Of a DNA stretch of 45,750 bases, positions 1-45,750 are shown in pieces. The stretch lies in IMG/VR virus record IMGVR_UViG_3300010151_006425, positions 1-45,750 of that record. The stretch is one strand, 5' to 3'. The notes under the pieces are model-generated. The model had not been told where the DNA came from. It did no database searches and was given only the letters and a program-made list of their open reading frames with translations. Source of the stretch: a virus. Position numbers and translations under genes: made by a program. Numbering within the stretch: the stretch's first letter is position 1; every line of letters begins with the position of its first letter.

Positions 1-459
1 CACTTCGAAAAGATACCGGAGAGTGATTATGATGACATCATGATGGTAAATGTAAAAGCTCCTTTCAAGATATCTCAAGCAGTATCAAAAAAAATGATGT
101 ATCACAAATACGGTAGAATCATTAATATAACCTCAATATTCGGTCATAACACGAGAGCAATGAGGGCGTGTTATACTACTTCGAAGTATGCTCTGACAGG
201 CATGACAAAGACATTAGCCGTAGAGATGGCTAGGCATAATGTGTTGGTTAATTCGGTCGCTCCGGGCTTTACAAAAACAGAGTTGACGGAAAAGATACTA
301 GGAAAAGTTGGGATGGAAGAGGTGTCCTCTGAACTTCCAATCGGAAGATTAGCAGATCCAAAAGAGATATCAAAAGCCGTACTGTTTCTATCCAGCGACC
401 TAAACACCTACATAACTGGGCAGAATATATTTGTTGATGGAGGGTTTACTTGTGTTTAA
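1..459 (+). CDS. Short-chain dehydrogenase/reductase, 5'-truncated by window edge
   Basis: This is the C-terminal part of a classical SDR oxidoreductase (FabG-like fold). The frame is open from base 1, so the gene begins outside the window. The first in-frame ATG (40) is internal, because the residues before it (HFEKIPESDYDDIM) match the usual SDR helix preceding the 'NVKAPF' segment. Visible hallmarks are the 'INITS' strand with the catalytic Ser, the YxxxK pair in 'YTTSK', the 'NSVAPGF' loop and the terminal 'ITGQNIFVDGGF', where SDRs usually read 'TGQ.l.vDGG'. The N-terminal TGxxxGIG cofactor motif lies off-window. The stop overlaps the next start by 8 nt (GTGTTTAA), implying translational coupling with the carbocyclase-like gene. 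Substrate is unknown; context suggests a keto-sugar, cyclitol or acyl intermediate of surface-glycan synthesis. Family confidence is high, specific reaction low. Confidence 0.88.
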   Translation, partial: HFEKIPESDYDDIMMVNVKAPFKISQAVSKKMMYHKYGRIINITSIFGHNTRAMRACYTTSKYALTGMTKTLAVEMARHNVLVNSVAPGFTKTELTEKILGKVGMEEVSSELPIGRLADPKEISKAVLFLSSDLNTYITGQNIFVDGGFTCV

Positions 460-1519
460 AGAAATCGAGATACAGTCTTATAGGGGAAAATATAAAGTCG
501 TTTTTTCTGAATTAGATTTCAATAATTTTAAAAACATCGATGAAACTAGTTTTTTGGTTATTGATTCAAAGGTTGATAAGTTATACCCAAACATAAAAGA
601 AAATTTTGAAGATAATTTAGTATTTGTTGTAGAAGCAATTGAATCAAACAAGACTGTTGGCAAGTGTGTGGAACTCCTAAATAAGCTAGTATCTAGCAAT
701 TTTAAAAGGAATCACAACATTGTAGCTGTCGGTGGTGGTATAATACAGGACATCGTTGGGTTTACATCATCTGTATTGTATCGAGGGGTGAATTGGACTT
801 TTGTTCCGACAACTTTGTTGTCTCAAACTGATAGTTGTATTGGTAGCAAGACATCAATAAATTTTGGAGATACAAAAAATCTATTAGGAACATTTCACCC
901 ACCTAAAGTAATTTATTGTTGTCACGAATTCCTAAACACCCTAGAAGAATCAGAGATAAGGTCGGGAATAGGGGAAATGCTACACTACTTTCTAGTTGAA
1001 GGAAGTCAGGCAGCTTTTGACATAAACGATCAGTACGATACATTGTTTAGTGATCGGTCACGATTGGAAAATTACATACATGAGAGCTTAACAATAAAGA
1101 AAAAAATGATCACTAAAGATGAGTTTGACCAACACGAACGCCGCGTTTTTAATTATGGTCACACGTTTGGTCATGCTATTGAAGCAATAACAAACCACAA
1201 AGTGCCACACGGCCAAGCAGTTACAATTGGCATGGATATTGCGAATTATGTATCATATAAAATGGGCAACCTAAAAGAAGACCAATACTTAAATATGAGT
1301 TATTTTTTAAAAAAGAACATGCCCAATTTCCGTCTAGAAGAAAGCATGATTGATTCTTATATAGGATTGTTAAAGAAAGACAAGAAGAATATTTCTAATT
1401 CAATAACTTGTATACTCCCTTACGCATTCGGGGATATTAGAGTTGAACACGTACAAGACATACAATTTCTTAAAAAAACGCTAATTGATTATATAAATCT
1501 AAATGAAAAGAGGGCATAG
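452..1519 (+). CDS. 3-dehydroquinate synthase-like sugar-phosphate cyclase
   Basis: Member of the DHQS-like, NAD- and metal-dependent carbocyclase superfamily (AroB, 2-deoxy-scyllo-inosose synthase, sedoheptulose-7-phosphate cyclases), which turn a sugar phosphate into a cyclic polyol ketone. Seen: 'GGGIIQDIVGF' nucleotide loop, 'VPTTLLSQTDS', 'GSKTSINFGDTKNLLG', 'RSGIGEMLHYF', 'NYGHTFGHAIE', 'VPHGQAV' and a 'KKDKK' tail motif. Probable metal ligands are E175, H237 and H253. The lysine normally four residues into the 'aEviK' motif is His178, so ordinary AroB activity is doubtful. GTG at 452 is preferred over TTG 431 because GGAGGG (439-444) sits 7 nt upstream. That gives 355 residues, normal for the family. 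It overlaps the SDR by 8 nt and the aminotransferase by 1 nt. A cyclase beside an SDR and a PLP aminotransferase resembles aminocyclitol pathways; that is inference. Confidence 0.85.
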   Translation: MFKEIEIQSYRGKYKVVFSELDFNNFKNIDETSFLVIDSKVDKLYPNIKENFEDNLVFVVEAIESNKTVGKCVELLNKLVSSNFKRNHNIVAVGGGIIQDIVGFTSSVLYRGVNWTFVPTTLLSQTDSCIGSKTSINFGDTKNLLGTFHPPKVIYCCHEFLNTLEESEIRSGIGEMLHYFLVEGSQAAFDINDQYDTLFSDRSRLENYIHESLTIKKKMITKDEFDQHERRVFNYGHTFGHAIEAITNHKVPHGQAVTIGMDIANYVSYKMGNLKEDQYLNMSYFLKKNMPNFRLEESMIDSYIGLLKKDKKNISNSITCILPYAFGDIRVEHVQDIQFLKKTLIDYINLNEKRA

Positions 1520-2709
1520 TGAGGAATATTTCTAGGAGCAGTAGAAACCGTATAAACATAGATCTCGACAAGAGCCATGACTCATACATACATGATAAAA
1601 CATCTGGCAAGGAGTATTTGGATTTCTTTGGAATGTATGCTTCCCTACCTCTGGGTTACAACCACAAGGTATTCAAAACAAAGGAATTTACAGAAGAAAT
1701 ATTGAGAGCAAGCTCTATCAAAATTACAAACTGTGAGGTTATTTCTGATGAAGCCACAGAGTTTGACAAAGCATTTCAGGAGTATTGTTCAACTAATTCA
1801 AAGTATAAAATGTTTCACTACTGTTGTACTGGAGCGTTAGCCTTGGAAGCAGCAATTAAGTGCGCGATAAAGTATAAAGGTCACAATAAAAATCCAAAAG
1901 TATTATCTTTTGAGGGGTCTTTTCATGGAATTAATAGTTGGGGATGCTTCATTACGTCTAGGGAAGGGTCATCTGATAGCAGACTTTCCCCATATCCGGA
2001 AGCATTTTCAGTTAAAGTACAAAGCCCAAATTTACAGGACCAGATTGAGGGAGTTATCAACAAGATAGAAAGTATTGCGAATGATCTTACAGCCATTGTA
2101 GTTGAGCCAATACAGTGTACAATAGGTGACAGGTATTATAAAAAAGAATTTTTTGCTTCCTTGAGAGAGGTGTGCGATAAATTTGACATTCCGTTAATAT
2201 TTGACGAGGTACAGATTGGATTCGGCAGTACGGGTAAGATATGGTATCATGATCACCTAGATATAGATCCTGATATTGTGATGTTTGGTAAAAAAACTCA
2301 ACTCTCTGGCATAATGGCGACAGAAAAAATGTCAAAAATATTTCAAAACGCTATCGAGCTTGAGGTGACTTGGGATGCCACTTTACTTGATATGATCAGG
2401 TGTAAGTACATAATATCTGCTTATAAGGAATGTGAAATATTAAATAATGTTGTAAGTAGAAGTGAACAAATTGTTAATGGTCTTCATCAAATTAGAAGCA
2501 TTGAGGGTATAAGGAACAGTGGTTTAATAATGGCTTTTGATATAAAAGAGGAAGAAAACTTTAAAAATTTCGTGAAAAAATCAAAAAGTTATGGTATGAT
2601 ATTTAACAGCAGTGGAAACAAAACAGTTAGGTTAAGACCAAATTTAAATTTAAGCGAACAAGAAGCGAATAAAGCTTTAAATATAATAGAACTTTCTTTG
2701 AAAAGTTAA
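1519..2709 (+). CDS. Class-III PLP aminotransferase, L-lysine 6-aminotransferase-like
   Basis: Fold-type I class-III aminotransferase (396 aa). The pattern is closest, from memory, to L-lysine 6-aminotransferase: 'YLDFFGMYASLPLGYNH' near the N-terminus, 'CCTGALALEAAIK' for phosphate binding, 'SFEGSFHGINSWG', 'VVEPIQCTIGD', 'LIFDEVQIGFGSTGK' with the PLP-pyridine Asp, and 'FGKKTQLSGIMA'. Lys259 (second K of GKKTQ) is the likely Schiff-base lysine. 'STGK.WYHDHLDIDPDIVMFGKKTQ' is strongly LAT-like, but 'FHGINSWG' differs from the usual glycine-rich 'fHGrt' loop. The start is GTG inside TAGTG, so the gene is coupled to the cyclase upstream. In this operon it may aminate a cyclitol or sugar ketone, or supply an amino-acid-derived substituent. 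The substrate cannot be read from the sequence. Confidence 0.85.
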   Translation: MRNISRSSRNRINIDLDKSHDSYIHDKTSGKEYLDFFGMYASLPLGYNHKVFKTKEFTEEILRASSIKITNCEVISDEATEFDKAFQEYCSTNSKYKMFHYCCTGALALEAAIKCAIKYKGHNKNPKVLSFEGSFHGINSWGCFITSREGSSDSRLSPYPEAFSVKVQSPNLQDQIEGVINKIESIANDLTAIVVEPIQCTIGDRYYKKEFFASLREVCDKFDIPLIFDEVQIGFGSTGKIWYHDHLDIDPDIVMFGKKTQLSGIMATEKMSKIFQNAIELEVTWDATLLDMIRCKYIISAYKECEILNNVVSRSEQIVNGLHQIRSIEGIRNSGLIMAFDIKEEENFKNFVKKSKSYGMIFNSSGNKTVRLRPNLNLSEQEANKALNIIELSLKS

Positions 2710-2726
2710 AGTAATAAGGAGACGTA

Positions 2727-3305
2727 ATGAAAATTGATTTTGAAAGTATTGAGCAAAAAACACACGACGTAATAGATTCGGAAGCCTATTCTGAACTGGT
2801 GGAGTCTGTAAAACAGGCAAAGAAGATTTTTTTAATAGGAAATGGAGGTCTACACTATGTTGCTAGTCATATGTCGACAGACTTATCTCGCCTAATACCA
2901 GATAAGACATGTTACTCGTTTGACAACGTTGGATTTATTACTTCGAATGCTAATGACCACGGCTATGAACACATTTTTGAAAGATGGCTGGAAACTACTG
3001 CTCTAGTAGAGGATCCAAGTGAATGTTTAGTTGTTGGAATGTCTTGTTCCGGCAATTCAACAAATGTTATCAATGCCTTACATTGGGCAGATGAGCATAG
3101 CTTTTCTACTCACATGATTAGTGGGCAGAAGTCCAAAAAACTAAAAAGCAATATCAAAGAATTGACTTATGGATGTGAATATTTTCACACGGTAGAAGTT
3201 ATGACAATGATGATTTTCTACGAATTGATTCACCAAACAGGGAACCACTGTCCGTCAATCAACCAAGAAAAGAAACGAATGGCTGATTCTCCTTTAAGGT
3301 CTTAA
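2727..3305 (+). CDS. SIS-domain sugar-phosphate isomerase, GmhA-like
   Basis: A 192-aa single SIS domain, the size of sedoheptulose-7-phosphate isomerases (GmhA/DiaA group). Seen: 'IFLIGNGGLHYVASH' (family GNGGS.a.A.H) at residues 34-48, 'NDHGYEHIFER' and 'VVGMSCSGNSTNVINAL' (family gisTSGnS.Nvi). AAGGAG lies at the expected distance before ATG 2727. Two departures are visible: Leu follows GNGG where Ser is usual, and the C-terminal helix reads 'TVEVMTMMIFYELIH', lacking the Gln and His residues I recall as catalytic in E. coli GmhA. It may therefore act on a different sugar phosphate. If it does use sedoheptulose-7-P, it shares that substrate with some cyclases like the one upstream. It sits in the glycan operon, 17 nt after the aminotransferase. 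Confidence 0.82.
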   Translation: MKIDFESIEQKTHDVIDSEAYSELVESVKQAKKIFLIGNGGLHYVASHMSTDLSRLIPDKTCYSFDNVGFITSNANDHGYEHIFERWLETTALVEDPSECLVVGMSCSGNSTNVINALHWADEHSFSTHMISGQKSKKLKSNIKELTYGCEYFHTVEVMTMMIFYELIHQTGNHCPSINQEKKRMADSPLRS

Positions 3306-3306
3306 T

Positions 3307-4236
3307 ATGTTTTATGATTCAAGTTGTTCCTCTAAGCACAAAGATCACATGTTGCCATTTAGGGCTACATTTTCATCTTTTGATGCTGGCGGGGAAAAAA
3401 ATGATATGGAGTTTCTCTCTCTCGTAAGAAGAAGAGATGAAAATAAAAAGACCGCTTATGTCATAGGTACTGGTCCAAGCCTCAAGGGCGTGGACATGTC
3501 TAAATTGAAAAATGAAGACACCATCACTTTCAATAGAGCGTATGTTGCTTTTGATGATTGGGGGTTTCATCCAACTTATTATTTGTCAATAGATAGTCAA
3601 GATTTAGAGTCAATATCTGAAGACATTGTTGGCTTAATGGATCAGGGAAAAATAGAGAAGTATTTTTTACCACACGATAGTCATTTCTACCACTTAGCAA
3701 ATTCCAATCAATATCGAGATAAGATAACTTTATTACAAGACACTCCCGAAAGCTGGAAGATGGCATTATCATTTAATGAATGTATTGCCCTTGGGAAAAC
3801 TAACACATTAATAACTCCAATTCTAGCTAGTGCTGGTTATATGGGGGCGAAAATGCTTTACTTAATGGGCTACAGCGAGGTTGTTTTGCTTGGGTGTGAT
3901 GCTTATTATAGAACAGATGAGGAGTCCCAAAGGAGTGTTATATGGGATGAAGATGGGTGTGTATCTCAAGAGGACTATGATCCAAATCATTTTAGAGACG
4001 ATTATTTTGGAAAAGGACAAAGGTTTGGGCGACCCACTTCCACAGAAGAACAAATACAGTGGTGGAATACTGCTGCCATCAACGTCGATTTACACAAAAG
4101 GTTCGACTCTAAGGAAGATTTTAATATATTTTCCTGCTCTGAAGGGTCAAAATTAAATAGCGTATTTCCGTACATACCGTTCGAAGAGTTTATGTTAGGG
4201 CGAAGACGACCACAAAATATACCATTGGAACGCTAA
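3307..4236 (+). CDS. DUF115/MptE-like protein, putative glycan transferase
   Basis: A 309-aa protein whose core starts with 'AYVIGTGPSLKGVDMSKL' (about residues 51-68), followed by 'FNRAYVAFDDWGFHPTYY' and 'LPHDSHFY'. This 'G.GPSL...' Rossmann-like opening is typical of DUF115/MptE-like proteins and resembles bacterial sialyltransferase-type (Cst) proteins, found in flagellin and surface-glycan loci. A later segment 'ASAGYMGAKMLYLMGYSEVVLLGCDAYY' is the second conserved block. The ATG is 2 nt after the isomerase stop, with AAGG 7 nt upstream. It has a downstream paralogue sharing both blocks and an ending of the type 'VFPY.....'. No signal peptide or membrane segment is evident. A role in transferring a nucleotide sugar in the cytoplasm is plausible but not demonstrated. 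MptE-type diphosphokinase activity is an alternative. Confidence 0.65.
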   Translation: MFYDSSCSSKHKDHMLPFRATFSSFDAGGEKNDMEFLSLVRRRDENKKTAYVIGTGPSLKGVDMSKLKNEDTITFNRAYVAFDDWGFHPTYYLSIDSQDLESISEDIVGLMDQGKIEKYFLPHDSHFYHLANSNQYRDKITLLQDTPESWKMALSFNECIALGKTNTLITPILASAGYMGAKMLYLMGYSEVVLLGCDAYYRTDEESQRSVIWDEDGCVSQEDYDPNHFRDDYFGKGQRFGRPTSTEEQIQWWNTAAINVDLHKRFDSKEDFNIFSCSEGSKLNSVFPYIPFEEFMLGRRRPQNIPLER

Positions 4237-4241
4237 ACTCT

Positions 4242-5297
4242 ATGTCACGATATAGGCACACAATCCGAGGAATTTACGATGAACTTAAATCTTGCTACTG
4301 CGATGATTCTTGTGAGGAATATGGAGACTGTTGCGATGATTGCTATGAGGAGGAGAAAAGAAAAAAAATGACAATTCCCGCATCTAAGACAAAGACCGAT
4401 ACATTTATAGAGAAAACGTATTCATCTTTAAAAAGTAAACATTCAAAACAAAAAAAAGATTCTATATTTATTATTGGATCTGGTCCCTCTCTTAACACTT
4501 GTAACATGGGAAGTCTTAAGAAATATAATACATTTTCAATGAATCGGCAGTATATTTCATATGAAAAATGGGGATTTTTTCCGACATACTATGGATGTAT
4601 AGACAGGTTATTAGTTAAAACCATAGCAAACGACATTGGTAGAATGGTAGACAACAATATGAAGTCTAGACCGTTTCCTATAAAAAACTTTTTCCTTCCT
4701 AGCGATTTCGCGAAGCAAAATTGGGAAGCTTCCCAAGTTGATGCCGGTGTGATTCTAATGGGCACATATTCTTCTTTAATTCCAGATACAGAATTAGAAA
4801 AGTTAAAAACGTATGTTAAAGGAAGGGGTAGAATAAGAAAAAATGATTTGTATAAACTAGCAACAAAAATCAATAAACCACGCTCCTCTTTCGATAATTC
4901 TGAAGCTCCTGCACATTTGAGAAATCGAGGACATATCTCAATACTGGCAGAATCTTGGTCTAATTGCGGAATATTCTGTACTAATATTGCTGCAGCACTT
5001 GGATATAAAAATATTTATTTGCTAGGAATGGATATTATATACCATAATGATGAAACAAAAGATCACTATGACGTTAAATATTTTGATACTGATCATTTTA
5101 CAATTAATTCAACACATGGCAGAATAACAACAGAGGGCGATACAATTAGAGATTGGAACCTGCTTAAAAGCATGGTGTCGTCTCCATGTTATTATAAAGA
5201 CTCTCCAAATATAATTTCTTGTACTCCGAACTCTCCAATAAACGAGGTGTTTCCATATCAAAGCCTCGATAAGGTCACACATGATTTACAAAAATAA
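4242..5297 (+). CDS. DUF115/MptE-like paralogue with cysteine-rich N-terminus
   Basis: A 351-aa paralogue of the preceding protein: 'IFIIGSGPSLNTCNMGSL', 'MNRQYISYEKWGFFPTYY', 'NFFLPSDF', 'NIAAALGYKNIYLLGMDIIYH' and 'NEVFPYQ' align with the neighbour's blocks. It adds an N-terminal head of about 45 residues with six clustered cysteines (C18, C20, C24, C30, C31, C34) in the order C-x-C-D-x-x-C-x5-C-C-x-x-C, followed by a strongly charged EEEKRKKM stretch. The head looks like the core of a somatomedin-B repeat. The gene starts 5 nt after the previous stop and overlaps the fucose synthase gene by 17 nt. Likely a glycan-assembly enzyme; the head may bind metal, form disulfides or mediate docking. 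The paralogy is seen directly; the function is inference. Confidence 0.65.
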   Translation: MSRYRHTIRGIYDELKSCYCDDSCEEYGDCCDDCYEEEKRKKMTIPASKTKTDTFIEKTYSSLKSKHSKQKKDSIFIIGSGPSLNTCNMGSLKKYNTFSMNRQYISYEKWGFFPTYYGCIDRLLVKTIANDIGRMVDNNMKSRPFPIKNFFLPSDFAKQNWEASQVDAGVILMGTYSSLIPDTELEKLKTYVKGRGRIRKNDLYKLATKINKPRSSFDNSEAPAHLRNRGHISILAESWSNCGIFCTNIAAALGYKNIYLLGMDIIYHNDETKDHYDVKYFDTDHFTINSTHGRITTEGDTIRDWNLLKSMVSSPCYYKDSPNIISCTPNSPINEVFPYQSLDKVTHDLQK

Positions 5298-6201
5298 ACA
5301 ATTAAAAAAAGTTTTTGTTACAGGTGGTTCCGGATTTATTGGAACAAGATTAAAAAAACAAAATCCAAACTGGACATTTTTGTCCTCAAGGGATTGCGAT
5401 CTCACCGACTACCCCAGTGTCCGTGACCTGTTCGCATCAGAAAAGCCAGACGCAATTTTACATCTTGCTAGTAAGGTTGGTGGCATTAAAGAAAACTCTA
5501 CAAAGCAAGCAGACTTCTATGATGTCAATACGTACATAAACACAAATGTTTTAAAATCAGCTCATAAGGCGGGGATTAATAGGGTTTTATCATGCTTGAG
5601 TACATGTACTTTCCCAGATGTCGTAAACACCTACCCATTTGTAGAAGAGGATATATTATCGGGACCACCGGCTAAAACAAACTTTACTTATGGTTATACA
5701 AAAAGAGCCTTGCTAGTACAAACAAATGCTTATAGGCAGCAATATGGAGTAAACTACTCTACATTTTGTCCATCGAATATATATGGCCCAAATGATAACT
5801 TTGATCTAGAAAGTTCACACTTCGTGCCGGCTATGATAAGAAAGCTACATGAAGCAAAAGAAGGAGATACAGTTGAATTTTGGGGTACAGGAAGCCCTCT
5901 TAGGCAGCAATTATACGTCGATGACTTAGTGAGGATAATTCCTTTTATCTTGGATAACCACAACACCGATGTGCCGTTAATCATATCTCCCGATCAAAAC
6001 TTGTCGATAAAAGAAATGATAGAAATATTTTTAAACAATGTAGAAAAAGATGTTAAAATAGTGTTTAATAACAAGTTAGATGGTCAATATAGAAAAGATG
6101 GATCTAATAAAAAATTCAAAGAACTGTATGGTGATTTTGAATTTACTAAATTTGAAAATGGAGTTTTAAAAACTTATGAGTGGTACAAAAAAAGCAAATA
6201 A
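5281..6201 (+). CDS. fcl: GDP-L-fucose synthase (epimerase-reductase)
   Basis: Extended SDR that converts GDP-4-keto-6-deoxy-D-mannose to GDP-L-fucose with NADPH. Seen: Rossmann '[11 protein letters not shown]' (11-21), '[15 protein letters not shown]' and '[18 protein letters not shown]', the latter characteristic of GFS. Also seen are 'LSTCTFP' (Ser107/Cys109 positions) and the YxxxK pair Y137/K141. '[13 protein letters not shown]' with '[14 protein letters not shown]' is the substrate side. Length (306 aa) is normal. ATG 5281 is 10 codons before the Rossmann strand and overlaps the previous gene by 17 nt. It is followed, with a 26-nt overlap, by the enzyme that makes its substrate, so the pair forms a complete GDP-mannose to GDP-fucose route. 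Colitose- or perosamine-type variants are possible but less likely given the GFS-specific KVGGI motif. Confidence 0.9.
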
Positions 6202-7180
6202 AGTTGCTATTATCACAGGCATTACAGGTCAAGATGGCTCATATCTCGCTGAGCTTTTACTGGAAAAAGACTATAAGGTTGTGGGATTAAAGAGAAGAAC
6301 CTCTCTTATATGTACCGATAGGGTCGATCACCTTTTTTCAAATAAAAACTTTACATTAGAGTATTTCGACCTCAACGATGCTGGTTGTATGTGGTCCTTG
6401 ATCAATAAGTATAAGCCCGACGAGATCTACAACTTAGCAGCACAATCCCATGTCAGAGTTTCTTTTGATTTGTCAGAGCATACTGTGGATGGTATCGCTA
6501 TGGGAACACTAAGGTTGCTTAACGCCGCAAAAGAATTAGTACCAGAGTGTAAAATATATCAAGCATCCTCCTCAGAAATGTATGGGGATAATCCCAATTA
6601 TCCTTTTAATGAAGAGTCGACCCTTATGCCAGCATCTCCATATGCTTGCGCTAAGGTTTTCGCTCATAACCTCGTAAGAAACTATAGAATGTCGTATGGT
6701 CAGTACGCTTGTAGTGGAATTCTATTCAATCATGAGTCTCCAAAAAGAGGCGAGACTTTTGTCACTAGAAAAATTACTATGGCAGCAGCAAGAATCAAAC
6801 TAGGTCTTCAAGATAAACTATTTTTAGGCAATCTTGATGCCAAAAGAGATTGGGGTTTTGCTGGGGATTATGTAAAATTGATGTACATGATGCTCCAACA
6901 AGATAGTCCTGATGATTATGTTATTGCTACCGGCGAGACACATTCTGTAAAGGAATTTTTAGATGCTGTTTTCGATCAAGCAGGTCTCGGAAGCGCAGAA
7001 AAATATGTTGAGATTGACCCAAGACTTTTTAGACCACAAGAGGTACCTTACCTACTAGGGGATTCAACAAAGGCAAGAGAAAAATTGGGATGGACACCCG
7101 AAGTTACATTCGAAGGTCTCGCTAAGATGATGTTCGAGGCAGACTTAGAGCATTTTAAAAAAGAAATAGGAGAAAAATAA
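6176..7180 (+). CDS. gmd: GDP-mannose 4,6-dehydratase
   Basis: Dehydrates GDP-D-mannose to GDP-4-keto-6-deoxy-D-mannose. Seen: '[19 protein letters not shown]' with G15-x-x-G18-x-x-G21, 'LKRRTS' (NADP-type recognition), '[12 protein letters not shown]' and 'QASSSEMYG' with the Ser/Glu catalytic pair near 133-134. YxxxK is Y156/K160, and '[19 protein letters not shown]', '[16 protein letters not shown]' and '[15 protein letters not shown]' are all hallmark Gmd segments. At 334 aa it is slightly short of the usual 345-370. ATG 6176 lies inside the preceding gene (26-nt overlap). The product feeds the neighbouring fucose synthase. All catalytic residues appear intact, so activity is expected. 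Last gene of the glycan operon. Confidence 0.95.
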
Positions 7181-7181
7181 A

Positions 7182-7382
7182 ATGAATATGTCAGATCAAG
7201 CAGTAGGAGCCATAATGATGGCTTTACAAAAAAGCCTCTTGGAGCAAAGTGATATTGTTCCAACATTGAAGGGGTTCGACTTTGTTCTTTCTGGGGATGA
7301 AGATATTAAAGAGCTTTACGTAAAGAATCCACCTCTTTTTAAAATGGGAGTTGAGGAGACAGAAGAGAGCGAAGAAGGATAA
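7182..7382 (+). CDS. Small acidic protein of unknown function
   Basis: A 66-aa protein starting at ATG 7182. AGGAGA (7168-7173) is 8 nt upstream, which favours this start over the in-frame ATG at 7188. The N-terminal half is predicted helical (QAVGAIMMALQKSLLEQ), the middle is mixed and the tail is very acidic (EETEESEEG). It lies 1 nt after the dehydratase stop and 1 nt before the zinc-ribbon gene, so it is co-transcribed with both. I do not recognise a family. No cysteines or transmembrane segment. Small acidic proteins in this position of a T4-related genome could bind RNA polymerase or virion parts, but nothing in the sequence proves it. Confidence 0.7.
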   Translation: MNMSDQAVGAIMMALQKSLLEQSDIVPTLKGFDFVLSGDEDIKELYVKNPPLFKMGVEETEESEEG

Positions 7383-7383
7383 T

Positions 7384-7623
7384 ATGCCAACATATTGCTA
7401 TTATTGTAAAGAATGTGATGAGCACTTCGAAGCATTTCATTCTATGAAGAGCATTGAAACTGTTTGTAAAGTTTGCGGTGCAGAGGAGTGCCTAACTAGG
7501 GTACCCTCTATGCCCACATACTTTAAGAAAAATAATGCTGGCAGTGTTGTTAAGAAACATATAGAAGAGGCAAGAGAACAGCTTACAAAAGATAAGCAAG
7601 ACGCAATAAAGGAATTTGAATGA
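7384..7623 (+). CDS. FmdB-type zinc-ribbon protein
   Basis: A 79-aa protein. The ATG at 7384 is chosen over an upstream in-frame start because the family starts exactly 'MPTY.Y.C..C' and AAGGAT lies just upstream. The N-terminus shows 'CYYCKECDEHFEAFHSM', then 'VCKVCGAEEC', giving the paired CxxC knuckles of the FmdB/CxxC_CxxC_SSSS regulatory-type zinc ribbon, including the typical 'F...HSM' spacing. The C-terminal half is a charged helix (HIEEAREQLTKDKQDAIKEFE). Cellular FmdB-like proteins are small putative regulators of uncertain function. In a phage such ribbons may act on transcription or as assembly cofactors; this is inference. The stop overlaps the next start (ATGA). Confidence 0.85.
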   Translation: MPTYCYYCKECDEHFEAFHSMKSIETVCKVCGAEECLTRVPSMPTYFKKNNAGSVVKKHIEEAREQLTKDKQDAIKEFE

Positions 7624-7928
7624 GCTTGATTATATTATTTTTGGTGTTGTCTTTTTGTTTGAACGTACTGTTATTATGGTATATTAGAAGAATGCTGAAG
7701 CAGATGTTAAATGTATCTGATAATATGGGGAATCTTGTAGAGGATTTAGCATCATATCAAAACCATCTACAACAGCTTTATGAGATGGAGATGTACTATG
7801 GAGAGCCAAGCATTAAGAATTTAATAGTTCATTCTAGGCAAGTAATAGAGCATGTGAAGCAATTTAGCGATGTCTATAATATAATAACAGAGAGGGCTGA
7901 TCAAATACAGGAGCCTGAAGTGGAATAG
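7620..7928 (+). CDS. Small membrane-anchored coiled-coil protein
   Basis: A 102-aa protein with one N-terminal hydrophobic segment (about residues 2-22, LIILFLVLSFCLNVLLLWYI) followed by positive 'RRMLKQ', so the body is probably cytoplasmic. The rest is long helix with hydrophobic repeats (NLVEDLASYQNHLQQLYEME), then 'YYGEPSIKNLIVHSRQVIEHV'. It overlaps the zinc-ribbon gene by 4 nt (ATGA) and precedes the sigma factor by 1 nt. Similar small proteins with 'YGEP..I..L..HS' seem familiar from T4-like marine phages, where they have no assigned role. It is not a signal-peptide protein, as no cleavage site is visible. It could tether phage factors to the inner membrane; unproven. Confidence 0.72.
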   Translation: MSLIILFLVLSFCLNVLLLWYIRRMLKQMLNVSDNMGNLVEDLASYQNHLQQLYEMEMYYGEPSIKNLIVHSRQVIEHVKQFSDVYNIITERADQIQEPEVE

Positions 7929-7929
7929 A

Positions 7930-8616
7930 ATGACTAAGACTAAGAAAAAAAACTTATATTTTACAAAAGTACACGAGAATGCGATTGTGGAGTATGCACG
8001 AACAGACGATATCAAGGTAAGAACAGAACTTTATATAGATTATATCGAGCCAGCATTTAATGAAATGGTGGATAAAATTATCTATACATATAGATTTACA
8101 AGCCTTCCCAACATCGATGTTCTCAAAGATGAGTGTAAAATTTGGCTCACAACCATATTGGATAAGTACGATCCAAATAAAGGCTCTAAAGCCTTCTCAT
8201 ATTTTAGTGTGATCACGAAAAACTGGTTTATTCACAAGGTTAGAAAAACAAACCAGAGTAACAAAAGAGAAGTAAAACTAGACGATCTGCCAAGAAACAT
8301 AGATATGTCAAAAGTTGTAGTTCAAAACGAGTACCACTCTAAGCGAGAAGAATATGAGTTTTGGAAAAACTTGTGGGAAGAAATAAATCTATGGGAAAAA
8401 ACAATTAACATGAAGCCGAATGAGGAAAAGGTATACGAGGCTATTCGTATGTTGTTATCTTCCCCTGATAATATAGAAATATACAACAAAAAAGCCATTT
8501 ACTTTTACATCAGAGAGATCACAGGTCTAAACACAAAGCAAGTCGTCAATAACCTCAATAAAATGAGAGTTAGATATAGATTATTTAAAAAGAAATGGGA
8601 TCGTGGAGAAATATAA
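7930..8616 (+). CDS. 55: Late-transcription sigma factor, T4 gp55-like
   Basis: A 228-aa sigma-like protein. The central segment 'DKYDPNKGSKAFSYFSVI' with 'TKNWFIHKVRK' directly after it (about residues 77-107) is the sigma region 2 core typical of T4 gp55 and relatives (pattern f.p.kG.aFsYft.ia.n). It directs host RNA polymerase to phage late promoters, in T4 together with the clamp and gp33. The C-terminal region 'FYIREITGLNTKQVVNNLNKMRVRYR' looks like a helix-turn-helix that could read promoter DNA, and is more than T4 gp55 (185 aa) carries. It starts 1 nt after the membrane protein gene; the Shine-Dalgarno is weak (GTGGAA). The presence of this gene implies a distinct late promoter set for the virion genes that follow. 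Confidence 0.85.
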   Translation: MTKTKKKNLYFTKVHENAIVEYARTDDIKVRTELYIDYIEPAFNEMVDKIIYTYRFTSLPNIDVLKDECKIWLTTILDKYDPNKGSKAFSYFSVITKNWFIHKVRKTNQSNKREVKLDDLPRNIDMSKVVVQNEYHSKREEYEFWKNLWEEINLWEKTINMKPNEEKVYEAIRMLLSSPDNIEIYNKKAIYFYIREITGLNTKQVVNNLNKMRVRYRLFKKKWDRGEI

Positions 8617-8637
8617 TTTAGCACTAATTATATTACC

Positions 8638-8922
8638 ATGAAAGACTTAGACTCATACATACAAGAAGCAATCAAAAATATTAGAAGCGATAGAGCTATC
8701 ACCACCACTTTGTTGATGGAGCTGATGGATTATATTAAAAAAGATGAAGATCGTAAAGAATCTGTCGGAACTATTGCTGCTAAATATGTAGAAACACTTC
8801 AAAGGTCAAATGAACAACTAGTAAAAGTTAGCACCCTTATTCAGAAAAAAACAGCAGGATCCGAAGAGTTAAGCAAGGAGGATAGGGAAGAACTGTTTGA
8901 TTTGATTAAGGAGGCTGGCTGA
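8638..8922 (+). CDS. 94-aa helical protein between sigma factor and hub gene
   Basis: Unrecognised 94-aa, all-helical, charged protein. It has 'SYIQEAIKNIRSDRAITTTLLMELMDYIKK', then 'LQRSNEQLVKVSTLIQKK', and an acidic end (EELSKEDREELFDLIKEAG). ATG 8638 is the only sensible start. No clear Shine-Dalgarno precedes it (ATTATATTACC-ATG). It ends in TGATG, overlapping the hub gene by 1 nt. Its hydrophobic-acidic C-terminal tail, next to the sigma gene, is loosely like sigma-associated coactivators (T4 gp33 type), but I see no specific sequence match. A small virion or packaging factor is equally possible. Confidence is in the gene, not the role. Confidence 0.72.
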   Translation: MKDLDSYIQEAIKNIRSDRAITTTLLMELMDYIKKDEDRKESVGTIAAKYVETLQRSNEQLVKVSTLIQKKTAGSEELSKEDREELFDLIKEAG

Positions 8923-11552
8923 TGTCGACAGAAGAAAAAACAAACAGAGTAGGAATTCCGGGAACAAACGACGGAACAGCCCCTACACAAAGCAATTATC
9001 CTCACTTAAATGCTGAGTACGGAGACTTAAATCCTCTTTTTGAGTCTTATGTTACTGGGGACCCATCACAAAATGAAGACTCATCGGAGGGGTTTTTCAA
9101 CAACGCAGTAAAGCTCATTCAAAATAGCATGGAGTCTGATATACTAAATCACACTGGTCAGTACATTGGGGTTGTGTTACGAGTAGAGAGTGATCCATCG
9201 GAACTAACAGGTACAGATAATAATTGGCTTACAAGAGCACACAAAAAATCTGGAACAGATAGCGTTCCTCCTCTCTTGGCTATTAGGGTAAGAATTCCAG
9301 AACTACATGCGCCTCTGCCGATCCCCGTAGATCTACCCGGAAAGGATTCATTTTTTGATAATTACGCCTCTATTGATGGTATTCTCGGATTATCTAAGGA
9401 AGCTTCTGGAACAGGGTTATCTGATGATACTATCATAAAGATGTATCCTGTTTTTACGTGTCAAGACACGGTGATTAGTGCATTCACACCACAACCCGGA
9501 TCCTTGGTGCGTGTTACTTTTGTTGATAAACAAACACAAACTGGTGGAATATACCTTGGTCCAATCGACTATAATAGGACATCTCCTAATTCGTTAGCCG
9601 CTGGACTAGGATCTGGAAGCCCACAAGATGCTTTCATGGGGGGAGCCGCAGGAGTAGGTCAGTTGCCAACTAACGCTACAGGCGGAGATTTTTCTTACAA
9701 TGGGACTACTGACCTGCCACCCGGAACCCCACCATCGGCTACTGAAATTAGGAATAAAATTATAGATTTCCGTGGTTATCGTCCGGGGAGTAAACTAATA
9801 CGAGAAAAACCAGAAAGATTGGCGGCCGCCTATTATATTTATGATAGGATGGTCACTGCTTTTGGGTGGACCCCTTCATATGCCGCAGCTGCATTAGTAC
9901 AAGCAGGCGGAGAATCTGGAATGAATCCAGATGCCATAGAAAATAAACACAAAGCATATCCCAATTATGGACCCGGCTTCGGTCTTTTTCAAATAACAAA
10001 CGGAAATGGATTAGGTGCGGCATTAAGCCTTAAATCAATAATAATGAGAGCCCAAAAGCTACCCCAAGAGATAAAAGATAAATTCGGAATTAAGCCGGGT
10101 GAAGCAAAACTACCAGACATTGATGAGAATGGAAATTTGGTTACCAGAGACGTTTCCTACCTTGCCGATAGGGAGGCTGGAGACCTTGTTTTATCAAACG
10201 CTAATCCTGCTCCCCCACTAAGGAATGGAAAAAAAGCCCAAGGATATTTTAATTGTAATACTCCAAGAAATACAATGGATCGATTAGCGTTATCAATCCT
10301 CCAGATACATGGTAAGGGCGGTACTGGGGCGGCATACAATACTAAATTAACAGCCGCCCAGTGCTTTGACAAGTTTCACTGGTCTCCTTTGGGCGGCGGA
10401 AGCAAGTCCGTATTTGTAAAAAAAGCAAACGCTGGAAGCGCAAGCGCCTTAGCAACTCTTGAAAGGTTTTCTAGAGGTGGAGCAAAAAGGCAAAGAAGTG
10501 GCTTAAAGTGGCTTGGGGAAAGCTTATGGGGATCAATAGGACCTTACGCTGATGAAAGAAACCCGATAGTTTTGGATAAAGGTCAAAAGCTTAATGTACC
10601 CAGCCAGCAGCCTGTTGTTTACAAGACAAACTATCCTACTAAAACTGAAAATACAGGAAATTCTTATAGTTCTATGGGCGGGTTTCTTTTGTCTCCAAGA
10701 TCTACTTTGGGAGGAATTGAAAGAGAGATATATGATGACAGTGGCAACAAGATTAATATCAATTCTAAAATATTAAACAGGGGATTTTATAAAGTAGACA
10801 CGAGAATAACACTAATACCAAGTAAAAATGTTGAAATAAAACCGAGCGATTGGCACACAAATCAGGACATAAAAAAAGTTCGCACAAATAGAGTTAGACC
10901 ATATTCATATGGGGATATATCTAATTTCTCTCAGAATTTGGTTAATGTCCCTACTGTGAGGGGAATTAAAAATCAAAAAATTCATATACTAGCAGCAAAA
11001 AGATTTGAGCTTATGAATTCATTTTGGCTTGAGTATCTGAAAAATGCCAACATTCCAGAAAGAAAAGATATAACAGGTCTTTTCAGGATATCTCAGGGCT
11101 ATATTAGGCACAAATATAAAGACGATTATCAATACTATTATGATAAAATGAAAGGAAAGTATGGATCTATAGAGATAGGAAAAAGGTATGAATATTTTCA
11201 CTCTCCTTACGAAACAGGTCTTGTTTTTGATATAGGAAATAATGGGTTTTTAGCTTCAAATCAAAGTCTGACTAGATCAAATCTAGAATACTATACAGAT
11301 CTTATATCGTGGAACTGGCTAGCTAGTAACGCACACATATTCGGAATATATCCTAGTGGAGAATTTCCATGGAGATGGGAAGTTTTAGTTCCAAGATATA
11401 ATTGGTTCACAGGCAAGGATTTTGTTATAGAGCAAAACTCGATTAGACCGAATAGGTATAAAAACCAATATGCTCTTTATGTTATTGAGGAGAGCATGGA
11501 GTCTGGACTTAGAACGTCGGATAGCACATTCGATGAAGAAATATTTTTTTAA
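8922..11552 (+). CDS. gp5-like baseplate hub with lysozyme and degenerate VanY-like domain
   Basis: An 876-aa multidomain hub. Residues about 77-210 look like the OB-type barrel of gp5/gpV spikes (QYIGVVLRVES ... PGSLVRVTFVDKQTQTGGIYLGPID). Residues about 297-483 form a tail-lysozyme domain: 'WTPSYAAAALVQAGGESGMNP' has the catalytic-type Glu331, then 'GPGFGLFQITNG'. This would locally cut peptidoglycan during injection. Residues about 677-830 resemble M15/VanY carboxypeptidases, with a helical start, 'SPYETGLVFDI' and 'FPWRWEV'. The metal His of SxHxxGxAxD is Tyr763 and the WHW His is Arg818; only Asp770 is kept, so the peptidase is probably dead. The hub starts in TGATG, coupled to the 94-aa gene, and the spike-like gene follows. 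It lacks the C-terminal beta-helix of T4 gp5; that role may be moved to the next gene. Confidence 0.85.
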   Translation: MSTEEKTNRVGIPGTNDGTAPTQSNYPHLNAEYGDLNPLFESYVTGDPSQNEDSSEGFFNNAVKLIQNSMESDILNHTGQYIGVVLRVESDPSELTGTDNNWLTRAHKKSGTDSVPPLLAIRVRIPELHAPLPIPVDLPGKDSFFDNYASIDGILGLSKEASGTGLSDDTIIKMYPVFTCQDTVISAFTPQPGSLVRVTFVDKQTQTGGIYLGPIDYNRTSPNSLAAGLGSGSPQDAFMGGAAGVGQLPTNATGGDFSYNGTTDLPPGTPPSATEIRNKIIDFRGYRPGSKLIREKPERLAAAYYIYDRMVTAFGWTPSYAAAALVQAGGESGMNPDAIENKHKAYPNYGPGFGLFQITNGNGLGAALSLKSIIMRAQKLPQEIKDKFGIKPGEAKLPDIDENGNLVTRDVSYLADREAGDLVLSNANPAPPLRNGKKAQGYFNCNTPRNTMDRLALSILQIHGKGGTGAAYNTKLTAAQCFDKFHWSPLGGGSKSVFVKKANAGSASALATLERFSRGGAKRQRSGLKWLGESLWGSIGPYADERNPIVLDKGQKLNVPSQQPVVYKTNYPTKTENTGNSYSSMGGFLLSPRSTLGGIEREIYDDSGNKININSKILNRGFYKVDTRITLIPSKNVEIKPSDWHTNQDIKKVRTNRVRPYSYGDISNFSQNLVNVPTVRGIKNQKIHILAAKRFELMNSFWLEYLKNANIPERKDITGLFRISQGYIRHKYKDDYQYYYDKMKGKYGSIEIGKRYEYFHSPYETGLVFDIGNNGFLASNQSLTRSNLEYYTDLISWNWLASNAHIFGIYPSGEFPWRWEVLVPRYNWFTGKDFVIEQNSIRPNRYKNQYALYVIEESMESGLRTSDSTFDEEIFF

Positions 11553-11564
11553 AGAGGTCTTTAA

Positions 11565-12512
11565 ATGGCAAATTGTAATGTAATAAAAGCTAATAATATA
11601 TCTAACCTTTCCGACAGGAACAAAGAAAGGTTTAAAAAAGCAACTCAGGAAGAGAAGATACTATTAGAGGGCGTAGCATGTGATAAAAAAGTTGAGCCCC
11701 TTCCAAATTTTCGAAAAGCGCCTTGTGAGTCTATAGTCGCCAATGGTCAAAATAATTCACAAATTGTTGTTGGAAGAGATAGACCTTCAAGCCTATTATC
11801 TGGATATGGGGGAAGGGGCGATAGCCAAGCTGGAGCGATGGATCTAGTCGTAGGAAGAAAATCGTCAAATATACAAGAAACAGACGAAAATGGGGAAGAG
11901 ATTTTTATAGATCCAGACTTTGAGTCTGATGCAGCAAGAATATATTTAAGTCAAAAAACAGACATAGATAGCAATTTTAATATAGCTCAAGGTGGGGTTG
12001 GAAACTCTGTAACGAGATCTGGAATTGGAATAAAGGCAGATAGTGTCAGAATTATAGGAAGAGAGGGCATTAAATTAGTCACACAGACTGAGAACAAAAA
12101 TTCTTTAGGTGGCGATATAATATCAACAAAGGGAATAGATTTGATAGCGGGAAACAATGATGTTGATCTACAGCCTTTGGTGAAGGGTGATAATTTAGTA
12201 GAATTTCTAAATATTACATTTGATTTAATAAAAAAATCCAACTCTTTAATTAATTCTTTGGCAACAAAGCAAATAGCTCTAGACGCCGCATTGGCATCTC
12301 ATACGCACGTTACAGCATGTAGTGCCGGACCCGGACTGGCAGCCCCCTCAGTGGAGGCTCTTACAGCCTGCTCAGTAGATGCGGCGCAATTAGGAATATT
12401 AGATTTTCCATCTCACGTTTCTGTACTATCAAATGCTATTACAGCAGCCCAAGATTATATTAAGCCCGGAGGGTCTAAATTTATTATAAGTAAGTATAAT
12501 AAAACGAATTGA
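11565..12512 (+). CDS. Baseplate spike-tip-like protein
   Basis: A 315-aa protein immediately after the hub gene. The middle (about residues 150-200) is a run of short beta strands ('GIGIKADSVRIIGREGIKLV', 'GGDIISTKGIDLIAGN') like the triple beta-helix/OB tail of gp5, gpV or gp138 spikes. It is followed by a helix (VEFLNITFDLIKKSNSLINSL) and 'ASHTHVTACSAGPGLAAPS'. The H-x-H motif close to 'GPGLA.PS' recalls iron-binding spike tips in P2 gpV-like proteins. The N-terminus is polar with several cysteines and 'VVGRDRPSSLLSGYGGRGDSQAGAMDLVVGR'-type segments split by glycine. GAGG precedes ATG 11565. It most likely completes the cell-puncturing device of the hub. The T4-type gp5 arrangement would thus be split over two genes. 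Confidence 0.6.
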   Translation: MANCNVIKANNISNLSDRNKERFKKATQEEKILLEGVACDKKVEPLPNFRKAPCESIVANGQNNSQIVVGRDRPSSLLSGYGGRGDSQAGAMDLVVGRKSSNIQETDENGEEIFIDPDFESDAARIYLSQKTDIDSNFNIAQGGVGNSVTRSGIGIKADSVRIIGREGIKLVTQTENKNSLGGDIISTKGIDLIAGNNDVDLQPLVKGDNLVEFLNITFDLIKKSNSLINSLATKQIALDAALASHTHVTACSAGPGLAAPSVEALTACSVDAAQLGILDFPSHVSVLSNAITAAQDYIKPGGSKFIISKYNKTN

Positions 12513-12552
12513 TATAATTATAAGAATAATCTGTTAATTGGAGCAAACATTA

Positions 12553-15500
12553 ATGTCTGGCAATGAAAATATAACGCACCTAATAGGACCAAACTATGAC
12601 GATTCCAACTCGTCAAGTGGAACACAAGATATTCAGCTAAGGAAATACCCTAGTGACACATCATCAACTGTCGCGACACTTTCAGTATCAGATGAAAACT
12701 ACATTTATGTTTATTTAATCAAAGAATGGGCAACTGGAAATTCAAAATGGGCAAAGATATTAATCACCGACCCAGAAAGCCCCGCCTACAGGGCAGAAGG
12801 TTACATGTTGACAAAATATTTGAAACCAGTTGGGGGTCTTGTTTATTCGTCGCCTATACTTCCAAAAAGCAATATCTTTATGGAAAAGATGTCCCCAATG
12901 GCATTAGCGTTAATACCAGATTGGTATAGATTAGAGAAGCCTTATTACCATAGAGAAAATGGAGAATATTGGGTTAACGTCCAGCTTCCAGATACATGTC
13001 TTTTTGCTGGAGAAGAATACGAGCAGCAAAAAGAGAAAGCCAAAACTCATGGTATACGAGAACTTTTTAAATACCTTAGCATACCCTACGCTCATGATCC
13101 AAGCATTCTAAATAATTTTGTAAATGGATTTAGGAGTGGGGAAGTTAAAGATTTTTACTTATCAAGTAGACCAAATTCTAAGCTAAGAATGTTGGTAGTC
13201 ATACCAGCAATATATACGCAATATCTTAAGGAAAACTTAATATCGCCTCCAAAAACAGAAGAATTCGGCACTGACGTTTTAAACTGGAGCGAGTACGAGA
13301 TAAGAATTCCTTTTAAAATGTACGATACATATAGAATCAGAGTTAGGAATTGTTTAAAGAGATTTTATGAATCTTACAATAAGTCTGATTTTCAAATCAA
13401 AGGTTTTGACTTTGAGAATGAAATAAAGTCTGTCGATGATGCTTTTATAAAAATAAAATCTCTTTTAATAGACAACAATGTTAATACAAATAATGCCACG
13501 AAAGATGGCGAGATAGTCGTAAGGTTTGACACAGAGTACCGATTGTATAGTATACATTTTGCAGATCCATCTGTTGGCTCCCATATACTTGATGTTGGTC
13601 TTGATTATGTAAAAAATTCACACCCATTTAACAGCAAAAGAACATCTTATATATTTTTAAGACAAAAGGAGTTCTGTAATCCAGAATTAACTTTGAAAAG
13701 TTTTTTCAATAAATATATTATAGATCCAGCACCAGTCATAAAATTTAAAGACATATCCCTTGGCTCAATGTCCGGTCCCAAAATTGGAGATTTTGGATCC
13801 CTAGAACTAGGAATGTCTTTGGATCTTGAGAGTATATTAAACGACATATCTCTAAATTTCAATAGTGGCTTGAATTTAAATACAAATTTAGATTTTGGCT
13901 CTTTCAATTATGGAAATTCCAACCTTGGAGGAAGCTCCTCCTTTAAATTAGAAGCAATAAAATTTAGAGATATGAACAATATAAACATTGGTGATCCGTT
14001 CTCGTCAAAAGACTTTTTAAGCTCTTTGACATGGAAATTGGGATTTGGAGACCTTGGAGATTTATATAATTTAGCTTTAAAATTTATTGACATGAATCAA
14101 CTATTTGGAATCATTTCGTCTTATTATTCCTCATCTAGTTCATTATCCATGGGGGATTTATCTTCTCCGTCATTCGGGGATTTTGATTTAAATTTTCCAA
14201 AAACTGGAGAATCAGGAGATTTTAACTTTCCTCCGGGAGGTAGTTTAGAATTTGATTTAGGATCCGGAAAAAGTATGGGGGACTTCTCTTTGGGAGCCCC
14301 AGACTCATCATTTGATTTTGATTTTGAAATACCATCATTATATTTGGATTTGCCAAGCTTTGACTTATTGTCAAGTCTTGGAGATCTTTTGTTTGAAATT
14401 TTTGAAAGAATTTTAGCACAAATTATTTTACAAATCTTGATTTACCTTCTTGAAAGCCTTATAGCTCAAATAAACGGATCTATATGCTCCCCTGATCTGG
14501 GATCACCAAACGCTTCAATCGATTCCGCCGTCTTAAGAAATTATGGAGGAGAAAACATTAATGACCTTCTTCAGGATTCGATAGGAGTCTATGAAGATGA
14601 TGTGTATAATAATAGAATTAATCAAATATATATCGCTTGTGCTTCTTCGATATTGAACAGTACAAATAATGATCAACTAGTACAAATAGAAGCACCATCG
14701 AATCTAGCAAAATATTTTGATTCTGTGTCATTGATGGTAAGCCCAGTAGAAATGTTGGCACTATTTAACGGAACAACGCCAGAGCCGCTATTAAGGGAAG
14801 TTCTCGATTATACACAAGACCAATATGAAGAAATAGGATTTCTCTTCAATACGACAGACAAAATAAAAAAATTATTTGTATGTATGGGAGAGAATATTTC
14901 ATCGGGAACAATAGAAAAAGTTGAAGAAGATATTTCTGATTTGTATAAAAATCCTGAGTTATGCATTGATATAATAAAAGAACTGCAAAACCAATTGAAA
15001 GACAAGTGTGTAACCGAACAAGCTGTGAATTCAATATATTACAAAGAGGTTTCACTAAAGACAGATAAATATAAAAAAATTATTAATATTTTGTCTAATG
15101 CTAAAAATGACAATTTATTAGTTCCAAACCTTTTTAATCAAGATAGCAATGGTACAAAAGGGCTATTATCTTCCAAGGGTTCATATGGGAATGCGGCAAA
15201 GCCTAAAAATCAAGACTTTATAGTGGATAGAATGGTGGAAACTGTTATTGGTGCTCCTAGATCCCAATTACAGATTGATACTGCTGGATCTTCAGAGATA
15301 CCAAATTCTTCATTTTACGACAAAATAAAAAACACAGATAATTTTAAAAATTTAATAATTTCTTTTAGTCCACCATTTAATACTTTTCTAGTAACAAAGC
15401 TGGGACCCCCAAATAATACTGGAAGATATTTTAGAATTAATCCCCAAGTGGATTATAATATATCGCCAGTATATTACGTAAATAAAAACGGATCTTCAAA

Positions 15501-17343
15501 AATTACTAATTTATATGCTAATAACGACTTGATTCAAACAGAAAACGGCGAGGGCATCAACTTTCCAGCCCATGGTTTATCTGGAGAGGCTCAGGCGTTA
15601 ATAACAAACAGCGTAAAAGGAAATTCTTTAAAAAACACAACAAATATAATAAAGCCTGAAATCTTGTTTTATGAGTTAATACAAGAATACTACAAACAAA
15701 ATGTTGAATCCTCATCTGAAATTGTTCCTTATTATGTTTCGAAAAACACAGAATCTGATCCAACTGATGGATCTTACCCAATAATATTACAATCATATAT
15801 TGAAAAAATCGCTACATCCTACACTGAGGAATATAACAATAGTTCGGAGTATGGATTTATATTAAATCAATATTATTCAAATGTTTCTTCCAATACAAGC
15901 CAGATAATAGACTATGAAAGGGCCAAAGAAATAATATCTTCCAATTGGGATTTGGCAGATTTTGATAATCCAAACGATGATAGTGTTCTTGGAAAAAAAC
16001 AATTAGCTATTTTGTGGGGTGAATGCTTCATATTCGCCAGAGTTCTTATATTGGAATACTTTTTAAGATCTTTATTCTTTTCAATTAATTATAAATTAGA
16101 AAAATTAGATGGAGATTTTACAAGCTTTTCAGTTGAATACACAAAACAGGTGTTGATATCTTCTACATCAAGTGCTGAGTATCAACAAATAGTTGATTTA
16201 TACAATCAGGTTTATGAATTTTTAAAAACAAAAAGCGAAACAAAGATTGAGGGATATTCTGGAGCTACTGCCGGTCTAGATTACTTCCTATACAATAACT
16301 TTGTCGATGTCCAAGAAAAAGTATATGAAGCAGCACAAATATCCCAAACCCAAATAAACCAAATAAATAAAGATACAATATTAATGGCTCAAGATATGCC
16401 TGTAATCCCTGTTCACAGTTACGCTGGAGTATTTGTCAAAGACTCGCTAAATGAAGGCACCCCGGAAAACCCCTCAGAGAAAGATTATAGTCTTTTTAAA
16501 GATAGCAGGTATGACAAATTTAAAAATGGAAGCATGTTTTTACAGAAGTTTTTCTATATCGAAGATTACGACAAAGAAACTATTAAATACCCCAAAGTGC
16601 TAGACCGACCTATTGAGTGGAAGGGGGTTTTGAATAGCGATAAATTTATACAGTGGTTATCTGCCCAAGGGGTCCAAGCTGACATACAGTCGGATATCAA
16701 AATGTCAGAACTTTTTAAAAATGTTTTTATAGGATCTAGGTTGTGCTATGGAATTACGGTTGATCCAAATAAAAACCTTGAGGATGCAGTGGATCAAGAG
16801 GTAAGCGACTTAGCAAAGCAGATTTTTCAAGAGTATGCACCATTTATAAATACAGGACAGCTTGATCTAACAAATTCTAGTTTTTTAAATACAAGCAACT
16901 CTTGTTATTTCGATAAGTCAATGATATGTTATGATGGAATATCTCCAATAGTTACGGAAAACTCCAACATCGAAGACTATCCAGACACATATCTGTCAAC
17001 AGGAACATTTTCAATAGTGCTGCCTTTGATTAGAAAGCAACAAAAGATAGATTTGTTGGATATGACAATTGGAGAATTTATTATCAAGTTAGAAAACGAA
17101 GAATATGAAGAAGAATTTATGACTAATTTGACTGAAAGTATATTTAATAGTGGTGAGTATGATGCTTTGGTTAATTATTGTTTCCCTGTCGATAATATCA
17201 ATTATTTTCTTTCTTTGTATGGGATTCAAAAAGTTTTTTACCAAAATACCGAAGCTCAACAAGCACTACAACAATCAAAAGATTTTTTCAAAAGAGCCAT
17301 GGATATAACAGCGAATGCGAAAAAATTTGATTATTTAGGATAA
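12553..17343 (+). CDS. Large baseplate-region protein with SH3-like N-terminus
   Basis: A 1596-aa protein. The start is taken at ATG 12553 because GGAG (12540-12543) is 9 nt upstream; a TTG 15 nt earlier is in frame but lacks a site. Residues about 20-90 look like a bacterial SH3 domain ('LRKYPSDTSSTVATLS', 'WAKILI', 'GYMLTKYLKPV'). Residues about 395-610 are low-complexity, rich in Gly, Ser, Asp, Phe and Leu (GDFSLG, FDFDFEIP, MGDLSSP). A hydrophobic stretch follows at about 612-642 ('LLFEIFERILAQIILQILIY'). The remainder is Asn- and Ile-rich alpha/beta sequence with no family I recognise. The gene is very AT-rich. Its place between spike and gp25 suggests a baseplate or hub component. No signal peptide. 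Confidence 0.75.
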   Translation: MSGNENITHLIGPNYDDSNSSSGTQDIQLRKYPSDTSSTVATLSVSDENYIYVYLIKEWATGNSKWAKILITDPESPAYRAEGYMLTKYLKPVGGLVYSSPILPKSNIFMEKMSPMALALIPDWYRLEKPYYHRENGEYWVNVQLPDTCLFAGEEYEQQKEKAKTHGIRELFKYLSIPYAHDPSILNNFVNGFRSGEVKDFYLSSRPNSKLRMLVVIPAIYTQYLKENLISPPKTEEFGTDVLNWSEYEIRIPFKMYDTYRIRVRNCLKRFYESYNKSDFQIKGFDFENEIKSVDDAFIKIKSLLIDNNVNTNNATKDGEIVVRFDTEYRLYSIHFADPSVGSHILDVGLDYVKNSHPFNSKRTSYIFLRQKEFCNPELTLKSFFNKYIIDPAPVIKFKDISLGSMSGPKIGDFGSLELGMSLDLESILNDISLNFNSGLNLNTNLDFGSFNYGNSNLGGSSSFKLEAIKFRDMNNINIGDPFSSKDFLSSLTWKLGFGDLGDLYNLALKFIDMNQLFGIISSYYSSSSSLSMGDLSSPSFGDFDLNFPKTGESGDFNFPPGGSLEFDLGSGKSMGDFSLGAPDSSFDFDFEIPSLYLDLPSFDLLSSLGDLLFEIFERILAQIILQILIYLLESLIAQINGSICSPDLGSPNASIDSAVLRNYGGENINDLLQDSIGVYEDDVYNNRINQIYIACASSILNSTNNDQLVQIEAPSNLAKYFDSVSLMVSPVEMLALFNGTTPEPLLREVLDYTQDQYEEIGFLFNTTDKIKKLFVCMGENISSGTIEKVEEDISDLYKNPELCIDIIKELQNQLKDKCVTEQAVNSIYYKEVSLKTDKYKKIINILSNAKNDNLLVPNLFNQDSNGTKGLLSSKGSYGNAAKPKNQDFIVDRMVETVIGAPRSQLQIDTAGSSEIPNSSFYDKIKNTDNFKNLIISFSPPFNTFLVTKLGPPNNTGRYFRINPQVDYNISPVYYVNKNGSSKITNLYANNDLIQTENGEGINFPAHGLSGEAQALITNSVKGNSLKNTTNIIKPEILFYELIQEYYKQNVESSSEIVPYYVSKNTESDPTDGSYPIILQSYIEKIATSYTEEYNNSSEYGFILNQYYSNVSSNTSQIIDYERAKEIISSNWDLADFDNPNDDSVLGKKQLAILWGECFIFARVLILEYFLRSLFFSINYKLEKLDGDFTSFSVEYTKQVLISSTSSAEYQQIVDLYNQVYEFLKTKSETKIEGYSGATAGLDYFLYNNFVDVQEKVYEAAQISQTQINQINKDTILMAQDMPVIPVHSYAGVFVKDSLNEGTPENPSEKDYSLFKDSRYDKFKNGSMFLQKFFYIEDYDKETIKYPKVLDRPIEWKGVLNSDKFIQWLSAQGVQADIQSDIKMSELFKNVFIGSRLCYGITVDPNKNLEDAVDQEVSDLAKQIFQEYAPFINTGQLDLTNSSFLNTSNSCYFDKSMICYDGISPIVTENSNIEDYPDTYLSTGTFSIVLPLIRKQQKIDLLDMTIGEFIIKLENEEYEEEFMTNLTESIFNSGEYDALVNYCFPVDNINYFLSLYGIQKVFYQNTEAQQALQQSKDFFKRAMDITANAKKFDYLG

Positions 17344-17347
17344 AAAA

Positions 17348-17758
17348 ATGTCTAGAATTAACACATTGGCTCCAAAATTACCCTTATCTCTTTCTAGCGA
17401 TGAAGCGCCGAATTATGAGATGCTTACAACGATAAGGCAAACAAGCAAGCAAAATTTAAAATGCCTAGTCTTAACAGCACAGGGAGAAAGAATGATGGAT
17501 CCAGACTTTGGCGTAGGAATCAAAAAATATCTTTTTGAAAACTATAGTGCAGAGACTGTTCAAACCATAAGGTACAACATTAATACTCAAGTCTCTACAT
17601 ATATGCCGTTTATAAATATAATCAATGTAACGATCCTAAACGGAGAAGATCTAAGCCCACCAGATTACAACAAGATGTTTGTGTCGATAAAATATTCAAT
17701 CAGATCTGTTGGAATTTCAGATATTCTTGAATTCAATGTACAGAATAATCGACAGTAA
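17348..17758 (+). CDS. 25: Baseplate wedge protein gp25 (GPW/gp25 family)
   Basis: A 136-aa protein of the gp25/GpW lysozyme-like fold family, the conserved core wedge subunit of contractile tails, pyocins and type VI secretion (TssE). Diagnostic segment: 'LVLTAQGERMMDPDFGVGIKK' split as 'GER...PDFG.G...LFE' (about residues 42-66), followed by 'TQVSTYMPFINIINVTI' and 'SIKYSIRS'. Length is normal (T4 gp25 is 132 aa). It starts 4 nt after the 1596-aa gene and is followed by gp6, which it contacts in the wedge. Despite its name it has no enzymatic function in known relatives. Confidence 0.93.
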   Translation: MSRINTLAPKLPLSLSSDEAPNYEMLTTIRQTSKQNLKCLVLTAQGERMMDPDFGVGIKKYLFENYSAETVQTIRYNINTQVSTYMPFINIINVTILNGEDLSPPDYNKMFVSIKYSIRSVGISDILEFNVQNNRQ

Positions 17759-17787
17759 ACTATTTAATTTTAAGGGAGTTATTAAAA

Positions 17788-19596
17788 TTGACATTTCAAA
17801 AAAAAGACATAGTACCAATTAACTACACTAGTAGAGATTATGACTCAATCCGCAGAGATCTAATAACCCACATTAAAAGATATTATCCACAAGTCTATCA
17901 AGACTTCAATGAGGCTTCATTTGGGTCAATTATGTTGGATACAGTATCTTATGTTGGAGACGTATTGTCTTTCTACATGGATTACAACGTTAATGAATCT
18001 TTCCTAGAGACTGCAATAGAATCGAATAATGTAATTAAGCTAGCTAGGCAAATGGGATACCGATATAAAGGATATCCAGTCTCCAGTGGCGTGATCACTA
18101 TGTATTTAGTAGTTCCAGCATCATCAAATGGAGTACAACCTGATTTAGATTATGCTCCAATAGTAAAAAAAGGCACAATTTTTTCAACTAACTCTCAAGG
18201 AGTGGTCTACACGCTAAACGAAGATGTTGATTTTTCACTTGCTAGTAATGAAGTGGTAGTTGCCACTGTTGACTCCACCTCTGGCGTTCCAACAGGATAT
18301 GCTATCAAGGCTTATGGAGAAATAATTTCCGGAGAAGTAAAAACAAAAACAATTGAGGTAGGAGAATATAGAAGATTTAGAAAGGTATTAATACCCGACA
18401 CTAACATATCAGAAATTGTATCTGTATTTGACACTCAGGGAAACCAATATTACGAAGTAGATTACCTATCTCAGGATACTATATATACGCAAATTACTAA
18501 TAAGGCTTCAGATGGAGATGCTGTTCCTTCTATTTTAAAGCCAAAAAAAGTACCAAGAAGATTTGTCTTTGAACAATTGAGCAATCAGTTCTTCCTTCAA
18601 TTTGGATATGGGTCGGAGACCAATTTAACAAATGAGATAATATCAGACCCCAGTAAGGTTCTTCTAAATGTTAATGGAAAGGATTATGTTTTAGATGAAA
18701 GTTTTGATCCAACAAATTTAATTGAAACGGAGAAAATGGGTGTCTCTCCAACCAATACTTCACTCACAATAAAATATAGAACGAATAGTGTCAATAAAAC
18801 AAATATCGGTGCGAAAACGCTAACAACGGTATCTGATCCTAAATTTAGCTTTACAAACGTTGGAAGTTTGTCTAATGAGAAAGTTAGGAATGTTATAACA
18901 TCTTTAGAATTTGAAAATGAACAGCCAATAGTTGGCAATGTGACAGCTCCATCGTCACAAGAACTAAAGCACAGAGCATATGGCGCTTTCTCTTCGCAAA
19001 ACAGGGCTGTAACAGCGCAGGACTACAAGTCTGTAATTTACAATATGCCTCCAAAGTTCGGAGCAGTTAAGAGATGTAGTATTGTACAAGATAAAGATTC
19101 CTTTAAAAGAAACCTAAATCTTTACATAGTTTCTGAAGACGCCTCGGGCAATCTAATAGAATCGACATCAAATTTAAAAAATAATTTAAAAAATTACTTG
19201 TCAAACTATAAGATGATAAACGACACTATAGACATTTTAAATGGTAGAGTCGTTAATTTTGGAATAAAATTTGATATTATAGCAGATGAAGAAAAAAACA
19301 AATTTGAGGTTTTACAGGCTGGAGTTGACTCTATAAAGGCAGAACTGCTGGCATCTAAATATGAAATTGGAGAGCCAATTAGAACTAGCGATATATTTAG
19401 AATTCTTAAAGATGTTGATGGAATATTAGACGTCATATCTGTAAATGTCAATAGAAAAAGAGGAAGCCTGTATTCATCCGTATCATATGACATGAAGTCG
19501 AACACATCTCCTGATGGAAGGCTTATATTAGCACAAGATGATATTGTTTTCGAGGTGAAATACCCAAATTCAGACATTGTAGGGACAGTTAGGTAA
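17788..19596 (+). CDS. 6: Baseplate wedge protein gp6 (J-like)
   Basis: A 602-aa protein of the gp6/baseplate J family, which dimerises to form the iris ring of the wedge. The N-terminus is highly typical: 'INYTSRDYDSIRRDLITHIK' is followed by 'FGSIMLDTVSYVGDVLSFYMDY', 'NESFLETA' and 'NVIKLARQMGY'. The C-terminal region includes 'NRAVTAQDYKSVIYNMPPKFG', the second conserved J-like block. TTG 17788 is used as start, with GGGAG (17774-17778) 9 nt upstream. T4 gp6 is 660 aa. It lies 29 nt after gp25 and overlaps the next gene by 1 nt (TAATG). The gap before it contains one of the CTATTTA elements. Confidence 0.92.
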   Translation: MTFQKKDIVPINYTSRDYDSIRRDLITHIKRYYPQVYQDFNEASFGSIMLDTVSYVGDVLSFYMDYNVNESFLETAIESNNVIKLARQMGYRYKGYPVSSGVITMYLVVPASSNGVQPDLDYAPIVKKGTIFSTNSQGVVYTLNEDVDFSLASNEVVVATVDSTSGVPTGYAIKAYGEIISGEVKTKTIEVGEYRRFRKVLIPDTNISEIVSVFDTQGNQYYEVDYLSQDTIYTQITNKASDGDAVPSILKPKKVPRRFVFEQLSNQFFLQFGYGSETNLTNEIISDPSKVLLNVNGKDYVLDESFDPTNLIETEKMGVSPTNTSLTIKYRTNSVNKTNIGAKTLTTVSDPKFSFTNVGSLSNEKVRNVITSLEFENEQPIVGNVTAPSSQELKHRAYGAFSSQNRAVTAQDYKSVIYNMPPKFGAVKRCSIVQDKDSFKRNLNLYIVSEDASGNLIESTSNLKNNLKNYLSNYKMINDTIDILNGRVVNFGIKFDIIADEEKNKFEVLQAGVDSIKAELLASKYEIGEPIRTSDIFRILKDVDGILDVISVNVNRKRGSLYSSVSYDMKSNTSPDGRLILAQDDIVFEVKYPNSDIVGTVR

Positions 19597-21179
19597 TGGG
19601 AATATATAGATATACAGCGAGTGCTGACAATACAATTACAAATGCTTTCCGGTCTAATTTGGTCGGCAGAGGCACTGGATCAAACATGGGGGCTTCAGAT
19701 GTGCTAGAAGCTTTTTACATAGCTGGTCAAACCTCATCTTCTTCGGGATTGTCCTCAGAAAAGTCAAGGATTTTAATAAACTTTCCATTTTCCACCATTG
19801 AGACAGACAGAAGCGCTAGTGTGCCTCTTATACCAGCCAGTGGTAATGTTGAGTGGTACCTGAAGCTATACAACGCTAGACACGCATCTACATTACCAAA
19901 GAAATTTAATATCTCCTTACATCCGATATCAGCATCATGGCAAGAAGGCGATGGACTAGACATGGATGAATACACAGATCAAACTTATGGTGTTTTAAGT
20001 GGATCAAACTGGATCAATTCATCTTTGGGAACCGACTGGACAACTCAGGGCGGAGATTATATTGGAATTGGAGATGAAAACACAACAGGATTACAATACT
20101 TTCAAGATGGTACTGAAGATTTAGAAATAAACATATCTCATATCGCAGAAAAAATGCTTCATGGATCTGGATCTGGTTTAGCAAGATATGGATTTGGAAT
20201 AATGTTGTCATCAAGTTATGAAACGGGGTCTCAAACTTATTATACAAAAAAGTTCTTCGCTAGATCTAGCGAGTATTTCTTTAAAAGACCGACCCTAGAG
20301 GCCCGATGGGACTCTTCTGATAAAGATAGAGCAGGTAATTTTTACGGAGCTAGCAGCTTTGCTAGTCGTGATGACAATGTTAACACCATATACTTGTATA
20401 ATTATGTCAGGGGTCAACTTAAGGACATTCCAGACCTAACAGACAATCTTATATATGTATCATTTCATTCTGGAAATGCTGATAATTCCGCAGTTGCAGA
20501 AAATACTGCCAGACTGTCAATCAGAAATAAGGGTCAAGGTAACGGATCGACATCTACACATATCGTAGGTGGCAAAAAAAGCTTAGGAATTTACACAGCA
20601 AGTGTAATATATCCGGCAGCATTGCCAACAACGCCAGCCGAGGCAGATCCATCGACAATATTTCCAGTGTGGCAAGACTCGACGTCAGGATTAAGCTCAG
20701 GTGCTGGTATCAAATATCATACTGGGTCTGCTATAGGCGTGAAAGACCTTAATGCTTCCAATTTTAATACAAACCCGTCATATGTGACAGATATTACCAA
20801 TTTGAAAAGTTTATATTCTAAAGATGAAAATGCTAGATTTAGATTATATATTAGAGAAAAAGATTGGAATCCAACAATTTATACTGTTGCTAATACAGAA
20901 ATAGAAAATTATATTGTTGAAGACGCATATTTTAAACTGTTTAGAATTGTTGATGATATGGAGATAATTGGATTTGGTACCGGGTCTGCTAGCACTCCCC
21001 AACAAACAGGCTCTGCGGGATCATATACAAGATTATCTTATGATATTTCTGGTAATTATTTTGATTTTAATATGGACATGCTTGAGGCTGGATATGCATA
21101 TGGGCTGAAATTCGCCTATTACGCAAATGGAAGATACTCAGAGCAGCCCGAGGTTTTTAAGTTTAAGGTTGAAGATTAA
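19596..21179 (+). CDS. Virion protein with DNRLRE/CBM-like N-terminal domain
   Basis: A 527-aa protein coupled by TAATG to gp6. The N-terminal 230 residues resemble a DNRLRE (CBM96-like) beta-sandwich: 'KSRILINFPFSTIE' corresponds to the 'r.lirFdls' strand, 'VEWYLKLYNAR' to the 'a.L.ly' strand, and 'ISASWQEGDGLDM' to the 'tesWsE..g.' loop. Such domains occur in surface and fibre proteins. The rest is Ser/Gly-rich beta sequence ending 'EAGYAYGLKFAYYANG'. Its position between gp6 and the giant LamG protein suggests a baseplate-peripheral or receptor-related part. No cleavable signal or transmembrane region. The family assignment is moderate and the virion role is inferred from position. Confidence 0.7.
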   Translation: MGIYRYTASADNTITNAFRSNLVGRGTGSNMGASDVLEAFYIAGQTSSSSGLSSEKSRILINFPFSTIETDRSASVPLIPASGNVEWYLKLYNARHASTLPKKFNISLHPISASWQEGDGLDMDEYTDQTYGVLSGSNWINSSLGTDWTTQGGDYIGIGDENTTGLQYFQDGTEDLEINISHIAEKMLHGSGSGLARYGFGIMLSSSYETGSQTYYTKKFFARSSEYFFKRPTLEARWDSSDKDRAGNFYGASSFASRDDNVNTIYLYNYVRGQLKDIPDLTDNLIYVSFHSGNADNSAVAENTARLSIRNKGQGNGSTSTHIVGGKKSLGIYTASVIYPAALPTTPAEADPSTIFPVWQDSTSGLSSGAGIKYHTGSAIGVKDLNASNFNTNPSYVTDITNLKSLYSKDENARFRLYIREKDWNPTIYTVANTEIENYIVEDAYFKLFRIVDDMEIIGFGTGSASTPQQTGSAGSYTRLSYDISGNYFDFNMDMLEAGYAYGLKFAYYANGRYSEQPEVFKFKVED

Positions 21180-24100
21180 TGACAAAGTACGGTGACAAAA
21201 GTAGTGGCTTGAAATCTCTTTTTGGCAAATCAAACGCTAAGGGGACATCCTCATCAAAATTCGTTTCATCTGCGAGCATGGATTCTTTGGGAGACCAAGT
21301 AGAATCAGCAGGATATATCAAGGTTGAATTAGAGAATAAAGAAAGAGTTGTACCAACTGTAGATTTTTCTAAACCCTCTAATTTTGCAAAATATGGATCC
21401 GCAGAACAATATTATAAAACATCTATTGAAAGAATATACAAGACCTATCCATATGATGGCTCTAAAAAAGAAAAAATTCAATGGAGTCTAACATCTTCAT
21501 ATATAGACAATTACATTTTTGAAAACGAATACCCCAGAACAAATGGGTTTATATCTGTATCTCCTCTTAACGGAGGTTTAGCAAAAAATCTTACGAACAA
21601 CCCCGGCACAGGTATTGAATCCTATACTCTGGCAACGAGTCCTCAATATATTGGTGTAAAGGGTGGTCCAAATCAAGCCTCCCTTCCAATCTACGATCAA
21701 GGTCTAAACAAGAGTACAGACTTTAAGAACCCAGAGCATAAGGCAAATTTTTACGATACAGCCAACAATAGGGCAAAAAACATCACGATAAACGGAACGA
21801 CAGGTAATACCATAGAATTCTGGCTTAGATCTGATGGAAATCTACTCACAACTAAGGCTATTTACGATGCTTGGAACAGCGATGGGACCAACGAGACACA
21901 ACCCGGAAGCGCAAGTTATGGGCGTATGTTACTTGAGAACAGGTTTGAAATATCTACTGGAAACTTTGTTGATGGACATTTGTTTCACCTAACATATCAC
22001 TCGGGCACCACAGGGGCTGAAAGAGTACCATTATTGCCAATTTCCGTTGTGGGAACACCCACAAACGGAATCTTTGACCACTTCTCCGTCACTGTTAAGA
22101 ATAGTGGAAATCAATTGAACATTAAAACTTTTTTTAATGGGGCGCTTATAGATAACAAACTTACAGGATCTGCTGTTTTAGAAGTAACAGGAGCATCTGC
22201 AGGGGGTATAGACGCAAACATTGGTGCCTATAGGACTTATCCAACAGAATATGTTAAGGCACAAGCGCTAGGACTAGGAACGCCTATAACTGATTTTAAT
22301 GCTTTTGGTAACATGACCGCATCTTTTGATGAATTTAGGGTTTGGAAAACAGCAAGAACAGAAAGTCAAGTACAAAGAAATTGGTTTTCTCAAGTTGGAG
22401 CCGGAACAAATACTGATATCTCCAATACAAAACTCGGCTTTTATTTTAAATTTAATGAAGGTATAGTCGGGCAAACAAGCACAGATCAGGTAGTGTTAGA
22501 TTACTCTGGTCGAGTTTCAAACGGTGTATATAATAATTACTCCTCAACTAGCAGATCCACAGGGTCAGCCATGGTTTTAGCAGGAGCAGCAGAGAGAGAA
22601 TTTAAAGACCCGATATTGTACCCAATACATCCAGATGTATCCTCGTACAAAACAGATGCCATGAAAAAGGGAGAGGAGTGGGACTACAGAAACCCATCTT
22701 TCCTCTTTAATACACTTCCCGAATGGATCCAATCAGAGGATTCAGATTCAGGCAGGGATACATCACTAGCTCTAACTCAAATATTAGCAAGTTATTTTGA
22801 TACTCTTTATTTACAAATACAAGAGATGCCAAAAATTAAAACTGCTAGGTATTTGAGTAGCAGCGTCGACGTAAATGTGAAGCCAGTTCCGTTTGCTTCA
22901 AAGCTTTTGAAAAACGCTGGTTTTGTGGCACCTGAGATATTTGCAGATACAGATGTGATTGCCGCCCTTTCTCACCGAGATGACGATAGGGAGTATGAAA
23001 AAAAGCTATATGACATAAAAAACTATATCTATCAAAACATTTATAACAATTTGACATACATCTACAAGTCAAAAGGGACTGCTAAGTCTATCCGCAACCT
23101 AATAAGATGCTTTGGTGTTGGGGAGGAGATATATAAATTAAATTTATACGCTAATAACGCAGAATACAATCTAGTAGACAACTTTGTTGATAAAACAGTC
23201 AGAAAAACATATGCTGATTTTAATGATGTAACAAGAAATGATGCTACTGTCTACTCATACAAAAACACTTCCGAATCAAATAATACGGGGTACATAACTG
23301 GAAGCACAAACACATCAACAGGATTTGATAGTGGCATGGCCATGACTGTAGAGTCCGAAGTCATTTTACCGAGAAAAACAGAGTATGGGGATCCAAATTT
23401 TCAAAACAAGTATTATGCTTACCTTACTTCGTCTTTGTTTGGAATGCATTCTGCGAAAGCAGATCCGGGGTCGGATGCTCAGACGGTCACAACTTGGGAC
23501 TCTAATGATTATGCTAACTTCCAAGTTTACGCGGTTTCAGACACCTTTCAGATACACGAACAGGATTCAAAAAGCGTACAATTTATCTTAAAGAGTTATA
23601 ACAGCGTATTACCAACCTTAACGAGTAGCATATATTTAAACCAATATCAAGATGTAAAGTGGAATTTTGCTGTAAGAGTAAAGCAAAAAGGCTATCCTTA
23701 TGTGGGCACGAATATAACAGGCTCTACTGGAAAGGCATATGACGTAGAATTTGAAGGAGTTAGCACTGTATCTGATGTTGTTGTAAACACATTTAAAGCA
23801 ACAGGTTCAATAGCAAGCGCAGCAGGATTAAACTTTATAACACAGAAAAAGCGTCTTTATGTTGGGGCGCACAGGACAAACTTTACAGGATCATTGAGAG
23901 AATATTCAGACGCCCAAATAACATCATGTAGATATTGGGCAGATGATTTGACTAGCGATGAGTTGAAGTATCACTCAATTGATTCCACATCTAAGGGTAT
24001 TAACAATCCTGAAAAAAATGCTTACTTAACAATACCCAGACCAAATTCAAGTATAGAGATCCCAAGAATTAAAACATTGATTTTAAATTGGGAATTTGAT

Positions 24101-27100
24101 ACAATTACAGGGTCAGATGGCAGTGGTCAATTTGTAGTTAAAGATAGCAGTTACACAATAAATCAAGATGAAAAGTTTCAAGAATGGGGAGTTGATTTAG
24201 AGAATTTTATAGAGTCAAACCACGATGCTCGCGGTGACTTTTTTGAAAATAACAGTACAGACTCGGTAGCAAAAGAATTTATTCAGGTGTATAAACAACA
24301 ATTGCCAGAGAATCTAAATGATTCCAACATGATTACAGTTGCTGTTACAGATGATCTTACATTCACTAAAGAATCCAGACCAGTAAAATTTTCATTCTCC
24401 TTAGAAAAAAGCATGTACCAGACGATATCAGAAGAAATGTTAAATTTTTTCTTGGCATCTAAAGAAGCTAGTTCATTGGAGAATATTGTAGGAGATCCTG
24501 TCAATAGATATAGAATGGGCTTCAAATCCATGGAGAAGGTAAGGAATCTATTTTACAATACAGTTGGTAACACTCCGGATCTAGAGAAATATTTAAATTT
24601 CTATAAGTGGCTGGACAATTCTATTTCAGAAATGGTAAAGACACTGAAACCAGCTTCGGCAAATTTGCCAGATGTTAGAAACATGGTAGAAAACCACTTG
24701 CTGGAGAGAAATAAATATCAAAGCAAGTTTCCAACACTAGAGAGAAAAGACGGAATTATACAGGATGCCGCTAGGGGAATAAACGAATTAACTTATGATT
24801 GGAAAAGAGGACACGCCCCAACTCCCCCCGTAGCGGGAACAAATCAAGACGAAAACTGTTTATGGTGGAATAAGAGAGCCCTTCGTGATGAAGCTGGGTT
24901 GAGTTCTGGAAATACAGGTGTTGATTCAAACAGGAGAGCGATACATTCATCATCGATACAAGTTTTTAATAGAAAACTAGACACCCCAGTAAAGTTAAGG
25001 CTTGACAATCAAGGACTAGGGAAAAGCCTCAACAAAAGACAATTTGTCTTTGCCGAAACACCTCCCGGAACTGGAAAGAACGTAGCATTTAATACAACCA
25101 CGTTTAGCAAACCAGTGGTTTGTGACGATACAACAGATATAAACCCTCAGTTTAAGTTTAAGCCTCAGTTTAAAGCAGAGGGTGATGTAGTAGGATCCAG
25201 ATTTCAAGGGAGAACTGTTTCACCAGTTGTTTTCTATAGTTCATCTGTTGGAAGCCAGAATACAGATCCAACAGGATACTTAAAGACAACTCAACATCTT
25301 CAAGATTATTATGTTGATACAAAAGATATTCCACTCCAAGGTCCCTTTACAGAACAACATGTTGGAGGGTACCAATACAGGCACACAGGATTAAATATAG
25401 CTGCAGCCACAACAAGAAAAGAGGGCTGGTATACAACCACATCCGTTGTCGGTGGAGAGACATATTTCATAATTTATAATCCATTCGCCATATCGTCAGC
25501 TTATCCTAGAGCCGGATATTCAAGGGATAGTATCGCTAAAAGTCCCCTTAATATAAAAAACATTAAGAATATAACTAGCTCCCAAATAGCATCGGCAGGA
25601 GGCACAACCGACCAGTATGGCAGCTCAATAGCGCTTGGGAATTATTCGCATGATTATGAAATCGTACAAATTCCGGGCAGATCAATAAACAACAAATATT
25701 TTATTGAGAACTCTGGTATATTAACGGGATCATCAGCAACAACAGCAGTAAGGTCTGTATATGACAGAGAAATGCCAAATCGTGGAAAAAACAAATATGT
25801 TTTTGTTAGTAGATTTTCTGCCCCCGGAAGTCCTGAAACTATGGGTGCGGGATATCTGGATTTGGAATCTGAGAGCTTTTCTGTGTATAATGCCTTGCCA
25901 TTCAGAAACTTGGCTGTTAGTTCACCACTAAAGACTTTACTGACAAGGCATAGTTTATTTGGTGGACACGATAGTGTAGCTGGAGCCCCATCAGCATCTT
26001 TTCAAAAGACACAGAGGAATGGGGCAAAAAGATTAAAAATAAATAATCAGCCAGCTATAGGTGCTCATGACGGGCTCGGTTTAAACTTGGTGACAGGAAC
26101 AACCTTTGATAATGGCTTTGTTCAACATATGATACCACAAAGCGACATGCAGTACGCTTGGATTACAGCTTCTGCTACATCCGGTCCATATGGTTATTCA
26201 CAGCCAAATGCTTCCAATGCCTCTATGGCTTCAACAGATATTACGTTTATAAGCGCCAGCCAACATGCTTCTATCGAAAGTTTTTTTGGAGGCGGCACCT
26301 TATTTAGAACTTTTGGCTCAATTCAGGGAAATAGTAACGCATACGACACTTTGAGGGTCAACACTGATTTTGTAGGCTTAAATTATCACGCCATAGGCGA
26401 TATAACAGCTTCTACAAATACTTTGGGAGTTTCTTTTAACTCTGACTTTGCGAATGGTGGATTTTTTAATGACAGTGCTGGAAACAAGGCAGCGGGGTTT
26501 ATCGGACAACCATCAACCTTGAATGCGATAAACTTAAACAGAAACGGAGCAGGGGGTTTTTCATCTTGGAAGCAAGTAAGGCTAGGGGATCACCCCCTAG
26601 TCAGAGACATGAGAGAAAATAACAGAATGTCTTTCATCAGAACACAAAATACTGTAACAACTGAAATAAATGATGGTGTTACAATAGCTCGGAATGTTGA
26701 AGAAGAGAAGTTGTTTTCTTATACAGAGCCACCTGTCAGTTCAAAATACAAGCCCTTGAGGCATCAAATTCAATTATGGAATTATCAAAACCAAAATGGA
26801 TTATCCGGTCCAGAAGTTATTGTCAATAGCAGTTATGGGAATAATCTAGCATATTTTACAATGACCAACACTAGTGGAATTCCAAACGTATTTGAAAGTA
26901 TGACAAAGACAATAGGCTTCCAGCCAGACCACGTTAACCAAGTGTATGATGATTTAAAGAGAATCTACATCGATAACGAATATGACGGGGCTCTTATGGG
27001 ATCGGATCCTATAAAGATTGTTAATTCTCTAAGGTATAGAGAAACGGTTTATCCAAGAGAATCATTTACATTTTTAGCCAAAACTAGAACAAGAGAGAAT

Positions 27101-30100
27101 TACGGCGAAGCCAGTGGGTCGAATGATTTTAATAGACCCCTTGGCAAGGCAAGGACATTTTGGAGAGACGATAGAAACAACCGATTGAGATCTATTGGCT
27201 CCGCTTTCAATTCAATGGGTAGGGCAATCGAAGTAGGAACTTTTAAAACAACAACTTATGATAATGTAATTGATTTAAGTTGTTGGCCACTAGAGGCTAA
27301 TTATCCAATGGTCATAATATCTCCAACTGGCGCTGGAGCAGTATTAAGTGGAGCTGTCTCCACAGGTCAGGGAGAGGGGTCGTTAAGCTTGCCGACAGAT
27401 ATATCTTTAAAGAGCCTCAATGGAGAGTTGTCTTATAACAACTGGGTATACAATTTGTACAGAACTCCTGTACAGGGATTGGCAACATCTGCCCCGACAA
27501 CTTTAACGTCCAGCACCAATGCCAGTCCGCCCCCAACAGCATCTTTAAGCTATGAGTATCCAAATTTTGTTTTATCTGGCAATGATGTGAACTTCGCTGG
27601 CTCTCAATACACAATATCTCACCTGAATCTAATACCAGATTGGAAGGCTAATGTTCAATGTGGTAGAAATCCATGGTTTGATTCATATGACGAGTATTCT
27701 AACGACATTAGAAGGATCGGTAAGGATTACACTGTCATACCGGAATTTAGAATTTCAGACCATATGGACTATTACTTAAAAAATGGTTTTGAGGCAGAAA
27801 ATAAGAAATTTATGGATCTTATCGGATCCTCCCTATCCTCTACCTCAAGCGCGACATCTGAGAATTCCAAGGCAGTAAACTCTGAATTCTTTAGGATATA
27901 TTCGCACACTGATTTCATGAAGCACTTTGAGGTCTTAAGAACCGAGCATGTTTCAGCGCCTTCCGCAAAAATCAACAGTGCTTTGATACCGTCTAGAATA
28001 AGAATAAGCTGTAAGGGTATTAAAAAGTTATTGCCGTATCAAGGGTTTTATCCTGCTTTGAGAACAGTACAGCTAGGTCAAATGTTTTCTTCTTCATATG
28101 GTCCATATCTGACAGGAAACTATGACCACGTTGACCCAATTGATGGAAACGAAAGCACAGAGCAACAAAAGATATCTTCACTAATCCAGCCATTTTTTGC
28201 GCCCGGAATTATGTTTAACACTATTAAGTCGGGTGTGGCTGTCGACTGGCCAGTTATAACAGGGTCGATTGAGAGCAAAACTCCTCTTTTGGTTTCCACA
28301 GGCTCTGAGCCAGTATATGGATATAGAGCGGCTGCCTTCTGTAATTTCGATCCAGACTGGAGAATGCCATTTGAGGCACTTGTAGCGCCAAACGAATATT
28401 TACCATCATTTAATGTTAACGCGAACGAGACTTTAGCTAACAGACCAGATGCGTCTATATATCATATTTGGCCAAACTATCCAACCGGAAATCTTAATCA
28501 AATGAGTCAAGCGAGGAGGTACTCTGAGCCAAACAACGGAAATTCAGGCACCCCAGAAGAATTCAGAAATTGGTATGATTTGGGAAACTACACTAGACCA
28601 TCTCCAAATTTTGCTTGGACAGGAGAGTTTGACAACAGATACAATTTAGCAATGAATAATTTCTTGGCTGAAACTATCGACTTTTTTCTAGAGGATAGGC
28701 AAACAACCACTTTTGTATCCAAGCCAGAAAAAGATTTTAAAACAATGGTGTCTGGCACAACGTATATAATGGACGTAGTAATGTCGAAAACAGATGGTTT
28801 TAAAATGTACGAGGGACCAGATAAGCTATTTAATGTCGCATCACTTAGGACGGGTTCATCTAACTTTGCTACAACAGCATCTGTATCAGCAAGGGGTCTT
28901 CATTACGGTCCATTTTTTGGAACCCAAAAGCAGCACACAAATATGGGCGAATTATCAAACATAATATTAAGACAGATTGGTGACCCCGGTCCAGCACCGT
29001 ATACTCCTCCGTATTTCTACGGAAGTTCTGTCGCTAGGATAGCATTTAGACCTCACGCATTAAGACCAATGGAGCCCGGAGAAGCAGACAAGTTTACTTT
29101 GTCAGAAATATTCTCTTCGGCAGAAATAGAAACAGTATATTTAAATCAAAACGAGAACTCAAATGGAAGATTTCAGGGCATCGGAGCTAACAGGGGTTTT
29201 GCTTCTGCTTCAGCAGCATACAGAAACCAGATGGATCTTAAATCATCGATGAGATTGTTTGAAAGAACAGGAAAGAAATTTAAATCTTACATGCCAATAA
29301 AGCTAGAGAATGGAGAATTCACTTATGTTCCCCAAGCAGTAACACAGCCAACGGATTCCTCCAATGATGTTTGGATTATGGAAACAAAATTCGAATGCCC
29401 AACACTAAACTTCGAAGGTCAAGAGTCGAATAGCAGAACTTCATATTCCAACGGTGATGGCAACGAAAGAAATCTAACAACAGGTATGTGGAAAACCTTT
29501 GGATCACTACCTGAAGACAACGAGGGCATATTCTTACAGATAAAAGACCCATTCCCACAAATAACAGAAGGAACTAAAGCTGCTATCAGGGGTTCTTCCA
29601 CAGAATCAGTTAACCCAAGAACCGGAGAATCAGAATCTAGGGGTCCCAGCAGGCAAACTGTGTCTGGGAGAGCAGGAGGAGAAAGAAGTCTTGAAATACC
29701 AACAACTGGATCGTTAATACAGATTTGCGGATTTGATTCTAGAAGAAAAAGGGTTGGAGAAATAGCCTCAAGTAAAGTTATTAGTGAGGCTATCATTGCA
29801 ATACCGATTAATCAAAATGGGTCCAAGGTAAAGATACCTGCTAGTGCGTTTGCTACACAACTAAACAACCTAGACACTTCGGGAATCGCAATTAAAGAAG
29901 GGCAACTTGGAGTAAAACAAGAAATTAAAGAGACTTCAGTAACAAGTATGATCAAGAAAATGAGAAAGTATGTAATACCGCCTCATTTGGACTTTATAAA
30001 CAACCCTTCCATAGAACCATTTGTGATGTACATATTTGAATTTAATCATAAATTGACTAAAAATGATTTATCTTTAATTTGGCAAAATGTAATGCCAGAC

Positions 30101-30634
30101 ATTTCTGTTACGGCAGAGGAAGCAGAGGCGTCAATTGAGCACCCTGTATTAACTGGAGAAGGGGTAGAATTTTTTGGAACAAATACTGGAGTATTAACCG
30201 GGAAAGACAAAAAGGATACCGCAGATATATCTGTATTTCCGCCTAATTTAAGGTGGATGGTATTTAAAGTTAAACAAAGGGCAAAAAATAATTATTTTGG
30301 CGTTTCTTTGACTCAAGATGAAAATAAAGGGTTTGGTCTGGAAGAGCTGGACCCAAAAGGCAAGCTGGGCGTATCAGGAAAGCAGTTACAATACAGTTAT
30401 AATTGGCCATATGACTTCTTTTCTCTTGTTGAGCTAGCTAAGGTTGAAACAACAATAGGCTTAGAGCCAAGAAACTCATTAGCAGGAACACCAGAAGAAC
30501 CAACGCTGGATCAACAGGGAAGAGACCCTGCGATTGAGGCAACAACAAATGATTATCAAGAGCAACAGGGAGCAGATTCTCCACCAATTGACGTAGTTAA
30601 ATTTGGCGGCGGCACTAGTGACCCTCGATACTAA
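21179..30634 (+). CDS. Giant virion protein with LamG-like domains and tail gpI-like segment
   Basis: A 3151-aa protein coupled by TAATG to the previous gene. Residues about 200-420 form a LamG/concanavalin-type domain ('NTIEFWLRSDG' ... 'GNMTASFDEFRVWKTARTE' ... 'KLGFYFKFNEG'). Residues about 514-650 resemble the tail gpI/baseplate wedge module ('PEWIQSEDSDSGRD' ... 'NNLTYIYKSKGTAKSIRNLI'). A second LamG-like domain follows (about 718-935: 'MTVESEVILPRK', 'RLYVGAHRTNFTGS', 'QITSCRYWADDL'). The remaining ~2200 residues are Ser/Thr/Asn-rich without a recognised family; the final part (about 2690-3151) holds 'KMRKYVIPPHLDF' and a Gly-rich end. The position after gp6 is where T4 has gp7 (1032 aa), so it may be an enlarged gp7-like wedge arm that also binds glycans. 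The frame is intact throughout its 9.4 kb. Confidence 0.78.
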   Translation: MTKYGDKSSGLKSLFGKSNAKGTSSSKFVSSASMDSLGDQVESAGYIKVELENKERVVPTVDFSKPSNFAKYGSAEQYYKTSIERIYKTYPYDGSKKEKIQWSLTSSYIDNYIFENEYPRTNGFISVSPLNGGLAKNLTNNPGTGIESYTLATSPQYIGVKGGPNQASLPIYDQGLNKSTDFKNPEHKANFYDTANNRAKNITINGTTGNTIEFWLRSDGNLLTTKAIYDAWNSDGTNETQPGSASYGRMLLENRFEISTGNFVDGHLFHLTYHSGTTGAERVPLLPISVVGTPTNGIFDHFSVTVKNSGNQLNIKTFFNGALIDNKLTGSAVLEVTGASAGGIDANIGAYRTYPTEYVKAQALGLGTPITDFNAFGNMTASFDEFRVWKTARTESQVQRNWFSQVGAGTNTDISNTKLGFYFKFNEGIVGQTSTDQVVLDYSGRVSNGVYNNYSSTSRSTGSAMVLAGAAEREFKDPILYPIHPDVSSYKTDAMKKGEEWDYRNPSFLFNTLPEWIQSEDSDSGRDTSLALTQILASYFDTLYLQIQEMPKIKTARYLSSSVDVNVKPVPFASKLLKNAGFVAPEIFADTDVIAALSHRDDDREYEKKLYDIKNYIYQNIYNNLTYIYKSKGTAKSIRNLIRCFGVGEEIYKLNLYANNAEYNLVDNFVDKTVRKTYADFNDVTRNDATVYSYKNTSESNNTGYITGSTNTSTGFDSGMAMTVESEVILPRKTEYGDPNFQNKYYAYLTSSLFGMHSAKADPGSDAQTVTTWDSNDYANFQVYAVSDTFQIHEQDSKSVQFILKSYNSVLPTLTSSIYLNQYQDVKWNFAVRVKQKGYPYVGTNITGSTGKAYDVEFEGVSTVSDVVVNTFKATGSIASAAGLNFITQKKRLYVGAHRTNFTGSLREYSDAQITSCRYWADDLTSDELKYHSIDSTSKGINNPEKNAYLTIPRPNSSIEIPRIKTLILNWEFDTITGSDGSGQFVVKDSSYTINQDEKFQEWGVDLENFIESNHDARGDFFENNSTDSVAKEFIQVYKQQLPENLNDSNMITVAVTDDLTFTKESRPVKFSFSLEKSMYQTISEEMLNFFLASKEASSLENIVGDPVNRYRMGFKSMEKVRNLFYNTVGNTPDLEKYLNFYKWLDNSISEMVKTLKPASANLPDVRNMVENHLLERNKYQSKFPTLERKDGIIQDAARGINELTYDWKRGHAPTPPVAGTNQDENCLWWNKRALRDEAGLSSGNTGVDSNRRAIHSSSIQVFNRKLDTPVKLRLDNQGLGKSLNKRQFVFAETPPGTGKNVAFNTTTFSKPVVCDDTTDINPQFKFKPQFKAEGDVVGSRFQGRTVSPVVFYSSSVGSQNTDPTGYLKTTQHLQDYYVDTKDIPLQGPFTEQHVGGYQYRHTGLNIAAATTRKEGWYTTTSVVGGETYFIIYNPFAISSAYPRAGYSRDSIAKSPLNIKNIKNITSSQIASAGGTTDQYGSSIALGNYSHDYEIVQIPGRSINNKYFIENSGILTGSSATTAVRSVYDREMPNRGKNKYVFVSRFSAPGSPETMGAGYLDLESESFSVYNALPFRNLAVSSPLKTLLTRHSLFGGHDSVAGAPSASFQKTQRNGAKRLKINNQPAIGAHDGLGLNLVTGTTFDNGFVQHMIPQSDMQYAWITASATSGPYGYSQPNASNASMASTDITFISASQHASIESFFGGGTLFRTFGSIQGNSNAYDTLRVNTDFVGLNYHAIGDITASTNTLGVSFNSDFANGGFFNDSAGNKAAGFIGQPSTLNAINLNRNGAGGFSSWKQVRLGDHPLVRDMRENNRMSFIRTQNTVTTEINDGVTIARNVEEEKLFSYTEPPVSSKYKPLRHQIQLWNYQNQNGLSGPEVIVNSSYGNNLAYFTMTNTSGIPNVFESMTKTIGFQPDHVNQVYDDLKRIYIDNEYDGALMGSDPIKIVNSLRYRETVYPRESFTFLAKTRTRENYGEASGSNDFNRPLGKARTFWRDDRNNRLRSIGSAFNSMGRAIEVGTFKTTTYDNVIDLSCWPLEANYPMVIISPTGAGAVLSGAVSTGQGEGSLSLPTDISLKSLNGELSYNNWVYNLYRTPVQGLATSAPTTLTSSTNASPPPTASLSYEYPNFVLSGNDVNFAGSQYTISHLNLIPDWKANVQCGRNPWFDSYDEYSNDIRRIGKDYTVIPEFRISDHMDYYLKNGFEAENKKFMDLIGSSLSSTSSATSENSKAVNSEFFRIYSHTDFMKHFEVLRTEHVSAPSAKINSALIPSRIRISCKGIKKLLPYQGFYPALRTVQLGQMFSSSYGPYLTGNYDHVDPIDGNESTEQQKISSLIQPFFAPGIMFNTIKSGVAVDWPVITGSIESKTPLLVSTGSEPVYGYRAAAFCNFDPDWRMPFEALVAPNEYLPSFNVNANETLANRPDASIYHIWPNYPTGNLNQMSQARRYSEPNNGNSGTPEEFRNWYDLGNYTRPSPNFAWTGEFDNRYNLAMNNFLAETIDFFLEDRQTTTFVSKPEKDFKTMVSGTTYIMDVVMSKTDGFKMYEGPDKLFNVASLRTGSSNFATTASVSARGLHYGPFFGTQKQHTNMGELSNIILRQIGDPGPAPYTPPYFYGSSVARIAFRPHALRPMEPGEADKFTLSEIFSSAEIETVYLNQNENSNGRFQGIGANRGFASASAAYRNQMDLKSSMRLFERTGKKFKSYMPIKLENGEFTYVPQAVTQPTDSSNDVWIMETKFECPTLNFEGQESNSRTSYSNGDGNERNLTTGMWKTFGSLPEDNEGIFLQIKDPFPQITEGTKAAIRGSSTESVNPRTGESESRGPSRQTVSGRAGGERSLEIPTTGSLIQICGFDSRRKRVGEIASSKVISEAIIAIPINQNGSKVKIPASAFATQLNNLDTSGIAIKEGQLGVKQEIKETSVTSMIKKMRKYVIPPHLDFINNPSIEPFVMYIFEFNHKLTKNDLSLIWQNVMPDISVTAEEAEASIEHPVLTGEGVEFFGTNTGVLTGKDKKDTADISVFPPNLRWMVFKVKQRAKNNYFGVSLTQDENKGFGLEELDPKGKLGVSGKQLQYSYNWPYDFFSLVELAKVETTIGLEPRNSLAGTPEEPTLDQQGRDPAIEATTNDYQEQQGADSPPIDVVKFGGGTSDPRY

Positions 30635-30654
30635 AGCAAATATATTAACAATGG

Positions 30655-30663
30655 CTATTTATA
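30655..30663 (+). promoter_or_regulatory. CTATTTATA element before virion gene copy 1
   Basis: The 9-mer CTATTTATA lies in the 33-nt gap after the giant gene. It recurs exactly at 39102 and partly (CTATTTAAT) at 17760. Its reverse complement contains TATAAATA, the T4 late promoter core. A promoter or processing role is possible; chance in AT-rich DNA is not excluded. Confidence 0.3.
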
Positions 30664-30667
30664 AGAA

Positions 30668-31633
30668 ATGAAGTTTTTAAACAGAAAAGAAGAAGTAATT
30701 CAAATAGAATTAACGCAATATGGGAAGTATTTGCTTTCTCGTGGTGTATTTCAACCAACATACTATGCTTTTTTCGATGACGACATTGTATATGATAGTC
30801 AATATATGTCTACAGGCTCAACTCCCGCGATGGAAAACTCTACAAGAGCATCAGTAAGGATTAGAGAGGCTATTAGACCAAGTATACAAACAAGTTTTTC
30901 TGGAGTTGACAGGACTTTTAAAGAAATATCGCAGGTAAAGAACGTTTTTGATCCGATATTGGACAAAGTTGTACAAATAGAATTGTCTCAAGAGCAAAAG
31001 CTGGAGGAAGTATCAAAAGCGCCGACGTCAGTTGATAATTTCTATTGTTTAGCGTTACCTATGGGAACTAGTGAGTACAATTCTGACAAACTACCGGCAT
31101 GGGATTTGAAATTAGCTAATGGCGAAATAACAGGCTCTGTTTTGAACTACACAGGTTCATCTGGATTGTTGAAGATACCACAAATAAATGTACAAGCCTT
31201 TTATGATACAGAAGTTAAACAACTAGTAGAAGAAAATACAGTAAAAAATATTAAAAACAATGCGACTATTTTTGAAGATGGAACTTACATAGACATTAAG
31301 AAAGATTGTATTTTAATTGATTTCAAAGAGCACAATTCTTTGTTTGAAAATGAAAATTTTGAAATTGAAGTTTATGAAGTGGTCGAAGAGCCCGGAGATA
31401 ATAAGATAAATGAGAATTTGGTACCCCTGTATTTTTTAAATGCGGAAAAAGTAAACAAAGATGTGTATTACTCTAAAAATAATAGAAAAAAAATAGAAGT
31501 TACTGAAGAAAATGTTGAATATTATTTCGACATCAGAGTAGATGAGGAAATAACAGATGATGTTGGCATTAAAAGCGGTATTATTACTGACTTATATAGA
31601 AATGTGCCTAAAAACGATGAGGAGCCTTGTTAA
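30668..31633 (+). CDS. Virion protein with shared N-terminal module (copy 1)
   Basis: A 321-aa protein. The N-terminal 40 residues, 'QIELTQYGKYLLSRGVF' then 'YYAFFDDDIVYD', form a module seen again in the gene at 39158. After that come 'RASVRIREAIRPSIQTSFSGVD' and an acidic, Lys/Glu-rich C-terminal half. I recognise the N-terminal pattern from T4-like marine phage structural proteins but not a defined function. The ATG overlaps a six-codon ORF (ATGA), and no Shine-Dalgarno is visible (ATTTATAAGAA-ATG). It follows the giant protein after a 33-nt gap containing CTATTTATA. The stop overlaps the next ATG (TAATG). Probably a small baseplate, collar or tail-surface component. Confidence 0.75.
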   Translation: MKFLNRKEEVIQIELTQYGKYLLSRGVFQPTYYAFFDDDIVYDSQYMSTGSTPAMENSTRASVRIREAIRPSIQTSFSGVDRTFKEISQVKNVFDPILDKVVQIELSQEQKLEEVSKAPTSVDNFYCLALPMGTSEYNSDKLPAWDLKLANGEITGSVLNYTGSSGLLKIPQINVQAFYDTEVKQLVEENTVKNIKNNATIFEDGTYIDIKKDCILIDFKEHNSLFENENFEIEVYEVVEEPGDNKINENLVPLYFLNAEKVNKDVYYSKNNRKKIEVTEENVEYYFDIRVDEEITDDVGIKSGIITDLYRNVPKNDEEPC

Positions 31634-34600
31634 TGTCTACAGCAGGATTCATACTACCAAAAGTTAATTTTTTGAACATCACTCTGGATGGTGGCAAAGA
31701 TTTATTAAAAATAACTAATGAGCCACATATAAAACAACAGGGAGAAGAGATTAATGAAATAGATTTCACGTTTAACGAATCTGGCGCTACTCCTCCTTCT
31801 AAAATGAAGGTCGACCTCCTCCTGTCAATAAATGTTGGATTCGACCAGTCTTCTTGTAATTTATATTCTATGTTTTTTAAGAACTTTGACGATGTGCTAC
31901 AAGCTTATTTAAAGATAAGAATTTTTCAATCGACTGACGTCTCGATAAACCAAGCAATACTTAACAATCCAACCGAGTATTTTAAACCCGGAGGCATATA
32001 TGATACAGGAGGTCCAGCCCTTCATGAGCTTTTACAAGAAAAAACACTAGAATTTTCAGAATATGAAGGGAGTGGTCTAGATTTAGATCAAAATTCAAAT
32101 AATGATGAAAGACTACAGATAGAAAAGAAATATGATTCTGATGGAAATATTATATACGTTTTTCCATACAGGGTTGATTTCGAAGTTTCCGAAAGCCAAG
32201 GTGGAACTAAAGTACAAAACTTAACTTATTTTGCTTTTGCCTATATTGATTTTAAATATTTATTTCTTGAAGAAGATCCATTTTTTGAAGAGGTGCCCCT
32301 CCCACAGAAGATCATTGAGAATCTATCAACAGGTCAGACAACTTTACAAACCGTAATACAAGGAGGCTCAACAAAGACATTTGGTCAGGTATTTTATATA
32401 ACTCAGTACGATGAGGATGGAATCCCCCTCCCGCTAGAATCGTATGTCAATCCAACAATCTGGACAGGTCCTGTACATTATCATGGACCTCAAGATTCGG
32501 GTCCAAATGGATATGTTGGTTACATGACCGGACACAACATGTCAGGAACATCTCAGCTTTTAACAGAGCAAACAGTTTTAAACGGAGTGATACAAGACTT
32601 TAGAGAGGTAGTTGAGCTAGAAAAAATAGATTTTAATTATTCCCTATTTTCCAACTCATGGTTTAATCAAAAGACAACTGAAAAACTATATGACAACCTA
32701 AAGGGTTTAAAGGGATTAGCAAACCAAGACAATCAGTACACTCAAAATACTAGCGATATAGAAATGGCGATTGTAAAAAGTTTTACCACTTCTCCAAATC
32801 AAGCAATATTTACTGATTTTTATACAGCCATGGACGGCTCTGGAAATATAAGATTTGCTTTTGGTTTAAATTTTAAAGAAATACTAAAACAGTATTCTAT
32901 ATTTCCAAGACTAATTGATAATATATTTGAAAATTCTTCACCATCAGAAATAAATTCTTTCCTAAATCAAAGTTTAATTAAAGATTTTAGAATATACAGA
33001 GATAGGGTTTATAAAGAGAACGTAGCAGATGCCAAAGTCGATTTATACAAAAAAATAGAAAATCAAAATTCTAAATTAGTTTGTGTAACTGATGAAGATG
33101 AGCTTGGTGTAATTCAGGCTAAATCGTTTAAAATAAACAATGAAACAGTGGGTACTATAAAAGAAATAAACTTACAATTACCAGACATAGCACAGGCAAC
33201 AAGCTATAAAAGTAAAGTTAAATTTTATACTGGAACTGACGTAGGCATACCAAATGATGGAGATTATATCTATACATTACAGTTTGTAATGAAAGATCCT
33301 ATAATTTCTTGGATGGAGCAAAAAATATTAAAATTAGAAGAAATTCTTTATGGCAATCAAGCGATAACAGATACTCTTATGGGATTATTGGACTACGTTG
33401 AGGATGCCAAAAGAGATCCAAATTATTTTAACTTATACACGAATCGCTTTACCCAAAAAGGTATTGATGCCTTGAAAGGAAAGTATGGCAATAATTTTGC
33501 TGGATCGAAAATAGTAGATTTTTTTGAGGTTTTAAACTCTTTTAGCACTTTTGATAAAAACTTTTTTGGTTTGTATAACTTTTTATATAGCATTTCCTCA
33601 ACAGGATTTGGGAGCCCTAGTGGTGCTCTGAAAGCTTTCCAGATTCTTGAAAATACATACAAAAAAGTGCTTGATTTATTTGCTACAGCTTCAAAATATA
33701 AGAAACCGGAGGATTCTCAACATGTCGAGTCCCAATATGCTGCTGGATCAAATCCAAAAAGAGAATTCGTAGTAAAAAAGAAATTTAGTTCTGAAATTAA
33801 AGGAGAGGTTAATCATCTAACAGGATATGATTATTTATCCATAAAAAACACGCTTGAAGAAGACAGCAGCATTGGCACTGGAATTAAGAGAATAATAAAA
33901 CCAAATTATGATTTAAGAATTAATTTGGAAACGCAAAAGTATTTTCCAAATCAAGAATACGATATAGAAATACCAAAAAAACCTTTATCGTATACAGACG
34001 CGGAAGATCTAGGTCCAGCTCAAATTTACCAAAAGCAGGGTCCTATATTAAATCCAGATGATAATATAAATTTCACTAAAAATGCCTTTTTGAGCCCTTC
34101 TATTGTTAATTTTGCTAATTCTACCTCTCAAAACTTATTAAACAATGGAAACTTAAGAACAGACGTAAAGAATCTTAATAACGTATTAATGAACATTATT
34201 AGGGTAAATTCTCAAAATAAGCAAAAGCTAGATTTCCCCGGTGGTGGCACCAGCGTTGCTACAGGGGTGACATCCAATAGTACAATCAAAAAAAATGGTT
34301 CTACGGAATCAAAATATGACTTAACAACAATATTGTCGGGCAGACAGACAACAGTGACAGCGCTGCAAGCTTTAAATGTAGGATCATCTGACAAGGAGAC
34401 CAATTCTGGTATAATGGGCGGTTTCGGTGCCCCAATAACCAATATGGCTGAAAGTGAGATAGGATTACCAAGCCCAGATCCAAATGATAATAAAGATATA
34501 TATTCAACAAACATAGACCCTACGGATCTATTGCTAACAATAACACAACAAAATTTATTTAAAACATTAAGTGACAATTTGTGGACTTGGGAATATTATA

Positions 34601-35682
34601 CACAGAATTTTGATGAAACTTTTTTTAAAGAATTTTACATTTGGAGTGTATTTGGGGGTCAACAGGCTAATCCAAATTCTCCTCTGAAGAGAGCACCCAA
34701 TCAAGTTAAAAGTTTTATGTCAAATTTAGACTATACAAAAGAGTATAGCGCAGAGGCTTTTTCTGAATTAGTCGACCAGTTTAAGACAAAACACCCATTT
34801 GTTTTTGATAAAATAACAAACCCAGAAGACGCCTATGATCTAATTGGTCCCGATGGAAAGCCAACAGCTCTTTCGGAGAGAAAAATTATTTACCAGAACC
34901 CAGACTTTCTATCATTTTTTATGTTAAATTTTAAAAACATTGTTAAGATTGAGGCTTTAATTGGGTATGATTTAGATTCGAATGGGGAGATTTCAATAAA
35001 CAGCCCAAAATGGACAGAGATGACAGAAGACATATACAACGCCGCCCAAGGCTTAAAGGGAAATATTATGTGTCGACTTGTATCCTACGAAAAGCCATTA
35101 TATGGAATAAGGAGGTACGATTTTACAGAACTTCCAATATACAATGAGTATTTCATAATTGATTTTTCTGCTGCAGGACCAGCTACTTTACAAACCGAAG
35201 AGGGTGCCCTTTTTCAGCAGGAGCAGGATACGAGCCCATTCGGCGAACCGGACAGTCAAGAATTTTTACCCGGAGGTCAAACGATGGAGCAGGCTGAAGC
35301 TCTTGTAGGTGCCGAGGGCGGCGCAATGGGCATATCGATATCTACTGGACTAAGCGCAGGTGCTGTGACAGAACTGGGAATGACAGGCATGGTCGGCGGT
35401 GCAGCCGGCGGCGTAGATGTTGGAACTGGAGTTGGCATGGGCGGCATGGGCGGCATGGGTGGCAACACTGGATCAGGACCCCTGTTTGGCGCAGCAAAGG
35501 CACTTGGAAACAATACGGATGGCGGAAACGTCACTTCTGAAGCTTTACAAGAGGGCGGTTCGGGATCTGATCAAATGACATCAGGGTTGATGCAGTTCGG
35601 ATCTTCAAATGAACAAGGCGATCAACAGAATATTGAAACACAATCAGGCGGCTCGGGCGGTCTTCTAGGTGGAAATTACTAG
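31633..35682 (+). CDS. 1349-aa virion protein with glycine-rich tail
   Basis: A 1349-aa protein of unknown family. ATG 31633 is chosen over the in-frame TTG at 31627 because GGAG (31621-31624) is 8 nt upstream and the ATG overlaps the previous stop in TAATG. The N-terminal third is beta-rich ('AGFILPKVNFLNITLDGGKD', 'KMKVDLLLSINVGFD'). The middle is helical and Lys/Asn/Phe-rich ('WMEQKILKLEEILYGNQ'). The last ~150 residues are Gly/Ser/Met-rich with a triple Gly-Met-Gly repeat and end 'GGSGGLLGGNY'. This flexible tail resembles linkers of long fibre or tape-like proteins. No enzyme motif is visible. It sits in the middle of the late block between two other structural genes. Confidence 0.75.
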   Translation: MSTAGFILPKVNFLNITLDGGKDLLKITNEPHIKQQGEEINEIDFTFNESGATPPSKMKVDLLLSINVGFDQSSCNLYSMFFKNFDDVLQAYLKIRIFQSTDVSINQAILNNPTEYFKPGGIYDTGGPALHELLQEKTLEFSEYEGSGLDLDQNSNNDERLQIEKKYDSDGNIIYVFPYRVDFEVSESQGGTKVQNLTYFAFAYIDFKYLFLEEDPFFEEVPLPQKIIENLSTGQTTLQTVIQGGSTKTFGQVFYITQYDEDGIPLPLESYVNPTIWTGPVHYHGPQDSGPNGYVGYMTGHNMSGTSQLLTEQTVLNGVIQDFREVVELEKIDFNYSLFSNSWFNQKTTEKLYDNLKGLKGLANQDNQYTQNTSDIEMAIVKSFTTSPNQAIFTDFYTAMDGSGNIRFAFGLNFKEILKQYSIFPRLIDNIFENSSPSEINSFLNQSLIKDFRIYRDRVYKENVADAKVDLYKKIENQNSKLVCVTDEDELGVIQAKSFKINNETVGTIKEINLQLPDIAQATSYKSKVKFYTGTDVGIPNDGDYIYTLQFVMKDPIISWMEQKILKLEEILYGNQAITDTLMGLLDYVEDAKRDPNYFNLYTNRFTQKGIDALKGKYGNNFAGSKIVDFFEVLNSFSTFDKNFFGLYNFLYSISSTGFGSPSGALKAFQILENTYKKVLDLFATASKYKKPEDSQHVESQYAAGSNPKREFVVKKKFSSEIKGEVNHLTGYDYLSIKNTLEEDSSIGTGIKRIIKPNYDLRINLETQKYFPNQEYDIEIPKKPLSYTDAEDLGPAQIYQKQGPILNPDDNINFTKNAFLSPSIVNFANSTSQNLLNNGNLRTDVKNLNNVLMNIIRVNSQNKQKLDFPGGGTSVATGVTSNSTIKKNGSTESKYDLTTILSGRQTTVTALQALNVGSSDKETNSGIMGGFGAPITNMAESEIGLPSPDPNDNKDIYSTNIDPTDLLLTITQQNLFKTLSDNLWTWEYYTQNFDETFFKEFYIWSVFGGQQANPNSPLKRAPNQVKSFMSNLDYTKEYSAEAFSELVDQFKTKHPFVFDKITNPEDAYDLIGPDGKPTALSERKIIYQNPDFLSFFMLNFKNIVKIEALIGYDLDSNGEISINSPKWTEMTEDIYNAAQGLKGNIMCRLVSYEKPLYGIRRYDFTELPIYNEYFIIDFSAAGPATLQTEEGALFQQEQDTSPFGEPDSQEFLPGGQTMEQAEALVGAEGGAMGISISTGLSAGAVTELGMTGMVGGAAGGVDVGTGVGMGGMGGMGGNTGSGPLFGAAKALGNNTDGGNVTSEALQEGGSGSDQMTSGLMQFGSSNEQGDQQNIETQSGGSGGLLGGNY
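35434..35463 (+). repeat. Short tandem repeat, 9-nt unit ggcatgggc
   Basis: Three consecutive 9-nt units (ggcatgggc, ggcatgggc, ggcatgggt) followed by ggc encode Gly-Met-Gly repeats within the Gly-rich tail of the 1349-aa protein. The block is locally GC-rich in a very AT-rich gene, and in-frame unit gain or loss would not break the frame. Confidence 0.85.
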
Positions 35683-35699
35683 TATAGGGACAATAGGAA

Positions 35700-38600
35700 A
35701 TGACAGATTCATTAACTGATAGATTGAAAAATGAATATTCTACAAAATACTCCTTAGTATTGAAGGAGAAAAATTATTACCCACAGTCATCGGATGCCAA
35801 TGTGGAGGTTGTGGAGGAAAAAATAAACGGTTCCGCTGCTCCCGGAACAGACACTGAGGTAACCGCAAGGACATCTGTAGATCCTTTTAGGCAAGCAATA
35901 GGCAGAATGTGGTCATTTAGGGACAACAATATTGGTTTCTACGCTCCATCAACCGATGGAATATTACCAATTACGAATGTACAATATTCTACCAAGGGAA
36001 GTCTGGTACCTACAAAAACAAAATATGAGGATGTTACACAATTCTGGTCACAAACTTTTGAAAAAGGTTCATCTGGAAATTTGAACTTGGACAGAAAGGC
36101 AACAAGAATAAAATTATTTTTTGACAGCAATGACTTGTTGGTTAATAGGCTAACCATGTTATCGATGTTAACAGACATAAATGCCAAGAATAAACAAGCG
36201 GCATATACTTTTGTTGACGATAATGTTAACTCCACGACAGTAGAACTTAAGTTTCCAAGTCTTAGTCAAACTACTTCTTACAATTACAATTCGATGTTTG
36301 GTACTCAAAACATACAAACGCCTACAGGAAAAAACTTAAAACAATTAAGGCAATTGGTCAATGCTGGAGAAGGAGCGGACTCCGGATGGCCTGTTGTATT
36401 AAAAGAAGTGGAAAACAACTGGTCTAAATACGCACTTGAAGCACTCAATCAGGCATCAAAGAATGGAGCTTTGGATTCGTTTTACGACGCATCAGCTAAT
36501 ACATATTCCTATGCTTTTAATTTTGGCATGTATTACGATCACGCATTTCAGATGGATTTGCCGATGTCTGTCCGAGCTACGTCTTTGACTAATAACATGA
36601 ACAAGAGTAGTTTAGTGTCTGACATAAAATCAAGGTATAATTACTATTCAAAATTTTATGAAGCAGGAACAAGCCAGAAAGAAGTTGAATTATATAATAG
36701 TGGCAATCAAAAACTGCCCTTCAATGAAACCTCGATGCCATTAATATACGAGGTTCCAATTGACAATGATGGAACTCCCGGTTTCCCAACCGAGGAAGGC
36801 GAATCTAAGTTTAAGTTTGAAAGCTTTGGGCACAAATTATTAAATTGCGGCTATGTGCCTGATGATATCGAGGACAAAGAGAATTTCAATATAGTTTTGT
36901 ATCAAGATAGCCAATCTTATCTAAATAAATACAACAACATAAAATACCAGTTTCCATTTTATGTAAATTTTGATTTTTCATCCGATTCCAGAAGAGCATT
37001 CACTCAAGTGTTTAACGAATCGGGTATTGGAACTCTCTTGCTTAATACACTTATATCAAACGTATTCAACAAAAAAGTATCAGAGGATGGATCAAATGTC
37101 GCCCCCAACAAGAATTCTCATTTGTTTAACGGGGAAACAATATATTATAACGCACTAGATTCAGACCCAACTTATTCCGACTTATCAATAAAGGACAATT
37201 CCCCTCCCATATGCCAGAGGGGTATATACTTGATAGATGAGTATAAAGATTTTTTTCAAGTCACGCCACCAACCACATCGGAAGACAAGGATGCTCTAGG
37301 GGCAGATCTGGTCAAAAATGGGGGCAAAAGCCAGCTCAGAGAAATAGATTTAAATAAGTGGATTGAGTCGTACATAAATTTTATGACATCTAATCCTTCT
37401 GCTGGAGACAATGAGAATTCAGAATCAGACCCACTTTTTATGACTGATGTTGTGAAGAACGGATATGCTTGGGGCAACTCAAACAGATTTGGAGAAAATG
37501 TATACGGCTCTTCAGGAACATGTCCAGATCAGGACGACGCTGGATTGGGTCAGTTGTTGAAATTAATAAGATTTATGGGTAAGTTTAGAGGATTGGTGAA
37601 AAGCACCTTAAGATCCTATGAGGATATACTGAATAAAAAACCAGCATACAATGAGACTCTGTTTTATAGAATACAAAAGGTCGCTGTAGATAACAGTGGC
37701 AGTCCGATAAACAACGGCGTTGTACAAAATATATGGTTACCGAAGCCAAGCAACATAGAAGACAACCAAGAAATGATGAGATACATAGATACTCAAGTCA
37801 AGTATGGTCAAAGCTACGAGTATACAATATATTCTTATAATATAGTAATTGGGTCAAAATACGGATTCCAGCTTGAAAACAGATTTACTGGTAACGACAA
37901 CAGTCAGAGGATAACTGACTATGCAGTTGGCATAACTGATAGTGCAGCAAAAGAAGGATACATTGATACAGCATTAGAATTTTTGTATCGAAACCCCTCC
38001 CCCGCTAATAATAACTATAATAGACTATTCAAGAATGATACTGATAATTCTAGAATGGCGATATTTGATGTTTTATGCGAAGCTGATATAAAATTGGTGG
38101 AAGTTCCATTCTACAAAAAGACAACCCTTGTGAATGACGCACCATCCACAGCCCCAGAGATAGACATATTGCCACTAAACGGAAAAAACAATGAATTAAA
38201 ATTTTCCTTTTACCCTTCGACTGTCGACAGAGAATTACAACCTATCGCAGTAGAACTAGAGGATTACGTTAAATTTAATAAGATTAGAAAAGCTCAGGAT
38301 AGAGATCTGCTAAAGATGTCAAAATCTACGGGGGGTATACTAGGAATGTTGCCCAAGTCTGTTATGCCCCCCAACGCTTTTGTGGAGCCCAGACTACAAT
38401 TTAGATCTGATGATTATCCTGTAGAATATCAAATTTACAGACTATCCAACCCTCCGATCAGTTATTCGAGTTTTGCTAATAATAAAAAAACTACTATAAA
38501 TGCGACAAGTAATCAATCGACCATGGAAAAATTACAGCAAAACAAAAAATATTACTATATGTTTAGATCTGTTGATGTTCATGGAAATCCTTCAAATCCA

Positions 38601-39065
38601 TCACCTGTATATCAGGTCGAATTAGTTGAAAATTCTGGAGTTGTTTATCCAATTATATCTATTTATGAATTTGAATCCCCTAAGAAGGGAGAAAAGTCTA
38701 AATCATTTAGAAAATATCTAAAAATAGATGCTGAATCGCTTCAGGGAATGCTTAATTTAAAAGAGTCTGGTTTAGAAAAATCGGAAACAGCACTTGGTAC
38801 AAGAAAGCCAGTATTAGGAATTAAAAAAAGTCCAACATTTGACTTTAAAAAGTTTAAATTTAGGATAAAATCAAAACATACTGGAAAGATTGTTGAATTA
38901 AACGTGGAATTTAAAACTAGACATAAAGAGCCACCGGGGCAAGTGTTGAATTGTGGAGATGCAGGGCACCCTGCACCACTCCAACCAGAAGTGTTTGAGG
39001 CGGCAGAATCAAGTAATGACAACAATGGTTCTTTAGCTATCTCTGATGGCTTAGATGGAATGTAA
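35700..39065 (+). CDS. Large virion protein with fibronectin-III-like C-terminal region
   Basis: A 1121-aa protein. AGGGA (35686-35690) is 9 nt before ATG 35700. The body is Asn/Tyr/Ser-rich with segments such as 'AYTFVDDNVNSTTVELKFPSL' and 'QFPFYVNFDFSSDSRRA'. Residues about 820-985 look FN3-like: 'APSTAPEIDILPL', 'VEYQIYRLSNPP', then 'LQQNKKYYYMFRSVDVHGN' followed by 'PSNPSPVYQVELV', the typical final-strand pattern. The last 130 residues are basic, then acidic ('FKKFKFRIKSKHTGKIVELN'). No enzyme motif is evident. Position suggests a tail or baseplate-attached structural protein. The FN3 call rests on pattern recognition only. Confidence 0.72.
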   Translation: MTDSLTDRLKNEYSTKYSLVLKEKNYYPQSSDANVEVVEEKINGSAAPGTDTEVTARTSVDPFRQAIGRMWSFRDNNIGFYAPSTDGILPITNVQYSTKGSLVPTKTKYEDVTQFWSQTFEKGSSGNLNLDRKATRIKLFFDSNDLLVNRLTMLSMLTDINAKNKQAAYTFVDDNVNSTTVELKFPSLSQTTSYNYNSMFGTQNIQTPTGKNLKQLRQLVNAGEGADSGWPVVLKEVENNWSKYALEALNQASKNGALDSFYDASANTYSYAFNFGMYYDHAFQMDLPMSVRATSLTNNMNKSSLVSDIKSRYNYYSKFYEAGTSQKEVELYNSGNQKLPFNETSMPLIYEVPIDNDGTPGFPTEEGESKFKFESFGHKLLNCGYVPDDIEDKENFNIVLYQDSQSYLNKYNNIKYQFPFYVNFDFSSDSRRAFTQVFNESGIGTLLLNTLISNVFNKKVSEDGSNVAPNKNSHLFNGETIYYNALDSDPTYSDLSIKDNSPPICQRGIYLIDEYKDFFQVTPPTTSEDKDALGADLVKNGGKSQLREIDLNKWIESYINFMTSNPSAGDNENSESDPLFMTDVVKNGYAWGNSNRFGENVYGSSGTCPDQDDAGLGQLLKLIRFMGKFRGLVKSTLRSYEDILNKKPAYNETLFYRIQKVAVDNSGSPINNGVVQNIWLPKPSNIEDNQEMMRYIDTQVKYGQSYEYTIYSYNIVIGSKYGFQLENRFTGNDNSQRITDYAVGITDSAAKEGYIDTALEFLYRNPSPANNNYNRLFKNDTDNSRMAIFDVLCEADIKLVEVPFYKKTTLVNDAPSTAPEIDILPLNGKNNELKFSFYPSTVDRELQPIAVELEDYVKFNKIRKAQDRDLLKMSKSTGGILGMLPKSVMPPNAFVEPRLQFRSDDYPVEYQIYRLSNPPISYSSFANNKKTTINATSNQSTMEKLQQNKKYYYMFRSVDVHGNPSNPSPVYQVELVENSGVVYPIISIYEFESPKKGEKSKSFRKYLKIDAESLQGMLNLKESGLEKSETALGTRKPVLGIKKSPTFDFKKFKFRIKSKHTGKIVELNVEFKTRHKEPPGQVLNCGDAGHPAPLQPEVFEAAESSNDNNGSLAISDGLDGM

Positions 39066-39101
39066 ATAGGGTATTAAAATTAGACAAATAAAAATATACA
39101 A

Positions 39102-39110
39102 CTATTTATA
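39102..39110 (+). promoter_or_regulatory. CTATTTATA element before virion gene copy 2
   Basis: Exact second copy of the 9-mer, in the 92-nt gap upstream of the gene at 39158 and 48 nt before its ATG. The remainder of this gap is AT-rich with the strong Shine-Dalgarno TAGGAG near its end; I see no hairpin terminator in it. Confidence 0.35.
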
Positions 39111-39157
39111 CAAAAGACTAATTATAAAGGCAGTATACAGATTTTAGGAGAAAATAA

Positions 39158-40093
39158 ATGGCTTTCTTAGATAACAGTGGAGATATCATTCTAGACGCAG
39201 TTCTTACCGATGCGGGAAGAGCTAGATTAGCAAGAGGGGACGGCTCGTTCAAAATCGTCAAATACGCATATGCTGATGATGAGATCGACTATTCAAAATA
39301 TGACTTAAATCATGCGAGTGGATCTGCTTACTATGATATTAATATATTGACAACTCCAGTTATCGAGGCTTTGACAAATAATACTTCGACTATGAAAAGC
39401 AGGCTTCTGTCGATTCCAAAAACAAACCTTTTATATCTTCCAATGATGCTATTAAACGAGCAAGATTCATCTGCAGAAAAGAGAAGTGCGACAACATCAA
39501 ACACCTTTTTTATATCCTGCGATGAGGCTACTGACGATTTTTTCACCAAGCAAGGTGTCTATGCGACTTCTGGAGCAGACCAAATACCACAGGGTGTTTT
39601 CTTGTCCAATCAGGGAACTGAAAAAAATAGTGTTATAATGACAGATCAAGGTTTAAACACAACAGCCATTTCTTCTAACTTTACTATAGACCCAACATTG
39701 CTGGAGACTCAATATATTGTTGAGACTGATAACAGGCTTGGATATATTGTAAACCCCGCAGGGCAACAACAGGAATATTCGTATTTAGATGACGACAACA
39801 TAGCCAGCTATAACTTTTCTAGTGATTCGGGCTTAGTAGACTTGACGATAAACGAAAATAGTAATTCTCCAATACAGGGACCAAGAGGCAGCAGGTTATC
39901 TATGAGAGTTAACCCCTCTATAGAATTGAATAGTTCCACTTATTTGTTTACACTTCTTGGAACAAGCGGCAACTCATTCACTTTTGAGGGCGGTACTGGA
40001 ACATTTAGAAGAATTGACACAAACGTTAGAATAACTGGAGCGACTACGGGATATCGCATAACCGTACCAGTTTCGTTTCTAAAAATACAATAA
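39158..40093 (+). CDS. Virion protein with shared N-terminal module (copy 2)
   Basis: A 311-aa protein preceded by TTTTAGGAGAAAATAA-ATG, a strong ribosome site. The N-terminus 'ILDAVLTDAGRARLARGDG' followed by 'KYAYADDEIDYSKYD' matches copy 1 at 30668 in spacing: LT-x-x-G-[RK]-x-x-L-x-[RS]-G ... [YA]-A-x-x-DD-[DE]-I-x-Y. This module is frequent, as far as I recall, in structural proteins of marine T4-like phages. The C-terminal half is beta-rich with 'NSPIQGPRGSRLSMRVNPS' and 'LFTLLGTSGNSF', reminiscent of fibre or head-decoration folds. The 92-nt upstream gap contains CTATTTATA 48 nt before the ATG, so this may start its own transcript. Confidence 0.75.
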   Translation: MAFLDNSGDIILDAVLTDAGRARLARGDGSFKIVKYAYADDEIDYSKYDLNHASGSAYYDINILTTPVIEALTNNTSTMKSRLLSIPKTNLLYLPMMLLNEQDSSAEKRSATTSNTFFISCDEATDDFFTKQGVYATSGADQIPQGVFLSNQGTEKNSVIMTDQGLNTTAISSNFTIDPTLLETQYIVETDNRLGYIVNPAGQQQEYSYLDDDNIASYNFSSDSGLVDLTINENSNSPIQGPRGSRLSMRVNPSIELNSSTYLFTLLGTSGNSFTFEGGTGTFRRIDTNVRITGATTGYRITVPVSFLKIQ

Positions 40094-40108
40094 TAAAAGG
40101 ATAATCAA

Positions 40109-41242
40109 ATGGCAACTAGTTTTAAAAATTTCTTAAATAATGATGTTACGTCCACTAGGACTCTACTTCATGAGGCAATACCCGTTACGGGATCCATTGT
40201 TTCTGGTACGTACAATAACCCAGCCGTTGTGCTGACTGGATCTAGTGCTGAATTTAATATCAAAAACTATTCTCACGGATTATTTCAGTCAGTATATGAC
40301 TATCCTTTTTTGAGTTCTTCTGCTAATCATATTTTTGATATAACAGTTGGGTACTCTAACAAGTCATCCTTGTCCTCATCTGCAAACACACAAAACGCAG
40401 ATAAGATTAACATATACAACCAAATGGCACAGCTTTTAGCAGGTCATGATATTACGGGAAGCATTAGAGAATTTGATGAAAATGGTCAATATCCTGCTGG
40501 AACAAAACTTAGAGAATGTATATTCGTTAATTTTGCTAGGCTTCTACAAAAGGACGAAGTTAAAAAAGGCTCTTTTTCATTAAAGCTCGGAGTTAGTGGG
40601 TCTTATATGTCAGGTGGCGCAGGATCCACAGAGTTTGGAGAGTTATTGACAATTACAGATACCGATGCGGCAACCTCCTACAAGGTAAATTCTCCATCAG
40701 GAGAGTATGCCATCCTATATGCTACGGGCGCAACAACTCCAGCAAGTACAAAGGTGGGTCTTCTTTATTATCAAGCTGGCGTTGCTGTTTTAACCGCTTC
40801 CGTTATGTTGGGACATGGAACAGATGATACACACGCTATAGTATCGGGTGGTGCCGGCGGTGATAATTCTGCTGTAGCATTTACACCTTCTGGTCAAACA
40901 ATAAATGAAGCACTAACTAGTGTATCCATCTCTGGATCCTGTGATTCGTTTAGGCATAGAGTTGAAGATATTGATTTCAACAACACTACTGAGTTAAATT
41001 CAACAATTTATTTCTGCCGAGCAGGACATAACGAATTTAACTATAGCTCGAACCCTACATACACAGACGGAACAAGCCAAATTAGAGTAAAGAATAGCAG
41101 CCTAGATCAACCTGCCTCCTACATTACGACCGTGGGGCTTTATTCTGCTGACAATGAATTGTTAGCCGTAGCAAAGCTTTCCGAACCTCTCAAGAAAACT
41201 CCAGACACTGAGTTGACTTTGAGGGTGAGACTGGATTACTAA
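40109..41242 (+). CDS. Virion protein, tandem paralogue A
   Basis: A 377-aa Ser/Gly/Thr-rich structural protein; AAAGGATAATCAA precedes the ATG. It contains 'KKGSFSLKLGVSGSY' at about residue 152, 'HNEFNYSSNPTYTDG' and the ending 'YITTVGLYSADNELLAVAKL' with 'KKTPDTELTLRVRLDY'. These three landmarks recur in the same order in the next gene, so the two arose by duplication. The hydrophobic, beta-rich C-terminus looks like a conserved assembly or docking strand set. No enzyme motif. A sheath-, whisker- or fibre-type protein is possible, but no specific family is recognised. It is separated from its neighbours by 15 and 16 nt. Confidence 0.75.
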   Translation: MATSFKNFLNNDVTSTRTLLHEAIPVTGSIVSGTYNNPAVVLTGSSAEFNIKNYSHGLFQSVYDYPFLSSSANHIFDITVGYSNKSSLSSSANTQNADKINIYNQMAQLLAGHDITGSIREFDENGQYPAGTKLRECIFVNFARLLQKDEVKKGSFSLKLGVSGSYMSGGAGSTEFGELLTITDTDAATSYKVNSPSGEYAILYATGATTPASTKVGLLYYQAGVAVLTASVMLGHGTDDTHAIVSGGAGGDNSAVAFTPSGQTINEALTSVSISGSCDSFRHRVEDIDFNNTTELNSTIYFCRAGHNEFNYSSNPTYTDGTSQIRVKNSSLDQPASYITTVGLYSADNELLAVAKLSEPLKKTPDTELTLRVRLDY

Positions 41243-41258
41243 ACAGGAGGTTTTGCCT

Positions 41259-42437
41259 GTGCCTTATTATCCATTTGGTCAAGATGACATTATCAGAAAT
41301 ACAATAAAGTCTTTTCCACAGAAAAGTTTTTTTATATATGGTGGTGTTGTGTATTATAACGAGCATCCATTTAATAAGGGTATTCTATCTAATGGTAATC
41401 TGAACCATGTCCCACCCGGATTTGTTAATCTATATGAAATAAACGTTGATAGACCTACTGGGCAACTAGTCTATCCTTTTTTGACAAAAGGGGGCTCTTT
41501 GTCTTCGTTTAAGACAATTTCTAAAACATCTTTTAATTCAGACTTTCAATTTGGCGATGTTATGACTGGTAGCTATCCACTATCAGCTAGTATAACTAGG
41601 AACTATTACACTTCGAGCACTCAAGATCGATCAAGGCTCGAAGCCTTAAAAAATACCATGAATTATTACAAGGTTAATAGCGAGCATTATGCTTACTCTT
41701 CTAATTTGGGCTCTGGGTGGGATAAAGATACACAAAACGTTAATTTGATAAGTATACCATCAATTTTCTATGGCTCTCAAATGAAAAAGGGTTCTATGGA
41801 ATTAAATTTTTATGTCTCTGGAACGTTGGTGGGGACATTAAAAGACGAAAAAAGAAATGGAGAATTAATACAAACCGGACCTGTTAGTTCTAATGGGTCT
41901 GGATCCATAGCTGGAATTGCTCTTTATAACGAGGGGTTTTTAATGCTTACGGGATCTTGGGATTTGACAAGTGGCCAGCATACCGGAGAAGATTACAATC
42001 CATCAGACACAGACGAGGTTCCGAATTGGCAAAAGTTTGCTGTTGGAGCACAAGATGGGATTGCAATAACTGGTCAAAAATCTTCTTGGGAATTAAATTT
42101 TAGGGGAACAACGAGAACAAACGTTGTTACCATGTTGGCAAATGCGCCAAAGGGGCTAATAAATCACTCCAATAACCCGACATATGCGTCATATGGTCAA
42201 GCTATAACTGCAATAACCGGATCTAAATTTTATACTGAAAAGCAAGATTTGACTATAAAAAATATTGTTAGCGCGTCTTATGTAGACGAAACACCAAATT
42301 TCAAAAAAGAGACATATATTTCCAAGATCGGCATATACGATGAGAATAAAAATCTTATTGCTATAGCTAAAGTAGCCACTCCCGTGAGAAAAACTGAACA
42401 AAGAGATCTGACTTTCAAATTAAAACTTGACATCTAA
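41259..42437 (+). CDS. Virion protein, tandem paralogue B
   Basis: A 392-aa paralogue of the preceding protein. GTG 41259 is preferred: AGGAGG (41245-41250) is 8 nt upstream, whereas the in-frame TTG 41253 would leave only 2 nt. Shared landmarks are 'MKKGSMELNFYVSGT', 'NHSNNPTYASYG' and the C-terminus 'YISKIGIYDENKNLIAIAKV' with 'RKTEQRDLTFKLKLDI'. The N-terminus differs from copy A ('MPYYPFGQDDIIRNTIKSF'), suggesting divergent exposed or partner-binding regions on a common C-terminal base. It is the last virion gene of the block; its end contains the -35 box of the next promoter. Confidence 0.75.
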   Translation: MPYYPFGQDDIIRNTIKSFPQKSFFIYGGVVYYNEHPFNKGILSNGNLNHVPPGFVNLYEINVDRPTGQLVYPFLTKGGSLSSFKTISKTSFNSDFQFGDVMTGSYPLSASITRNYYTSSTQDRSRLEALKNTMNYYKVNSEHYAYSSNLGSGWDKDTQNVNLISIPSIFYGSQMKKGSMELNFYVSGTLVGTLKDEKRNGELIQTGPVSSNGSGSIAGIALYNEGFLMLTGSWDLTSGQHTGEDYNPSDTDEVPNWQKFAVGAQDGIAITGQKSSWELNFRGTTRTNVVTMLANAPKGLINHSNNPTYASYGQAITAITGSKFYTEKQDLTIKNIVSASYVDETPNFKKETYISKIGIYDENKNLIAIAKVATPVRKTEQRDLTFKLKLDI

Positions 42438-42455
42438 TGAGACCTCTGTTATAGT
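42427..42455 (+). promoter_or_regulatory. Sigma70-type promoter TTGACA-N17-TATAGT
   Basis: A perfect -35 (TTGACA, 42427-42432), a 17-nt spacer and a -10 TATAGT (42450-42455). The -35 overlaps the end of the preceding virion gene. Six bases separate the -10 from the ATG at 42462, so transcription is expected to begin at or within about 1 nt of the start codon. Confidence 0.72.
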
Positions 42456-42461
42456 TCTTCT

Positions 42462-43004
42462 ATGATTTTAGGACTAGACATTTCAACAAGCATCGTCGGC
42501 GCTACTATTGTATCTGACACAGGCGAAGTTATTACAACCCACGCTTGGGACATGCGAAACAAAAACCACTTCCCAGACATCTACTCAAAATACAACCACG
42601 TTCAAGGCGAACTGCTGGATTTGCTTTCAAATCACGACATTAAACATGTCTTTGTTGAGCAAAGCCTCCAAATGTTTCGTTCTGGCTTTTCATCAGCCAA
42701 AACACTTTCAACCCTATCCTCGTTCAACGGCGTTGTAACTTACCTTTGTTACCGAGAACTGGGCATCAAAGCCGAACACATCTCAGCCGCTTCTGCTCGC
42801 AAGTCTTGCGGTATCACTATTAAGAGAGGAACTAAGGCGAAAGAACAGGTTGTTAAGTTTTTGCTTGACAACGAGTCTAAGTTTATTGTAGAATACACAA
42901 AATCTGGGAACTTGAAGCCCAAGTATTACGATATTGCCGATAGTATTATTATAGCCAAAGCAGGATACGAACTTGTCCAACAACGAAAAGATATCAATTC
43001 TTAA
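42462..43004 (+). CDS. RuvC-like Holliday-junction resolvase / RNase H-fold nuclease
   Basis: A 180-aa protein of the RuvC-like RNase H-fold nuclease family, acting on branched DNA in recombination and packaging. The acidic catalytic set appears complete: Asp6 in 'LGLDISTSIVG', Glu66 in 'VFVEQSL' and Asp157/Asp160 in 'YYDIADSIIIAKAG'. The middle has 'SAKTLSTLSSFNGVVTYL'. The start must be ATG 42462: the first strand begins at once and an in-frame TGA lies upstream with no other start codon. No Shine-Dalgarno is visible. The gene uses CGA/CGC/CGT arginine codons and C-ending codons far more than the virion genes, and is less AT-rich. It overlaps the primase gene by 32 nt, suggesting a replication/recombination operon. 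Confidence 0.88.
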   Translation: MILGLDISTSIVGATIVSDTGEVITTHAWDMRNKNHFPDIYSKYNHVQGELLDLLSNHDIKHVFVEQSLQMFRSGFSSAKTLSTLSSFNGVVTYLCYRELGIKAEHISAASARKSCGITIKRGTKAKEQVVKFLLDNESKFIVEYTKSGNLKPKYYDIADSIIIAKAGYELVQQRKDINS

Positions 43005-43932
43005 AGATTTTCTTGGGGGATATAATAGGACAGGAGTCGAATATCTGTTTAAGTGCCCCAAGTGTAATCATCACAAGAAGAAGTTAAGTGTCAACATCGA
43101 CAAGAATGTTTTTAAGTGTTGGATTTGTGATTATCGCGGCAGTAATATATATCGACTGGTAAGAAAGTATGCGTCGTATGAGAGTAGGGGAAAGTGGAGA
43201 GAATTATCTGGTAACTTAGATTTATTAGAATTCCAGTCTGTTATCGACAGTATTTTCCTACAAGACGAAGAGGAGGGGGAGATTGTTGTAGATCTGCCCT
43301 CGGAATTTGTGTCGTTAGCCAATAGAAACAATACTATTCAGGCTCAAGTGGCAAAGAATTATCTTTTTAAAAGAGGAATCGATGAGAGAGATATTTTATT
43401 TTGGAAAATTGGTTTCTGCTCCAAAGGGGAGTATGCTGGTAGAATTATTGTACCTTCTTTCAACGAGAGTGGTGACTGTAACTATTTTATTGGCAGAACT
43501 TACCAAGATGATTGGCGAAAGTATATGAACCCGCCAACGGCGAAGAGTAAGATTATCTTTAACGAACTTTATATTGACTGGAGTGAAGATTTAACCTTGA
43601 CAGAAGGAGTGTTTGATGCTATAATAGCTGGACAAAATTCGGTGCCCATTTTAGGCTCCACTTTAAAGCAGCAATCAAAACTGTTCAAAAGTATTATTTT
43701 AAATGATACACCAGTATATGTTGCTTTAGATTTGGATGCCCAAAAGAAAGCATCGTATTTGGTAGAAAACTTAATTAAATATGGTGCGGAAGTATACAAG
43801 ATTGATGTAATTCCGTACAATGATGTAGGCGAAATGCCGAAAAGAGAATTCCTTAAGAGGAAAAAAGCCGCAAGGCTTATAACGTCGGAAGACGCATTTG
43901 TACAAAAGTTTATTAGTAGTTTCAATTTCTAA
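42973..43932 (+). CDS. 61: DNA primase, T4 gp61-like, zinc finger plus TOPRIM
   Basis: A 319-aa primase that would make RNA primers for lagging-strand synthesis with the replicative helicase. The N-terminal zinc ribbon has C28, C31, C49 and C52 ('FKCPKCNHHKKKLSV' ... 'VFKCWICDYRG'). The TOPRIM part has 'LTEGVFDAIIA' (Glu210) and 'VYVALDLDAQKKA' (Asp252, Asp254). 'YAGRIIVPSFNESGDCNYFIGR' is a typical primase strand pair before TOPRIM. TTG 42973 is taken as start, with AGGA about 8 nt upstream. It overlaps the RuvC-like gene by 32 nt. T4 gp61 is 342 aa. Base usage is nearer to phage-typical AT-rich DNA than its upstream neighbour. Confidence 0.88.
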   Translation: MSNNEKISILKDFLGGYNRTGVEYLFKCPKCNHHKKKLSVNIDKNVFKCWICDYRGSNIYRLVRKYASYESRGKWRELSGNLDLLEFQSVIDSIFLQDEEEGEIVVDLPSEFVSLANRNNTIQAQVAKNYLFKRGIDERDILFWKIGFCSKGEYAGRIIVPSFNESGDCNYFIGRTYQDDWRKYMNPPTAKSKIIFNELYIDWSEDLTLTEGVFDAIIAGQNSVPILGSTLKQQSKLFKSIILNDTPVYVALDLDAQKKASYLVENLIKYGAEVYKIDVIPYNDVGEMPKREFLKRKKAARLITSEDAFVQKFISSFNF

Positions 43933-43944
43933 AAAGGAGAATAA

Positions 43945-45585
43945 ATGAGAAACTTGATTATCGCAGCAGTTGCTGCACTTTGCTTGGTTGCTTGTGAGGA
44001 CACAACAACTACAACAGAAACAACAACTGATGGGGAAACCGGAACTCAGTTTACTGGTGCCGAGGACAATACAGGCACTACAAATACAGAGGAGACAGTA
44101 GGAAATACATCTGAAACGGAGACGGAGACAACTCCAACTGAGGTCGAGGAGAACAACGAGACCAACACTACTCCAACTGAGGTAGAGGAAACTGATCCAG
44201 AGGAAACGGTGGAGCCGGAAGAAACCACCAACTTGGATGAGGGGGTCTCTTTGGAAGACCTAACAGTAGAGGAACTCGCGGATATTGAAGTTCTGCGAAC
44301 CTCTATTTTCGAGGGTCTAGACGTTGGTAAAGGTCTTTATCTTCAAGAGGTTGGTCTAGCCCTGCAAGATCTGGGCTTGGTAGAAAACTATGATTTTCTC
44401 GGAGAAGAAGATCAGGAACTACCAGAGGTGTCGGAATGCCCTTACGTGGAGTTCTACGCTAACACACAGCAGGTATCTGAATCTGGTTGCGAGTATCTTG
44501 TTGACCTAGCGCGTTCAGAGGCTTATTCTAAACTCTATGGTGCCCTCGTATCAAAGAGAGAGAACTTTGATTCTGACTCAAGTGAGGATGACTTTTGGTT
44601 CGAGCAAGGCGCAGTAAGCGGTTTGGAAGAGAGTCGTGTCCGTGTGCGTATGGATATTAAGGCAAAGCAACTGTGTAATGTAGCACCAACACCTGTTGAG
44701 AGTTCTGTCGAGAAAGGCAATATTGTAGGTCGCCAGCACTTTGCCAACACTATGAACAACTGGCTTTCTACTAACGGCTACGCGGCAGATTACCCTGTTA
44801 TGTCAGACCCAATCGAGGTTTGTCAAGCAGATGAATCTATGCTCAATCCAATCTACGACAACACTATGAATACTATTAGTCAGGCGATTGAACAAAATCC
44901 TCTCTGCCCAGACTATCAGCCAGTTGATGGTGACGACGAGATTATGTATGGGCAAGCACAGACTGATTATGCTATTGCTATGGAACAGGGCGCATCTGAT
45001 GAGTTTGCTCTCGCAGCAGTAAAAGTATTTAAAGTTATCCCATGTAACGTTTCTGACCCAATCATTATCGATGTTAACGGGAACGGTGTATTCGACATCA
45101 CCCCAGTAGAGCGTGGAGTGAATTTCTCTATGACAGGAACTCGACCAGCAGCCACAAGTTGGATCAAGGGCGATGGATTCTTATTTAATGACGTTAACGG
45201 CAACGGTATTGTAGATAACGGCACAGAGTTCTTTGGAACAACGGGTGTCTCTGCTTTTGGTCAGTTGGCGGTCTTTGATACTAATGGGGATAAACAGATT
45301 ACGACTGATGATGAGGGTTATAAAAAACTTTCTGTATGGGTTGACGTGAATTATGATGGAGTGTCGACAACCTCCGAAGTACATTCGCTATCTCATTTTA
45401 ATATCAGCACCATCCCTCTCCAGACGGCCGAGTACCAAAAGGTTGTTAATGGCAGTCGTGTCAAAACTAGCGTAGAAGCCAAAACAGCAACAGATCAGGT
45501 AATGCTTTTTGGTGACGTAGATTTTAAAGCAGGTATCTACCATAGCCCTTCAATCTATAAACGCACTCAAACACCCACTAAGTAA
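43945..45585 (+). CDS. Lipoprotein with RTX-adhesin-type calcium-binding C-terminus
   Basis: A 546-aa predicted lipoprotein. The signal peptide 'MRNLIIAAVAALCLVAC' has lipobox LVAC with Cys17. An extended Thr/Glu-rich linker (about residues 19-105) follows, including the duplicated TTPTEVEE. The C-terminal third has 'DPIIIDVNGNGVFDITP', 'FNDVNGNGIVDNGTEFFG', 'FDTNGDKQITTDDEGYKKL' and 'VWVDVNYDGVST'. This is the domain often found at the ends of RTX/hemolysin-type calcium-binding proteins, with EF-hand-like DxNxNGxxD loops. AAAAAGGAGAATAA-ATG is a strong ribosome site, 12 nt after the primase stop. Composition is about 45% GC with CGT arginine codons, unlike the virion block. A phage lipoprotein displayed on an infected or lysogenised cell could act in superinfection exclusion or envelope modification; that is inference. 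Confidence 0.85.
   Translation: MRNLIIAAVAALCLVACEDTTTTTETTTDGETGTQFTGAEDNTGTTNTEETVGNTSETETETTPTEVEENNETNTTPTEVEETDPEETVEPEETTNLDEGVSLEDLTVEELADIEVLRTSIFEGLDVGKGLYLQEVGLALQDLGLVENYDFLGEEDQELPEVSECPYVEFYANTQQVSESGCEYLVDLARSEAYSKLYGALVSKRENFDSDSSEDDFWFEQGAVSGLEESRVRVRMDIKAKQLCNVAPTPVESSVEKGNIVGRQHFANTMNNWLSTNGYAADYPVMSDPIEVCQADESMLNPIYDNTMNTISQAIEQNPLCPDYQPVDGDDEIMYGQAQTDYAIAMEQGASDEFALAAVKVFKVIPCNVSDPIIIDVNGNGVFDITPVERGVNFSMTGTRPAATSWIKGDGFLFNDVNGNGIVDNGTEFFGTTGVSAFGQLAVFDTNGDKQITTDDEGYKKLSVWVDVNYDGVSTTSEVHSLSHFNISTIPLQTAEYQKVVNGSRVKTSVEAKTATDQVMLFGDVDFKAGIYHSPSIYKRTQTPTK
44131..44183 (+). repeat. 14-nt direct repeat actccaactgaggt
   Basis: Two exact copies (44131-44144 and 44170-44183) lie 39 nt apart in frame. 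They encode the repeated T-P-T-E-V-E-E of the lipoprotein linker, indicating a recent internal duplication in the Thr/Glu stalk. Confidence 0.8.
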
Positions 45586-45599
45586 AACTAAAAAAGTCC

Positions 45600-45628
45600 T
45601 TGACTTTACTAAGCACCCCTGCTATTGT
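45600..45628 (+). promoter_or_regulatory. Sigma70-like promoter TTGACT-N17-TATTGT over the terminator
   Basis: A -35-like TTGACT (45600-45605), a 17-nt spacer and a -10-like TATTGT (45623-45628). The -10 sits in the loop of the hairpin, so the expected start (about 45635) falls in the 3' arm and the new transcript would not form the terminator. It would drive the gene starting at 45648. Confidence 0.5.
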
Positions 45629-45646
45629 GTAGGGGTGCTTTTTTAT
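45611..45646 (+). terminator. Rho-independent terminator after the lipoprotein gene
   Basis: A perfect 10-bp stem (aagcacccct / aggggtgctt) with a 10-nt loop (gctattgtgt), running directly into T6-A-TT, 26 nt after the lipoprotein stop. It closes the RuvC-primase-lipoprotein transcript. Confidence 0.9.
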
Positions 45647-45647
45647 T

Positions 45648-45750
45648 ATGAAGATCGGTGATTTAGTATACTATAAGACGCCAATAGGCTTACCAAGTAA
45701 TTCTCCTTTGGGGATTATCACCGGCATAGATGAAGAACTAGGAGTAGCAG
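45648..45750 (+). CDS. Start of a small unknown protein, 3'-truncated by window edge
   Basis: From ATG 45648 the frame stays open for 34 codons to the window end: 'MKIGDLVYYKTPIGLPSN' then 'SPLGIITGIDEELGVA'. The opening 'IGDLVYY' followed by 'LGIITGID' is the strand pattern of small SH3-barrel-like phage proteins ('kiGDLV......GiVt.i'). It lies beyond the terminator and is probably expressed from the promoter superimposed on it. The only SD-like stretch is AGGGG, in the hairpin's 3' arm, 12 nt upstream. Function cannot be stated; most of the protein may lie outside the window. Confidence 0.6.
   Translation, partial: MKIGDLVYYKTPIGLPSNSPLGIITGIDEELGVA

Follow-up and report, generated by a model that had tools for sequence, protein, structure and literature searches.

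A phage sugar-phosphate-cyclase homologue encoded beside a short-chain dehydrogenase/reductase (SDR) gene is replaced together with that gene, in sister phages, by a small HAD-phosphatase-like gene at the same place, and this natural exchange suggests that the cyclase removes phosphate while closing the carbon ring of an unusual surface sugar. Sugar-phosphate cyclases are otherwise familiar mainly from the shikimate pathway, antibiotics and sunscreens. The window, the whole stretch of DNA analysed, is an entire virus record and a linear fragment of 45,750 bases; the region considered here forms the downstream portion of an island for glycan biosynthesis in a T4-like phage lineage. Its features are as follows.

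1–459, plus strand: SDR, with its 5′ part lost at the contig end (Pfam adh_short_C2, 1e-39)
452–1519, plus strand: cyclase of 355 aa with a GTG start (DHQ_synthase 3e-35, DHQS_C 1e-31; TIGR04425)
983–985, plus strand: codon of His178 of the cyclase, at the position of S. aureus DHQS pocket Lys181 in alignments
1519–2709, plus strand: class-III PLP aminotransferase, lysine-6-aminotransferase-like (Aminotran_3, 6e-60)
2727–3305, plus strand: SIS-domain sugar isomerase, diverged GmhA-like (GmhA models 1e-17, below cut-off; family alignment)
3307–4236, plus strand: glycosyltransferase with a CstI/CstII (GT42)-like fold and a putative CMP-sugar-type donor site (motif GTGPSL..D; Foldseek)
4242–5297, plus strand: second, diverged glycosyltransferase like that at 3307–4236 (28% identity to the first copy, common motif)
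5281–6201, plus strand: GDP-L-fucose-synthase-like epimerase/reductase (Epimerase 1e-51; GDPFucSynFcl 210 bits, below cut-off)
6176–7180, plus strand: GDP-mannose 4,6-dehydratase, Gmd (TIGR01472, 446 bits against a cut-off of 415)

The first four genes are consecutive on the plus strand and were all judged real. Domain matches and gene order agree with the earlier note, which had read an SDR, a DHQS-like cyclase, a class-III PLP aminotransferase and a SIS protein in a row. Its description of these genes as largely overlapping was slightly overstated: the SDR and cyclase genes overlap by 8 bases and the cyclase and aminotransferase genes by 1, but the aminotransferase and SIS genes are 17 bases apart. 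The best NCBIfam match of the aminotransferase was L-lysine 6-transaminase (TIGR03251), at 250.5 bits and below the cut-off of 520.8, and the SIS protein scored 62–64 bits on GmhA models whose curated cut-offs run from 209 to 320 bits. The run continues unbroken to position 7180; two sialyltransferase-like genes come next, followed by those for a GDP-fucose-synthase-like protein and for GDP-mannose dehydratase. For the glycosyltransferase at 3307–4236, the best Foldseek matches were 2p56, 1ro8, 2p2v and 1ro7 (E 6e-6 to 3e-5), and all seven structure matches with E <1e-3 were sialyltransferases, giving a CstII-like fold from a model with a pLDDT of only 71.9. The genes at 3307–5297 share fold and the GxGPSL motif with the CstI/CstII GT42 sialyltransferases, at 14–17% identity.

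Since the window is the entire record, genes 5′ of base 1 were read in kin phages instead. These phages carry a glycan island of more than 20 kb at one site, with CstII-like transferases, and a cytidylyltransferase gene lies upstream. An upstream aromatic pathway, which the earlier note had named as contrary evidence, was absent in the kin phages, where the region consists of glycan genes. An assembly chimera was ruled out, as the island and the baseplate genes are common to kin phages and their G+C is equal.

The cyclase scored 418.0 bits over its full length on TIGR04425 (cut-off 400; 417.5 bits from six frames) and 275.4 bits on the aroB model TIGR01357, short of the cut-off of 305. TIGR04425 is an NCBIfam hypothetical equivalog described as an 'AroB-related putative sugar phosphate phospholyase (cyclizing)'. 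We found no characterised member; literature searches returned no paper on TIGR04425 and, for phage sugar-phosphate cyclases, only an unrelated coral database paper. In a tree of family and AroB-like rows, the 73 rows of the SDR-linked cyclase family formed a clade separate from 35 AroB-like rows (SH-aLRT 96). The window cyclase lay outside the clade of true AroB, so the clustering that the earlier note had offered as a possible refutation did not occur; its proposal of a sugar-phosphate-cyclase homologue was upheld, and family scores and tree position set the protein apart from AroB. An AF2 model (pLDDT 90.7) has the DHQS fold, with TM values of 0.84–0.88 to the best AroB structures, 0.80 to EEVS and 0.84 to DOIS (23% identity), the DOIS values being ones that do not discriminate DOIS membership.

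The DAHP pocket comprises 11 residues in S. aureus DHQS (PMC6262012). On alignment to that enzyme, the window cyclase retains the metal ligands and 10 of the 11 pocket residues, a carboxylate-type Arg among them, and the sole change, Lys181 to His178, leaves the AroB pocket incomplete. Overall identity to AroB is about 25–30%, and the AroB motifs GGGxxGD and DSSVG read GGGxxQD and DSCIG in the window cyclase. The retained residues would suit a diverged 3-dehydroquinate synthase that raises aromatic amino-acid supply in infection as an ordinary auxiliary metabolic gene. We consider this very unlikely, given the separate clade, the failed aroB cut-off and a glycan gene context throughout, with no other shikimate genes seen; moreover, most bacteria with a relative of the cyclase (12 of 14 genomes) have a separate AroB-like gene as well. 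By these sequence comparisons, the cyclase is not a housekeeping AroB. Its DAHP-type residues, taken together with CMP-type activation, point to a substrate that would be keto-acid-like rather than of the aminoglycoside or C7-cyclitol type. EboD and ValA belong to the same superfamily and are likewise used outside primary metabolism; the pocket Arg, Asn and Lys that the window cyclase keeps are missing from the EboD representative, and ValA is 24% identical to the window cyclase. For the sedoheptulose-7-phosphate cyclases (EEVS, DDGS, EVS), PMC4426668 names an active-site fingerprint of 14 sites (Kean et al. 2014).

Profile scans of IMG/VR yielded at least 95 distinct viral relatives of the cyclase; a single-sequence scan of the same collection gave no match. 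Among 50,697 deposited phage records, tblastn gave 15 matches, all below 60% identity, far more distant and AroB-like. Those retrieved resembled AroB or had aroK as a neighbour, and one belonged to an aroC-aroK-aroB-like run; on these grounds we rejected them as phage kin and regard them as chromosomal DNA or contamination. The earlier statement that phage clusters usually lack a carbocyclase holds for deposited phages, but IMG/VR does contain these distinct viral cyclases. Bacterial O-antigen-like operons were also found to combine SIS-SDR-cyclase with an aminotransferase and a KdsB-like cytidylyltransferase.

Of 81 viral loci retrieved with the cyclase as the sole seed, 74 had an SDR gene directly upstream of it, an adjacency far beyond chance. 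SDR-cyclase pairs occur in two cassettes, one with SIS, aminotransferase and cytidylyltransferase genes, as in the window, and the other with an aldolase or NeuB and a TPP enzyme. We first assumed that the TPP enzyme was part of the cyclase pathway; in one genome (G001) it adjoins RmlD and RfbH genes and may instead serve a branched sugar. Histidine at the pocket-lysine site, seen in 32 of the 95 distinct cyclases from viruses, marks the window-type cassette: among cyclase-seeded viral loci, those of the His type carried cytidylyltransferase in 24/26, SIS in 24/26 and aminotransferase in 21/26, against 2/55, 1/55 and 0/55 for the Lys type. The window cyclase is within TIGR04425 by score, but belongs to a type with an altered pocket tied to these three genes. 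Gene order differs (SDR-cyclase-aminotransferase-SIS or aminotransferase-SIS-SDR-cyclase) and gene content is constant.

The earlier note had raised the possibility that SDR, cyclase and aminotransferase jointly make an amino-carbocycle; on this reading, modelled on aminoglycoside and C7N pathways, the product of the cyclase would be aminated by the aminotransferase. The frequency of aminotransferases at His-type loci favours this, as does the fact that, in phages and bacteria alike, non-homologous ones (class III, DegT, HisC-like) lie close to the cyclase. When scans were also seeded by aminotransferase and SIS, however, the aminotransferase/SIS/cytidylyltransferase unit was found without the cyclase in 12 of 46 aminotransferase loci, and no cyclase family member was present in any of the 11 sampled records that lacked one nearby. 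We tested whether the aminotransferase tracks the cyclase and rejected it: loci with the cyclase and loci with the HAD gene do not form distinct groups in the tree of aminotransferases, where the number of changes, 6, was no lower than after shuffling. Joint synthesis of this kind is accordingly rather improbable, and synteny seeded by the cyclase alone would have over-credited it; the amino group may be introduced ahead of ring closure, or the two steps may be unconnected.

A small HAD-phosphatase-like gene occupies the place of SDR-cyclase at 10 of 12 loci without the cyclase, and such a gene is present at 5 of 34 loci with it. Among SIS plus cytidylyltransferase loci, 29 had the cyclase only, 10 the HAD-like gene only, 5 both and 2 neither, in counts uncorrected for kinship. 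The last two groups we counted against our preferred explanation; of the five with both genes, one (L216) is strong. The HAD-like proteins gave no Pfam match, and so the label 'phosphatase' rests on a reading of motifs. In one pair, L305 carries SDR-cyclase and L306 the HAD gene, with about 93.5% DNA identity on both sides and the swap as the sole difference. It is this exchange at one place that leads us to read the cyclase step as phosphate removal with closure of a carbon ring. The two modules could instead supply independent building blocks, aminotransferase/SIS/cytidylyltransferase one CMP-sugar and SDR-cyclase another, and would be neighbours in the island simply because the glycan draws on both. 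Each module is indeed found alone, type B cassettes having the cyclase without SIS or aminotransferase, but a SIS gene lies near 30 of 32 distinct His-type cyclases and the exchange of near-isogenic loci uses one slot; we judge independence to be quite unlikely.

Our preferred explanation, which we rate at about an even chance, is that SDR-cyclase is a ring-closing alternative to the HAD phosphatase on one sugar-phosphate before CMP activation, within the glycan island. What the analysis shows directly are the gene identities, families, synteny, the swap and the conserved residues; we infer substrate, product, step order and glycan target as follows. The SIS protein would isomerise a sugar-phosphate, whose phosphate would be lost by hydrolysis (HAD, in sister phages) or by ring closure (SDR-cyclase). 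The cyclase and its SDR partner would convert the sugar-phosphate, most likely a DAHP-like keto-acid-type phosphate, to a carbocycle by NAD- and metal-dependent chemistry as in DHQ synthases. The aminotransferase would add an amino group before or after phosphate removal, the cytidylyltransferase would give a CMP-activated product, and the GT29/GT42-like transferases would attach it to a glycan, either on the host surface or on the virion. A CMP-activated carbocycle would not have the ring oxygen on which ordinary glycosyl transfer relies, a point that we also counted against this explanation.

The CMP-Kdo pathway uses a SIS isomerase (KdsD), a HAD phosphatase (KdsC) and a cytidylyltransferase (KdsB), the same kinds of step as surround the swap. 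It also has a KdsA-like synthase, whereas no keto-acid synthase was seen in the window-type cassette, aldolase and NeuB being restricted to the other type, and this too was weighed against our explanation; the window type adds an aminotransferase and the SDR-cyclase alternative. The prophage enzymes EpaA and EpaB of Acinetobacter baumannii, which alter an unusual host surface sugar, pseudaminic acid (PMC12053666), are phage-borne surface-sugar enzymes like those of the window, but they modify pseudaminic acid and involve no cyclase. No link was made to bradyrhizose, an inositol-fused O-antigen sugar whose paper names only gdh and rfaL and calls its genes unknown.

Taken together, these results place an uncharacterised cyclase branch in phage and bacterial surface-glycan clusters. 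The natural swap with a phosphatase-like gene marks the pathway step of the cyclase and offers a direct means of working out what TIGR04425 and a phage glycan do. A bolder reading, which we regard as tentative and rather unlikely, is that phages and some bacteria make a CMP-activated carbocyclic, possibly amino-, ulosonic-acid analogue, in which the TIGR04425 cyclase would replace a Kdo-like phosphatase step and sialyltransferase-like enzymes would attach the analogue to glycans. If true, this analogue would represent a class of surface sugar so far undescribed.

The window makes up the whole of one virus record, 45,750 bases long, which is classed as linear and is therefore probably a fragment. 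It opens with the following genes:

1-459, plus strand: SDR, cut by the contig end
452-1519, plus strand: DHQS-type cyclase
1519-2709, plus strand: class-III PLP aminotransferase
2727-3305, plus strand: SIS protein

Downstream of the SIS gene lie two MptE-like genes, a GDP-fucose-synthase-like gene and a GDP-mannose dehydratase (Gmd) gene, and the run ends at 7180. Phage genes follow, encoding a tail lysozyme domain, two baseplate wedge subunits, a RuvC-like nuclease and a primase. The cassette and the remainder of the window have similar G+C contents. The product of 3307-4236 matches the CstI/CstII sialyltransferase fold (E 6e-6; model pLDDT 71.9), and this predicted fold fits a CMP-activated donor. 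Just 3′ of the island, 7930-8616 encodes a 228-aa protein (87% identity to its counterpart in kin phage L257) with no match in PHROG or Pfam; an open frame of 3,151 aa (21179-30634) lies amid baseplate-type genes.

The cyclase scores 418 bits with NCBIfam TIGR04425 (cut-off 400), titled 'AroB-related putative sugar phosphate phospholyase (cyclizing)', a cut-off reached by none of 14 control genomes; with the aroB model it scores 275, below the cut-off of 305. In a tree of 109 sequences, built without DOIS, EEVS or DDGS, 73 family rows form a single branch (SH-aLRT 96) separate from 35 AroB-like rows, which include annotated aroK-aroB genes from Salmonella and Acinetobacter. Both results place the cyclase outside true AroB, in keeping with the non-aromatic role proposed in the earlier note. 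A separate AroB-like gene is present in 12 of 14 bacterial genomes with a cyclase relative, and 10 of these genes exceed the aroB cut-off. The AlphaFold2 model (pLDDT 90.7) best matches AroB (TM 0.84-0.88), with DOIS at 0.84 and EEVS at 0.80; predicted fold does not tell the three apart.

According to PMC6262012, 11 residues make up the DAHP pocket in S. aureus DHQS. The window cyclase retains 10 of these 11, and pocket Lys181 is replaced by His178. Lysine occupies this position in every AroB compared and in the other cassette type; 32 of the 95 distinct viral cyclases have histidine there, as do five bacterial cyclases. The pocket Arg, which faces the DAHP carboxylate, is retained in the window cyclase, whereas the EboD representative has lost the pocket Arg, Asn and Lys. 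Because this arginine is kept, the sequence favours a keto-acid-type substrate. It is not proof, since 2-epi-valiolone synthases look DHQS-like yet use sedoheptulose-7-phosphate (PMC5133447).

An IMG/VR profile scan with the cyclase returned 80 loci; with the window added, 74 of 81 have an SDR gene immediately 5′ of the cyclase. Two cassette types, seldom mixed in this cyclase-seeded set, were apparent. The window type contains a CTP_transf_3+cupin cytidylyltransferase, SIS, a class-III aminotransferase and often a GT29-like gene; it occurs in several gene orders, so its content is preserved through rearrangement. The second, type B, contains an HpcH-like aldolase or NeuB-type synthase, a TPP enzyme and an RmlD-like gene. 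In L036 and most of L031-L074, all type B loci, the aldolase or synthase accompanies SDR and a Lys cyclase, and the TPP enzyme is acetolactate-synthase-like; these viral glycan clusters pair a keto-acid synthase with a DHQS-like cyclase. Five further loci (L269, L273-L275, L281) have the cyclase near SIS and cytidylyltransferase genes and a DegT-type aminotransferase, without SDR; in L273 a radical SAM/SPASM gene sits between cyclase and SIS. Bacterial cyclase relatives are located in O-antigen-like clusters, such as L091, which encodes IolG-like oxidoreductases, SIS, SDR, cyclase, a 2-hydroxyacid dehydrogenase, a HisC-like aminotransferase, a KdsB-like cytidylyltransferase and a TIGR04326 surface carbohydrate protein.

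Since both types had initially been found through the cyclase, ascertainment bias was tested with scans seeded with the SIS protein and the aminotransferase. A cyclase was nearby in only 25 of 46 aminotransferase loci, and 11 sampled records without one nearby had no family member anywhere in the record. The closest kin of the window, L257 and L284 (Gmd 97%, GDP-fucose synthase 86%, SIS 85% identity), carry between cytidylyltransferase and aminotransferase a 126-aa gene with HAD-phosphatase motifs (DFDGVIH ... EKPRAVYYIDDKA), which replaces SDR-cyclase. The same HAD gene occurs in L276, L296 and L303 (62-71% identity), and a HAD-like gene of a second family in L306 and L310. Distinct SIS+cytidylyltransferase loci that had enough flank were sorted by these genes: 29 carried a cyclase without a HAD and 10 a HAD without a cyclase, 5 carried both and 2 carried neither (Fisher p 3.7e-5, uncorrected for kinship). 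The cassette around the SIS gene of L216 is a counter-example to strict exclusion, as it combines SDR-cyclase with a strong HAD-like gene (173 bits). In the near-isogenic pair L305 and L306, flanks 93.7% and 93.4% identical enclose SDR-cyclase (1.75 kb) in one and the HAD gene in the other:

L305, 9664-11417: SDR-cyclase
L306, 2468-2807: HAD-like gene

In the aminotransferase tree, cyclase loci and HAD loci were not separated.

The region upstream of the cassette was read in kin phages; 10 of 11 related phage records share the window baseplate protein (33-50% identity). Their common 5′ block encodes PhoH, a PD-(D/E)XK nuclease and several glycosyltransferases, then RmlD-like, RfbH-like, 4,6-dehydratase, GT29-like and cytidylyltransferase genes. 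Genes of an aromatic pathway, which would have counted against the earlier note, were not seen there. The RfbH-like 3-dehydratase and 4,6-dehydratase genes upstream of the cassette in two phages (L012, 3006-5317; L171, 10384-12001), with a TPP enzyme in one, may belong to a route of their own, to a branched or dideoxy sugar.

The cyclase superfamily and phage glycan islands are already known. The TIGR04425 branch, together with its cassettes and the exchange of cyclase for phosphatase, seems not to have been described before; our literature search found no paper on TIGR04425, and cyclase matches among 50,697 phage records were only distant and AroB-like. Four records in that collection (CAKLQH020000003, AFYI01000003, MT836519, OR846630) contain bacterial AroB-like genes. 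Those in the first three were rejected as phage genes, since aroK-aroB (CAKLQH020000003, AFYI01000003) or an aroC-aroK-aroB-like run (MT836519) marks chromosomal DNA.

DHQS-type enzymes remove phosphate by elimination during ring closure, so the simplest account, by analogy, is that cyclase and HAD would share one sugar-phosphate substrate. In the CMP-Kdo route, KdsC acts between KdsD, a SIS isomerase, and KdsB, a cytidylyltransferase; the SDR-cyclase and HAD alternatives may likewise act on one sugar-phosphate, at a phosphate-removal step flanked by the same two enzyme types. The aminotransferase is common to both versions, and so would act before the split or on a substrate unchanged by it. 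An aminocyclitol, the amino-carbocycle of the earlier note, is therefore a possible product only. Substrate, product, step order and target glycan are what we infer. SDR and cyclase move together, and occupy a slot that a putative phosphatase can fill.
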